Shown here one piece after another: positions 1-64,000 of a stretch of 64,000 bases of DNA. Every line of letters starts with the position of its first letter. Position 1 is the first letter of the stretch. The notes under the pieces were generated by a model. That model had not been told where the DNA came from and did not search any database. It saw nothing but the letters and a program-made list of their open reading frames with translations. Source of the DNA: Diphasiastrum complanatum (Eukaryota > Streptophyta > Lycopodiopsida > Lycopodiales > Lycopodiaceae); NCBI GenBank assembly GCA_029204225.1, contig CM055104.1, positions 44,654,841 to 44,718,840 of the forward strand, given 5' to 3'. The translations under genes were made by a program, and so were the position numbers.

Positions 1-338
1 AAGTGTATCAGCCATAGCAAATACGACTAGGTCTAAAGAGATCAATCATGAAAATCATCAGCCAGCACACTTAGAAGCGAGAACTTCTATCAATGTTTCA
101 GAAATAGGGCTACATGTGCTGAGAGTGAAAAGTTTTTTAGTTGCCCCAAACGCGAAGCAGTTAAGAGACGCAAAATGGGATCAAACCCTCGGAATTCAGA
201 TACCTGTCTATGTATTCTAGGGTTTTATCTGTACCAGCTGCATCCTCGTCGCAGGCTTCTGCGGCTTCAGCCGCATCTCATACGAAGAAGATGACTCTGA
301 CGAGGACCAGAAACAAAAGTCAAAAAGCATGATCCATC
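1..338 (+). other. Unresolved 5' end of the LETM1-like gene
   Basis: This stretch should hold the mitochondrial presequence and the start of the LETM1-like gene, but I cannot build one continuous reading frame through it. One frame from about 236 gives an Ala/Ser-rich run, as expected of a presequence end. A different frame at about 280-330 gives an acidic, Lys/Gln-rich stretch (EEDDSDEDQKQKSK), which plant LETM1 proteins have just before the conserved region. Neither frame leads directly into the next conserved block at 339. No start codon or promoter is assigned. The true start may lie upstream of the window. Confidence 0.35.
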
Positions 339-3300
339 CCAGAGGATTGTGATCAAGCTGTGGAAGGGCCTAAGCTCAGCCAAGGCCAAGGCAAAGCAGG
401 CTCAAGAAATTCAAAAGAAAGATATGCTAAGAAAACTGTGGAGTACAGTGTTAGGAATCGGACCGGCATTGCGGGCTGTTGCATCAATGAGCAGGCATGC
501 CCTTATTTTGATTTGAAAGTGCATATATCCGTACTTCTGGCTACTTTCATGTGTCATACAACGTTCATAAGCATTTACTATGTAATCATCTGAAATAAGC
601 CAACCACATTGCTTAGCATGCTTGTGATCCTTGAAGCCTAACTTGTTGTATTTCTTCCTTCCTGAACTTGATAATGCAGCCCATAGCCAAACATGTTACA
701 TGAAACTAAGCTTCAATACAAGACTTTGTGCTACTAGTCGCAAATGTATTTTTATGCAAACTAATGATTTTGGATGCCCTGCGTACCAGAAGAAAAACTT
801 ATACAGTGGAAGATGGCCAATTGATACTTTTCATACAGATGCTAACCCAAATTTTATTTAGTATCTTCTTTTTTGGAATGCTGCAAATTTGATTAGGATT
901 ATTAACTCCATATATGCCAGCAACTAATAGCCAAACCCTGTCCGACTTCCTCTTTAAGCCAAAAATTTCAAGCATGAAATGACTTTATCTTTTGCTCACA
1001 AAAGTTAAATTAGTATTGGCTGTAAGCCCAGATCAGAATGTGAATATTTCGTTTCTTATGTCAGTATCTGTAGCCATCAATTTTTAATCTACGGTGAGAT
1101 GCTTGAAAATTTTCATTCTTTTTAGTGTCAGCGTTCCTTATAAACGAAGCATCTGCTCGACTTTCCCTCAAACTTTCTCTCTCAATGTAACTGACTGTGA
1201 GTAGATTATACAACAACGTGACTACAGGGAAGACTGGGCTAAGAAGATGGGTGAGTGGAAGAAACATTTTTGGGAGGGATTGCAGCACTATTGGGTGGGC
1301 ACCAAGCTTTTGTGGGTTGATGTGAGAATCTCTACTCGGTTGCTGATGAGACTTGCTAAAGGGAAGAGCCTTACACGTCGAGAAAGACAGCAGTTAACTA
1401 GAACATCAGCAGACATCTTCAGACTCGTACCGGTTGCTGTGTTCCTCATCGTGCCTTTCATGGAATTTCTGCTTCCTGTATTTCTCAAGCTCTTTCCAAA
1501 TATGCTTCCATCTACCTTCCAAGATAAGATGAAAGAGCAGGTTTGGATTTACTTACGATCTTGAACACAGAATGTGATAAGCACTTGTCTTCTTTGGGCG
1601 CCACTCTATTTGTGTTTTAGGTAATTTGGTTCTTAATCTATTGCATGTTGCTCCTTGTCTAGTTTGATTCACTTACTTGAAGAGATCTGTATCATAAAGT
1701 GATGGGTCAGGAACAATAAATCTGGGCATTAAAATCATAATGCATCTTGTTTCCCATTCCATAAAACTCTAGCTTAGAACTTTATGCTGACAGTGACAAG
1801 GAATTCAATCTGAATCTGATTTTGGTCACAATAAGTGATGGGGTCCATATCATGCCGACCATCATTTACATGAGAACTATTTGTATTGTCTGAAATTTCA
1901 CCCAGTTTCTTCTATGTGTACTTTAGGCTATGCTATGGTTGTTAAGAGGTCTTTTGAACAGTACAGGCATCTAGTACAGGAGGGTCAAAGCATTCCCAAC
2001 TTGTGGTTCATTGAACAGATCTTGATTGATATTGGCTGGCCGCAGTTGCCCTAGTCTCTAAGGGCCTCTAGTATATATAGGCCAATCATTTAGTCATTAC
2101 ATGGATGATGGCTTATGATCAGGTTTTCCAAAAGCAACACACAAATACCCACAAAGCATAGTACTTCAATTGTAGATCATGATGTAAATGTATTTCTACC
2201 GTAGTGGACAACATGATATTACTATAAGTCAATGTATCCGAGATAGATGAATAAAGAAACTGGAACGATTTTGTAACTCGCACAAGTCACTCTGATAGCA
2301 CATCTCTTGTTTGTTATGATCAAGTACTAATCTAGACATAACATTGATATATCTCAAAAGGTTCGTGATTGCAAGAGTCACACATGGCAATAGAAGGGGG
2401 GACGATGAAGGAAGAGTAATCACTAAAGCGCAAACATAAAAAAACGTGCTAACTCTCAACAAATGTGACATAGCCATGATGCTTATCCTATCGACAATGA
2501 TAATTAAGCATGCTATGTTGAACTAATGTAGAAGCAGTAGCAATTGCTTATTGAAGTTATGTACATCTTATGGAGGCTCATCAATAGACACAACTATGTG
2601 TCACACTTCCGAGACTCTATGGATGATGATCACTTTTGCAATCATTTCACTGGAGATGTGAGTGCAATGTGCATATAGTTGAGGGCATAAATATTGGGCC
2701 CTTATCGGCATGCATTTGGACCCCCGTTTTTATCGACGGGGGGGTGCCCCCCCCCCTTGCTACTGTCGCCGGGGGGGTCCAGGCGGGGCCGACGACAATT
2801 GCTCTACAGTTTTGTCTCTCTCACTGGAACCATCTGTGATCGTAACGAACAGGCTAGAGGTTAGTTTTGAATTTTATCCTTGGTAGAACCCAACATGGAT
2901 TAATGCACCTGAACTGGACCATCCTGTACTCGAAATTCGGCAAACTATATAGATGTAATGCTCTTAATTAGAGCTTTCATATGATACCCATATTGACCAC
3001 AAAAAAATCAAAAAAATAAAAAAAAACACGTTTATGAGAAACGCTACCATAATCCAGAAACGCGTTTCTGAACCGCGTTTCAAAACACGTTTGCAGAAAC
3101 ACGGTGCAACTATGATTTTAATATTGGCAATTTTGGTCATTTAGAAATGACGCGCAACATTTTCTCTATGTAATATGATGTAGGCAATAATTGTGAATGA
3201 TTTGCCATGTACAAAGGTATTGTACATGCATGTAGCTGGCCAACACATCCATGTTTCTATAATGGGAACCTGTTGCAAGGATGGTGGAACAATATGGCAC

Positions 3301-6300
3301 TTACCCACATGATGTAGCTCGGAGAGTGATGCATGTTGCAATAGGCCGTGGCCATGCATGTGGTAAATTAGTATGCTATGTGTTTGCTGGTTCCTAGCAT
3401 GCATGCATCTATGGTGCGGTGGTTCATGCACTTTAAATCATTTTCATTTGTTTTATTTGTATTTATTTTCAATTTTTTCATGGTATTTTTATAATTATTT
3501 GTGTTAGTTTATTACACTATGCCTCGTAGTACTATCACATTTGAGATCTGATCTCGAAAGGAGAGCTAAGTGTAGAAACTGCAAGAACATGTAATTTGTA
3601 TACACTTTACTATAGGAGGATTGTATTTGTAAGAAGATTTAATCGAAGATCTGAAAGGTTCTGAAAAAGATGCAGTACCAGAAATTTAAAAATGTGGAAT
3701 TCTGTCATCTTCACTTGCTATACCCAATTTCCAAGAAAAATGGTACGTTTTTTAATGATGTGATGAGAGGCATGCAAAAGTCCCTTAGAATAAAGGTCTG
3801 GCCTCCCTGTTGAAAACTAGAGCCAAAAGATGAAAATCAGTGTTTTCTCCTAAAGCCTGATCTGGAACCTTATGAAATTGGTGCCAATTGTAGAAAACAA
3901 TTTGATGCCTGTCGGTGCCCAGTCTCCCTGCTGGGAAAGTACTTTGATGCCAAATAGTGAACAAGATCTCAGAAGGACTCTAAAGTAACTAAGGAGAAAT
4001 ATCACTGAGCTCATAAAATGAATAGCAAGCTGACAGAAGATCAAGTGCACCGCGGAATCAATGCCAATATCTATCTGAATTTGGCCTATGCTGAGCCCAC
4101 TTTTAATGTAATTGAGGTAAGGATGAATCTAAACTAAACTTTCAAACAGTCACCTAAAGAGAATGTGGTCGTGATCGATATGTCTAATCTTGAGGGCCCA
4201 AATTAGGGTGTTTGGATCTTTGATTTCTAATGAAGGCCCCAGTATATCCCAATAATGAAAATATATCTATTATTGATAGTAAATCTCGATATTTAGATGT
4301 GTCCCTAGAGCCAAAATTCAATATCATATGGTCTGTAGATGTCAATATTTAATGGATAACATTCTTCCATGAAAGCATGCCTAGTTAACTATGGCTACAC
4401 TTAGTTTTACTTTGCAAGTCACTCTTCGCATGTGTAAAGGCTATAATTGGTAACACAAGTATAGATAACCTACGCACCCTTTACGTACATGGATTTGTAT
4501 AGGGGGTATGCCACACTGGTAGAAACTGGTATGGCATGGATTTGCCCCAATCCTTTTGCAAGTGGTAGGGTAATATACTTGGCTAATAAAAACAACCATG
4601 CACAGGTATTGTTTATTGGTTTCTTAAAGACAATCTAGCATGATGAATCAAGTGTCAATGTGTACCTGCTTTCTCCATGTAGTTTGTGGTATTTAAAGCC
4701 TTCAATGTCTAAATGCAGGAGGCCTTGAAGAAACGGTTGAATGCGAGGATACAGTATGCAAAGTTTTTGCAGGATACGGTTGCAGAGATGGCAAAGGAGC
4801 TCAAGACAACAAGGAGTGGTGACCTTAAAAGGACAGCAGAAGATCTTGACGAGTTTATGAGTAAGGTACTCAGTTGTTTGGGTTCCTTTTTTAAGGTTGA
4901 AATTTCAAGGTTTTGAGATTTCTTGTACAAGCTATGCAGCTTAGGTAAGCTGAGTAATCAGTTTTAGAGTTTTTGTATTTTGAGCATTTAGTTACAGATG
5001 TTTGTAATCTCTGGCTCACTCCACCAGCTATAGTATGTAGGAGATTGATTTTGGCAAATTATCTGGGGGTTGAAGAAGATTTTACTACCGACCAAAAATA
5101 AATGAAGCCCAGCTGTTTCCACAACTAATCTTTGACATCATTTTCTTCTCCGTATCAAGTTGCACATATTTCTTCATTGTTTCAATTCACTTCAGGTGCG
5201 AACTGGAGGAAAAGTAAACAATGAAGACATTTTGGCTTTTGCAAAGCTTTTTAACGATGAGTTGACCTTGGATAACATCAGCAGGTATGTTATTGGTTGG
5301 ATCTTTGTTGGTAATTTTTAGCGGTTATTGCAATAACCTTGTGAAGAGATTGCTCTTAAACATACACACATGTGGAAAGCAACTCATCAACTTGGACTAA
5401 CATGAGCAATTTTCAATTCTAAATGGCTTGAGTAAGGTTTAGTATGGAATTGGTACTTTTCTGAAGAAGGTAGCCCTAGCATGGCTGTATGTCGGTTGCG
5501 CTTTCAGTTTTGGTTTAGGATGCTGCACCTATCTGGTCTGTTTTGAATGAACTTTCTTCCTGAATGAAGGGGTTTTGTTATTTCAGACCCAGACTACTAA
5601 GCATGTGTAAGTACATGGGTATCAGTCCCTATGGAACGGACGCATTCTTGCGTTATAGTCTTCGGAACAAGTTGGCAGGGTATGTTTCAAAACTTTACAG
5701 TTTTATAGTTTTGCACTTTCTGTCAACAATCTATGCCAACAGTTTAATAAACCTCTTTGCACTTCTGTTAACAATCTATGCCAATTCTATGTTTCTTGTT
5801 GGACCACCAAACCGACTTATTGTAACAGCGAAACTGCATGCTTTAGATGGGTGCATGGTGGGAATCTTTCACATAATACTTGGTTGAAGCTGCAAAGTCA
5901 TAATTGCTACTTGTCAAAACCCCTCATTGCGTGGTTGTACCTTTAATCTGGAAGTATACTTATGTGAGCTGATTTAGAGCTGCATATAATTCATTTGTTT
6001 AAACTTTTTGAGAATATTAATTTTCTATGAATGCTGAAGTGCAGCGATATTGAAGTAGACAAAGCAAGGTGTAAGGTGTAATGGATGGTATTAAACTTTT
6101 TTTCTTGAGAGCTTGGTTTACTTGTTACATATGTTATACTTGGTCTTTTGGTGTCTTATTGTCTTGTTTGATTTTTGTACCTTCATCGTCACGACATGTT
6201 GACTTTAGTGATGATCTGAGACATCGAGAACTTTTGAATTCTTATATAGTGTTGACTTTAGTGATGATCTGAGACATCGAGAACTTTGGAATTCTTATAT

Positions 6301-9300
6301 AGTGTAAGCTGTAGATGTTTCCCTATTTAGAAACATGCTTCTGTGTCCCCCATTTTCCATTGCTCTCCTCCCTGCCTTGCTATCGTTTATTGGTGCATGT
6401 TTGCTGCGCTTGCTCCTTTCGAGACAGGCAAGCGGGTCTCTGCTTTTGAGATGGCAGAGCACATGTTCTGGATAGATCACCTCCTACAATATGTACATAG
6501 GACGTAGGGGCCGCTGGCATCCTTGGATCCCAGCCACATCTCTTGTAGTTACGGTTCTGGATTTATAACAACATTCATTTTTCTCTCACATCAAGTGAAT
6601 TGTAACATCTCACTCGGACGGAACAATGCCGTCAACAGAAAATTAAACTAAAAACGTAATTCGCTATGTAAACATCTCTCGCGCAGGAGATGAAATAAAG
6701 GACCGTAGCTCAAACGTCCCTCACGTAGGAGAGGGAGAAGAATCTGAAATTTTAAGTGCTGCAATATTAACCAAGATTGAGCATCCGTCTTGAAAGAGAG
6801 CCCGGAAACCGTTGTCGTTAGCATCTGCGAAAATTTTCTTTCTCTCAGTCCATTGAATGGGCGTCAAGTCTTTATCCATAAAAATAGTAGATCCCTTCAT
6901 GCAACCTCTTTTACGTAGAACCTTTTGACGAAGCTTCCTTGAAACGCAGAAACACTGTGGTGGATTGGAGCTTACCCACCCAAGCAGCAGACATGACATC
7001 CTCTTTGAGACCAAAGGTGGAATGAATGAAAGCATTTGCCTCAGCCACAAGGTCCTTACCCACAAAAGAAGCTCCCCTAACTCTGACATTGAGGACCTTG
7101 AGATCTCTTTTTTGATGTTCTTGAATAGATTCAGAAATAACCTGCTTAGATCCCTTGAGCATGTCGGCCCAAGAACTCTTCGATTGCTGAAATTGTTGCT
7201 CCAAGGACTGAACCCGCTGTTGAAGCTGCTTTGCCATGTCTTCTGAATCTGCATTGCTGCCTTCTTCGTCTTCCTCTCCATCTGATTCCAATTCATTCTT
7301 GAGGTAAGTAACATCAACCACAAGAATGCCAACTTTGCCCTGGAGGGCCAAAACCGTATTCTCCAGAGTGGAGATTTGGAATGCTTGTTGCTTGATTAGT
7401 TAAGTAGAGTGGCTAGTGTAGGGCAAGTGTGTTAGCGGCGTGAATCAATAGCTCAGACTCAAGATCTTCAATGTCTCTAGTTCGATGGGTTTTCAGTTTT
7501 TTGATGGTCGCAAGGACCAAATCAGGGGTAAAGAAGGGAATGATAGATGGTCGGGGAGAGATAGAGATGGGTGTATCAGTGGGTATAGTGTATAGTTTAG
7601 TAGCACAATCGATCCAAATACGAAGGTCGTCTAGGGGGTGGGGGGGGGGGCACGGGGGATAAACTCATGCCAAAAGGCACCACCAGAAGAGGAGCTGAAA
7701 AGGAGGTCCACAAGGCTTTTTCCTTCTGAGTCATCATACCCACGTTTTTTACGATGGAGTGTACGGTTGTAAGATTGACATGAGGAACGAAGAGGATGTG
7801 GGGCATGGAAACGAGCATGAGTGACAGCGTGATGAAGGGAGCGACATTCCGTGTCATACCAAGGGGGGGTGGGAAGGGTGAGGTGACCGCGAATGAGATG
7901 GTTTGCGGTTGTGAGGTTTAGACGGGAAGGTCAGAAAAGCAGCAGTATGGTAAGGAAGGCAGCTTGAAATTCCAGCCGTTTATTGTGGGGAAAAGATTGA
8001 AGTAATGAGGCAAGAGATTCTTGGTAGAGTGATATATAGAGAGGATGGAATGTGTATTTGGGTGCACGAGGTAGCGTGGGGTGTGATGAGGGTTGAGGGG
8101 GTGGGAGGTGGCCAATAGCGAAGGAAAGGAACGAATGGTCAGAGAGAGTGGTGGGAGAAACATGAAAACCATGGATGAGGGGAATGGAGGATGGTGACCC
8201 CTATGGCAGGATTGGAGGTGGGATGGAGCGGGGGAGGGGGGGGGGGCGCAGCGCTGCAGGTTGCTCTTGGCAGGTTGTGCTGCCTCGTCTTATACACCTT
8301 TTGGCATGGAAAAGACGTTAATAAAGCTTTCTTTCTTTCTTTCTCTCTCTCTCATGCCTGCAGCACACTTGATTATAAGTAACAGATAACATGTCTTTGA
8401 ATCATGAGTATACATGTAAGTTTGAATGATCATGCTAACTAGAACTTCTTTTGAGAATGGAACCAGGATTAAAGCTGACGACAGGATGATCCAGACAGAA
8501 GGGGTGGAGTCTCTTTCTGAGTCGGAACTTCGTGCTGCATGTAGGGAAAGGGGAATGTTGGGCCTTGTATCTGTAGAAGAGATGCGTCAACAGGTATCTA
8601 GAATAAAATGTAGCTTAGAGCAATTCCATCATTTTCTTGCTATCTTTTGAAATTCTATGCTGGTGAAAGGTCTTTTAAATGACTTTTTTCTGCATGGTAG
8701 TTAGACAGGGCAATGGGATAGGAATATAGTAGTCTTTAATCATAGTTCTTGAGACAAGTTTCCCAAGTTTGGTATCAAAATCATGTCTTTTTAGATTGCT
8801 TGCACGGTGTTAGAATGATGGAATAGGAGAACTATTTTCACCTGGAGTCATCTTTTGGCCTACTTCCAATACTCTCATATGTACTTGTACTAGCAAACAG
8901 CAACATGTGCAATTAATGAGAATTAGATTAAGCTTTATCAAGGTCCACGGAGACCAATATGGCCTATGGGATCAATCAACAAGTCAATACCACAACTAAG
9001 TAACCGCCCTCTTTAGATGTACACAGGCAAAGTAAATGGCTATCTCAACATGCTTGAAATTTGTGTAATGTACCAAAGGCAAATACTTGGCCTAGAGTTC
9101 AGGTACACTGTAGCATAGTTCCTAGCAACAGAACAGAACCATTCCAAGGAGAAAGTTCCTAGAAACGGTTTCGTACCGCAATTTAAAAAATTTCTGACAA
9201 AAATTATATCTCAAGAAAGATATAACTCTTGCTTCCTGTAGAGAATACACTGCAAAATCGTCCCAACCTCTGGAATAACTAACAGAAATACTGCAAATAG

Positions 9301-12300
9301 ATTTCAGAAATGGAAAAATGACAGGAGGGAAGGAAGCACCAGATAGCAATTTGATAGGTAAAGTAGACCATCCAGAAGGATAAGGGTCTTTGAGAGCTGG
9401 CTATTCCAACCAATTAAATCAGCCACTTTTCACTATGTTGTTGCTCGATGTTAATCAGAAAAAAGTTCTTTGATGGAAACCTACCTTTCATAAAAAGCAA
9501 TTTGATTAAACATGTGGGATTCAAATACCTTCATCTGCCTGTAATAGCACCTTGAGTTTCAAATGTTGATTTTTAAAAAGTTTCAAACATCATAATAATG
9601 TTCTAGATGAAATTCTGGCAGATCGTTTCCAGTTCCATAGATATAACATCTCAGGATGTGAAGTCTTTTTCTTTTGTAATTTTGTTAATAGCCAGCGATC
9701 ATATGCTATATTGTTACCTATATATTCAGTACTTACTACTGTTACCTGACAAAAAGGTTCCACAAGAAAATAGTTGGTTTATAGTCTAGGGTACATCTAC
9801 ACAAGTTTCTGTTTTTTACTTGCCAATTGTTTAATAGCCAACAATACGACAGGATAATAGTAAAACAATATATTGGTAGTTGTTTACTCAGTACTTACTA
9901 CTTACTACCGTTACCGGACAGGTTGACAAGAAGGTTACAAAAATTGAAAGTCTGTGTAAATAAATATAAGAAAAGTAAAATGTAGTGGCTACTTCATTTA
10001 TATGAATTTTGAAACTCTTGTATATCTACCCTCAGTTTGGCCGTGGTAATTTACACAAGCCTAGAAAATAATCAGCAAACTGACCAGCCTCAGCCCGTAT
10101 CTGTTATCAATACTTTTGGAACATCTCTGCTTCCGCTTATATGGTTCTGTATTGTGATTCTAAATTATATTGACATAGTTGCTTGCCTGTGTCCTGTGCC
10201 TTCCATTTTTATAGTGCATATCACTTTCACTTGATGTTATATAGAATCTGGTTGGCATTACATTGCTCTTCACGTGCAATGCCCGATGTACCTTTTAGTA
10301 AGTTTTTCTGGTTTGACAATTAAAATGAAAGCAAATCTCATTACATCTGAAATGCTGAGTTTTTTATTTGAGATTTTCATTTAATCGTGTTGCTTGTTGA
10401 CTTCTGCGAAATCTTGGTGATTATCGTGACTATCAATTTCTGATCTTCACTTTGCAATAGAAGCGTTAGGCATTTATGGTACTTGAATGTGTCAAACATA
10501 AACTCCAAACTGATTCTGGTACTTCATTGTTAAAGATATACAAAGATGAAGCCAAGCATTTCTGGTTTAAATCAGAAGGCCATAATGTATGTCCAATCAG
10601 CATATACCTTTGGTGTCACTGTACATTGCCCATAAAATGTTCTTTTTTTTTTATTTCATTTGGTAACTGTGTTTTTTTGGTGTTTCTTTTTTAAGGCCCT
10701 TTAAAATTTGAATATTAGATTTCCCAATATTGTTAAGATTTCACTGCCCCAGATTGTATGTATCCTATAGTTGAACCTTCCAGTATCATAATCTCCTGAT
10801 CAAGATCCAGTTCTGGAGTGGCTACAAGAAGAATTGAACGAACTGTTGCGTTCTGGATAACTACCCTGTACCAAATTATGCAACTGCTCTTTATTTTGAT
10901 GTGTGAAAACCCAATCCCAGGGTCAAAACAAAAAGATGATTACAAAATACTTGTGCCAGCTATACCAGCCTTAAAATTCGACCTTGCCAAAATGACTATT
11001 CATCATGCTTAAAATGGCAACAATTGGCTTGGTTATGTTTTCTTGTGATGACATGCAATCCAAAAATGATTTGTCTCTTTAAAGGGATGGCAGTTTTGAG
11101 CCATGACAGAATCTTCATGGTTAGTTATGACTTCGAGGTGGATGGAACCATGCTTTTGATTGTTTGTTGCTCATGTCTTGCTGCAGCTAAAGGACTGGCT
11201 AGACTTATCCCTCAATCATTCTGTCCCTTCTTCCCTCCTTATCCTTTCAAGGTGAACTTCTTGACTAAGTTTGTTGAGTGTTTCATTTCAATGAAACTGA
11301 TGACCTCTTTTTCTAAGCAGCATTTGAGTAGCAGCTGAGAAACTAGGGGAATTATTCCCATTTACATTGTCATTTTGGCAGATCTTTCATCACAGGCAAA
11401 TCGAAGCTTGAAGAAGCTGTTCAAGCAACACTATCTTCATTGCCTGATGAGGTGGTAGAGTCTGTGGGTGCCACTGCTCTTCCAAGTGAAGATTCAGTGG
11501 AGGAACGAAGGCGCAAATTAGAGTTCTTGCAGCTTCAGGAAGAGCTCATAAAGGTTCAATGTCTGCACTAGTGATCCTGTTGATGACTTTGTAACATTAT
11601 TATTGCACCATATTTGACTTTTGAGTTTGACGAAATCTCTAGCTTTTGGATTGAATGTTTCTGTAGAATCAAATTCTGGCCGTATACATATTTATATGGG
11701 CATGTTGTGGTTGCACTTTATAGGAAGAGGCAGAGGAAGCTGAAGAAGAGCATGAGAGATTGAAGAAAGAAGAGCAACTGCAAGAAGTAGACAATGCATT
11801 GCTGGAGATGAAGCTGGCCACTGCGAAAGAAGCTCAAGCACTAGCTAGGGCAAAGGCCATTGATAAACAGGAACAGTTGTGCAAACTCAGTGGCGCTCTT
11901 GCAACACTAGCATCTGCTTCTGTGAGCTGCAGACAATCTTGGACTCCTTCAAATTTTCTGCTTGCAGATCACAGAGTTTTTGAAAAGCTTGATTGGACAT
12001 TTAGTTGTTTTGGAAAAATAGCTCAAAGATTTGCCTCCAGTTACTTAGCACTGTAGGGTTTTCATGTTTGTTGCATGTTTCAAATAGTCAGTTTTCCACT
12101 GACAGTAATTTTGCGGTATTTTGGGATATGCAGTCGGTCAGCAAAGAGCGTGCGGAGTTTTTGAGGCTTGTGAACAAAGAGGTATGAGAAAAGAGAGTAC
12201 AAAAGCTTAACCTATTTGTTGCCTTTCTGCTAAATCATTGTGGTGCACAAAAATTGAGCTCTTTATGTACAGTGTTAAGTAATAAGTGGAGTTCATGAAA

Positions 12301-15300
12301 GTCCTGAATTTACCCGTAAATCAGTAATTTGAAGCTCGTGTTTAATTTCAGACTTGGATATAGGCATCTTTTTTCTGAGGGTGTCGAAACTGCCAAGGTC
12401 TTGCATTATACCGTGAACTAACAGGTTCTGGTGATTTGTCTATGCCAGAGTAGCTATAAAATTATAATACTAGACACTGTAAGATCAATATGTACCCTAA
12501 AAAAGTTACTGTGAATGAATTCATTTTGAGATCCTAAAATTGTCTAGTTTCCCAGGACTCTTTGAATTTTATGCAACCATATTTCGGATTGTTGATGAGG
12601 CAATACTATAGGAAAAGCTAAATGAAGTGTTCTTACTTGCATACAGTTAAATGTTTAGACCTAAACATATTTGTATTTTAGCTAGAGTACTGGGTCCACC
12701 ATGTAATTATATAGCTGTAGCTGTACTTGGTGTGCGTCATACTATTTTTCATGGAAAACAGACACGTTCATTCTTCACCTACTCGATGGACCATGATGAT
12801 ATCGACTTGCAGATGATGATTGAAAATAGTAGATGGCCACTTGTTTCAAGTTTGAGAGTTAAATGTCATTGCTTCGTTCCTTTAAAAATAATCTTGTGGC
12901 ACTGGAAATGGAAAGACTCTCCACAGTAGGGTGAATAATTCATAAGGACTCATGGCTTTTAAATCATGTAGCAAGTATCAGTAACTCCTGTGTTTGCGAG
13001 AATACAAAGTATGCACCAAATTTGTCAGATTGAGCACTTGCTTGATTGATAATGTTCAACTCGGATTTCAGAGTCAGTGTCCATGTTAATTACACTGTGC
13101 TCAAGCCTCAAATGTAATTCTTAAAAATCTAGAGGCAGATTGTTTTCAACTGGTTCAAACAATTTAATTAAGGGAAGGTTTACCCCAGGTTGAAAATCCT
13201 CCATTCTTAAGTTATAGTTATGTGGCTGTTGGTTTTGAGTTCAAGGAGTGTTGGAGAGCTGGGATATGGATCCTACTATGATACTCCAGGAGAGTTTCTA
13301 ATGTTGGGTTCTTTGCACAAATGCATAATCAAATCCTATTGGGCTTAAGCTTCACATGCTTATGAGGATTTCAAGCAATTGTGGCTCACAGGTTTTTCCT
13401 GATTTTTAGTATCCATCCTTTGAAGCCACCTTTGTACATTGTCATGTTGAGTTTTAGATGTTTTTGCTCATGAGTTATGACAGCTTCGCGATTTGCTGCT
13501 AGATATCAACTATGAGCTTTGGATGGTTAAGGAGATCATCTAAATTGGCGCATTGTGTAGTTATGTACATGCTTTTGCATTTAGTGTTCATAAATTTTTG
13601 CTTGTGTGATTTGAAAGATCAACCAAATAAGTATAAAAAACATGGAAACTTTCTGTCAGTGTTTGTTTTCCTAATTGCTTGAGTGGTGATGTTTCTGTAT
13701 GATGTTTTGGTTGTGGTTTTACTTCAATACAATGCATTATCATTGTTTTTTTACGTGGTCTATGATCTGAGGTTTTCGAAGCTTGTGGCATTTCACAGAT
13801 TGAGCTTTACAACAATATGGTTGAAAAGGAAGGCATCAAAGATGCTGAAGAGGCCCGAAAAGCATATGCTGCAGCTAGGAGGGCTCTTTTAGGTGATGAA
13901 GATGCTGAACGTGCTAACGAGTCTGCTCCAGGAAGCAAAGTTTCTGAAGCATTGATTGAAAGGGTCGGTCTATTCAAACTAAAAGTCTCTGCTGTTAATA
14001 AATCAGTGCTAGACATCTCAATCTCTTGCTACACTCGCTGAAGTTCTCTCAGCATTTTTAGTATTGGAGGAAGACTATTCTGAGTTGGTTATTGTTCCCC
14101 ACATACTTAATGAATGTTAGTGAGAATTTCAGTGGCTTAGTCTTAACTGAAGCTTTGCTCAATATTTAGGTTGATGCAATGCTCCATAAACTGGAAAAGG
14201 AACTTGACGAAGTTGATGCAAAAATTGGTGATCGATGGAGAATCTTAGACAGGTACGGGTTTGCATAGATCTTCTATTTTTATGTTAATCTGAACTGACA
14301 ACAATATAGATGTATGTCAGGACTCATTTTGCTTGTTGATTTTTATCAGGAAGGAGTTAAGTTCTGCAACCATTGTTCAAGAGCTACACTTATGACATTT
14401 ACAGTAATGATTGTGGTTGTCATTCTTGATTCTCTTTTGTGCTGAGCCCATTTTGGGTAATTTGTAACTGATTTACATGAGGTGACAGGAAAATAATTTC
14501 CTAGTGACTGATGACTTGATATGTGATCAAGAAAAACCATTGACAAGTTAACAAAATTAAACTAGACTGGGATCACACATTCGAGCAGGCTTAAATTGCA
14601 TTCCCTTTTTGAACTTTTGAGGTAGAAAGGATCAACATTGCAACAAAGAGAAAGATAATAACTACAAGAAAGATAAAGTTGATGTCTTTTAAGGTACCTA
14701 GAGGTACAAAAGACTGTTAAGTAGATTTCAAGTGTGTATGCCACTATGGGAGCATGGGAGATCTCTCAAAAGTTTACTACATAAAACAAGCTCTCTTGTA
14801 TTAGCAACTGGTAAAAGATGTGCAGTGAAAATCCTGAAGTGTTGTAGACAGAATATCCGACCAAATAATTAAATAAATGACCGTAAGTGAATTGAGGTAG
14901 AACTCCAAAGTAGGATGTAATGGTGACAGGAGAATGCCCGGAGTGATGTGAAGCTCACACCTGCTGAACAACAGGTCTATTTAAGTTGCTCTAGAAGTTG
15001 TTCCTTCTTTTATGAAGCAAACATTGGTTTATAGGCTTCGTGTGAGAAGATCTGGTTTGTTATTTGGATCATGGTTTGAAGTATGAAATCTATGTAGGGA
15101 ATTTTTTTGATAGCAAATATCGTTATCAGCACTAAGAAAAAAAAAGGAAATGTCAGTTACATCTGTAGCAGGCAACTGTGGTGTTTGAGAATGGTCGAAC
15201 CTTATTTGTACTTTACTGGATATTGGTTGAAGGGATTATGATGGAAAAGTCACACCAGAGGAAGTTGCTGCAGCTGCTGTCTTTCTGAAGGACACCTTAG

Positions 15301-15584
15301 GGCAGGAACCCGTTCAAGAGCTAATACAGAAATTAGCGAAAGATAAAGGTAAGTGCATGCCTCCTAGGCAAAAGAAAAAAGTAAAACAAATGAGAAGCCT
15401 TTTATATGATGTGATATACCTGATTTCATGCATTTTCTAGTAGTCTAATTGGGTGTCCTATTTCTAATGAGAGCCATTGTGTTAAATACTAGATGGAAAG
15501 ATTCTTGTAGAAGACATTGTGAGACTGGGGACAACAGAGGAGCCAGAGGATAGGGATGATGGAAAACAGCAGCATTCATCCTAA
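339..15584 (+). CDS. LETM1: LETM1-like mitochondrial inner-membrane protein (5' end unresolved)
   Basis: LETM1 proteins sit in the mitochondrial inner membrane and maintain K+/H+ or Ca2+/H+ balance and organelle volume. Exons read here: 339-494, 1228-1540, 4719-4865, 5196-5284, 5587-5679, 8467-8593, 11187-11251, 11382-11553, 11724-11921, 12134-12181, 13799-13963, 14170-14252, 15233-15348 and 15493-15584 (TAA). From 367 on they join in phase to 611 residues. Visible landmarks are the block [20 protein letters not shown], a hydrophobic segment running into [20 protein letters not shown], the ribosome-binding-like LETM1 fold ([28 protein letters not shown]), Glu/Lys-rich coiled coils at 11.7-12.2 kb and two C-terminal EF-hand-like loops ([20 protein letters not shown]). 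Introns reach 3.2 kb. The first exon contains an apparent extra base near 366 and a frame change before 339. The intron at 495-1227 has a GC donor. Assignment to the plant LETM1 family is secure; whether the 5' breaks are real is open. Confidence 0.93.
1541..4718. other. Large LETM1 intron with G/C runs and a palindromic-word cluster
   Basis: No coding signal is visible in this 3.2-kb intron. It contains an odd G/C island at about 2720-2792, with a 10-base C run and 7-base G runs in otherwise AT-rich sequence. It also contains a cluster at about 3028-3106 in which the word AAACGCGTTT and its variants recur in both orientations, including the 12-base palindrome GAAACGCGTTTC at 3057-3068. The cluster follows an A-rich tract and looks like the end of a small non-autonomous transposon. 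No target-site duplication was found. Confidence 0.4.
6198..6303. repeat. 53-bp tandem duplication in a LETM1 intron
   Basis: Two adjacent 53-bp copies lie at 6198-6250 and 6251-6303. Both begin GTTGACTTTAGTGATGATCT and end CTTATATAGT. They differ by one base (T to G) near the 3' part, so the duplication is recent or conserved. It lies wholly inside the intron between the exons at 5587-5679 and 8467-8593. Confidence 0.9.
6721..7380 (-). pseudogene. LINE ORF1-like fragment
   Basis: Read on the minus strand, this segment encodes a coiled-coil region ([18 protein letters not shown]), then the RNA-binding-like stretch [10 protein letters not shown]. In a second frame it continues with [20 protein letters not shown] and ends at a stop near 6721. 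This order (coiled coil, RRM-like part, then a block containing DLTP) is typical of ORF1 proteins of plant L1-type LINEs, which bind the element RNA. A frame change near 6910 breaks the reading frame, so it is a dead copy. It lies antisense in a LETM1 intron. Confidence 0.6.
7390..8175 (-). pseudogene. LINE endonuclease end and pre-RT-like fragment
   Basis: On the minus strand the segment begins with [15 protein letters not shown]. It contains the SDH motif that closes apurinic-type endonuclease domains of LINEs. It then runs through a Cys/His/Arg-rich linker and a helix-like stretch ([13 protein letters not shown]) resembling the region before the reverse transcriptase. Several stops and frame changes interrupt it. 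The order relative to the ORF1-like piece at 6721-7380 is the reverse of a normal LINE (ORF1 should come first), so at least one rearrangement or two separate insertions must be assumed. Confidence 0.5.
8190..8355 (+). mobile_element. Probable LINE 3' end with CTTT/CT tail
   Basis: The plus strand reads through a G-rich stretch, a short tract ending in TTGGCATGGAAAAGACG, then TTAATAAAG followed by (CTTT)n and (CT)n at about 8325-8352. A poly(A)-signal-like hexamer followed by a simple-repeat tail is what LINE integration leaves at its 3' end. It is opposite in strand to the two LINE coding pieces beside it, which could reflect twin-priming inversion. Confidence 0.4.
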
Positions 15585-18500
15585 CTTGACGCTTCTTAGA
15601 TTGAAATATTTGGGATAAGAGTGGGTATTGGGTCATATATTAGGTATTGCTGGTGACTTTGTAAGAAGCAGCACAAAGCACTGTGGCTTCAGGCTGCAGT
15701 CATGTCACCCTACACTGTCAATGGCAGAGCAAATTTTGACCAAATTTGCTTCATATGATGCCACATCTATAATGTCATGTGATGGTTTCAGAATAGTACT
15801 TTGTGCCAACAAAGCTATCATAAGCAGACAAAATGAATCCAACATTTGTCTCAATGTCGACAGGGTCTGTGATTGTGATTTTCAGTTTCAGTAATCAAGA
15901 GATTGGACATCGCAGAAGTTGCAACAAGTTACATTATTACATGCTTTGAGGGCTGGCTAAGTTGGCTGTGGTGTGAGGATGCAGCTTGTGAATCACTAAC
16001 TTTCAACATTTGCAAACAATGAGTTCTCCTCTCAAAAAGGGTATTACAATGCCGGAAGAATGCATTTGACCTATAGGTTAAATATTTTGGATTTACATTA
16101 TAACCACCTGATGGCATGTTTTTGTATTCTGAGAATTATTTCAAAGAATAACAGGCCTACGATGTCGATCGGATTTATTATTGCCCATCTGTGGAATACG
16201 CCATCACGATGGCCGTAAGTGCGTGCTTCGTCAAGACCCTTCTTCACAGTTCTTGATCGAGACATTCGTCCAACAAGGTTCACTTCTGTGAATGCAGACT
16301 TCAATGTCAAAGAGGAAGCTTTGAAAACCAGGAGAATAAAGGTTCTATCAGCAAGCATATGCATTCATTTGTTTTAATATGTTTCTAATTGGCTATTATT
16401 GATAGTTGAAATCTCATAAGTTTTTTAGCTTCAAAATAGTTGGTACAAAGTGGTTGTTGACTTTGTTGATGAGGGTGTATGAGAAGATACTCATTTCTTT
16501 ATTCTGATACTCAAAAGAGATCCAGTTCTAATTAATCGTAGGCATCTCTTCTAGAATATTTTTAGAATCAATGGCAAGAAAGAAATCACTTAACATTCCA
16601 CAAGAAGGATATCTAATAAGCGCCATCTTTAGACTTCCACTGATATGGGATAAGTAGCTTTGAATTGCATGTGAGAAAGAGCCTGTCCATAATTATTCCA
16701 TTTTCTCATTGGTTTTATCGTGGCAATAAAGCTAAAATTGGTATGGCCAGTTTCTGAAGTGGCCATTTACAAGATTCATCATAAGTGCTTGCCTTATCAT
16801 GATGTATACCCTTTAGGTGCTTCACGTACTTTATTCAATTTCATGAACATCAAACATGTTAGAAAATCATTTCTTGAACTTAAATTGAATTTTCCCGAAA
16901 CTCCTCGTGAAATCAATTCGAGCTCGTGCCATCTATAATTCAAGTCTCATCACAAAGTTGCTCTTTGATGCAAGTTGCCTGCGCTTCAAAATTGGTATAG
17001 TAGCGATAATTTGATAGCAAATTTGAACAAACTGATTAGTTTGTTCATAATTGTTACAAACAAGAATGTTTTGTAGTATCAATAACGAAAGCATAAGAGC
17101 TAAGATCGGACGTGCCGGAGGACGAATTACACAACAGAGCTTTCATGATTGCTTATTGTTTAAACTCCATGCTAATCAGAAAGGCATCATGCATTCTTCA
17201 TTGTGTGGTACATCCTCATTCTTTGCAGCTGGTTGAACCACCAACCTCAAGGAGATGAAAGAGATGTAACCAGCCTGCCACTTGCTAGATGGTTAAAGGC
17301 ACCATACATTTGAAAAAGAAACGTTTACTTAAAATGTACTTTGTCAAAGAGTTGGATCTTTCATGGGTGTTAAATCATAGCTTACATATTAAGCATCTTC
17401 TATGGCAACCTAAAATGGGAACTTTGTTAGTGCAATGAACTGTTTTTTACTTGTTAAAGGTGAGAGTAATTGATGAGCTTGATATCTTTATGCACAAAAT
17501 TAATTCAATGTTTCCAGCCATTAGACTTTTCCCTACCATTTTTTTAAAGAATTGGTACATGTATTATCTAATGTACAGAATGGATTTTTGAGTCTTGCCA
17601 CAATTTAGAGATTCTTGGGCCTTTACAACACAAAAAATGCTACGTATGTGTGCCATTGATTATATAAATAGCATATTGGTATTATGTATAATATCTAGCT
17701 TGTGCCTTTTTCATCACAACAATATGTTTGTCAGAAGATGCAAGTTACTACAAGTTTAGATTTGATTGAAAGTATTGACTTTTTCACTCAAATTGTGCCT
17801 CACATGGCTAAAATCATCATGAATGTCTTTTCAGGTCAGCATTTTAGTTATACCATATGATGCTCATGTTTTAGAGTGTGAACATCTTTGAATTTTCATT
17901 GAATTTTTTTTTCTCGTTGATGATCAGCATATGCAATTAAGATTTCTACAAAATGTATATCAATTGAGAAGAAGAAAGAATCTACTCACTAAAGTTTTAG
18001 ATAACAAATACCATCCCAAAGGGTAAGTTGCTTATAGTTTTACTACATGTTACACTTACTAGGAGGCCAATTTCAATCATTGTAGATTTTGAATTGATGA
18101 ACTAAATCATCTATATGAAGGAATCTAGATGAGATCGACTTTGATTTCTTTGTTATGCAAGATGATGTCCCACGACAGACTTGTGTTGAGCTAACTACTT
18201 TTTCCACATGAACTTACCTCCATGAATGGGTTTTGCTTTTAAATCATTAGATATCATACTGCTTGAGTTGGTGAAGCCCATATTATAGTTTGCCTTGGGG
18301 TTTCAACCAAATTTTCAAGATGCTTTAGTTTTGTGCTTTCTATCTTGGATCATCCAATAAGTTCGTAATAGGTGGCAAGTTCTTGCCTTCTACATTAATT
18401 GGCACCTTCATTGGCAAGGGGTTAGATGTTGAAGATAAAAAATGGCAATGTTGACAGTTTCATGTGGTAAGGACTGAATCAAATAGAATTGACTCTTTTA

Positions 18501-19509
18501 TTAATGTGTATACCAAAGCATTATATGTTCGTATGTCATGTTCTTTATTTTCATCATTTTTGATAGATGAATGTTGATTGTTGAGGGAATCACTTGTTTT
18601 TGAAGTTAAAATAGACATTGACTTATTTGATGTCCTATCCACTTGCATCCATTAAGCGAGTTTTGTTAAAATCAGAGGTTACGAACCTCATTTGGATCTT
18701 AGATAGCATCAAGGATTGCACTTAGATTGAATAGATAGTTATCTAGCCTTGAATTCTACCTATTTTGCATCTAATTTGGCAACTGCCTTTGAACACCACA
18801 AGCAAATTAGCATTTAATAATTTCCATGGCCGGTCACACGTGTGGACAGTATGATACGGTTATTAGATTTAGATCTATTCAATAGACACAAAAAACATCA
18901 CATTAATCTAGCATGTAATCCTCTTGCAAGAGCAAGGTTGTCAAAATCAGCATCAAAGACTATCTCAAAAGGTGTATGTACAAATGAGCTCCAAATCCAT
19001 ATCTAATGAGCTTGGATCTTAGATCAAGACTAAGTGCCCTTAGGGTAGACCCTAACCCTAGCAATTCAATGCCTTAGATCAAGCAAATTATCCACATTGA
19101 TGCCTTAAGTCAAGGTGACTTACATTGGAAGTGACTAACTTCATCAAATTCCCTATAAAATAGGAATACAAATCTTGGCCTTGACATGACCATAATTTTT
19201 AGCCATGAATGGCGATTTGATTTTACATAATCTACTCCTAACTATGTACATGAGGTGGGAACACTTGGCTATCCATCATGATGCCATGTGGCGAAGATCT
19301 AAATGCTAGTTGATTATTTTCATTATGTTGTAGTTTTTGAGATGCAACTTCATCTTATTCGGATTCGTTGTTGATAAGTTGTTCGTCTGAAGCAGACGAG
19401 CTAGGACCTTCAATAGGATTATTCGACTTGGGAACAATAATGTTCGATAGTTCGGCAATATCCAATAGTTCAACTATATGAGCTTTGCCCTTACCTTTGA
19501 GTCAATAAA
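15585..19509. other. Intergenic, no gene recognised
   Basis: About 3.9 kb of AT-rich sequence follows the LETM1 stop. The first few hundred bases are probably its 3' UTR. Only short open frames occur. The minus-strand frame at 16098-16364 (88 residues, with the run MSRSRTVKKGLDEARTYGHR) looks slightly protein-like, but I do not recognise it and it has no visible partner exons. Nothing else is supportable here. Confidence 0.5.
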
Positions 19510-19804
19510 CTAATCTTTGATGAAGATGATATCCCGACTGGTGAATATCTTCGACTCGACATGATTATACAACTTATAAGCTTTATCTGAAGTGGTGTAG
19601 CTAATGAAAATAGATTTGATATTGTGAAAGTCGAGCTTCTTCTTGATATCTTGCGGTAAATGCGTAAGTTTGATAATGATGGTTTGGAGCCTGTCCAAAC
19701 TTCATATGATGTTTTGTCTGAGAGACCTTTAGAGACATATAGGAGTGAAAATGCTCACGATGACTAGTCATATGTTGAGTAGCTCCAGAATCCAAAAAGT
19801 CCAA
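19510..19804 (-). pseudogene. Copia relic: protease motif fused to the integrase/RT linker
   Basis: On the minus strand the protease signature DSGATQHMT is followed, across a frame change and a deletion, by the conserved integrase-to-RT linker (KKLDFHNIKSIFISY, then KAYKLYNHVESKIFTSRDI). In an intact Copia polyprotein these blocks lie more than a kilobase apart, so the copy has lost the integrase core. It abuts a plus-strand Copia piece head to head. Confidence 0.8.
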
Positions 19805-20236
19805 GAATTATCAACTTGCGCTTTTTGGTCTTTGACCATAAACGATGGAGGTGGTAAATATTTTTCAACAGAATTCACTGAATTTTACAAGGAGCAAAGA
19901 ATCAAGAGGCAAACTACAGCTCCTTATTCACCACAACAAAATGGAGTTGCGGAACACAAGAACAGGTCAATCATGGAGATGGCTAGGGCAATGCTCAAGA
20001 GCAAAGGCCTACCAAATACCTTTTGGATAGAGCTTGTAGCATAAGGTATGATGTCTTATGAAGCATTTACTAGAAAGAAACCCAATATTTCTCACTTGAG
20101 AGTATATGGTTGTGATGCTCATGCACATTTTCTTGATGAAAAAAGAAGGAAACTTGATGCAAAGGCTGTTAAGTGCATTTTTCTTGGCTATGATGAGAAG
20201 GCTAAGGCATATAGGATGTATGATAAGGATGGATGA
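19805..20236 (+). pseudogene. Copia integrase relic
   Basis: The plus strand encodes the end of a Copia integrase core: GGKYFSTEFTEFYKEQ, then TAPYSPQQNGVAEHKNRS, then FWIELVA. A stop follows at about 20042. The next frame gives the linker LRVYGCDAH and VKCIFLGYDEKAKAYRMYD. The catalytic-domain start is missing. The fragment ends about 80 bp before an LTR on the same strand; whether both belonged to one element is uncertain. Confidence 0.85.
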
Positions 20237-20316
20237 TGGAGCGCAAGTGAAAGTAAAGCAAAAAAGCTAACTTGGATGCAAAAGATCCAAGAGAAAAAGA
20301 GAGGACCGGAGGTGAG

Positions 20317-20800
20317 TGTTACGGCCACATTCAGCAAAGGACATTGAATAGCCCTAATATAGTAGACCGGCCCTCCAATGTTCGAGATTATTGGTCACGC
20401 CTAGATTTCATTCCACTTCCAGGCCTGTTGGTGACTAATGATCTTGAGAGGACACAGACACTCTAATTGAGACATATGGAGTAGTGCATGTACGTGTGAC
20501 TGATATAGGCTGGAGGAATGCATGAAGAGCTATGATCTATTTATAGTTGACCTGCATGGAGATTGCATGGGTTCATGCACAGGATCCTACTCTCTATATA
20601 TTGAGGTAGTGATTATTCCGTCGATGACTTTGGTCTAGGTCAGTTGAGCTCTTCTCCTCTTGCTATCACATGGCATGGCTTGGGGGCTAGATCCAGGAGA
20701 ACACTCCAGGAGGGATCTAGATTTGGTTGGGTGGTTTTGCTCCATAGTCTCTCTTGTGTTTTCCTATCCTCATCTTAGGGGTTTTCCCTAGTGGTCTTTA
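20317..20800 (+). mobile_element. LTR of a non-coding LTR retrotransposon (plus copy)
   Basis: This block begins TGTTACGGCC and matches, in opposite orientation, the LTR at 52524-52990. Shared runs include GAGATTATTGGTCACGCC, TCTAATTGAGAC and CACATGGCATGGCTTGGGGG. Similarity continues past the LTR end into the internal sequence, so it represents an LTR with its 3' internal flank and not a solo LTR. The LTR end is degenerate (about 20795-20805), and the primer-binding site seen in the other copy is not preserved here. Confidence 0.65.
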
Positions 20801-23800
20801 TATTAATACTAGAGCTTGACTACGATGCGGTTTTGGATGGGATGGAGACAAGTTCTACATCAAATTGAAATTGGAACGCACTTGGATTCACATCCTGGAT
20901 GAGTGCTGTTTTTTCAAAGGAAATTGGGTTTGGATTCACTAATTCATGTGTGAAGCATGCTTTTCAAACTTGGTGGTAGAGTGCTCTTCTCCTTGGTTGA
21001 TTTTATTAGAGATGTTGTTGGATTAGTGTGAGATTCATACTTATTGTTTTGAAGCCTTGAGAATGTTTCCATTTGAAGTTGAATAACCTGCATGAGTAGA
21101 TTCACTTTTTTGTCTAAATCTATTTTCTTTTGGGCTGAGCAATTTGCAGGAATCCATAATATTTTGGATAGATTGGATTTAAATTTGTAGCAGAATGTTT
21201 GTTGATAGATTGATGAGGAATCAATTTATAGATCGATGAGGAATCAATTTATCCTGATTGAATAAACTAACTGAATGATTGCATGTGAAGGATTTGAGAG
21301 ATTAATCCTCTTGTATTCCTGCAATCTGAAAAAACATAGAATGGAAACGGCAAGTTGCCCATTCCCTAGAAAAACAGATAAGGATTTGGAATAAGTGATG
21401 CATGCAATTGAACCCCTGTGAAGCCTTTATCGGAATGTTGCTCACTACTGTGAGTAGTGTAAACCTGTAGTAACAAATAGCTAGATGTATGAACATCTGA
21501 ATGTGTACCAAAGTTGAACTAGAGGGTTATAAATCTGCAAATCAGTTCTTTAGATTGTTTGTGGAACCTGTGAAACTTTGATGATTGCTTGAAGTGTTCT
21601 TGGTTGAAGAAAACCTTGTGGAAGAACAAGTTGGGTCGGGGAATTGTTGGCCTAGTCATGCATGTAAACACTAGTGGGTTGTCTTCTCCTATTATCTGAT
21701 ATTCCGTAGCACTCTCCCAAAATCTTGCCTTCATTTGCAAGGCCTGTTAACAGATTTTTAAGATGTGTATGTGGAGACAGCGATGGAGACATGTAGGTGA
21801 GCTTGAATCAGCTGTGAGGCTGCGTGGAGTCCACCCGAGTGTTTTGAGCTGGAGGACTGCCTGTGACTTCCCCTGGCTGGCTGGGAAAATTAGAGCGCCA
21901 CTGTCTATTCAGCTGTCTTTGAGCTTCGCGGAATGTTAACTACAGGGAAGCGAGGCAGTTGGGTCATTCTTCCAGTGATGGTTGTGTGTGGATGGAAGGC
22001 GTGCAACAGATGGGCTTGTAGCGGCCGTGAAAATTGTTAATTGTGCCTCTCTTTTGTTTGGGCTTTCTCTGGTAACCCTTGTTAGGGTTTGAAGGGTTCT
22101 TTTTGCTAGGCTTAAAGGTTTATGCTAGCATGTTCTTTCTTTTTCCCTAAAGAGTGTCTATCAGTTAGTTCGCTGAGTATTGCATGCTCATAGGTGATTG
22201 CATTGATGTCATGGGTTTTGCAAAAGGGATTGGTGCATTTGAGTAAATGTATGGCTATTCATAATGGTTTTATAGTTACGTAGCCCGGTATTTTCAAAAG
22301 CCTTTGCAAAAATTTTGATGTAATCAAAGCTTTGGTCAATTCGGGAAGGGGAGTGAATCTACCTAAATCGATAGTGGAGAATTGAATTACCTATTCTTCT
22401 GACCTTAACTGGGAGATCTTTGGACAATAGTTTTATTATCCTAACTGCTATGTCTATGTGATTGGATCCATGGATTTAGGATTGGCAATAAAATACCGTT
22501 CTTCATGGTAATTTTCTCCAGGTAGCAACCTAGCATTTACTTGTGTCAAAGGAGTTTTCGGTGCCTTCGCTGATGAGATTTTTCGGGTGACCGAAAAAAC
22601 TAAGGGAGGAAGAAAATGAGACACATGAGTAGGTAAATGTGATAATGTTGTGTAATTTGGATTGGTTAATAATCCCTATATGAAAATTGCATAGCACCGT
22701 TTTTTTTAAATTCATTAATTTTTTATATCTATAGGACCATAAGTTGACCCTATTTGTTATTGGAAATTGATACATGGAACGAGAATGACACTTAGTTCAC
22801 ATTTGTACTGTAAAGAGCCTTATTCCTAAGAGTTTGGAACTCTCAGATGGTAGGAATTTGGAAATGATAGTACCAACCAGATGGGTTGCCTTATGTGACG
22901 AAAAAACCTTGTGTAGATTCTTGTTAAATCACAATTTTGTTATTGGAAGATCAGATCTTATATTTGGATATAGGATGGTCAGATAATCTTTTTGATTTTC
23001 TGTTGAACAGATCTAAAAGCAAAGAACTTTCTAAAAGAGAAAAGTGTTGGTATGGGACATCAGTGATTTCAAAGGGGGATTCTTGTGCGAGATATAGATC
23101 CGGATCCCTTAACATATGTGGATTTTGGAGGAATCTGCCAGATAATGACATATGTGCTTATGTACTGGGTCATAATGAGATCATTCTCATATGTGCATGA
23201 TTAATCTTGTTTGGATCTAATATGTATTCCTAGTTACTATGGTTATCTGGTGCGCTTAACCTAGTCGTTGAACATAGACATATGATCAAGTATTGTGTTT
23301 GACATTTACTTGCAGAGTAACTTAGAAGTGGTTTGGATAAGGATCTAAATGTGGTGTTGTACTAGTACAATCATGAGCTGCACCTGGACATTTAAGATTT
23401 CTAAATCATGGGCAATTAACTTGAGTAGTTGATTTACTCCTGTGGAAGTTAATTGGTAAAATGGATAGTGTGAAGAGAATTCACTGGAAACTGTTTGTTT
23501 TGTGTGTATTGCTTGTAAGACAGAAAATTTGCGAGTCATTTGGATTCATCAGAAAAGTGTGTGCATAGGATATACAGAATTTTTGGATAAGTATTTAGTT
23601 GAGAAATAGATTTGATTCAGTATCCCTATGAGCTCAATTGGTTATCGGATCCTAATGGTTCCAAGAATGGTTATCTGAATTTAGTTGGAATTCAGCCAAA
23701 CTTTATAATCTCTAGATATTGTTCTAGGTGATTATATAAAGTTATGTCATTAAGACGAATGTTAAAATGATTTTTAATTACTTGGTTGATTGTAAAATTG

Positions 23801-24480
23801 GGAACTCATAATCCGCTTAAGAATCTGGTTGTAAGAATATTTTTGGAATCCAGTAATTTTTCTTGCGGAAAAAATTTCAGAATGTTTTTTATATTTCTTG
23901 AGTGGTATGTTGTACATATACTCCAGTATCTTTTAATGATTATGGAATCCTGTAAATTATGATTCACGAATCATAAGATTCTAAAGGTTTATGATTGACG
24001 GATCATAAATTAATACTTAGAGATCATTAGAAGATTATATGGGAATATGATGATTCTTAAAATGTTGAGGAATTCTTGATCAATTGGGTGAGTCAAGGGT
24101 TAGATCTGTTACTTGAACTCTAAATTTCTTTACTCCAGTGCATACTTGAGATTTTATGGATCTCACAAGCATATAAGATACAGATAGTTGTTGATTTCTG
24201 GCAATGGTGCTAAAAATGGGGCTATTAACTCATTAGAGTAACTGCAGTACTCTGGAGTGAGTTATATTTGTCTGAGACGATGGATCTCCTAGAGATTTTA
24301 AATGACTGAATTGGAATATTTTAGAATATTTATACCAATAAGCATTATTATCTGCAAGAAATTGTGGACAGATTTTAGACTATGATAAAATTTCTTCAGC
24401 TTTCAGATTTGATTTCTAAAATAAAGTGAAATCATCTAATGTTTCATGTAATTGGGATTTGTTGTCCCTTATGTTAGCCC
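20801..24480 (+). other. Internal region of the non-coding LTR element, then unannotated sequence
   Basis: The first few hundred bases match the internal sequence next to the inverted LTR at 52.5 kb, for example GGATGGGATG followed by ACAAG(T/C)TCTACATC and CACTTGGATT. No gag or pol motif is found on either strand to 24,480. The region therefore looks like a large non-autonomous internal domain or unrelated AT-rich sequence. No second LTR of this copy was identified. Confidence 0.4.
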
Positions 24481-24710
24481 AACATAGGAATTTATTGGAG
24501 CATGTGTTTTGTAAGCCCACAGTAAATTCAAATTAGGAAAACCTTATGCTTAGACCTTTTACTATTTAAGTTTAACTATTACAAACAATCATTTGTAATG
24601 GTTCAACTTAGAAAGTCTAACTTTAAGATTTAATTCCCAAGTTAAGTTAATTCCTAAGTATTGTCAATGTAGATGATTTCGCCTTACAATTACTAACATG
24701 AATTCCAGCA

Positions 24711-25987
24711 ACCACCGTCACCACTAACCCACTCCACACATCTCCGCCACGCGGTATATCCCCACCTCTTTCACCTATCATCCCTCAATCACCTCCACCT
24801 GCCTTTCATTCATCTCCATCTACCCCTGTTCATGATTTTCTACCCTTTAACCCAATGTCATATCCTAACTCCTCCTTTCAAGGCCAACCCTTGGAGCAAG
24901 GAGCTCAAGCACCAACCAATCCATCAGGCTCTGGTGGTACCAGCTCCCAACATTAGCTTTTTTCTTCCACCGCTTCTAACCTCGTCGACGCCACTAATCT
25001 CCCATTTATTCAACACTAATTTTCTCCTGAATCACAAAGAATTGCTGAAGCTAACCCTTCTCCTCCCTTCTCTCCTGAACCTGATCCTCAAATTCAGCAT
25101 GCGATTGCCTTTGAAGCACCAACCATCCGGCACAGAATCATGCCCATAGAACCAAGCAAGGAGTTGTGTGCCTCATATCCAACCACAAAGGAACGAGGCG
25201 GCTACATATTGCCAGATTTAGACCAGTGTCAAACACATAAAGAAGCAGTCAAACTCCTGGATCCACAACCTCTCTGGCGCCATCAGCTCTTCCTACAAAG
25301 CAAGACCTCGATGGCACGGTATATCGAAGCACCCTCCTATATGCGCACAAATCTTTATTAGTATCTAGTAGTGAGGCGAGAACCGTTTCCTGCCACCAAG
25401 GTCAAGAATAGGATATTTTGGCCCAAGCTCACAGGCATCAATACTGGCAACTTAGTCGAAGACATGGTCACCAACTGCCGTGTATTCTACCAGAAGCACC
25501 ATGGCAACCTGATCACGATGTCAGATATTTTGCGGACAATTGTGGCCTGGTAGCATTTCTGGTAGAACTCAAGGGTTTTTGGGATCGAGGGCTACCCCCA
25601 ATAGCCCTTGATATCAATAAACCACTGCAAATGCAAGAAGACCACATCTGCGTAGCAAGGCTTTATTATTGCGCTGCACTCACTTCAGCCCTGCACGTTG
25701 ATATGGTGGAGCTATGGAATACCCACAACTTTTTACAGGGTATGTTCCATTACTACAAACCAATGCCCTTCCTGAACAAATTACAGTGGCAAATGATGGA
25801 GGACATCGGCACCACAATCTCCCACTCCCGACAACAACAGTCTCACCTCCAAGAAGCACAGAAGATCCAGGAAGCAAAAGGCTTCGATTGGTGTGGGACA
25901 CCGACCACCAATCCAATAAGGAGGGGAATAATATTAGCATCCATGCTAACACAAAAAAAAAAAAAAAAAAAAAAAAGAGAGAAATAA
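24711..25987 (+). pseudogene. Unrecognised repeat-borne protein, decayed copy A, with A-tail
   Basis: Reading across three frames gives a Pro/Ser-rich stretch (SPPRGISPPLSPIIPQSP) and a block with RGGYILPDLDQC, KEAVKLL and PQPLWRH. Further downstream comes FWDRGLPPIALDINKPLQ and a Gln-rich helix. The same architecture and several of the same words occur in the more intact reading frame at 45978-47327 (RGSYTLPGKLEELL, LLHPQPEWRK), so both belong to one family that I do not recognise. Frame changes near 25140 and 25370 and stops inside show copy A is dead. It ends in a 24-base A run (25953-25976), suggesting RNA-mediated copying. The 21-base word GCATGTGTTTTGTAAGCCCAC, or a close variant, lies before it (24500) and twice after it (25996, 26049). 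Confidence 0.5.
25953..25976 (+). repeat. A-tail of 24 bases
   Basis: An uninterrupted run of 24 A is followed by GAGAGAAATAAAA. It closes the decayed coding region upstream and is the likely remnant of a poly(A) tail. Long open frames on the minus strand here (runs of Phe) are artefacts of the tract. Confidence 0.7.
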
Positions 25988-26209
25988 AACTCGTGGCATG
26001 TGTTTTGTAAGTCCACATACGAGTGTTTGTTAATAAACTTCTGCCATGGCATGTGTTTTGTAAGCCCATGAGTAGAAGCTTAAATAATAATAAAATAGCT
26101 TAACCTTAGATGTAGAACTTAGACTTAGGAAACTTAATATTAGAAATATTTTGTCTTAAGTTTTCCTATAGGCTAAGAAGTTTTGAAGTTCTAAATCCTA
26201 ATTTAGAAG

Positions 26210-27201
26210 TGTTAGATTTCTTATGCTCAGTCTTAAACAAATCGTTCAAAGTAATGAGCATCCTGAAAAACCGAAGGCCGACAACATATTTTTTGGCCTT
26301 CACATTTTTTTCCTTTGAGTTTTTCCTATGACTTAGAAATCATTTTTAGGCACCTTCGCCTTTTTCGTCTTTTTCGCTCCTTAGTGAAAAATGCGACACA
26401 CTGGCCAAGTGGCCAGAATAACTTAGAAATCATTTCTTAAAGGCACCTTTGGCTTTTTCGGCTTTTTCTCTCCATAGCGAAAAATGTGACACACTGGCCA
26501 AGTAGCCAGAATACCTTAGAAATCATTTTTTAAGGCACCTTCGGCTTTTTCGTCTTTTTTGCTCCATAGCAAAAAATGTGACACACTGGCCAAGTGGCCA
26601 GAATACCTTAGAAATCATTTTTAAGGCACCTTCGACTTTTTTTGGCTTTTTCGCTCCATAGCGAAAAATGCGACACATTGGCCAAGTGGCCAGAATACCT
26701 TAGAAATAATTTTAAGGCATCTTTGCCTTTTTCGTCTTTTTGCTGACCGACTTCGCCAATGGATGAGTAACCCTAAAACAGCTGGACAAACAAATATCCC
26801 AAAGGCGGTTGACGGTTACCAACTTTTGTACATATGCAAAGACTAGCATAAATAGCCTTAAAGGCTTGTAAGATATTTCCTCTCTTGTAAATCTCTATAT
26901 TAGCTAAAACAAGCTATGTAAGTGTTAATTTTTTTAATTTCTCTTTTTAATCAGAGTTATCTGTAGCCAACGTTATCACGCTCAGCAAGCTGAAGTTATT
27001 ACTTCAAACGATTGTACTCACTGTTGATATTTTTATCAGAGTGCAATTTTTTCATCTCACTACTGCGTCGTTTATTTGCGCAAACTGGATGAATTCTTCT
27101 ACGTGAATATTTATGCTGCTAATTGTTGCGTTTCTGTTCCTACACGCCTACGCTCTAAGCAACCGAGCCTTCACTGTGCTCACGACCACCGATTTTCGAC
27201 A
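26210..27201 (+). repeat. 5' LTR of the Copia element
   Basis: Starts TGTTAGATTTCTTATGCTCA and ends ...TTTTCGACA immediately before the primer-binding site, giving 992 bp with TG...CA ends. The first part carries four ~92-bp tandem units (about 26336-26730). The downstream part is AT-rich and would contain the transcription start and R-U5. No matching target-site duplication can be tested because the partner LTR is truncated. Confidence 0.85.
26336..26730 (+). repeat. Four ~92-bp hairpin-bearing tandem units in the 5' LTR
   Basis: The word CTGGCCAAGTGGCCAG or a variant recurs at about 26401, 26494, 26586 and 26678, a period of 92-93 bp. Each unit has two inverted repeats: CTGGCCA-AG-TGGCCAG and TTTTTCGCT-CCAT-AGCGAAAAA. 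The same array recurs in the 3' LTR. In plant LTRs such arrays often act as enhancer or silencer blocks; that role is inferred here. Confidence 0.85.
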
Positions 27202-27213
27202 TGGTATCAGAGC
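27202..27213 (+). promoter_or_regulatory. Primer-binding site (initiator tRNA-Met type)
   Basis: TGGTATCAGAGC directly follows the LTR end. It is the standard plant Copia primer-binding site, complementary to the 3' end of initiator methionine tRNA. It fixes the 5' LTR boundary. Confidence 0.92.
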
Positions 27214-27343
27214 AGGCATTCCAGTAATCTACATTTTTACTACGGATTATCAGTCTTGTTTCTATCAAGATATCTTTCTAGCAACGCATAGCCAACAGTA
27301 TTCAGACAATCGTTGTTTTTACCAACGATCTAGTCCAACCAGA

Positions 27344-28486
27344 ATGGATCCATCATCCAGTTTATCTCTTATTGACAAACTCGATGAAGATAACTACCAT
27401 CTCTGGAAATTCAAGATGAAGGTTATACTTTTAGCCAAAGAATTGTGGGACATCGTTGATGGCATAGAACTCAAACCAGATGGTGATGAAGTCATCATCA
27501 CCAATTGGAGACTGAGAGATGGCAAAGCATTTGCCATGATCACCCTCAACAGAAATGACACTCAGATCAGCCACATACGTGCTGTTCAGACAGCTAAGGA
27601 TGCATGGGACATCCTAGCAACTCTTTACAACATTAGAAACGTTACATCCAAGCTCCATCTGAGGAAAAAATTCTTCAACCTCAGAATGTCTGAAGCAGAT
27701 AGTGTTTTGAGTCACCTCAACACTTTCAAACATCTTATGGAGCAGATGACTGCAACTGGCTCAGTCATACAAGATTCCGATGCACTCATGACTCTATTAT
27801 CGAGTCTACCTGAAGCCTACAAAAATTGGGTAATGACAATTTCTACCCAGGAGCACCTCACTCTATCAAGAGTAATCTCGCTACTCCTACAAGAGGAGAT
27901 CAAAAGATCAGCATCCTCCTTAGGCTCAGGATCGGATCCTCAAGCTCTGTATTCAAAAAATCAGAAGTTTAGATCCAAGAGATCTACAAAGTCAGGCTCT
28001 ATTGACAAAAAAAGCAACATACAGTCTGGACCAAATTTTGGTTCAGGATCGAATTCAAGCTCTTCATCATTCCAACCTGCGAAGAAACTATTTTGCAGAT
28101 ACTGTAAGAGGACTGGTCACGAAAACAAAGAGTGTCGAACTTTGAAGTACAGCAACGAAAAGAAGAAGCAGTTCCAACAACAAGCACATAGTGCTACAAC
28201 CAATCACTCAAATCAGCAACAACAAGAAGAAGAAGATGAAGCAGCTTTCATGACCAAAGTCGAAGAACAACAGGATATCGATTTCTGGTATCTAGACTCC
28301 GGAGCAACTCAACACATGACTCACCATCGCGACTGGTTCAAGACTATAAGTTGTTCACCCACTCTCAAGTCGTGCAACTTGGAGACAACTCATCACATTC
28401 AATCGAAGGTGAAGGAACAGTCAGGGTTGAATTCAGAAGAGGTGAAGTCAAGTTGTTGTCCAACGTTCTCCACGTCCCAAATCTGA
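27344..28486 (+). pseudogene. Copia gag, zinc knuckle and protease start
   Basis: The likely start is the ATG at 27344 (MDPSSSLSLIDKL), though the frame is open from 27113. It encodes the Copia gag core (DEDNYHLWKFKMKVILLAKE), an acidic/Gln-rich tail, the CCHC knuckle CRYCKRTGHENKEC at about 28097-28140 and the protease active-site motif DSGATQHMT at about 28298. The correct frame is lost just after the protease motif, near 28350. The rest of the protease is carried in another frame to a stop at about 28591. Gag packages the element RNA; protease cuts the polyprotein. Confidence 0.88.
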
Positions 28487-29344
28487 CCAAGAATCTGCTC
28501 TCAGTTAGCAGAATCACTAATTCAGGTCGGAGGGTTGAATTCGATACAAAAGGCTGCACAATCCTTGACAAATTCCGGAAGGTTCTAGTCTAAGGAAGAA
28601 GAAGCGGCTATCTTTACAAACTTAGCCATTGCTATTCTTCTAACAGTCAAGCTCTTCACACAACCACTTTTGAATTAACTGATATGTTGTGGCATTTCAA
28701 ACTTGGCCATCTTAACTACAACAGTATTTAGCAAATGTCAGCTCAGAATATAGTACGACCTACCTTCAGTCAGCAAGCCAACTTCTCCATGCGAAAGTTG
28801 TATTATCAGCAAGCATGCTAGAAGTCCTTTCAGTTCAGACTCTGTTCATACATCCAAGGGCTTGCTTGACCTTGTACACAATGACATTTGTGGCCCGATG
28901 TAGACTGCTTCCACAGGGGGAGCTCTCTATTTCCTAACCTTCATCGACGACTTCTCTCGAAGGACTGCAACCTACTATATGAAGAGCAAATCTGAAGCAT
29001 GCAAGTTCTTCAAGCAGTTCAAGGTGTCTGCAGAAAACCAGACCCAGAGGAAGATCAAGGCTCTACACACAGATGGAGGGAGAGAGTACATCTCCACAGA
29101 ACTCAAGGAGTTCTGCAAGGCCAACGGGATACTTCAACATTACACAACCAACTACTCACCTCAGTCCAATGGTGTAGCTAAGCGGAAGAACCGAACACTC
29201 ATCAAAAGTGCCAAGAGCAGGATGGCCCATGCCTCTCTTCCAAAGAAGTTTTGGACAGAAGCGGTTACTACAGCTGCCTACTTACAGAATCAATCCATCA
29301 CCAAAGCTCTGAATGAAAAGACACCTTATGAGGTGTGGACATGA
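28351..29344 (+). pseudogene. Copia protease end and integrase, interrupted
   Basis: The frame from 28351 gives LSNVLHVPNLTKNLLSVSRI, the usual protease-to-integrase link, and stops near 28591. The zinc-binding start of integrase (28600-28900) contains several stops. The open part 28979-29344 has the core motifs HTDGGREYISTELKEFC and YSPQSNGVAKRKNRT, then FWTEAV. It stops at TGA near 29342 inside a conserved linker. Integrase would insert the cDNA into the host genome; this copy cannot make an intact one. Confidence 0.85.
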
Positions 29345-29371
29345 TCAAAACCATCAGTCAAACATATTCGA

Positions 29372-31355
29372 GTGTTTGGATGCATCGCTTTCGCTCAGAT
29401 CCCTGAGGATCTAAGAAGAAAGCTAGATGACAAGGGCAGGAAAACGATTTTCATTGGCTATTTCCAAAATCACAAGGGATACAAACTCTACAATTTGGAT
29501 ACCGAGAAGGCATTCACCAGTAGAGATGTCATTTTCGTAGAAGACTATTTCCTCGCCCACAAAGGAAAAGCTGTTGATAATTTTGACTCACGGATCGAGC
29601 AACCAGTCAATTTCGATCCAGAGAATCAATTGCAGAATCTCGACGCTAACTCAAAAGTTGAGCCAGAACCTCAACGAGTCAACCCACATCAGAGGACCAA
29701 AGTTCAACCCATGAGGTTGAACAGGTCCAGACAGCCTCCATCCAGATTTATGGATGATCCGGCCTGTAGGAACCAAACACAGTTGCTGAGGCAATGTCTA
29801 CTCCTGATGCTGACCAGTGAAGAGCAGCGATGGACACCAAATTCGATTCTCTTATGGAGAATCAAACATGGAAACTCATTGAGCTGTCAAAGGACCGAAA
29901 CCCAATTCCATGCAAATGGATATTCAAGGCGAAGTACGACGCTGAAGGCAGGCTAAATCGTTACAAGGCCAGGCTAGTCGCCAAAGGCTTTTTTCAGATT
30001 CCAGATCTGGATTATTCAGAAACCTTCTGCCCAGTCGTCAAACATGCTTCGATCCGCCTCCTTCTCTCCTTTGCAACTGCAGCAGATCTGGAAGTTCATC
30101 AGATGGATGTTCAGACCGCTTTCCTCAATGGAACCATCAAAGAGGAATATACATGATGCGGCCAGAGGGATACGAACTCAATGGCAAGCAATAGCACCTT
30201 GTATGCAAAATTCACAGGGCGCTCTACGGGCTAAAACAGTCACCCAGAGCCTGGTTCCAGAAGATCAATGCATTTCTGATAGAGAATGGTTTTACTCCAA
30301 ACTCAGCAGACTTGAATGTTTACTTCAAATCTGTATCAAAATACTTCATCATCATCACTCTCTACGTAGATGATACACTCTTATTCAGTAATAATCTGAA
30401 TCTGATGAAAGATACAAAGTGCATGCTGGCCCAGAAATACAAGATGACTGACATGTGTCCAACCCACTATTGTCTCGGAATCCAAATCCAATGAGATCGA
30501 CCCAGCAGACTGATCTTCATCAGTCAGCAACGATATCTCAACAACGTGCTTGAAAAATATGGAATGGCCAACTGCAAACCCAGTCTCTTTCCACTCGACT
30601 CTGGACTTAAGCTATCAAAGGAACAGTTTCCTCAAACTGAGGCAAAAAAGAAGGAGATGAAGCGCTACCTGTTTCAATCCATCATCGACTCACTGATGTA
30701 CGCAATGATCTGCACGAGACCAGACCTTGCATATTCGCCCAGTACACTCAGCCAGTTCCTATCAAATCCAGGCATAGCTCATTGGAAAGCGCTAACAAAG
30801 GTCATGAAGTACATTCAAGCAATGACAACTCTCAGCATCTGCTATGGAGGCAGCCAAAATGCCAATATCCTTGAAGCCTACACATATGCGGATTGGGCAG
30901 GAGATGTCGACACCAGAAAATCAACTTCTGGATTTGTATTTTTATACAACCAAGGCCCAATCTCATGGAACAGCCGGAAGAAGACCTCAGTTGCATTATC
31001 ATCAACAGAATTCGAATACATAGCTGCCACAAATGCAACCAAAGAGGCGATCTGGCTTAGGCAACTGCTTGCAGACCTCAATCTTGCACAACCACTTCCT
31101 ACAATAATCTATTGTCACAATCAAAGCACAATAGCGCTATCTCTCAATTCGAGATTTCACTCTCGAAGCAAACATATAGAAATCAGGTATCACTACCTTA
31201 GAGAGAAAGTGCACAGTAAGGAAGTAGTTTTGATTTTCTGTAGAACAAATTACATGGCAGCAGATTACTTCAAAAAGGCTCTATCAAAAGAGCAACATCT
31301 CAGATTTAACAATATGTTAAATTTGAAGATTAAAGTTTTTCAGAATCCACATTAA
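29372..31355 (+). pseudogene. Copia reverse transcriptase and RNase H, with frame breaks
   Basis: After the linker (VFGCIAFAQIP, KTIFIGYFQNHKGYKLYN, FTSRDVIFVED) the RT begins near 29830 (NQTWKLIELSKDRNPIPCKW) and has YKARLVAKGF and HQMDVQTAFLNGTI. The frame is lost near 30150. The catalytic YVDDTLLF box is in the frame at about 30363. RNase H runs 30546-31355 with ADWAGDVDTRKSTSGFVF, ISWNSRKKTSVALSSTE and a normal stop just before the polypurine tract. The RNase H part is the best preserved. Confidence 0.9.
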
Positions 31356-31362
31356 GGGGGAG
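31354..31362 (+). promoter_or_regulatory. Polypurine tract
   Basis: AAGGGGGAG lies between the pol stop codon and the TGTTAG start of the 3' LTR. This is the standard position and composition for the plus-strand primer of a plant Copia element. Confidence 0.88.
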
Positions 31363-31847
31363 TGTTAGATTTTTTATGCTCAGCCTTAAACAAATCGTTC
31401 AAAGTAATGAGCATCCTGAAAAACCGAAGGCCGACAACATATTTTTTGGCCTTCACATTTTAGAAATCATTTTTAGGCACCTTCGCCTTTTTCGCTCCTT
31501 AGCGAAAAATGCGACACACTGGCCAAGTGGCCAGAATAACTTAGAAATCATTTTTTAAAGGCACCTTAGGCTTTTTCGGCTTTTTCGCTCCATAGCAAAA
31601 AATGCGATACATTGGCCAAGTAGCCAGAATACTTTAGAAATCATTTTTTAAGGAACCTTCGACTTTTTTGACTTTTTCGCTCCATAGCGAAAAATGCAAC
31701 ACACTGGCCAAGTGGCCAAAATACCTTAGAAATCATTTTTAAGACACCTTTGACTTTTTCGGCTTTTTTGTTCCATAGCGAAAAATGTGACACACTAGCC
31801 AAGTGGCCAAAATACCTTAGAAATCATTTTAAGGCACCTTCGCCTTT
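31363..31847 (+). repeat. Truncated 3' LTR of the Copia element
   Basis: Nearly identical to the first ~480 bp of the 5' LTR, including four hairpin-bearing ~92-bp units (motif at about 31519, 31612, 31704 and 31795). Similarity stops after TTCGCCTTT near 31847. The remaining ~500 bp, including the LTR end, are absent and an unrelated GC-rich sequence follows. Confidence 0.85.
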
Positions 31848-32470
31848 AGGCAGCAGGGGGCACCGGGGCCAAACATCAAGCACGTGCGGCCCCGTGCTTG
31901 AATTGGGACACAGTGTCCATTTTGGTCCCAGTTTTAACATAGCCAGACGTTTTTTTTTATTTTATTTAAAAAAATTAATTTTTTATTCACAGACCGGAAA
32001 GAGTAAGCAAAGGGTGAATAAAAGCGTGAGTTGGAATTTGTACTATGAACTTGGAATTTGGAGGAATTTTTGAGAACTTCGATGGTATAGATTAATTCAA
32101 CTCAAATGTTAGAGATTTCGAAAATCTCTAAGAAACAAATTCATTCCAATGAAATCAATCTATTCTTGAACAATTTGATCAGGAAGTGGATGGTCTTCTT
32201 GGAGGAATAACCTATGGTATGGGACGGAGGCTATTCCAAAAGAAAGATTTGAAACTATCTGGTTCGGGTTGACCATAGTACGACCGTAAATCTAGAATGA
32301 TGCTAAATACTATTGGTCCCAAAAGGGTGTTTTGTCAGAAATTCGAGGTATAGGTCATGACCCCTAATGGATATCTCAAACATACAAAATCGGAAACCCT
32401 AAAAGCTATTTCTTTATTCTGAGAATATATTAGTGAATTTCTTGACACTGATTAACCCTATTTCATGTGA
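31848..32470. other. GC-rich hairpin and unannotated sequence after the truncated LTR
   Basis: Directly after the LTR break lies a GC-rich patch with an inverted repeat CAAGCACG...CGTGCTTG at 31877-31900 and GACACAGTGTCC beside it. An AT-rich tract follows. It may be the edge of another element that replaced the LTR end. At about 32450-32495 a ~27-bp segment (GATTAACC(C/A)TATTTCATGTGA) is tandemly duplicated. No coding signal is seen. Confidence 0.4.
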
Positions 32471-32479
32471 CATTGATTA

Positions 32480-32830
32480 ACCATATTTCATGTGATTCCA
32501 TTGGGCTCACATACACTTGGTCATCCAAGGACACCATTCAAGAATGTAGATTTAACATCCTTCTAATGTAGCTTCCAACCAAAATATGTAGCTCAAGCAA
32601 CCGTAAGCTATAGTGTGGTCCACTTCTTTATTGGTGCAAATGACTCCTTGTGATGTTTGCTCACCTTCGGTCACAATGTCTCATAAATCTTTTTCAATCA
32701 AACTAATCTTCATATAGAACCTCCATACATTGTAATTGGAAAGTTCGTGAAGTTTGTTTGTCTCTCCAAGCACACAGTACTTGTCCATATTTGCCATTGT
32801 TGCTTCAAAATGCACGAAAACTTGGAAATT
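32480..32830 (-). pseudogene. Copia relic: gag start fused to an RT block
   Basis: On the minus strand, about 32820-32620 reads KLHELSNYNVWRFYMK and LIEKDLWDIV, the conserved Copia gag core. About 32625-32480 in another frame reads the RT block WKLH-stop-KDVKSTFLNGVL. In an intact element these are about 2.5 kb apart, so the copy is an internal deletion product with stops and frame changes. Confidence 0.65.
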
Positions 32831-33983
32831 CCTTCATATAAAGGATGTCAAAGCACTCTTATCTTCACAATAACACCTTTCTCCAAGGATACCAAACAAT
32901 TTATAGCCAAAGAAGGCTCTTAACTTGGCAATGTTGTGAGGAAATAATGAATGTAGCACATTTTGATCCTCTTTTCTTTCAAGCACTAGAATGCTCGAAG
33001 AAATCACTCACAAACACTTTGTCCCCTAAAAAAGCGTTATTCTAAATGTGCACAATAACTTTGACCAAAAATGGTCAAATTTGGCCTTCATAACAAAGTT
33101 ATTTATCCAAGGTTGACTAAGACACCTAACAAATGGCCTTTTCGAAGTTGTGACTTCATAGATGCCTACGTATAGACAAAGTCCTTGACTCATCTAAACA
33201 TAACTATCTTGAAGTCCAGCTAATCCTTGTTTACTTAAGACCTTTTTGGCTTGTTATCTATATTTAAGACACTTTGAGAGAACCGAATTCATTTTTACGC
33301 CTAATAATCTCCTCTTAGGCCCAAAAAAGCTTACAATAGATATATTATGCACTTTTGAGTGCTTAGGTATTTTTTACACATGACATGCATACCATGTAAT
33401 AATAAAAAGAAAGAGGATTTGTACTTTTACTTCCACTAAAATATAAAGACATTTTATTGTCATGAACACAATTTCGTTTTTTATGCAACCACAACACACA
33501 AAATTGTGCCTTAGCACATACAATAGGATTACTTATACACAAACAAAAGCGTGCACTATAGGTGCAGAAGCTTTCCTAAATGCACATAAGTACATTTGGC
33601 TTTATGGAAAGAGAAGGGCCTCAAAAAGCATACCCATTCTTTGTAAAATATTTGCATGTTTCTTGAAATTGTGTGAAACTTCAAAGCTGTCTGAGTGGTA
33701 TGAAAATTGCCTAGAGTTCAAGCCAACGATTTTTGGCAAATGTATGTGCCCAACTGCATATCAACTGGTGTTGGGACTTTCACATGGAATGTTCTGCAAG
33801 TAGTTACCCGTACAAATATCAATGTTTTCCACAACTATCAAAAAATCAATCAAATTTGTAGCCATGAAAGCATTCCTCTCATGTTCCAACAATTATGCAA
33901 GAAAGTTTGCACACATATTAAGTACCCCTACCACGTGTATGTTTCAAATGTGGTAGGTTGTGGAGAGGAAGAGGATGAGCGCA

Positions 33984-34050
<67 letters not shown>

Positions 34051-34964
34051 ATTGGTATTAAGTTTTCAAAAAGTAGATTGTGAAAGTTAGTTTAGAAGAT
34101 CATTGTGAAAAACACTTGTAACAATTCCATTATGTTCAAGTTGGTAATTTTTCTTCCTATAATAGTCAGTTAACCTTAGACTATTTTCAGTCTAATTGAA
34201 ATAGAATCATAGGGCTAATAATTTGCAGTATTGAATGACTACCTCAATACACCCTATGATGTAACTATGCCTGCAGGGCCTTTACTTACATCCTCAAATT
34301 CCATGCTCTTTTAGTGATTTCAACTTCGTTGTTTCCATACTGAACAAATTCCTTCTGATTGATTTTCCTTCAAATAACTCCTGAATAAAATCTCTTCACC
34401 CAAATTTGTAGGATTGGACGATTATCAAGGTATTGATATTAGATGGCTCAACTAGCTTTTTACTGGAAACACACTGATGATATAGAGTCAGAGGTATATT
34501 CACATCATTGCTTCAAAATTTGCATGCAATTAGGGTTAGCACGTTTGAAGTGCCCAAATTGATTAATAAAAGCACCCTACTGCTGATACGTCACTTGTGC
34601 TATTACAGTTTCTCTCCTTAAGTGGTATGGTAATTTTTTTAATGGTATACGTTCCTACCCATGTGCACAAGTGAAATCTAACTCCATATGAACACATGTT
34701 GAGTGAGGAAAGATGATGTTAGTGGCTAGGCCATATTTCTGGAAATTTCGTGATCAAATTGTGTTGGTCACGTTAGCATATGCCTGCTGTAGCATAAGCT
34801 TACATAAAAGTCAGCTGCCAACAAATGAGAGATTCTGGTTCAAAAATCGTGTGTCCGGGGAAATTCAGAAGATTACTTGGAATTTTTCTCAATAGGGTAT
34901 AAAGTAAACCTTTCCTCTGTATATTCAGTTGAAAGAGAGATTATGTACATTGAATATATTGATT
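32831..34964. other. Unannotated stretch with a GA microsatellite
   Basis: No gene or transposon coding motif is recognised. A (GA)n run spans about 33989-34048 (60 bp) and produces artefactual Arg-Glu repeats in open frames. The last part lies downstream of the minus-strand ligase gene and may include its 3' UTR. Confidence 0.5.
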
Positions 34965-37900
34965 TCATTGACCTTGCAGACGACACATTGAGCATCCTAG
35001 ACAATGTTTTTGGCCATTAGGAGCATGGACAATTCTTAGTGGACACCAATTAGGGCCTTTACACTGAAAAGGCAAAAAATGTTCTTGCAGGTCCGGTCTA
35101 ATCAAGTGGCAATTTTCACAAAAATTAACTCCTCCATAGCAAATGTACATGGCTGGCGAGCAACAAAATTGGCATTTGAATTCTAGGTATTCTTTCCCAT
35201 GACCATTTTTGCAAAAATGCTTCACTCCAGCACTGCAGCTCCCGCACATTAATTGATTAGCATCCATTCTTTGGCTGATCAACAAAAGGGAAATATGTCA
35301 ACTCAATAGAAGCATCACTAAGCCAGAAAAGCCTGATAATTTTTTTTTGCATCATGCAAGAATTGTAACAAGATTTACTTTCAGGACTTACTCTGCTTGG
35401 ATCCCACAGTTACGAGCTCCCCCAAAGTATGGTTCACCACACTTGAAGCACAAAAAATATTGATATATATGCACGGCATATTCTGCAGGTCTTCCTTCAA
35501 AGGTGCCCCCAGGCATAAGCTCCTTGCTATTCTTTAATGAACTGTCTGTCTTCAGCCGTTTCAATGCTTTATCTTTTACCTAAAACGGCAATTGCAAGCT
35601 TTAATTTTGACCAGAAAATAAGAGTGGAAAATAGAATATTAGCATTATTAGGAACGGGATTGCCTGCCCATTAAGAGCCCTTACAGCGTTTTCCCCTGCA
35701 GTATTCATCATCCTGGAATGTATACAATAGGTAAAGGAATCATACCAATTTCTTTATGGATAAGGGATGCTGCATGCACACATCCAGATAAGTGTGCTTC
35801 ATGAGTTCAGAACACTGTGGACAGTTAAGGTAGCTGAAGCTGATTTCAAGACCAGGCCATCCTCCTGCAACTTTCATTTTGGCACAATGGTAATGAACAA
35901 TGTGTCCACATTGCAGTTGTATTGATGGAGCACAATGAAGGGATTCCACAGCACAGATGGTGCATAGATCACTGGCTGCAGGTAGAAATCTTGCTCGACA
36001 ATGAACATCTCTTTTCCGACAAGCATCCTAATTTAGCACATGTATACAACAGTAAGGTTGTGTGATAAATAGCCTCTCTAGAAGCTGTGTGGTAGCTTAA
36101 ATAGAATTTGTCATATGCATTCAAAATGGCAAGGATTAATTGAAAAAGTTGCATAAGGATTACACAAGAAAAGAGTTTAGATGAACGGAGATTCTTGAGT
36201 GCAAGCAGCATTTGGCATAACTTTTGAATTCTGTTCAGCTTTAGGAAAAACATAAAATCTTGATAGTTATTCACTAAGACAAATCTCATCTAACTTGGTA
36301 AAGGTGAGGAGGCGAAAGTTCTCTCTTGTTAGTCAAATACTATTTGCTAGAGCACTCAATGAATTCTGTCCACAAAGTGTTGCGCCACTTTTATAACTGT
36401 ATGCGTTGTCTAGTGGGAAGCAAATGAGCCACTTTGGGGATTCTGTCCACTAAAATGAAGATAATTTGCAATCCATTATTTGATTGACTTATCACAAACT
36501 CCATGGTAATGTGTGACCATTTTCTTTCTGTCATTGCCGGAGTTTGTAAAATTCCATAAGGACGATAATTGAAATTTTTGTTTATCATTTTTGCATGATT
36601 GACACTTGGTTACAAACTCTAAAATGTCATGTCACATTCCCCTCCATAAAAACCTATGATTAATCTTGCCAAAAGTTCTGTTGAGTCCTTGGTGACATCA
36701 AATTGAAGAACTATGGTGATTCTGTAGAATTTGCGTCTTGAATTCAGATTGTAAAATTAAGAGTATTCGATTCATTGTAGCGATTGATTTATCATTTGAT
36801 TCATCCTGTACTGGATCTCACAGCCATAGCTTTGTAAAAGTTCTCTCGACCACCTTTTGCTCTGGAGTTACACTGGTTTGACTCTAAAAGTTTTCCAAAG
36901 AATGGTGATCAGGTAAGAACCAAGAATCTATTGACATAAATATGATGGCGCCATTTCTTAATAGCATGAATTATGGCCAACATGTCCTTCGCCCTGCATA
37001 AGCTATCACACATTGCTATTGCCTTAAAGATATAGTTCCCAATCCTTTCCAAAAGCATCAGTTCGATTATGAATGGCATGAAAAAATCAGGAAAGCATAA
37101 CAAAGTGTAGAAGTCATGACTTGTTTCAGCTTCTCAAATGCCACTTGCTTGTTCGTTCCAAGCAAATTCCCGTATCTTTAAGAGGTTGGCACAATGCGTG
37201 ATAAATTTTCTGTAAAATGAAGTCAATGCAAGGAATGCCTTCAGTTGTGTTGCACTTGACGCCAGTTCACAATCACCTTTACCTTTGCAGGATGCACCGA
37301 AATGTTTTGGTCACTGATAATTTGAATCAAATACTCCACTTGAGGTAAGATAAAAAAATGTGTCTGGTGAATTTAGCAAATGATTGGTGCTCTGTGAAGA
37401 TTTCCAGAGTGGCCTTAACATGCTCATAATGCTCTTCCTTATAATCGATGCACATTATAAGTGTTCCATCTTTGTTCCTTACTACAAGCATAGGAGCTGC
37501 ATATGACGATTCAATGTGTCAAAAATTCTTTTGCAAAAGTTCCTCAATTTTCTCCGTAACCTCCTCCCTTTCCACCATAGATAGTCTATATGGAGGCTGA
37601 TTGATTGGCTTCGTGCCCCAATCAAAGTAATTTCATGTACCACATAGTTGTTTCGTGGAAGATTAAGTGGCAATTCTAAAAACACAGGATCAAATTGTGG
37701 TAAGACAGTATCCTTAATCTTACTTTGAATTAAGTCATTAAATCTACTTTATTGTGGAGGTTTTTGACTCCCTCCTAATGCCAATATGTCGTGCTTGATA
37801 GGGTGCACCTGCAGAAGAAAAACAATTCCTTACTTCTTGAATTCCGCCCTAAACTCCCTAATTGTCATAAGATCAATTGTGTCTAAATTTAATTCCACAC

Positions 37901-40900
37901 AATATGGTAACCTTTGTTTCATTGTGGAACTTCAAAGAATGCTACTAAAGATGGACATGAACTTCCACTGATTTTCCCATCCAATCACATCTTAAATAAC
38001 ATCTGCTGGTCCTAACCATAGAATTTGAGAACCGTGGAAGGTTCACCATGGTTCTCAGAACCGTACGGTTCACCAAAAAACTAAGGCTGAACCGTGGTGA
38101 ACCGTCCAATTAATTGATTAATTATTTTTTAATTTCCCACCCCCAAACATAGCCCAAAAATATGCAATAAAAGGCCAAAAAAATCTGTGAAATCTGTGTA
38201 ATGCCAAAAATCTGTGAAATCTGTGAAATCTGGGAAATCATTTGAATCTGTGAAATCTGTGTAATGCCAAAAATCTGTGAAATCTGAGGACCATTTGTGA
38301 AATCTGTGAAATGAGGGCCAAAAATGCCTTGTGAGGGGTTTGGGGGGGAAAATGGAAATTAATTAATTAGAGGAACCGGTTCATGAACCGTGGTACGGTT
38401 CACCCCACGGTTCTGAGAACCGTGGGTTCTATGGTCCTAACTCAAATCTACTAAAATAGACTCATTACTACCAGATTTAATACTAGCATCCTTACAATAC
38501 AGTTTACTCAAAAGTTTGTCCCCACTAGCTAGCTACCTGTACTTACAACTTTTCCAAACTCCCTCAATCCTTATCTCACTCCTTAAATAATTTTCTTATT
38601 CATAATATTTATGAAATTGTCAGTATTACCACTATCTAGAAGAAAACTTTCTCTTTAGATTTGAAGGGCCATGGACTATCTGCAAGAGTCTCTTTATTTG
38701 TTTCTCAGAATGAGAATTAGGCCAATAGTTGATCCTCCCACTTTCCTTGCTTAGCATTCTCTTCATGGTCAGGTGATCATTTATCTCCACATAAAAAAAA
38801 AATGTTCCTCTTTCTTCTTTACTCTATGAAAGCTTGTGAAAGTTCAAGCAGTTTTCAAGTACCTCAAGATATTTAGATGGATTAAATAATTTTGTAGGTC
38901 TGACATCCGGGAACCTTGTAAAAGAGCTTAAAGTCCCAACATTGGCAAATAGTTGTGATCCTCCTGCTGCAAGATTTCTTTGGTTGAAAAATTCTTCGAA
39001 ACTTTCTTAAGAATTGTCAAAGATTTTACCCATGTACTTGGCTTTGAAAAGTTTTGCTGGTTGTAATGCTTCCTTAAATCCAAGCCTTGAGATATTGACA
39101 TCCACCGCGATTTTTACATCTAAATGATGGATGCATTTGGTGATTCATCTTTTATCATTCACTCCCTTCGTAAAGAGTAAAATTTTCTAGAAATGCTGAA
39201 TATATTCTCTGATGTAATGACTCGATGCTAGGTCCACGGTATGTGGCCCCTGTCGACGCATATCCCTCCAACATGAGTCTTTGCTAGATGGAAAAGGAAG
39301 TCACAAAGGTAGAACAATCTTCCGATGGACACATCCACCTTAGTCTTATTGCCACCCGAAATGATTGCAAATAGTATTGTCTACCCCTAACAGCAGCCCT
39401 GCCACCTCTAGAAGAAGAGGGGCCAACTACATCTATATGTGGTGTGGTGTAGATGTGCCAATCTCTACCCCTGTCTCACCTTGAGTCGAGGTGAATGCAC
39501 GCCTACCTGAAGAAACTAATCCTATTGCAACAAACAGAATAAAAAAACATTCAATCGCTGCAAATCACAATGCACATTCATCATTCCATATCTACCATAT
39601 CCCTCCAACATGAGTCTTTGCTAGATGGAAAAGGAAGTCACAAAGGTAGAACAATCTTCCGATGGACACATCCACCTTAGTCTTATTGCCACCCGAAATG
39701 ATTGCAAATAGTATTGTCTACCCCTAACAGCAGCCCTGCCACCTCTAGAAGAAGAGGGGCCAACTACATCTATATGTGGTGTGGTGTAGATGTGCCAATC
39801 TCTACCCCTGTCTCACCTTGAGTCGAGGTGAATGCACGCCTACCTGAAGAAACTAATCCTATTGCAACAAACAGAATAAAAAAACATTCAATCACTGCAA
39901 ATCACAATGCACATTCATCATTCCATATCTACCATATCCCTCCAACATGAGTCTTTGCTAGATGGAAAAGGAAGTCACAAAGGTAGAACAATCTTCCGAT
40001 GGACACATCCACCTTAGCCTTATTGCCACCCGAAATGATTGCAAATAGTATTGTCTACCCCTAACAGCAGCCCTGCCACCTCTAGAAGAAGAGGGGCCAA
40101 CTACATCTATATGTGGTGTGGTGTAGATGTGCCAATCTCTACCCCTGTCTCACCTTGAGTCGAGGTGAATGCACGCCTACCTGAAGAAACTAATCCTATT
40201 GCAACAAACAGAATAAAAAAACATTCAATCACTGCAAATCACAATGCACATTCATCATTCAAATTTCAAAAGCAAAAAAATCAACCTTCAAACTTCAAGT
40301 CACAAGTGTATAATTCTCACCTGCAACTGGAGGAATAATCTCCTCTCTCCAAACAACTCCTGGTCTCGCAATCGTGCCCAAGAGCCCTGGTGGTGCCTAA
40401 AGGCATGCTCCAATCCCGTAGCCACACAAACAGAGGTGTACTCGAATACACACCGGACCACTTTTGTGGCTCACGTGACGATAATTGCATGTCCAGATTT
40501 TTGTGCTCGAGCTACTGTATGCTGAAGAAGTTGTGACATGATCCCATACGGGATCTCTAGATCTCACCATGACTCCCAACTCCTCACTCCTAAGTTCTAA
40601 CTCCCAACTTCTAGCATTCCTCTCACCTCTATTACCTAAAACTAAACTCCAACACTCCTAACTAGTCATTTAGTAGCTACTAACCACTCTACTAGCTAAC
40701 ATTAAAATCACACATCTCTAAGCTCCTCCTCTCCTATTCGCTCTCCTAACTCTTGACTCTTACCTCTCTCCTTCATTTACCCAATACTCAATTTCTAAAC
40801 ATCTAACTCCCAACTCTCTAATAATCAAGCTTCAACCTCTCTCTCCTCTCTGCTCTCTTTTCTCCTCTCCTTTCTTTTCTCCTATGTTTCTCCTTTCTTT

Positions 40901-43129
40901 CCGTTGAAAAGAGGTGCACAAAAAAGTTTTGAAAGAATCGCGAGGTGAGTCCGATTTGGGGGGCCAGTGGTAGATTTTTTTTCCCAATCCTAATCATTTC
41001 CGATTCGAATCGGGACCGGTCAATTCATTGATGAATCATGATTCATTCGCCAACAAATCGTGATTCATGGAAACACTACTCAAGACCCTCAATAAAGGTC
41101 CTAGGACCCCTTTTGGCCTCCAAAGGGGACTGACCTAAACTGCCTCAGTAGTCTACTATTGCACCATCAGGTTTGCTTAGAGCCAAAACAAAAGGGGGTG
41201 AGGAAGAAGTCGGCAAAACATTTCAAACGTTGGGAGGATTTTTCAAACATTTGAAATGCGTTTTAAATGTTTCACATTTGGACGTTTTAAATGTTTCATT
41301 GTCATTATGCATGCAACTTACAGGCTCACTACAACCTACAATAGAAGATGCAGTTTAAAGACCTCATATTTTTCAATAAACAACAAAGAACTTGAAATTT
41401 CTCAAATAAATTTAGGAAGGAATTTGAAATATTCTTCAATGTGGCAATCAAACGACTTATCCAGAAGCACATTTTCATAAATTCTCCATGTTTCTAGGTT
41501 GGCTCTGTTGAGATTACAAACTCGCCGACGGACTCTTATTTATCCGGTTTAGATACTCATTCTTCACTAAAAAATCATAAGAGCTTCTTGTATCATTGTT
41601 TACAAAAAAAGATTGTATTGTTGCAATCCTACTGCATATTCCACATATAAAAGCCTTTTTCCAAAGTTTCCAAAGAAGATGTCAAATGAAAATGTATCAC
41701 TTTTCTTGTGCTCCAACTCTAATTCAGATGAACTCATGACGAGAGAAACAATAGCAAGTCTAACTACTTTAGCACACGAACACTTCACAGAAGATCATAC
41801 AGACATTTGCCAAGACCATGAAACTGATAACTTTCCATATTTACAAAAACAATCCAGTTACAAAAAGTTTAATCTTCAGGACAGGTTTTTGTTCCATACC
41901 TGTAGGCAAGGTAAGCAATTGAGCTCACCTCGTACGCCCCCACATGGATGACCACAAACCAAGGTACGTGTGCAAGCCTCTTTCAATTTCTTCCTGCACT
42001 CTTCTTCCCCACAAATAGAAGCAGCAAGCCTTTGCACTGCAACTAGCTCACTTTTTTCCACACACCAACTAATGTCAACAGCCTCTTTTTCCAACCAAAT
42101 CTGCAATTCTTTGACAGATTTTGCAGAATCATCTGAAGCTTCTCGTTTTCTTGCATATACAGGATCCTGACAATACTTGCATCTAGCACTGTTTTTCTCT
42201 TCCAGAAGTTGCTCACAAGTTCTCCCTAAATGGTACGGACACTCCAAGCAAGATCCACAAAAGTTGACATGACAAATAGTACATCTGAAGCGGTTAACAG
42301 CTTTGTGGAGCAGTGCAGCTCTTGATAAAGGCCTTCTATTGCAGTCTAGCTCTGTAAAAGGAACTGTCCTATCTAACTCAGGGACTCCAGAAAGGGCTAA
42401 ACCTGGAGGCAGCTCACTGGCAACTTTTTCAATCACAACATTGCAACCAGGGCATTTCACATAATCGGTAGTGGATTCAAAAAGAGCTAGGTTAGCTGCT
42501 TCCTGCCACTGCTGAAATGCTTTTGGTGCAAGGTGCTGAGCGTCTGCAAGGGAAAAAGTTCCTGTACACGATGGAGAAGGACAAGGAAAGGCAACTCTAG
42601 CTCTGATGGAGTTGGCATCTTCGATCCTCTCTATGTAAGAAGTCCCATTTGATGTGGGCATAGTATTTTCTCCTTTCTTCAAACTCAAAGAATCATCCGA
42701 GCCTGAAGAACAGACAGCCTTTTTTGTTCTATTCACAGTGATTGAAGCAGAACCCAAAGTATCATTTGGAGTGCATGTTGATGCCGTTGTTAGCAAATAA
42801 TGTGTATACGAGCTGAGACAAGGCTTACAAAGCAGGCAAGAGCAACTTAACTCCGTAAAAATCAGGTCCAAAGAAACACTCCCACTACACAGCCTACAAA
42901 AAAACTGAGGATCCTCCTTAGCTTCAGGCACACCAGACGAGGCTATGCTTGAAGTTGACACAAAAGCGTAAGGGATTGGATCAGCCTGTATAAAAGCAGT
43001 CGCCCAATCTCCATCCTCATCCTCAAATTCTCCTTTCACAAAATTTAGTAAAAATTCTGCTTGTAAGGTAGACACCTCACTTGGTTTGGCAATCTGCTGC
43101 AACACAACTTCTGTTTGCAACAGGTCCAT
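34965..43129 (-). CDS. RBR-like / RING-Cys-Relay hybrid E3 ubiquitin ligase
   Basis: Four exons on the minus strand (43129-41900, 36027-35746, 35579-35392, 35274-34965) join in phase with GT-AG junctions to 669 residues. Residues 78-104 are a RING1-like Cys cluster. Residues 183-305 hold an IBR (C226, C229, C283, C286, C291, C294, H300, C305). After C317/C320 no normal RING2 is visible. Instead come CGHPCGGV (392-399) and CLPCL (405-409), a RING (C432, C435, C450, H452, H457, C458, C479, C482), and a tandem-cysteine region: CFKCGEPYFGG (548-558), C562, FKCQFCCS (599-606), C612, FCENCH (618-623), CPLRIVHAPNG (644-654), LGCSMCR (659-665). The second half matches the C-terminus of MYCBP2/PHR ligases. 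Those pass ubiquitin between two cysteines and onto Thr/Ser. C562 and C612 align with the two relay cysteines. Human PHR proteins exceed 4,600 residues and lack the RBR half as far as I know. Start: first ATG of the long exon, Met at 43129. Confidence 0.85.
36391..37690 (-). pseudogene. Ty3/Gypsy pol relic inside the ligase intron
   Basis: In minus-strand order: an RT-start-like block (about 37685-37480), an RNase H block ending AIKKWRHHIYVNRFLVLT (about 36909-36970), an integrase zinc-binding part (FLWRGM...CQSCK, about 36600-36660) and an integrase start (ERKWSHITMEFVISQS and ILVDRIPKVAHLLPTR, 36588-36391). RT-RNase H-integrase order identifies Ty3/Gypsy. Stops and frame changes are frequent. 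It is in the same transcriptional sense as the host gene and lies in its 5.9-kb first intron. Confidence 0.75.
38017..38433. mobile_element. hAT-type MITE with 8-bp target-site duplication
   Basis: The 417-bp element begins CATAGAA and ends TTCTATG. It is flanked on both sides by GTCCTAAC (38009-38016 and 38434-38441), a perfect 8-bp target duplication, as hAT transposases make. Both ends are packed with the word GAACCGT in both orientations, including the 14-base palindrome GAACCGTACGGTTC near 38057. The interior has imperfect tandem copies of AATCTGTGAAATCTGTG. No transposase is encoded. It sits in the ligase intron. Confidence 0.85.
39261..40260. repeat. Three 337-bp tandem repeats
   Basis: Copies start at 39261, 39598 and 39935, exactly 337 bp apart. 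Each begins TATCCCTCCAACATGAGTC and ends with CACATTCATCATTC. Only isolated differences are visible (CAATCGCTG against CAATCACTG; TTAGTCTTATT against TTAGCCTTATT). Each contains the self-complementary-looking AGAAGAAGAGG and GGTGTGGTGTAG words but no evident coding frame. The near-identity points to recent unequal crossing-over. It lies in the first intron of the ligase gene. Confidence 0.95.
40930..41080. repeat. Palindromic-word cluster (GATTCATG/CGATTCGAATCG)
   Basis: Contains two perfect palindromes, CGATTCGAATCG and TGAATCATGATTCA, plus further GATTCATGG copies. The right end GGAAACACTA and the left CAGTGGTAGA loosely resemble hAT termini, but no 8-bp target duplication was found. It is probably a degraded MITE of the same general type as that at 38017, with a different internal word. 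Confidence 0.45.
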
Positions 43130-44080
43130 CTTATATCTTGATCCAGTAAGAAAGAAGCTATTCCAGTCTCAGGCGAATTCTGGGAGAGCTTGTTGTAGCT
43201 CCAATAAAAAAAATCTACAAATTGAATGTTTTGTTAGCAGATTTCTCATGAACCACTGCTTCGGCGGATTTCATATGAACAATAGCTATGCAGAACATAT
43301 GAAAGCCCTAATTTCTGACGTAAGCAGACGCAATACTCCAGGAGTTGATGGTGCTTAGCTGAGAAGCCTAGGAATAAGAAAGCAGGAATTTAAGTCCATA
43401 ACGTAATCCTCTTAGATCAATCATGTGTTCACAGATGTTCAGGGTATTGATTAAAGACCTAAAAGGGGTTAAGAATTGCAAACAGAATTCTTCAACAGAC
43501 ATGGGCTATAATAGGGGATGGCAAAACAGGAGCATCAAAATCATTAATTCCTTCTCACTTTGATGGTAGCAGGGCAGAAACCCATGTACCAGAATGGCGC
43601 AATCACGAAGTGCTTTCCTTCTCACACATCAATCTTCAAAAACACAAGTGATTCAATCTTCAATACAAAGGCAACCAGAGTTGCGAAAGTGATTGTCAGC
43701 AACCTTTGAGCTTCTGATCTGTGCACAAATTCTGCCCAAACAAGCAGCCAGCCCCAACCCACCACGCGTATTTGCTCTCCTCCTTCCTTGCTTACTTGTA
43801 AAGGGTGAGGAAAGAGCAAAGAAGGAAGGCGGAAGGCGGAAGGCGGAAGGGCTTCTTGCGATTCATGCTTTTTTGGCTTTGCTTTGCTTTTAAGAAGATT
43901 TTATATTCAGCTGAACCGAAGGAAGACAAGAAAAAACGCTTCATAAATATGCATGTGTGTGTGTGTGTTTTTTTTAGCTTTATTGGTTGCACTTTTATGC
44001 TACATTGAGGGAGTAAGTGGGCTTGGCTTTAATAACTAGGCTTACATGGCAAAGTTGGGAATCCTCTTAGGGCCGTTTCG
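43130..44080. other. Upstream region of the ligase gene
   Basis: This is the 5' side of the minus-strand ligase gene and should hold its 5' UTR and promoter. I see no unambiguous TATA box. Simple repeats are present: (GGCGGAA)3 at about 43829-43850, and (TG)n followed by a T run at about 43953-43976. No coding signal. Confidence 0.4.
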
Positions 44081-44232
44081 GACTAGGTGCAACTCCCTTT
44101 GCCCTCTGTTTTCTCTTGTCGCTCATTGTTTTTTAATCTCGCCAAATGAATTCACGGACTAGGTGCAACTCCCTTTGCCCTCTGTTTTCTCTTGTCGCTC
44201 CTTGTTTTTTAATCTCGCCAAATGAATTCACG
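44081..44232. repeat. 76-bp tandem duplication
   Basis: Two adjacent 76-bp copies, 44081-44156 and 44157-44232, begin GACTAGGTGCAACTCCC and end AATGAATTCACG. One base differs (GCTCATTG against GCTCCTTG). The duplication lies about 1 kb upstream of the ligase start codon. Confidence 0.93.
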
Positions 44233-45089
44233 GGCAATGGACCCTCGTTCTTTTCTCCCTAGACCAACGAGAGAACTCCATTTTAAATCTAGGATGTACC
44301 GGGGAATGTAGTGTGAAATGGGTCTTAGAGTCTATTTCCGTAGCTAAACCCAATCCATGGTTGCATCTGTTGGATTTCTATTCGAAATCAATCGTTAAGG
44401 TGTTTGCTGCAAAGCTTTACATCTGTAAAGTACTCAGGGGTCGCAACGTCAAAATACCTTAGAGTCCAATTTTAGGGTTGAAAATGCATGCAAGGGTCAA
44501 AATAGCCTGGAGTTGAAACTCAACTCGACTCAGGTCAAAATTTAATATTGACTTGACTTGCCAACCCAACGATTCGATTCGACTCGACACTCAATTTTTA
44601 GAGTCAAAATAAAAAAGGATCGTCAAGGTCGAAATAAATGGTCACCTTCAACCAATAATGACCTTCTTGTAGATCTACACAAATTCTTTCAACGGACGTT
44701 CTACTACAATTAACCATAGATGAGAGGAAGTAGTGACTACTACTAAGTAGTCTTATAAATCAATTCAGGATGTAATTAACATTTTTATATAAATAAAAAG
44801 TCCATTGCCTCCATTAGGAGGGGCGCATGGCACTCTTCCAAGAGTGCAAATGATACCCATTGTACATTCATGTTTTCTATAACAGTTTCATAGTAGCCAA
44901 TGTTTCTACCATTAGTGAATCTCAGTAGCTAGAGATTCTATCTTTGGTGAATTAACCCAATGATTGTTGTGATGTTATTTTTTGTACATCCAGTGATTTA
45001 TGTATTGAGTCTAGTTGCGCTCCATCACAACTATTTTGCATATTGCTATCATAAGTTTATTGTTTAATCTTGGACCGCCTTAACGGGCC
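44233..45089. other. Unannotated, with a GACTCGA word cluster
   Basis: No gene is seen. At about 44510-44620 the words GAGTTGA, ACTCGACTC, GATTCGATTCGACTCGAC recur in both orientations beside AGAGTCAAAATA, a third example of a short-word inverted cluster typical of small DNA-transposon ends. No target duplication was identified. Confidence 0.35.
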
Positions 45090-47327
45090 TTCAGCAACAA
45101 CTCCACCAGATGCTCTCTGAAAGAGCTACTAAGCAATCTCGCGGCCCACCGATGGCGGGGCTGCAGGCCTTGACTGATCAGGTGGCGCAGCTGAACCAAG
45201 AGAGAGAAAAAGAGAGGAAAGAGAGTCAGGAACTAGTCCATCAGTTGACCGGCCAGCTCAAGAAAGCAGAGCAAGCAGCTCAATATCACCAACAGCACGT
45301 ATAAACTTTCTATTAGACCGTTTTTGCATCTAGCAGCTGATTGTAACGGGAGAGTTGTTCCGCAATATTCCTGCTCTCTTCTGCATTCATGTTCTTCTAT
45401 CTCCCTTGCCCCATCAGGAAGCGCGCCGAATATTACAAGGACCACTCTGGTCGTGTGCTGCAAACTTACCAAGATCAGAGAAGGCTTAATGACGATGAGC
45501 TCCACACTAAAGATACCGAGCTGGCCACCCTACATGGCGCGCTCCAAGAAGATGAGCAAGCGCTCCAGGCAGCAAAAGGCCAATTAAGAATCCTCAAAAA
45601 ACATTTCAACGCCATTCTAGAGTTTTCCACTGCTCTAGATAGTAATTTACCTTTTATTTTTCAATATTTGATTAGACTAGCTTTTTATTATTTCTCTCTA
45701 CCTTTCCCGGCTTCCCCCCTCTCTAATTCGTATCTCATTCATATTTATCAGATTGCATCGGAGGCCAATAAACATATATTTTTGTTTTTGTCGTCCTTAT
45801 TGGCTTTATCCAGGTTAAGGATTTCGGCTATTTTTGTGATATTTTCAAAAATCCTGCGTTCCGATTTGTAGCCGACCTTTGTGCCATCATTAATTTTCCA
45901 CACGATCGACGCGTCCAATTGGAGCTAGATCATATGCATCAACTCCCCCCTCCCCCCCCCCCCCCCCTTCCGCCCTCTTGGTTCCACGTTCGTTTATCCC
46001 TTCATCTCAGAACACCAGCAGGTATGGTATGCGCCAGAATACCAACCAACAGGTTCAGACAGGCCTTCTGATGCCCTTGCAAAGCATATTAAACACTGCC
46101 ATACCGTCGTCGCCACTTCGCGTCCTGTATTATGACTGCCACCAATATCATCCAGCCACGCTCATCATTTGTTATAACGCGACCTTGGCACATTATAATG
46201 CCATTGTCCAAGATCCATCCATCAAGCATCTGTGCCAGATTTCTGACTTTTCATTCATCGAATCTGCCTCCACATTTGACTACCACCAACTTCAGCTAAC
46301 TTTTCCTCACTTCGACCTCCAAACTGGAGGAGACCGAACCTTTGACCAAGATCTTCAGTACGCCTCACAGGCCGATGACACCTTCTCCCTTACAATTGAT
46401 TCTAATATGCCCTCTCTCGAGCTCGCCACTCCTCCTCATGCCATCTCACCATCTCAAGCAACTTCACCACCTCGCGCCAATTCTCCTCCTCATGCTTCTT
46501 CGCCACCTCTCACCTCTTCTTCACCCATCAAATTCGATCCTCCATCCACCTCCTCAGTTCCTCCCAACCCTGTCGACAATCTTGCTGACCTTGTGGTGGT
46601 ACACAAGCACTGGTACCACAAAGTCTTCTCGGTACCTGACTCAGAGCAGCCGGCCCTCTTCAAAAGGAAATATTCAGACATCACTACCAGAGGCAGCTAT
46701 ACACTACCAGGAAAGCTCGAGGAGCTACTCAAAAAGAAGCCAGCCGATATCCTTTCACTCTTGCATCCTCAACCAGAGTGGAGAAAGGCGGCACTTTTAC
46801 ACAACCCCGAGCTCATCAAAGAATATCTTACGGCTCCGACGGCGTTACGGGAAGATCCAGCATACCATTTGCTGCCCCGAAGACGGTCATGGTCTGCACT
46901 CAAAACTCCAAGTGTAGGAGCTTACAATTGGCTGATCATTAAGTCTATGAAAGGTTGGAGCACAATGGTCGATTTCCAAAGAGCCCTCAACCGATTCCTC
47001 ACTGATGCGGCTAATTCACCAGACCCGATTGTTTTGGAGGCCTACTACAATGTGGAGACCCTTCTGACGGCTGCCAAAGTCAAGACCAAGTGGTATTTCT
47101 ATTTTGGAGAGTATTGCTTTGACCCCAGTCTGACTTTCAAGACGACAGCAGTAGTGGATCAACTACCTCTATACCGGACCTACCATCGACTATCGTCCAC
47201 ATCATTTGTCAATATAGCCCGGTTGGAAAGATGGTATACTACACAGTTTTGGAAAAACATGCACCCGACGTTCGGCCCAATTCGCTCACAATCCATCCAT
47301 CGCAGCCCCGATTTGTCCGCACGGTAG
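45090..47327 (+). CDS. Unrecognised repeat-borne protein, copy B (probably three exons)
   Basis: I do not recognise this protein. Part 1 (about 45095-45297) is a Gln/Glu/Lys-rich coiled coil (LTDQVAQLNQEREKERKE). Part 2 (about 45428-45640) continues it (LNDDELHTKDTELATLHGAL). A donor-like GTATAA after 45297 and an acceptor-like AG before 45428 would join them in frame. Part 3 is open at 45978-47327. It has a Pro/Ser-rich linker (PPRANSPPHASSPPLTSSSP) and a C-terminal region rich in Trp and Tyr (VVHKHWYHKVF, RGSYTLPGKLEELL, KVKTKWYFYFGEYCFD, ERWYTTQFWKNM). The join between parts 2 and 3 is not resolved. The linker and C-terminal region match the dead copy at 24711-25987, so it belongs to a repeat family and is probably transposon-derived. 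A long C run (45945-45967) precedes part 3. Confidence 0.45.
45945..45967 (+). repeat. C homopolymer tract
   Basis: Six C, one T, then sixteen C. It lies in a pyrimidine-rich stretch just upstream of the third open part of copy B and could act as the pyrimidine tract of a splice acceptor, or may be a sequencing-difficult site. Confidence 0.7.
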
Positions 47328-47420
47328 CACAAACCCATCGCCAACTTCGCGACACCGAAGATGCCCAGGGCAAACAGCTGAAAAAGGGTCAATAGGGCAA
47401 CTCTCGCAACTTGTATCTTT

Positions 47421-49099
<1,679 letters not shown>

Positions 49100-50270
49100 T
49101 TAGACCCATTTGTTAAATCCATCTGCTACTCCACTTTTTGTTCGTAATTTTTCATCCATACTGATCAAATTTTTATTTGCTCTTTTCTTTTTTCGTTTAA
49201 AAAAAAAATGGGACACCATATTTGTACAGCTCTTGAAGCAATCTCTTACATCGAGACTACACTGCATTCTAGCCATGACTACCAAGTTTGTCATATTAGC
49301 TTCATTTGAGATGTTCCCTGATGAGACAATTCAACAATACACCAGACGACTGTACAATATGGTGAAAGACAATGATCTACTGAGCCTAGAGACCATAATG
49401 AAGAACTACTATATCAGACTACTCGACAAGATCAAGTCTGGTATGAGAAGTTCGCATCCTATACTTCATTGCCACAAATTTGTCAAGATGCGGTCATTAT
49501 GGAGAATATTATCTTAAGGAAGAGAGTAGATCACTCCTATCCAATGTAGAAATATCAGACGGGAAATCAGAAAAAATATGAACGTTCAACGCTAGTGAAG
49601 CACACAAGAGAGAAAGTCTATGAATCATCTGGGAGTGTAACAGGATCTAGCGGATCAAGTGCAACAAAAGACCACAAACCTAGTACTTCAAGTTCCGGAT
49701 GTCATCAAACTCAAGCTCACACGGCAAAGTTTCTTGAGAAGGACCAATGTACATACTATTTTGAGGATCATCCAAGTACAAGATGTCCGATCAAGAAATC
49801 GTGCTTCGTACAAAGAAAGAATGCAAAGTAGCAAGTTCGACAACAAGATCTAGCAGTTCGAAGGTCAAAAATAAAACCAAGCCTACAAGGAATTCACCAA
49901 GCGGATGGATGTCAAAGCCATATATCTAAATCACAAGTTTCTCCAACGAAAAGTGGCCAAGTGGAAGTATTGGTCATATCATCTTGCATGTCACTGAACT
50001 CAAAAGAAGACCATAATAGCCTACCAGTTTATTTTGTGAAAGATCCTAAGGGATGTCCATTACTTGTGTATGCTTATCAACTCAGAGGACATGGTATACT
50101 GCACATGGTACGATGCTTTGGATGCGGAGGAAGACATTGTCGAGCCGAATGTCCACATCGAGGTGATCCATCAACATTCGAACCTATGTGTGGACAATGC
50201 AAAGGTAACCATCCATGCTTGGATTGTCCAGTGTGGAACTCACAAGGAGGCATTTGGTATATGTAGATCA
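49100..50270 (+). pseudogene. Retroelement gag-like relic with two zinc knuckles
   Basis: A gag-like helical stretch (DETIQQYTRRLYNMVKDNDLL, about 49320-49390) is followed by a Ser-rich linker. A knuckle-like CTYYFEDHPSTRCP (about 49750) follows. A tandem pair CFGCGGRHCRAEC and CGQCKGNHPCLDC lies at about 50110-50235, both spaced C-x2-C-x3-H-x4-C. These are nucleic-acid-binding knuckles of a retrotransposon gag. Frames change several times, so it is a relic. The family is not certain; the Copia RNase H fragment 600 bp downstream on the same strand may or may not belong to it. Confidence 0.5.
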
Positions 50271-50879
50271 ACATGCACTTGTGTTGTCCAATTCACATAC
50301 AAACTTAATGTGCTATAAGTGAAAAATCTTAGTGCCACATGGGTATGAAAAAAGTGAGAAAGAAGTCAATTTGACAAAAGTTTCAAAGTACACAGATGCA
50401 CTCATCACCAAACCGACAACAACATCACAAAAGACAAGGCTGGTAGAATCTATCAAGCTGATGGTAGCTGAGGAAGTCATGAAATTGGCAACCGACGAAG
50501 TCCAACGGATTTTACCAAGTCTCTTGGCACAATCATTGCAAAGATTTCTTGTTGTTGAATTACAAAGGGAGCCTGTGTCAACATAGCAACTTGAAGACAA
50601 CTCAACACAAAGTACGAGTAAAAGGGCGATCACAGCCTTCAATTGGGAAGTGCAATACCAAGGGAGAGGCTAAGATTGATGATTTCCCTTCAATGAGCAA
50701 GATTCAACCAAAGTCTAATTGTTCCAAAAAGCAACAGACCACAACACAATGCCAAATCCGGGTATAGCATTGGGTTGGGCTTATACACACAGCCCTCGCA
50801 CTTATTGCTCTACATGTACAGTGTACTATGGTGGGGTGCATTTGTCAAAGGACCAATGTCCCCAGACCAAGTAGGAAGA

Positions 50880-51560
50880 GGAGCAGATGAGAGAGTATCC
50901 TTATCTATCGATACTTGGATCTCTCATGTACACAATGGTCTGTACAAGACTAGATATCTCTTTTGCAGTAAGCTCACTCAATCGATATATGGCCAATCCT
51001 ACCATTATCCATTGGAAGGCTCTCATAAGAGTCATGAGATATATTCGAGCTACCATGGACCAGCGCATCTGCTATGGAGATGTCAACAACGACAATCTTC
51101 ATCAGCTCAGTGGATATTCTGATGCAAGCTGGGGAGGATATGTAGACTATTGTAAGTCCACATCTGGATTTACATTCTTCTTCAACGGTGGTCCTATCTC
51201 ATGGAACAGTCGTAAGCAAACCTCTATCGCACTTTCTTCTACAGAAGCAAAATACATTGTTGCTTCTCAATCTATTAAGGAAGCGTTTTGGTTGAGAAAT
51301 TTATTGCCAGACATTAATTTGTATCAGTACAACTCCACCATTTTATTCTGTGATAATTAGAGTGCTATTGCCTTATTGGCCAACCCTAGAATTCACTCTA
51401 GGAGTAAGCACATTGAAATCAGATATCACTACATTAGGGGCAAAGTTCTCAACAAGCAAGTGAGCTTAACGTATTGAAGAACGCAGGACATGGTTGCAGA
51501 TGTATTCATGAGGGCATTAAGTGTTAATGTAGACAACAATTTTGTGAATTGCTCAATTTG
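50880..51560 (+). pseudogene. Copia RT end and RNase H
   Basis: Reads YLSILGSLMYTMVCTRLDIS (RT thumb end), then SDASWGGYVDYCKSTSGFTF, ISWNSRKQTSIALSSTEAKY (RNase H), a stop at about 51358, then a continuation with NPRIHSRSKHIEIRYHYIR and the usual end ADVFMRAL. Two premature stops and no upstream RT palm show it is a fragment. The 3' LTR that should follow about 50 bp later is not recognisable. Confidence 0.85.
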
Positions 51561-51599
51561 AAGATCAAGGCATTCACAGTTCGTTCTGACTGTGTCACT

Positions 51600-52510
51600 T
51601 GTCTCACACGAGCTACAGCCTTTCAAAGAATGAAAAAAAAAATAGATTTGCTACCAGCTCATCCCTCTTCACTACAACCTCTGTTGAAGAATTAAATGAA
51701 CCAGGGTTACACAGATTCTAAAACTACTGCTATTCACTGCACCAAATCGCATCTTCACCTCTTGAAGATGGCAATCTTGAGCCATTTGGAAGAAGCATTT
51801 CACAGATAACATTCTAACCAAATCATAGTAGAAGAACCCATGCAAACACCAGATCACAATCACCAGCGAGCTTTAATCTCTAGCAACCAGACAGAGGAAA
51901 AGACAATCTGGGACAGCGATTGTTTACCGTCTTGACATTTTTTTTTTCAGCCTTCAAAGGGGAAGGAAGACTTATTCGATGTTTGCAAAAGCTACTAAAA
52001 AAATTGCAGAGAACAACAATTTCATCCTATGTTCTTAACATGCAGATTTGTGGGAGGATTTGGGTAGAGAAACCCCTTAATCCTTTGCATGTATTACTGG
52101 AATCATCCCAGATAAATTGACTTATTATCAGCTTATCTATGAACTAGTCATGATTCGGAACATCCAAGACTATCATACAATTGCAATTTTAATTGAGCAA
52201 AATCAACAGCGAACCTAAAGCCGGATCACCAGAGCAGATCATTCTACAATACATAAAAGCTTTTCAAAGAAGTAGAAAAACACGAATGAATTCACATAAA
52301 CTCCAGCATCTTTATCAAAATAGCACATGTAGAAGAGCAGTCTACTAACAATTTCGAAAAGTATGCCTCATACAAGAACTATGGAATCCCTATTCGAACT
52401 TCTCTTGAAAAAATCAGCACTCAATTCCGGGATGCCAATCCAAGTGCTTTCAACTTCCAAAATCGATGTAGAGCTTGTCTACATCCCATCCAAGATCTCA
52501 TCTTAGCTGG
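51600..52510 (-). other. Internal flank of the minus-strand non-coding LTR element
   Basis: This is the sequence downstream (on the minus strand) of the primer-binding site at 52511-52522. Its first few hundred bases correspond to the internal sequence after the plus-strand LTR near 20.8 kb. No gag or pol motif is visible on either strand. Confidence 0.45.
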
Positions 52511-52522
52511 ATTCTGATACCA
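52511..52522 (-). promoter_or_regulatory. Primer-binding site, minus-strand LTR element
   Basis: The reverse complement reads TGGTATCAGAAT, matching the initiator-tRNA-Met primer site (TGGTATCAGAGC) at its first ten bases. It lies one base beyond the TAACA end of the LTR at 52524-52990. Confidence 0.7.
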
Positions 52523-52523
52523 A

Positions 52524-52990
52524 TGTTAAGACCCTAAGGGATAACCCCTAAGATGAGGATATGAGAACACAATAGAAGAGACTATGGAGCCAAACTGCCC
52601 AACCAAACCTAGATCTAGCCCCCAAGCCATGCCATGTGAAGCAAGAGGAGAAGAGAGAAACTGGTAACCTAAACCCAATATGTCGACGAGAGAATCCCTA
52701 CCTCATTATACAGAGAGTAGAGTCCTGTGCATGAAACCATGCAACCCCCATGTAGGTCAACTATTAATAGATCACATCTCTTCATGCAATCCTCCTGTCT
52801 ATATCCGTCACACGTACATGCAATACTCCATACGTCTCAATTAGAGTATCTGGGTCCTCTCAAGGTAATTACTCACAAACAGGCCTTGACATGGAATTAA
52901 ATCATGGCGTGACCAATAATCTCGAGTACTGGAAAGCTGGTCTACCATATTAGGACTGTTCCAGGTCCTTAACCAAATATGGCCATAACA
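52524..52990 (-). repeat. LTR (467 bp) of a non-coding LTR retrotransposon, minus copy
   Basis: On the minus strand it starts TGTTATGGCC and ends CTTAACA, so its ends form a perfect TGTTA...TAACA inverted pair. The primer-binding site follows directly. It is an inverted relative of the block at 20317-20800. No partner LTR was found on the low-coordinate side within the window. Confidence 0.75.
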
Positions 52991-55211
52991 TTTAGGCTCT
53001 TTGAGCTCTAAATATTCTCCTATTGAGGCTTATCTTCTCAAGGGATGGGAACTATGGAAATGGAACCTACCTACGGATCTTAATGATCCTTTCCAAAGTG
53101 ATTTCTAACAACTACTTTACTATTGTGTGATTTTGTAGATTAGAAGGGTGAAAGCTTGAGCTAATGACTTTCTAATTGTGATAGCATGATTAAGCAATGA
53201 CAGCTTTCTTCTCTCTCTCTCAATCTCTAATCATACAAGTAAATAGTGATTACAAAATGGTGTCACATCCCTACTTATAGACAAAGTTAGGATTAGGGTT
53301 TTTGGTTCACCCAAAACCATGTGCCACGAGTACAGTGCACCTTCTAAGAGTGTCTGACGTTATATTATAGATTGATCTAACTCTTATGTTGACTTGGCCA
53401 TGCTTTTATTCTCGTTGCCGTACAATATGTTGGGGAGACGCTGGGCTTTGTTTTCGCTAGTTGGCCGGTCTGCAATCTTGTCGACCTTCTGATATTGGCT
53501 TTCTTGGATATTCGTTGGGCACTTTCGGCATTTATTATAAGATCAAAGGCTGAACTTTCTTCATACCAACTCGGTGAGGAGAAACCAACTTTCCCTGCTA
53601 GCTCATTTGACAGAATTTTTGCACTCTCTTTAACTTTTGAATGTGTGTCAGTGGAGCTCAACTCTATATTAATCACTATCTTGGTTATTTTTAGTACTTG
53701 CATATCAATAAAAAGGATTTTTTGGTCTACTTATAATGCATGTATAGGATATTGTTACAAGCACTCTCAAATCTATGATCAATAGATATTGCAAATTTAT
53801 AAGTTGATGAGTCTCAATGTGAATATAAAAATTATATATAAATGAAAATTTATGAGCATGTTTCTGGAAGAGAATTAATTACCATGATTGTACAAATGCC
53901 AAGATGAAAAATATCTTTAGGTAAATTTTATGATAGTACACTTGTGGAAGAAATTTGAGCTCCATCATTGTGGATCTAGTATGTTGGTCTTTTTTGTAAC
54001 TTCCATACCAATAACAAGATTATTTATTTATTTATTGATAATATATGCTTAAAACATTGTGATAAATAAATATTGTACAATCATTATTGCGAATTCATAA
54101 CTTCACTAGTTTCAATATCAAAATCTTAAATATTTGCAAATAAATTTGAAAAATTGGAAGACAGTGCTCTCATGAGCTCTTATTTATGATTTTTTTTATA
54201 TTGCATGTTTTGAAAATCATAATTTGACAAAATTCAACATAAAAATACCATCATGATTTCAATTATTCTGCATATTGTAATTAACAATTTCAACTGACAA
54301 TCTCAGTTTTAATCATGATTGTAATCTCAATATTTATAGCATTCAATATTCATGGTTTTACAAGAGTCAAAATTGTAGGTCTTTTTCTCAAAGCAATCAA
54401 ATGTTTAAAAATATATTTTTTCCAATTTTTTTTTTTGATATTTAGAGTTCCAAAGAAATTATGAAGAGGAACCCTCTCAGCTCTTTTCCCCAAGATTTCA
54501 GACCTGCTATCTTGGAAAATGCCAGTTTGAAGCTTCAAAACGATGCCAAATTTCCCGGTGCTTGATTTGAGCAGCTGATTGATCTGATTTCAGGTGTGGG
54601 GCTCCAACAAACTGAGTGAAAACCGAAATTTTACTATAAGAAATCCAAAAAATTTTGTGTCTCTACCCTCGCTGACTGGACAGCCACCTGTCTAGCCCAA
54701 TTTTCTGAAATTCAAGGCCCAATACCTGCTTGAATCTCTGATCTGACCTCAAGCAGTAGGTCGCTGGTCTGTGGCAATCTAGTTTGAAGTTCAAACTACT
54801 GAGAAATCTCAGAAATCAAATTTTTCAGCTCCCTATCCAACGTTGACCCTGCTACTCTATTTCTGATTAGAACTTACTCTAATCTACTCAGAACTTGCTA
54901 CAATTTTCAGATCTAAAGACTAGATATACAATGATGGATCTACCCATTTTTTTCCCTTGAATTATCGCTCAGATGACTTAGAATTTTACTGAAATTGCCT
55001 TGTCAGATAGCTGTCTCTATAGCAATGGATCTCTCTCAGAAATCTAACTCATATTCCAACTGAAAGGAAGATGATTCAATGGAAATTTTCACAATAGAAA
55101 GCTACTCCTCCAACGCTGGATCTGTCTCTCCTATTTACCAAAGTTTTTAAGAGATTCTGAGCACTCTCTCTACTTTCTCCTTGCTGCTACTTAGCTCCCA
55201 AAGATGGAGAT
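52991..55211. other. AT-rich, no coding signal; likely internal part of another LTR element
   Basis: Only short frames occur. The right part (about 54500-55200) lies just internal to a minus-strand primer-binding site at 55212-55224, so it would be the leader of a Copia-type element. No gag or pol domain is detectable. The minus frame 53377-53703 is open but not recognised. Confidence 0.35.
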
Positions 55212-55224
55212 GGCTCTGATACCA
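55212..55224 (-). promoter_or_regulatory. Primer-binding site of a third LTR element
   Basis: Reverse complement TGGTATCAGAGCC is a perfect plant Copia-type primer-binding site. The LTR should therefore lie at higher coordinates (55225 to roughly 55600) and end GGATCTATTACA(C) beside it. This LTR does not resemble the other two in the window. Confidence 0.7.
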
Positions 55225-56892
55225 GTGTAATAGATCCTAACACCACAGTAGGGCAAACACTAACTGATCCACCCAACCTTGCCTACTCCATGATATAGAG
55301 TAAGCCCCTCCTAGCCCAGTGTGAAGACTGGTAGCATGCAACTGCCAAGTGTCGGCCACGTGTCACTGACGTGGCCGACTGCATGTCGGGACCCAACTGG
55401 GAGTCCTATCCTGCTGACAAGGTCCCTAGGTTGTGTTAGGCCCGCCATGGCTATGGACCGTGCTGGGGCACACTACTCACACTATCTTCCCCTGTTGGTC
55501 GTGTACGTTGGACACGACCCTGACTGTGGTATCTGACCTATATGTGTTCTCTAGGGTTTGGCACTGGTCATGAGCTCGTAACACCACCCACTGCTTTTCC
55601 ACCAAATTAAAAGCCAAATCGACATCGCCTTCCGAAATGCACTTTGTCGCCAACTCCCAACTACGTGCCCAATGGAATGTTTGGCGCGCTTCAATCACTT
55701 TCTCCGCTGCAATCACTCTGTTTTACGGTACCATACTTGCAGGTATAGTCCAGTTCCGTTTGGAGGTTATAGCCTTTCGTGGATCAAAACGGATAAAGAA
55801 CCCAAAAATAGGGATTTTTCTAGTATTTGAACTGTTTTTTCAAAGTGAAAAAACTTCACCTTTCATAAACGTGGGACCCAACTCCGATTTCACATTGAAG
55901 ATTTTTAATGAAGTTGCATGTCCAGATGCACTTCATACCCTTCGAAGCCTTTCAAAGCCCATCCAGTGGTTCATCTCCATCTGACGGCCCTTATTGAAAG
56001 CGATTTCCACCCTTGATCAAGGTGAGTGCAACTCCGAAGGTCTTGCTGTCTCCTATGCATCGATGGCTCATCCTATAGCCGCTACATACCAAATGACACT
56101 AAGCCTTTGCCTCAACTAGGTGCGCAAACTCCTCCACGAGCTTTCTCTCCTTTGGCTATGGAGGTTTTGAGATGGCCGCCCTACTCCACATTCATTGTGC
56201 CCTCTCCTCCACGCGGCCCTCCATGGCCTCCTGATTGCTAGCTCGCGCTGCCAAGGCACCCTCCTCTGTGCCTTTACAGCTTCAGATTTCGTTGAGCATG
56301 CAAAGAAAGCCAAGATTTTGTACTACAAAATTCTAGGTCAGGGTTTTTATTCATTCTTTTCACTTAGCAGCCTATATACAAATCTTCAACAACCAAATCT
56401 TTTTGCTCTAAGGTCGCCCTACAGCTGGGAAGCTGATGCTTTAATTCGTTTGTCAAACGGTGTCCAATTGAATGCACACCAATCACAAACACCAAGTAGC
56501 CTCTCTACGGAATTTTCAGAATTCCGTCTTTCTTGAGTTCTGATTCAGCCGACAACTCCTGTCTCCGAATCCTCTTATAGTCTCAAGCTTAGCAGGCTTT
56601 TGTATGCTAGAAGTTGTGCACCAGTGCTTCACTTTCCATCTACAACCCGCCGTAAACCCCGAACTCTTAAAAGACTCTTCTCCCGAAGCTCTCTTCAATG
56701 ACGACACTGTATTGTGTACACTCCCTGTACGGCTTCAAACTAAGTTGATACCAACTTAGAATTTGCTTCAAACTCAAAATGAAATTACACTGTACATATA
56801 GTTCTTCACTCAGGCAACCCATGCATGACCTAGGTTGTCGTTGACGGGATGCGTGTCCCGTCGACTCGCCTCGTGGCGAGGCCAACTGATCT
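55225..56892. other. Putative minus-strand LTR, then unannotated sequence
   Basis: The LTR implied by the adjacent primer-binding site would occupy about 55225-55600 on the minus strand, but its start cannot be fixed. It contains a GGCCACGTG/CACTGACGTGGCC inverted word near 55357-55376. From 55600 to 56890 several frames are open, including a minus-strand run EARQTFHWARSWELATKCIS at about 55620-55700, but I recognise no protein. Confidence 0.35.
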
Positions 56893-58000
56893 TTATCCAC
56901 TGATAGGATCCATAGTACAGTAACACAGTGATTCTACTTTGATTCTAACTAAACTAATACTTTGTTGTTGCTCAAATTCCCTCTCAACTATATGTGCTTT
57001 GTACTCATTGAGTAGCCCATTTTCTCCATAATTAGATTCATAAATCCATTTACAAATGATAAACACCTTATAATCAGGTAGCTCAATTAAGTCCCAAGTC
57101 TTCTTTTTCATTATTGCTTCCATTCCAGTTTCCACATTTGCTTTCCATTCTTTGTGCTCCTTTGCCTATATAAAAGACATTGGCTCATGTGTTTTGAGTA
57201 CTAAAATATCAAAGCTAGATTTATCTCCACGCATTGCGGGCATCTATTTCACATTGGCCTTTTGAGCTCTCCTTGTTCACTAGATTTGAGATTCTTTCCC
57301 TCCTTTCCCTTCCTGGTTACCTTCAAATATGACTCGGGTAACCTCTTTGGTCATCTATGGTCTTGTCTTTGTCCTTTGATTCTTCCACATCTAGTTCTTT
57401 CTTAATTTCAACACTCATATCATCCTCCACAAATTCTTGAGTCATATTTTTTTTTGGTGCTTACCCATTTCATCAAAGATTACATCCCTATTAATGATAA
57501 GCTTATGTGTATCCCTCTCATCTATAAGCTTTGGCTTTCTCATCGCCAAGAAAAATATTTTGCGTTTGAATTTCCTTGTGTCTCATAAAAAATGTGTGTG
57601 TAAGCACTACAACCAAATACTCTCAAATGTGGAAAATTCCAATAAGTGTTTCATAGGGTGTCAACCTTCCAGTGAATTCATAAGAGATTTGCTCATGATA
57701 TGAGTGTCAGCTACAAGCTTATGACCAAAACATGTTTGGTAACTTCTTGCGCTTGAGCATTGATCTAGCCATTTACTCTATGTTTCCATTTTACAACTGA
57801 TTTTGTTGCCATGAGTAAGGAGTTACAATTTGTCTCTTGATCTCTTGATCCTTGCAAACCTCAAGCCCCACCCTCGTCCAACGATCCAAAAGCTTCCATC
57901 CAAAGTCATGATTCACAATGAAATATTTCAAGTCTTTAAACATGGCTAACTTCATTAAAGTTAAGCCCAAAAGAGGGAGTGGTGTATTCCCAACCACAAG
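56893..58000 (-). pseudogene. Copia integrase-RT relic
   Basis: In minus order: an integrase core piece (CKDQEIKRQIVTPYSWQQN, about 57790-57870); a linker remnant ending HKLIINRDVIFDE in mixed frames (about 57460-57520); an RT start (MKKKTWDLIELPDYK, ICKWIYESNYGENGLLNEYK, 57135-56930). The order is that of Copia. Stops and frame changes are numerous. Nothing remains of the RT catalytic box. Confidence 0.7.
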
Positions 58001-59329
58001 TGAAGCTACAAGCTAGGTCACTGTCCTCGTCCAAGGATGGCGAAGAGCTCTTTGCATCTACCATCATCTTTGCATAATCTAGGAACTCTCCATTGCCCTT
58101 GGATGGGGGAGGGAACTAGCCTACACCTTCAACTACTATTAGAAATACACTCCTCCCTAAAAAAGATTCGTGTGGCCATGTTAGGAGAAGTCACCATATG
58201 ACCTTTTAAGTAGGTTTTAATTTTTAATGCACCATAAACTATCATAATTCATGAACTAGCAATATGGCATTATTGAATAGTCTATAATGAATAACAATTA
58301 AGGTTTTTTTGTGAATTTATGGACTTGTGGACCTATGGACCAATGTACGATTCTTTTTGGTTCATCGATTAGAAAGAACATTTTCACTACCTTACAAAGC
58401 CTAAAATTCAAACGAAGCTTGATTTCAAAGACAGGTTTTAACACAAGGCCCAACTTCCACTACACATAAGACACATGGTTCCAATTAAAACCTTACATGT
58501 CTTCACTCGTGCATTGGGGATTTGAACTTGGGTGAGCAAACCTACAACCCAAGCTCTGAGCCATCGAGCTAGGACCCCTTGGATTGAAAAACTAATATCA
58601 TGCTACACCTAGATTGATTTTAAAAGTGAAGTAAGGGCTAGTGCACAATCTTATATCCTAAATCCATAGTATAACCATGAACCAACCCATGCGTGGTGTG
58701 GTGGTGTAGCACTCTTGGGTTGGGCTTGTAAGTTCTCTATTGACGTGTGGGCAAACACGTGCCTAGTTTAGAAAAGATGGAACTATGAGCCAAGCCTAGA
58801 GACTAGTGGAGCCTAGATTTGAACCTAGTTATACATTAAGGTGCCAAGGCATAAGCTTAGATACTACAACAACATGGATCCAACCTTAGCTTAATCTTGA
58901 AATTATACATTAACAAAAACCTAAAGTTCAGCATTTGATATGTATGCAACCATGAAAGGCCTCAAGTATGTAGGTTTTTGAGCCCAACAAAAGAAAAAGG
59001 TGGATTAATTGAAAAATTTGTAGGAGGCAAGCATTGGAATCATTGTAAGGCAGTTGGATTGAGCATTTAATGGCACCTTTTAGAACATTCTAATTTGAAG
59101 TGACATAAAAATGTGCCAATCCCTACAAAGGTAGTTCTAATTTGTGTTTGAATCTATATTCTCTCTTTATCAAGAGACCTTTTCCATACCAAGTCATCAT
59201 GTGAATGAGATGCTCCTAGCCCTTGCAAAAAAAAAGGTCGATTGCTAGGAGGAAATTGTGAACTTCGGATGTTTGAATGCCACTTTGTACTTAAAGCATT
59301 GTTGGTTGATATCTTCTCTTATTAATGCT
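58001..59329. other. Unannotated except for a SINE-like segment
   Basis: No coding signal. A tRNA-derived promoter lies on the minus strand at 58511-58580. A second, weaker box-B-like GGTTCAAATCT occurs on the minus strand at about 58830, without a convincing box A. Confidence 0.45.
58511..58580 (-). mobile_element. tRNA-derived SINE head
   Basis: On the minus strand the sequence reads GGGGTCC then TAGCTCGATGGC (box A, 58560-58571), a spacer, and GTTCAAATCCCC (box B, 58516-58527). These are the two internal RNA polymerase III promoter boxes at tRNA-like spacing. The sequence does not fold as a complete functional tRNA and runs on into unrelated sequence (towards 58430), as SINEs do. The 3' tail and target duplication were not identified. 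Confidence 0.55.
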
Positions 59330-60165
59330 TTGATGCACTTTGATAAAAACCTATCATTATTACAATAAGCCTAGTCACTGGGGGCATGAGTGCTTCGAGA
59401 AGCAAAAGGAAGCAAGAAACACAAATTGCAGGTGAGCAATAATGTTGACCAACAAATATTTGACAATAATGATGAAGGCGAGGCTCAAATTTGTTCATTA
59501 TCAATGACAAGTAATGAGGTCAATAGTACCTGGTGCATTGGAATGTCCAAGCACATGACCTCATGGAAAGAGTGATTCTCAAAATTTAGAGAAATCCACA
59601 ATGATGACGACATTGGACAAGTGCATAGTCGGTTACCACCCGTGAAATGCGTTGGAGTTGTGTTAGTGAGAGACTATCCAATGGAATGGTAAAGCAAATT
59701 AAAAAAATGTGCGATTTGTACCCATTAGCCACAAATTTGGTCATCTTAGTGTTCAAAGATTGCAAATTTGAAGTGGAATATTATTGTAACTGGTTAGCTT
59801 AACATTTCATTTGAAGGTAGAATTTGTGAATGATGTATTATGGGCAAACTGGGCAAACATCATAGGGACTGATTTTCCAAGAGTGAAGCAAAAATTAACT
59901 AGTGGCATTCTAAATCTTGTTCACATGAATCTATGTGGACCTATGTAGACTAGATCACTTAGTGGCATTTACTATTTCATTTGTTGACGATGATAATAGC
60001 TACATGTGGATTTGTTTTATGAGCAAGAAGTCAAATATTCTCGCAAGATTCACGGAATCCAAGGCTCTAGTGGAAATACAAATAAGATGTTGCATCAAGA
60101 CATCGAGGTCTGATGGTGCTAATGAATATTTTTCAGTGGAGTTCATAGAGCATGCATCCTAAATA
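59330..60165 (+). pseudogene. Copia protease-integrase relic
   Basis: A protease remnant reads WCIGMSKHMT at about 59530 (the usual DSG triad is degraded). About 400 bp later an integrase start reads VAFTISFVDDDNSYMWICFM and SRSDGANEYFSVEFIEH. Stops and frame changes lie between. No gag or RT is found beside it. Confidence 0.7.
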
Positions 60166-61018
60166 ATCAAGACGAGAAATTCATTTCCCCAATGACTAAC
60201 ATTATACTATCTCCAATGCGATAGAGGCCTTTCGAGCGCAGGGAAATTTAAGGTGGGCCATGACTCCCGTCTGGCCCCCACTTCTAACGTCAATCATCCA
60301 AAAACGTCGGGACGGGATGGGAAGCACTAGCTCTTGCGTAGGCTTTAAATGCCTGTTGCGCTCAAATGCACATCCAACGGAAGTGGTCAGGTGAGAGTAT
60401 GAGACGCTAGGTCTCTCACTTAACCACATCCGTTGGATGTGCATCTCAGTTTCTCGCTTAACCACAACCGTTGGATGTGCATCCGAGCACGACAAGCATT
60501 TATTGCCTCTGCATTTTTCAGACAAAATGGGCAGAAGGTACCACTTTGCAAGGTACCCTAAATAGACCACAATATAAAGCATGTGATACCTAGAATTAGG
60601 GCATAGGACGAGGAGGCAAGAGAGGAGCTCTTTTGGGCGATGGCGTTCTCCTCCTGCTCAAACCCTAGACGGCCGACCTCCGCTTGAGCTCTGCTTCCTC
60701 TGCTTTTTCCTCTCCACAAATCACATCCAGGCTGTGTTCTTCTGCTATGGCAGGATCCTGCATTCATCGCGGAGGTTTGCAGATGCTTGCGTCTTCGACT
60801 TATTTAAGGATTTGTTGAAGGAAGAAGTATGAATCATGGAATGCAGCTTTTGTGGTATGCAGAGATAGGCTGAAGAGCATGGATTTTAGATCAAGCGCTT
60901 CTGAAGTGGAGGTTGTTGTTGGCAGAGTAGCACTTTCAGAGGTGAGCAGACCAGTGTCCTTGTTTAGGTTGCCATGTCAGCTGATGTCCGAAGCTAGAAT
61001 AATTGATTGTGAGGTGTA
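60166..61018. other. Upstream region of the pseudouridine synthase gene
   Basis: Likely promoter and 5' UTR. It contains the 14-base word TGCACATCCAACGG at 60367-60380 and its exact reverse complement twice, at 60430-60443 and 60468-60481. A possible non-coding first exon ends at 60941 before GTGAGC. An upstream ATG at 60879 could open a 21-codon frame but cannot be spliced in frame to 61019 by any AG I can see. Confidence 0.45.
60367..60481. repeat. Inverted and direct 14-base repeats upstream of the PUS1-like gene
   Basis: CCGTTGGATGTGCA at 60430-60443 and 60468-60481 (38-bp spacing) and its reverse complement at 60367-60380. They could form a hairpin or be paired protein-binding sites, or mark a small transposon in the promoter. 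Confidence 0.8.
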
Positions 61019-63177
61019 ATGAGGAAAGGAAACGAGATGGAAAGTTCAAGTGAAAAACAGAAAATACAGGACGAAATCAAAACCGAAATGTTCTCATCTC
61101 GGGTGAACGATTCAGTTCAAGAAAAAGAAATAAGTTATTGTAATGGAAATGGTTTGCAATCGGCTGTTGGTGATGAAACCCTTGCATGCCAGATGTTTCA
61201 TTGTGAGGCTGGATTGAACGGTAATGAAACTTCTGTTTCGAGAACAGGCAAGAAAAGCGAGTGTGTTCCTTTGGGAATGGAGCTCAGGGTCCGAAGTGAA
61301 GAAGAGAGACTTAATACTGTGAACAGAAAGATAGACGCTGAAAGCGAGCTGGAGGACAATGGCATCAATAAAAGCCAATGGCAGAATGTCCATGAGGCAA
61401 GCGATTTCGTCTTCAAGAACGCGGCTGAACTATTGAAGGTGTCTAATCAAGCACATGCTGCAAGCATTGGCAATGAACTTATGGAAAAGAGTATTCATAA
61501 TGTACCGGGGAAGAAAGCAGATGTAGCTGATGTAGCTCGTAAGCTTTCTGAATATGTGGAGGCTGAAGCTATCTCTAGGGATAACCTATATGATAAAAAA
61601 ACAACTGTTATGAACGGTGGTGAGATTATGGTTAATCAGTGCCAAGCGAATAGTGATTATAGAGGAAAGGAATTAATTGAGGAAATAGAAGCTCATAAGG
61701 AACATGGGGCTGTGATTCCGATAGAGGCAGCTATGTCTCAACATCAAAGCTTTGCAGATGGTGGAACTGAAGAAAGAAACCCTGAACAGCAAGGTGTTTT
61801 CATCCACAGAAAAAGGAGTATTGCAGAAGCTGATTTAGGAGGAGTAGGAACAGAAAGGCTGAAGAAGAGCCTTAAGCCAGAAGGAGTTGATGAAGTGTCT
61901 GCTAACTCGGCTGGGAATGAAGGTCCCAATGACTGTCATACTCAGAGGCCGGAAACTGCTCCTGAAGACATCAACTTAGAAACTTCAGTTTGCAAGGAGG
62001 GCGAGAGTACTACAGTTCCTCGTGTTCCTCGCTACAAGAAAAGAAAGATTGCACTTTTTGTGGCATATTGTGGAGTAGGGTATCAAGGAATGCAGAGGAA
62101 TCCAGGCGCAGTCACTATAGAGGGTGACTTGGAAGAAGCCCTTTTCAAAGCGGGTGCCATTGCAGAATCCAACTTTGGGGACCCTTGGAAAGTTGAGTGG
62201 ATGCGGGCAGCAAGGACTGACAAAGGGGTGAGTGCAGTGGGTCAGGTTGTGTCTGGAAGATTTTTCATTGATCCCGCAGGTTTTGTGGAGAGAGTGAACT
62301 CTCATCTTCCAAGGCAAATTCACGTGCTTGGTTACAAGCGGGTAACCAATACGTTTAATGCAAAAAATCTCTGTGATAGACGCAGGTATGAGTATGTCCT
62401 GCCTGTGTTTACCTTTGATCCATCAGCCCATCTCGACCGAGAGAGTGTGAAGCAACTTGGAGGCGGGATCAAAGTCAGTATCTGCTCTGAAACCAGGCAA
62501 GGATCAGAAGGGACAGTCATCAATGAAGACTTTAAGAACGCTGCTCAAGATATCACAGAACTTTCACAAAATATTCCAGATGACGTCCTCCAAAGAGAGT
62601 CTGTAAGAGAACATTCAGAGGAAGAGCCTCAATTGGAGAATGGGATGGAAGCCGTGGACAGAACCTTGCCAAAAAGGTATCCTAAGAATCACACTCAAGC
62701 TACAGATGTTAGTAACGTTATCCTACGTGGTACAGTCCCTTTTGATCCTTCCATGGGAGAAAATGAAGTCCAACAAGAAGTTCACAGTTCTTCCCAGCAT
62801 AATGATGGTGAGAAATTTGGGTCTTTAGGTGTATCTTCCGAACCAGTGATCTTATCGAAAGAAGCTTCTGTAAAAGCTAATTTTCAGTTTGGGGAGAAAC
62901 ACCTTTCGCACTTCAATAGCATTCTCAGCCATTATGTTGGAACACACAACTTCCATAACTTCACATCCCGCATGAAGGCAGAGGATCCAAGTGCCAAAAG
63001 ATACATCGTGTCATTTGAAGCATGCAGTGTTTTCACCATTGGATGTATGGAGTTTGTAAAATGCAAAGTCGTTGGGCAAAGTTTTATGCTTCATCAGATT
63101 CGTAAAATGATTGGTCTTGCTGTTGCTATAGCACGTGGATGTGCTCCTCTATCAATCATTGAAACTGCCTTAAGAAG
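61019..63177 (+). CDS. tRNA pseudouridine synthase, PUS1/TruA family (3' partial)
   Basis: Converts uridine to pseudouridine in tRNA (and, for PUS1, some other RNAs), in nucleus or organelles. The start ATG at 61019 follows an in-frame TGA at 61010-61012. Residues 1 to about 335 form an unusual acidic, low-complexity extension. The catalytic domain starts near 337 (YKKRKIALFVAYCGVGYQGMQ). The catalytic motif ARTDKGVSA has the nucleophilic Asp at residue 401. NAKNLCDRRRYEYVLPVF follows. A variable insert of about 140 residues (roughly 485-625) separates it from the second half: HNFTSRMKAEDPSAKRYI (about 643), MEFVKCKVVGQSFMLHQIRKMI. The exon ends at 63177 before GTATTA. Reading through adds only YYLDI and a stop. 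The usual C-terminal block of the family is missing, so further exon(s) must lie beyond the window. Known plant homologues are about 450-550 residues. Confidence 0.9.
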
Positions 63178-63651
63178 GTATTATTTGGACATTTGATTAT
63201 TGTTTGAACCTTGCAAAGAAACATACTACATAGACTATCTCATTGTTGGCATATTCTTTAGTCAGCTAATTTACTTGTTTTGAAGCTCCTGTTTTCTACA
63301 AGCATGATGAAAGTGAATGCTGAAAAGGGAGGAAGTTTTTAAAATGCTTGTAGTTCATTCTGCCTTTATAGAACTTTTCAGTGCAGTTTGCTGATCATTT
63401 GAAATTGATGCACCTAGTGTTGGGCGTCGATGAAATTTATGATTGTAGTTAGACTCAATAGTTTAAGGTGCACGTATTGCTTCTTACATTTCAATATAGT
63501 TCTTCGATTTAACATTTACCTATATGGTTGTTTCCATTGGTCGAATTCCCTTTTGTTGTTTTATATATTTGTACCTGATGTACTTTCGAAGGAGTAAATC
63601 CAACAGTAGGGTATAGTCAAACAAATATAATGTGGCATGTTTAATTGAGCA
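63178..63651. other. Start of the next PUS1-like intron
   Basis: AT-rich and non-coding. If the GT at 63178-63179 is the donor, this is intron sequence leading to the Gypsy fragment at the window edge. The missing C-terminal exon is not found within the window. Confidence 0.55.
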
Positions 63652-64000
63652 TTCAAAGAAGTAGGTATAAGTCAATGGAAAGACATTTTGACATTAAGAT
63701 GTCCAACCTCATACGTTCCTCAAAGTCTATTAGGGTTTGTTCTGAGACAATATTGTCTCCTTCTTGCATCACCCGCTTCAGTCGACTGACATGAAAGACC
63801 GGATGTACCTTTGCGGATTCTGGCAAAGCCAGCTGGTAAGCAGAACTTCCAATTCTCTTGAGTATTGTGAATGGACCACAATACCTCGGGGACAACTTAG
63901 GACACTTGCCTGTGCTTAGAGTGGTAGAGTCTTCAGGAACTTTCAGAAACACCCGATCACCTTTTTGGAAGGTAACATCCCTGCAGGTGTTATCCGCATA
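63652..64000 (-). pseudogene. Ty3/Gypsy pol C-terminus, truncated by the window edge
   Basis: On the minus strand the frame is open from the window edge to a stop near 63653. It contains [35 protein letters not shown], and [12 protein letters not shown], the GPF/Y-type integrase C-terminal module of plant Gypsy elements. The frame has no break within the window, so the element may be young, or even intact beyond the edge. It is antisense to the PUS1-like gene and probably within its intron. Marked as a pseudogene only because it is partial. Confidence 0.85.

Follow-up and report, generated by a model that had tools for sequence, protein, structure and literature searches.

A predicted Diphasiastrum complanatum protein joining an RBR-type RING1-IBR region to a homologue of the MYCBP2 RING-Cys-Relay module

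A compendium of human E3s places MYCBP2 among the atypical ligases and, in the portion of the text available, describes the RING1-IBR-RING2 triad as invariably linked (PMC13061254). C4520 is reported to be a catalytic residue of MYCBP2 (PMC12664034), and its second site is described as a Cys-His-Glu triad (PMC9527308). In a table of a 2026 review MYCBP2 is labelled 'RBR-like', with no argument given in the accessible part of that review (PMC13008643). For green plants, four RBR subfamilies are reported (Marin 2010; PMC2904391), one plant review counts the RING-Cys-Relay (RCR) among the E3 classes and, in the sections available, gives no example from plants (PMC11668491), and by term counts neither MYCBP2 nor 'relay' occurs in the main text of a survey of plant RING proteins (PMC6118397).

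Here, we describe a gene of D. complanatum that is predicted to combine the two kinds of ligase in one chain. An earlier note on this DNA, made from the sequence alone, had held the architecture to be undescribed in plants. This is likely rather than proven, as no plant RCR E3 was described among the open-access literature matches listed, judged by titles and the starts of abstracts.

Gene model and setting of the locus

The window, i.e. the whole stretch analysed, comprises 64,000 nt of D. complanatum contig CM055104.1 (positions 44,654,841-44,718,840), and corresponds to C13:44654841-44718840 in the genome that was searched (1.74 Gb, 5176 contigs). The gene and all of its features lie on the minus strand. 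As the earlier note had claimed, four exons (43129-41900, 36027-35746, 35579-35392 and 35274-34965, in window coordinates) join in phase to give 2010 bases encoding 669 residues and a stop, and the exon ends, phases and product length were all recovered. The three introns (5872, 166 and 117 bases) are all GT-AG.

Exon 1 (41900..43129; Met1-Gln410) is preceded by an upstream in-frame stop, includes the RING1, the IBR, a linker and a CGHPCGG/CLPC motif, and ends at the donor CAG/GTATGG. Intron 1 (36028..41899; 5872 bases) holds a three-fold repeat of a 337-base unit (39259-40260, 99 % matches). Exon 2 (35746..36027) encodes residues 411-504, and exon 3 (35392..35579), which was defined by its GT-AG boundaries, phase and best-scoring frame, encodes residues 505-567 with codon 567 split. 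Exon 4 (34965..35274; residues 567-669 and a TGA stop) contains the bulk of the tandem-cysteine domain. When the six frames of each exon were ranked by codon bias, with a model derived from the remaining exons and from one gene nearby, the true frame came first for exons 1, 3 and 4 and only third for exon 2, which counts against the gene model. Exon 2 has no Met before its RING and its frame opens at the acceptor itself, and hence it needs an upstream coding exon and is no independent gene start. The model of a single gene made up of exons 1-4, including the predicted 5.87-kb join, is judged likely.

Among 11 candidates scored, the only genome matches to the protein at E values up to 0.01 were this gene and a near-identical copy found 895,830 bases further along the same contig. 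The copy is 99.92 % identical to positions 33926-44460 of the window (4 mismatches in 10,535 columns) and 99.87 % identical to positions 1-8740. Past approximately position 44460, the similarity of the copy sequence compared is limited to pieces in inverted orientation (~97.5 %). The second copy is either a recent (segmental) duplication or an assembly artefact. Relatives elsewhere were looked for with a few short patterns per scan, and none was confirmed among the pattern stretches from viral contigs (0/6 for the whole protein and 0/141 for the plant-human RCR alignment) or from prokaryotic genome contigs (0/83 and 0/66); tblastn gave no relative in phages. These scans say nothing on plants or protists.

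In the remainder of the 64-kb window, no tRNA genes or Rfam families were detected. The remains of a Copia-type LTR retrotransposon occupy positions 27107-31355 (plus strand), with a gag match (E=5e-36) in 27107-28486, pol-like letters in further frames and, in the last frame (30495-31355), no Pfam match at E values up to 0.001. This element is flanked by similar tandem units of ~91-92 bases at 26332-26741 and 31482-31847, perhaps part of its LTRs. An open frame of 727 codons at 61013-63196 (plus strand) matches the tRNA pseudouridine synthase domain family PF01416 at E=1.7e-12. Elsewhere in the genome, 15 of at least 29 IBR matches are on one contig (C22), where they form two clusters (~7.6-7.8 Mb and 30.7-31.7 Mb) that suggest a local expansion of RBR genes. 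The NAM (NAC) domain, a plant-specific transcription factor domain, has 98 matches in the genome, which gives good support for its being from a plant.

The two halves of the predicted protein

The C-terminal ~240 residues proved, by alignment, to be homologous to the RCR module of MYCBP2. Residues 427-665 match residues 8-258 of the crystallized module (PDB 5o6c; phmmer E=5.5e-48), a second MYCBP2 chain (6t7f) was found in the PDB search at E=8.8e-48, and both chains align over the RCR only. A two-sequence BLASTP comparison with the human RCR gave 2e-55 with 89 of 250 columns identical (36 %), while the identity in a MAFFT alignment was 39 %. In a global alignment, 95 of the 231 aligned residue pairs are identical, and the score of 474.5 compares with a mean of 71.9 (sd 23.7) and a highest value of 141.5 among 500 shuffles in which Cys and His were kept fixed. 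The tandem-cysteine part alone, for which the earlier note had suggested a comparison with MYCBP2, also gave a strong match, scoring 264 against a maximum of 129 for shuffles of the same kind. As these scores lie far above those of the Cys/His-fixed shuffles, the likeness to MYCBP2 is more than a cysteine pattern. A chance cysteine pattern was rejected, as both this half and the RBR profile described below outscore shuffles.

The RING-H2 that opens this half, the second RING of the protein (residues 432-482; 35812..35964), has eight ligands that align with those of the MYCBP2 RING, and matched zf-RING_2 at E=0.0019, under the cut-off. It is followed, as in MYCBP2, by the tandem-cysteine domain. 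Human residue numbers are counted here from C4520, which we take as the anchor for MYCBP2 numbering. The global alignment pairs C562 (codon 35406..35408), the predicted first relay cysteine, with C4520; C612 (35139..35141), the predicted second, with C4572; H623 (35106..35108), the predicted catalytic histidine, with H4583; and F618 with F4578. These are the positions that the earlier note had assigned by eye, including the aromatic residue at 618. The plant protein has the same letter at 27 of the 33 human Cys/His positions, both relay cysteines and the catalytic His among them. The six that differ in the alignment are C4417, H4477, H4577, H4599, C4600 and H4617, and a plant Cys lies one column away from C4600. 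Elsewhere, Y613 is aligned with F4573, and D4584 falls in a gapped stretch with no clear plant partner.

Q574 (35253..35255) aligns with E4534, which is presumably the triad Glu of MYCBP2. We take Q574 to replace this glutamate, a departure from the human enzyme that is absent from the earlier note. Hence, the C-terminal half is named here as a homologue of the RCR module and not as a proven RCR enzyme.

The evidence for the N-terminal half is weaker but real, and points to an RBR RING1-IBR that has diverged and carries long loops. The RING1-like cluster and full C6HC IBR read by the earlier note are present by eye, with ligands C78, C81, C96, C98, C101, C104, C183 and C188 for the RING1 (residues 78-188; 42566..42898) and C226, C229, C283, C286, C291, C294, H300 and C305 for the IBR (residues 226-305; 42215..42454). 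The long loops comprise 78 residues between C104 and C183 and 53 residues between C229 and C283. In phmmer searches of the PDB, residues 73-114 matched the RING1 of RNF144A (6l99) at E=0.0017 when the query was residues 69-334 and at 0.01 when it was the whole protein. With the shorter query, a second RNF144A chain followed at 0.03, together with EMC8 (0.037 and 0.038) and TRAF3 (0.065); the EMC8 and TRAF3 matches are taken as chance though their E values are close behind. The RING1 segment (residues 69-117) gave no Pfam RING match and only a weak B-box match (E=0.05, cut-off missed). The Pfam IBR family (PF01485, profile 2-65 of 65) matched residues 207-305 at E=0.00024 and 21.6 bits, under the 24.3-bit cut-off, when residues 114-334 alone were used as query. 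No IBR was found at E values up to 0.1 with the entire exon 1, and no Pfam family at E values up to 1 with the whole 669-residue protein, perhaps because of the long loop. In the N-terminal 73 residues and the linker, no known domain was taken as real in Pfam or PDB searches; PDB matches with E values of 0.13 to 0.16 and weak Pfam matches such as those to GpA_ATPase, ProRS-C_1 and VWD were set aside as fortuitous.

A profile built from seven RBR fragments of the D. complanatum genome matched two stretches in order, 176-238 (for the RING1) and 277-315 (for the IBR) (domain E=5.2e-6 and 1e-6, in a one-sequence search with filters off). The protein scored 12.6 bits, while the best of 500 shuffles with Cys and His fixed reached -8.3 bits and the best of the 499 scored from 500 full shuffles 4.1 bits, so that none of the 999 shuffles that could be scored, out of 1,000, reached the score of the protein. 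Against the same profile the human and plant RCRs scored -13.6 and -15.1 bits, respectively, and none of the seven RBR fragments scored above 0.0 bits with the human RCR. Since these cross-scores are at or below zero, the front and back halves belong to distinct families.

What was not found with the front half is a RING2 (Rcat) with its catalytic cysteine. A RING2 profile was made from six RBRs of the same genome, and its positive control, an RBR that is itself a member of the profile, scored 66.4 bits. The profile revealed no convincing RING2 in intron 1 or in the flanks (5 kb downstream and 6.9 kb upstream), the best of 776 six-frame pieces of at least 15 residues scoring 5.2 bits (E=0.57). 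The entire exon 1 gave E=0.015, composed of 7.1 bits at the first knuckle of the IBR (223-236) and 4.7 bits at residues 307-321. The latter stretch, QLLEEKNSARCKYCQ (42167..42211), is where a RING2 should begin and is a possible remnant of its first knuckle, the 4.7 bits alone being not significant. As no RING2 was found, the protein is not classed as a member of the RBR family, and an ordinary RBR was rejected on the profile scan.

The end of exon 1 encodes a cysteine-rich motif, CGEEEC...CGHPCGG...CLPC (residues 373-408; 41906..42013, read from the sequence), for which no Pfam or PDB match was taken as real. We believe that a near-identical CGHPCGG...CLPC stretch lies just upstream of the MYCBP2 RING and, hence, the motif is likely to be within the MYCBP2-like half. 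The earlier note had placed CGHPCGG/CLPCL where the RING2 would be; the motif is probably no new replacement for it.

Mechanism and rival readings

The reading that we prefer, with a probability of roughly 70 %, is a compact transthiolating ubiquitin ligase in which an RBR RING1-IBR front is followed by an RCR-type relay. The second RING (432-482) would bind E2~ubiquitin and, on the precedent of MYCBP2, ubiquitin would be passed from the E2 to C562, then to C612 and finally to a Ser/Thr hydroxyl with H623 acting as base. Q574 could serve in place of the glutamate, as an amide does in Cys-His-Asn proteases. The RING1-IBR may have been retained for a non-catalytic task, for which we conjecture binding of a second E2~ubiquitin, of an allosteric ubiquitin, or of a substrate or partner; because its own catalytic partner, the RING2, was not found, a binding or regulatory module is the plainest guess. 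Catalysis, the preference for hydroxyls and the roles of Q574 and of the RING1-IBR are all inferred. The hybrid E3 of the earlier note, with a relay module in place of the RING2, is thus kept as to both halves, which are recognizable by sequence, and corrected in two respects, the triad Gln that it missed and the probable MYCBP2-like origin of CGHPCGG/CLPC. If the relay works, the RCR class extends beyond animals. A plant RBR/RCR protein would break the RING1-IBR-RING2 rule, would predict Ser/Thr ubiquitin esters in a plant, and would allow the mechanism to be studied in a chain of 669 residues rather than in one of >4600.

If the relay chemistry had been lost with the change from Glu to Gln, the protein would be an ordinary RING E3 or a non-functional remnant, with C562 and C612 structural only. 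The replacement at the aligned triad position, Y613 in place of F4573 and the gap at D4584 all fit such a loss, and with two near-identical gene copies constraint could be relaxed. However, the open frame is unbroken across four exons, and both relay cysteines and the His are retained at an identity of 95/231 although 6/33 human Cys/His positions have changed, and we consider this explanation improbable. Still less probable is that two genes have been joined, an RBR gene cut short (exon 1) and, on the other side of the 5.87-kb repeat-bearing stretch, an RCR gene of its own (exons 2-4). Intron 1 is long and includes a tandem repeat, and reading through the exon 1 donor is possible, reaching a stop after seven further residues. 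Against this, the exon 1 donor and exon 2 acceptor agree in phase 0, the end of exon 1 adjoins the cysteine motif and exon 1 lacks a RING2, and no further RBR piece was seen in intron 1 in the RING2 scan. Two separate genes were rejected, since the frame of exon 2 opens right at its acceptor and offers no start codon ahead of the RING.

A further alternative differs from the preferred explanation in history and shares its mechanism. The architecture may be ancestral and no fusion made in plants, in which case animal PHR proteins would once have had, or would still have, a (degenerate) RING1-IBR before the RCR, with their 'B-box' zinc fingers as its remnant. The weak B-box match of the RING1 segment and the resemblance of the exon 1 motif to the one that we presume to be upstream of the MYCBP2 RING both point this way. 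In RPM-1, B-box zinc fingers are reported directly before the RING (PMC9073554, PMC2627918), and hence a related front in animals is conceivable. However, a B-box differs from an IBR, the match to both MYCBP2 chains in the PDB search is confined to the RCR, and a review of PHR proteins gives, in the part available, conserved domains without a RING1-IBR front (PMC4806438). An ancestral origin is considered less likely than not. It is equally doubtful, though conceivable, that the compact ligase represents a third kind of transthiolating E3 that pre-dates the plant-animal split, with an RBR front that feeds or gates an RCR relay and two E2-binding RINGs per chain. If so, the animal PHR ligases would derive from it, keeping its front in degenerate form, and the formation of ubiquitin esters through a cysteine relay would be an ancient feature of eukaryotes that is present in land plants.

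Comparison with known systems

HOIL-1 and RNF213 are ester-forming or non-canonical transthiolating E3s. Compared by description only, the plant protein resembles them in the hydroxyl-directed chemistry expected (HOIL-1) and in a catalytic Cys outside HECT, and differs in that, in the part of the source available, they have other catalytic domains and no RCR module (PMC9527308).

With RBR E3s (RNF144A and those of its own genome) the plant protein shares the last C-x4-C pair of the RING1, the C6HC IBR and possibly the first RING2 knuckle. In the alignment with the RNF144A RING1 both have Cys at the position where most RING1s have His. Unlike RBR E3s, it has long loops in the RING1 and IBR, no RING2 catalytic cysteine was found, and a second RING and relay domain are in the place of the RING2. 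Because of the missing RING2, classification schemes for plant RBRs based on the full RING1-IBR-RING2 signature, as presented in the part of Marin's study available, have probably missed this gene (PMC2904391).

The plant protein is not an orthologue of the PHR proteins (MYCBP2, Highwire, RPM-1) by domain content, since no RCC1-like, PHR or DOC domain is found in its 669 residues by Pfam at E values up to 1, and unlike MYCBP2 it is predicted to have a Gln at the triad Glu position and an RBR-type RING1-IBR in front. What it has in common with the RCR modules of this group (5o6c and 6t7f) is a RING-H2, a linker and a tandem-cysteine domain in the same order and, with MYCBP2, the predicted relay cysteines and catalytic His, the equivalent of F4578, and most of the Cys/His letters.
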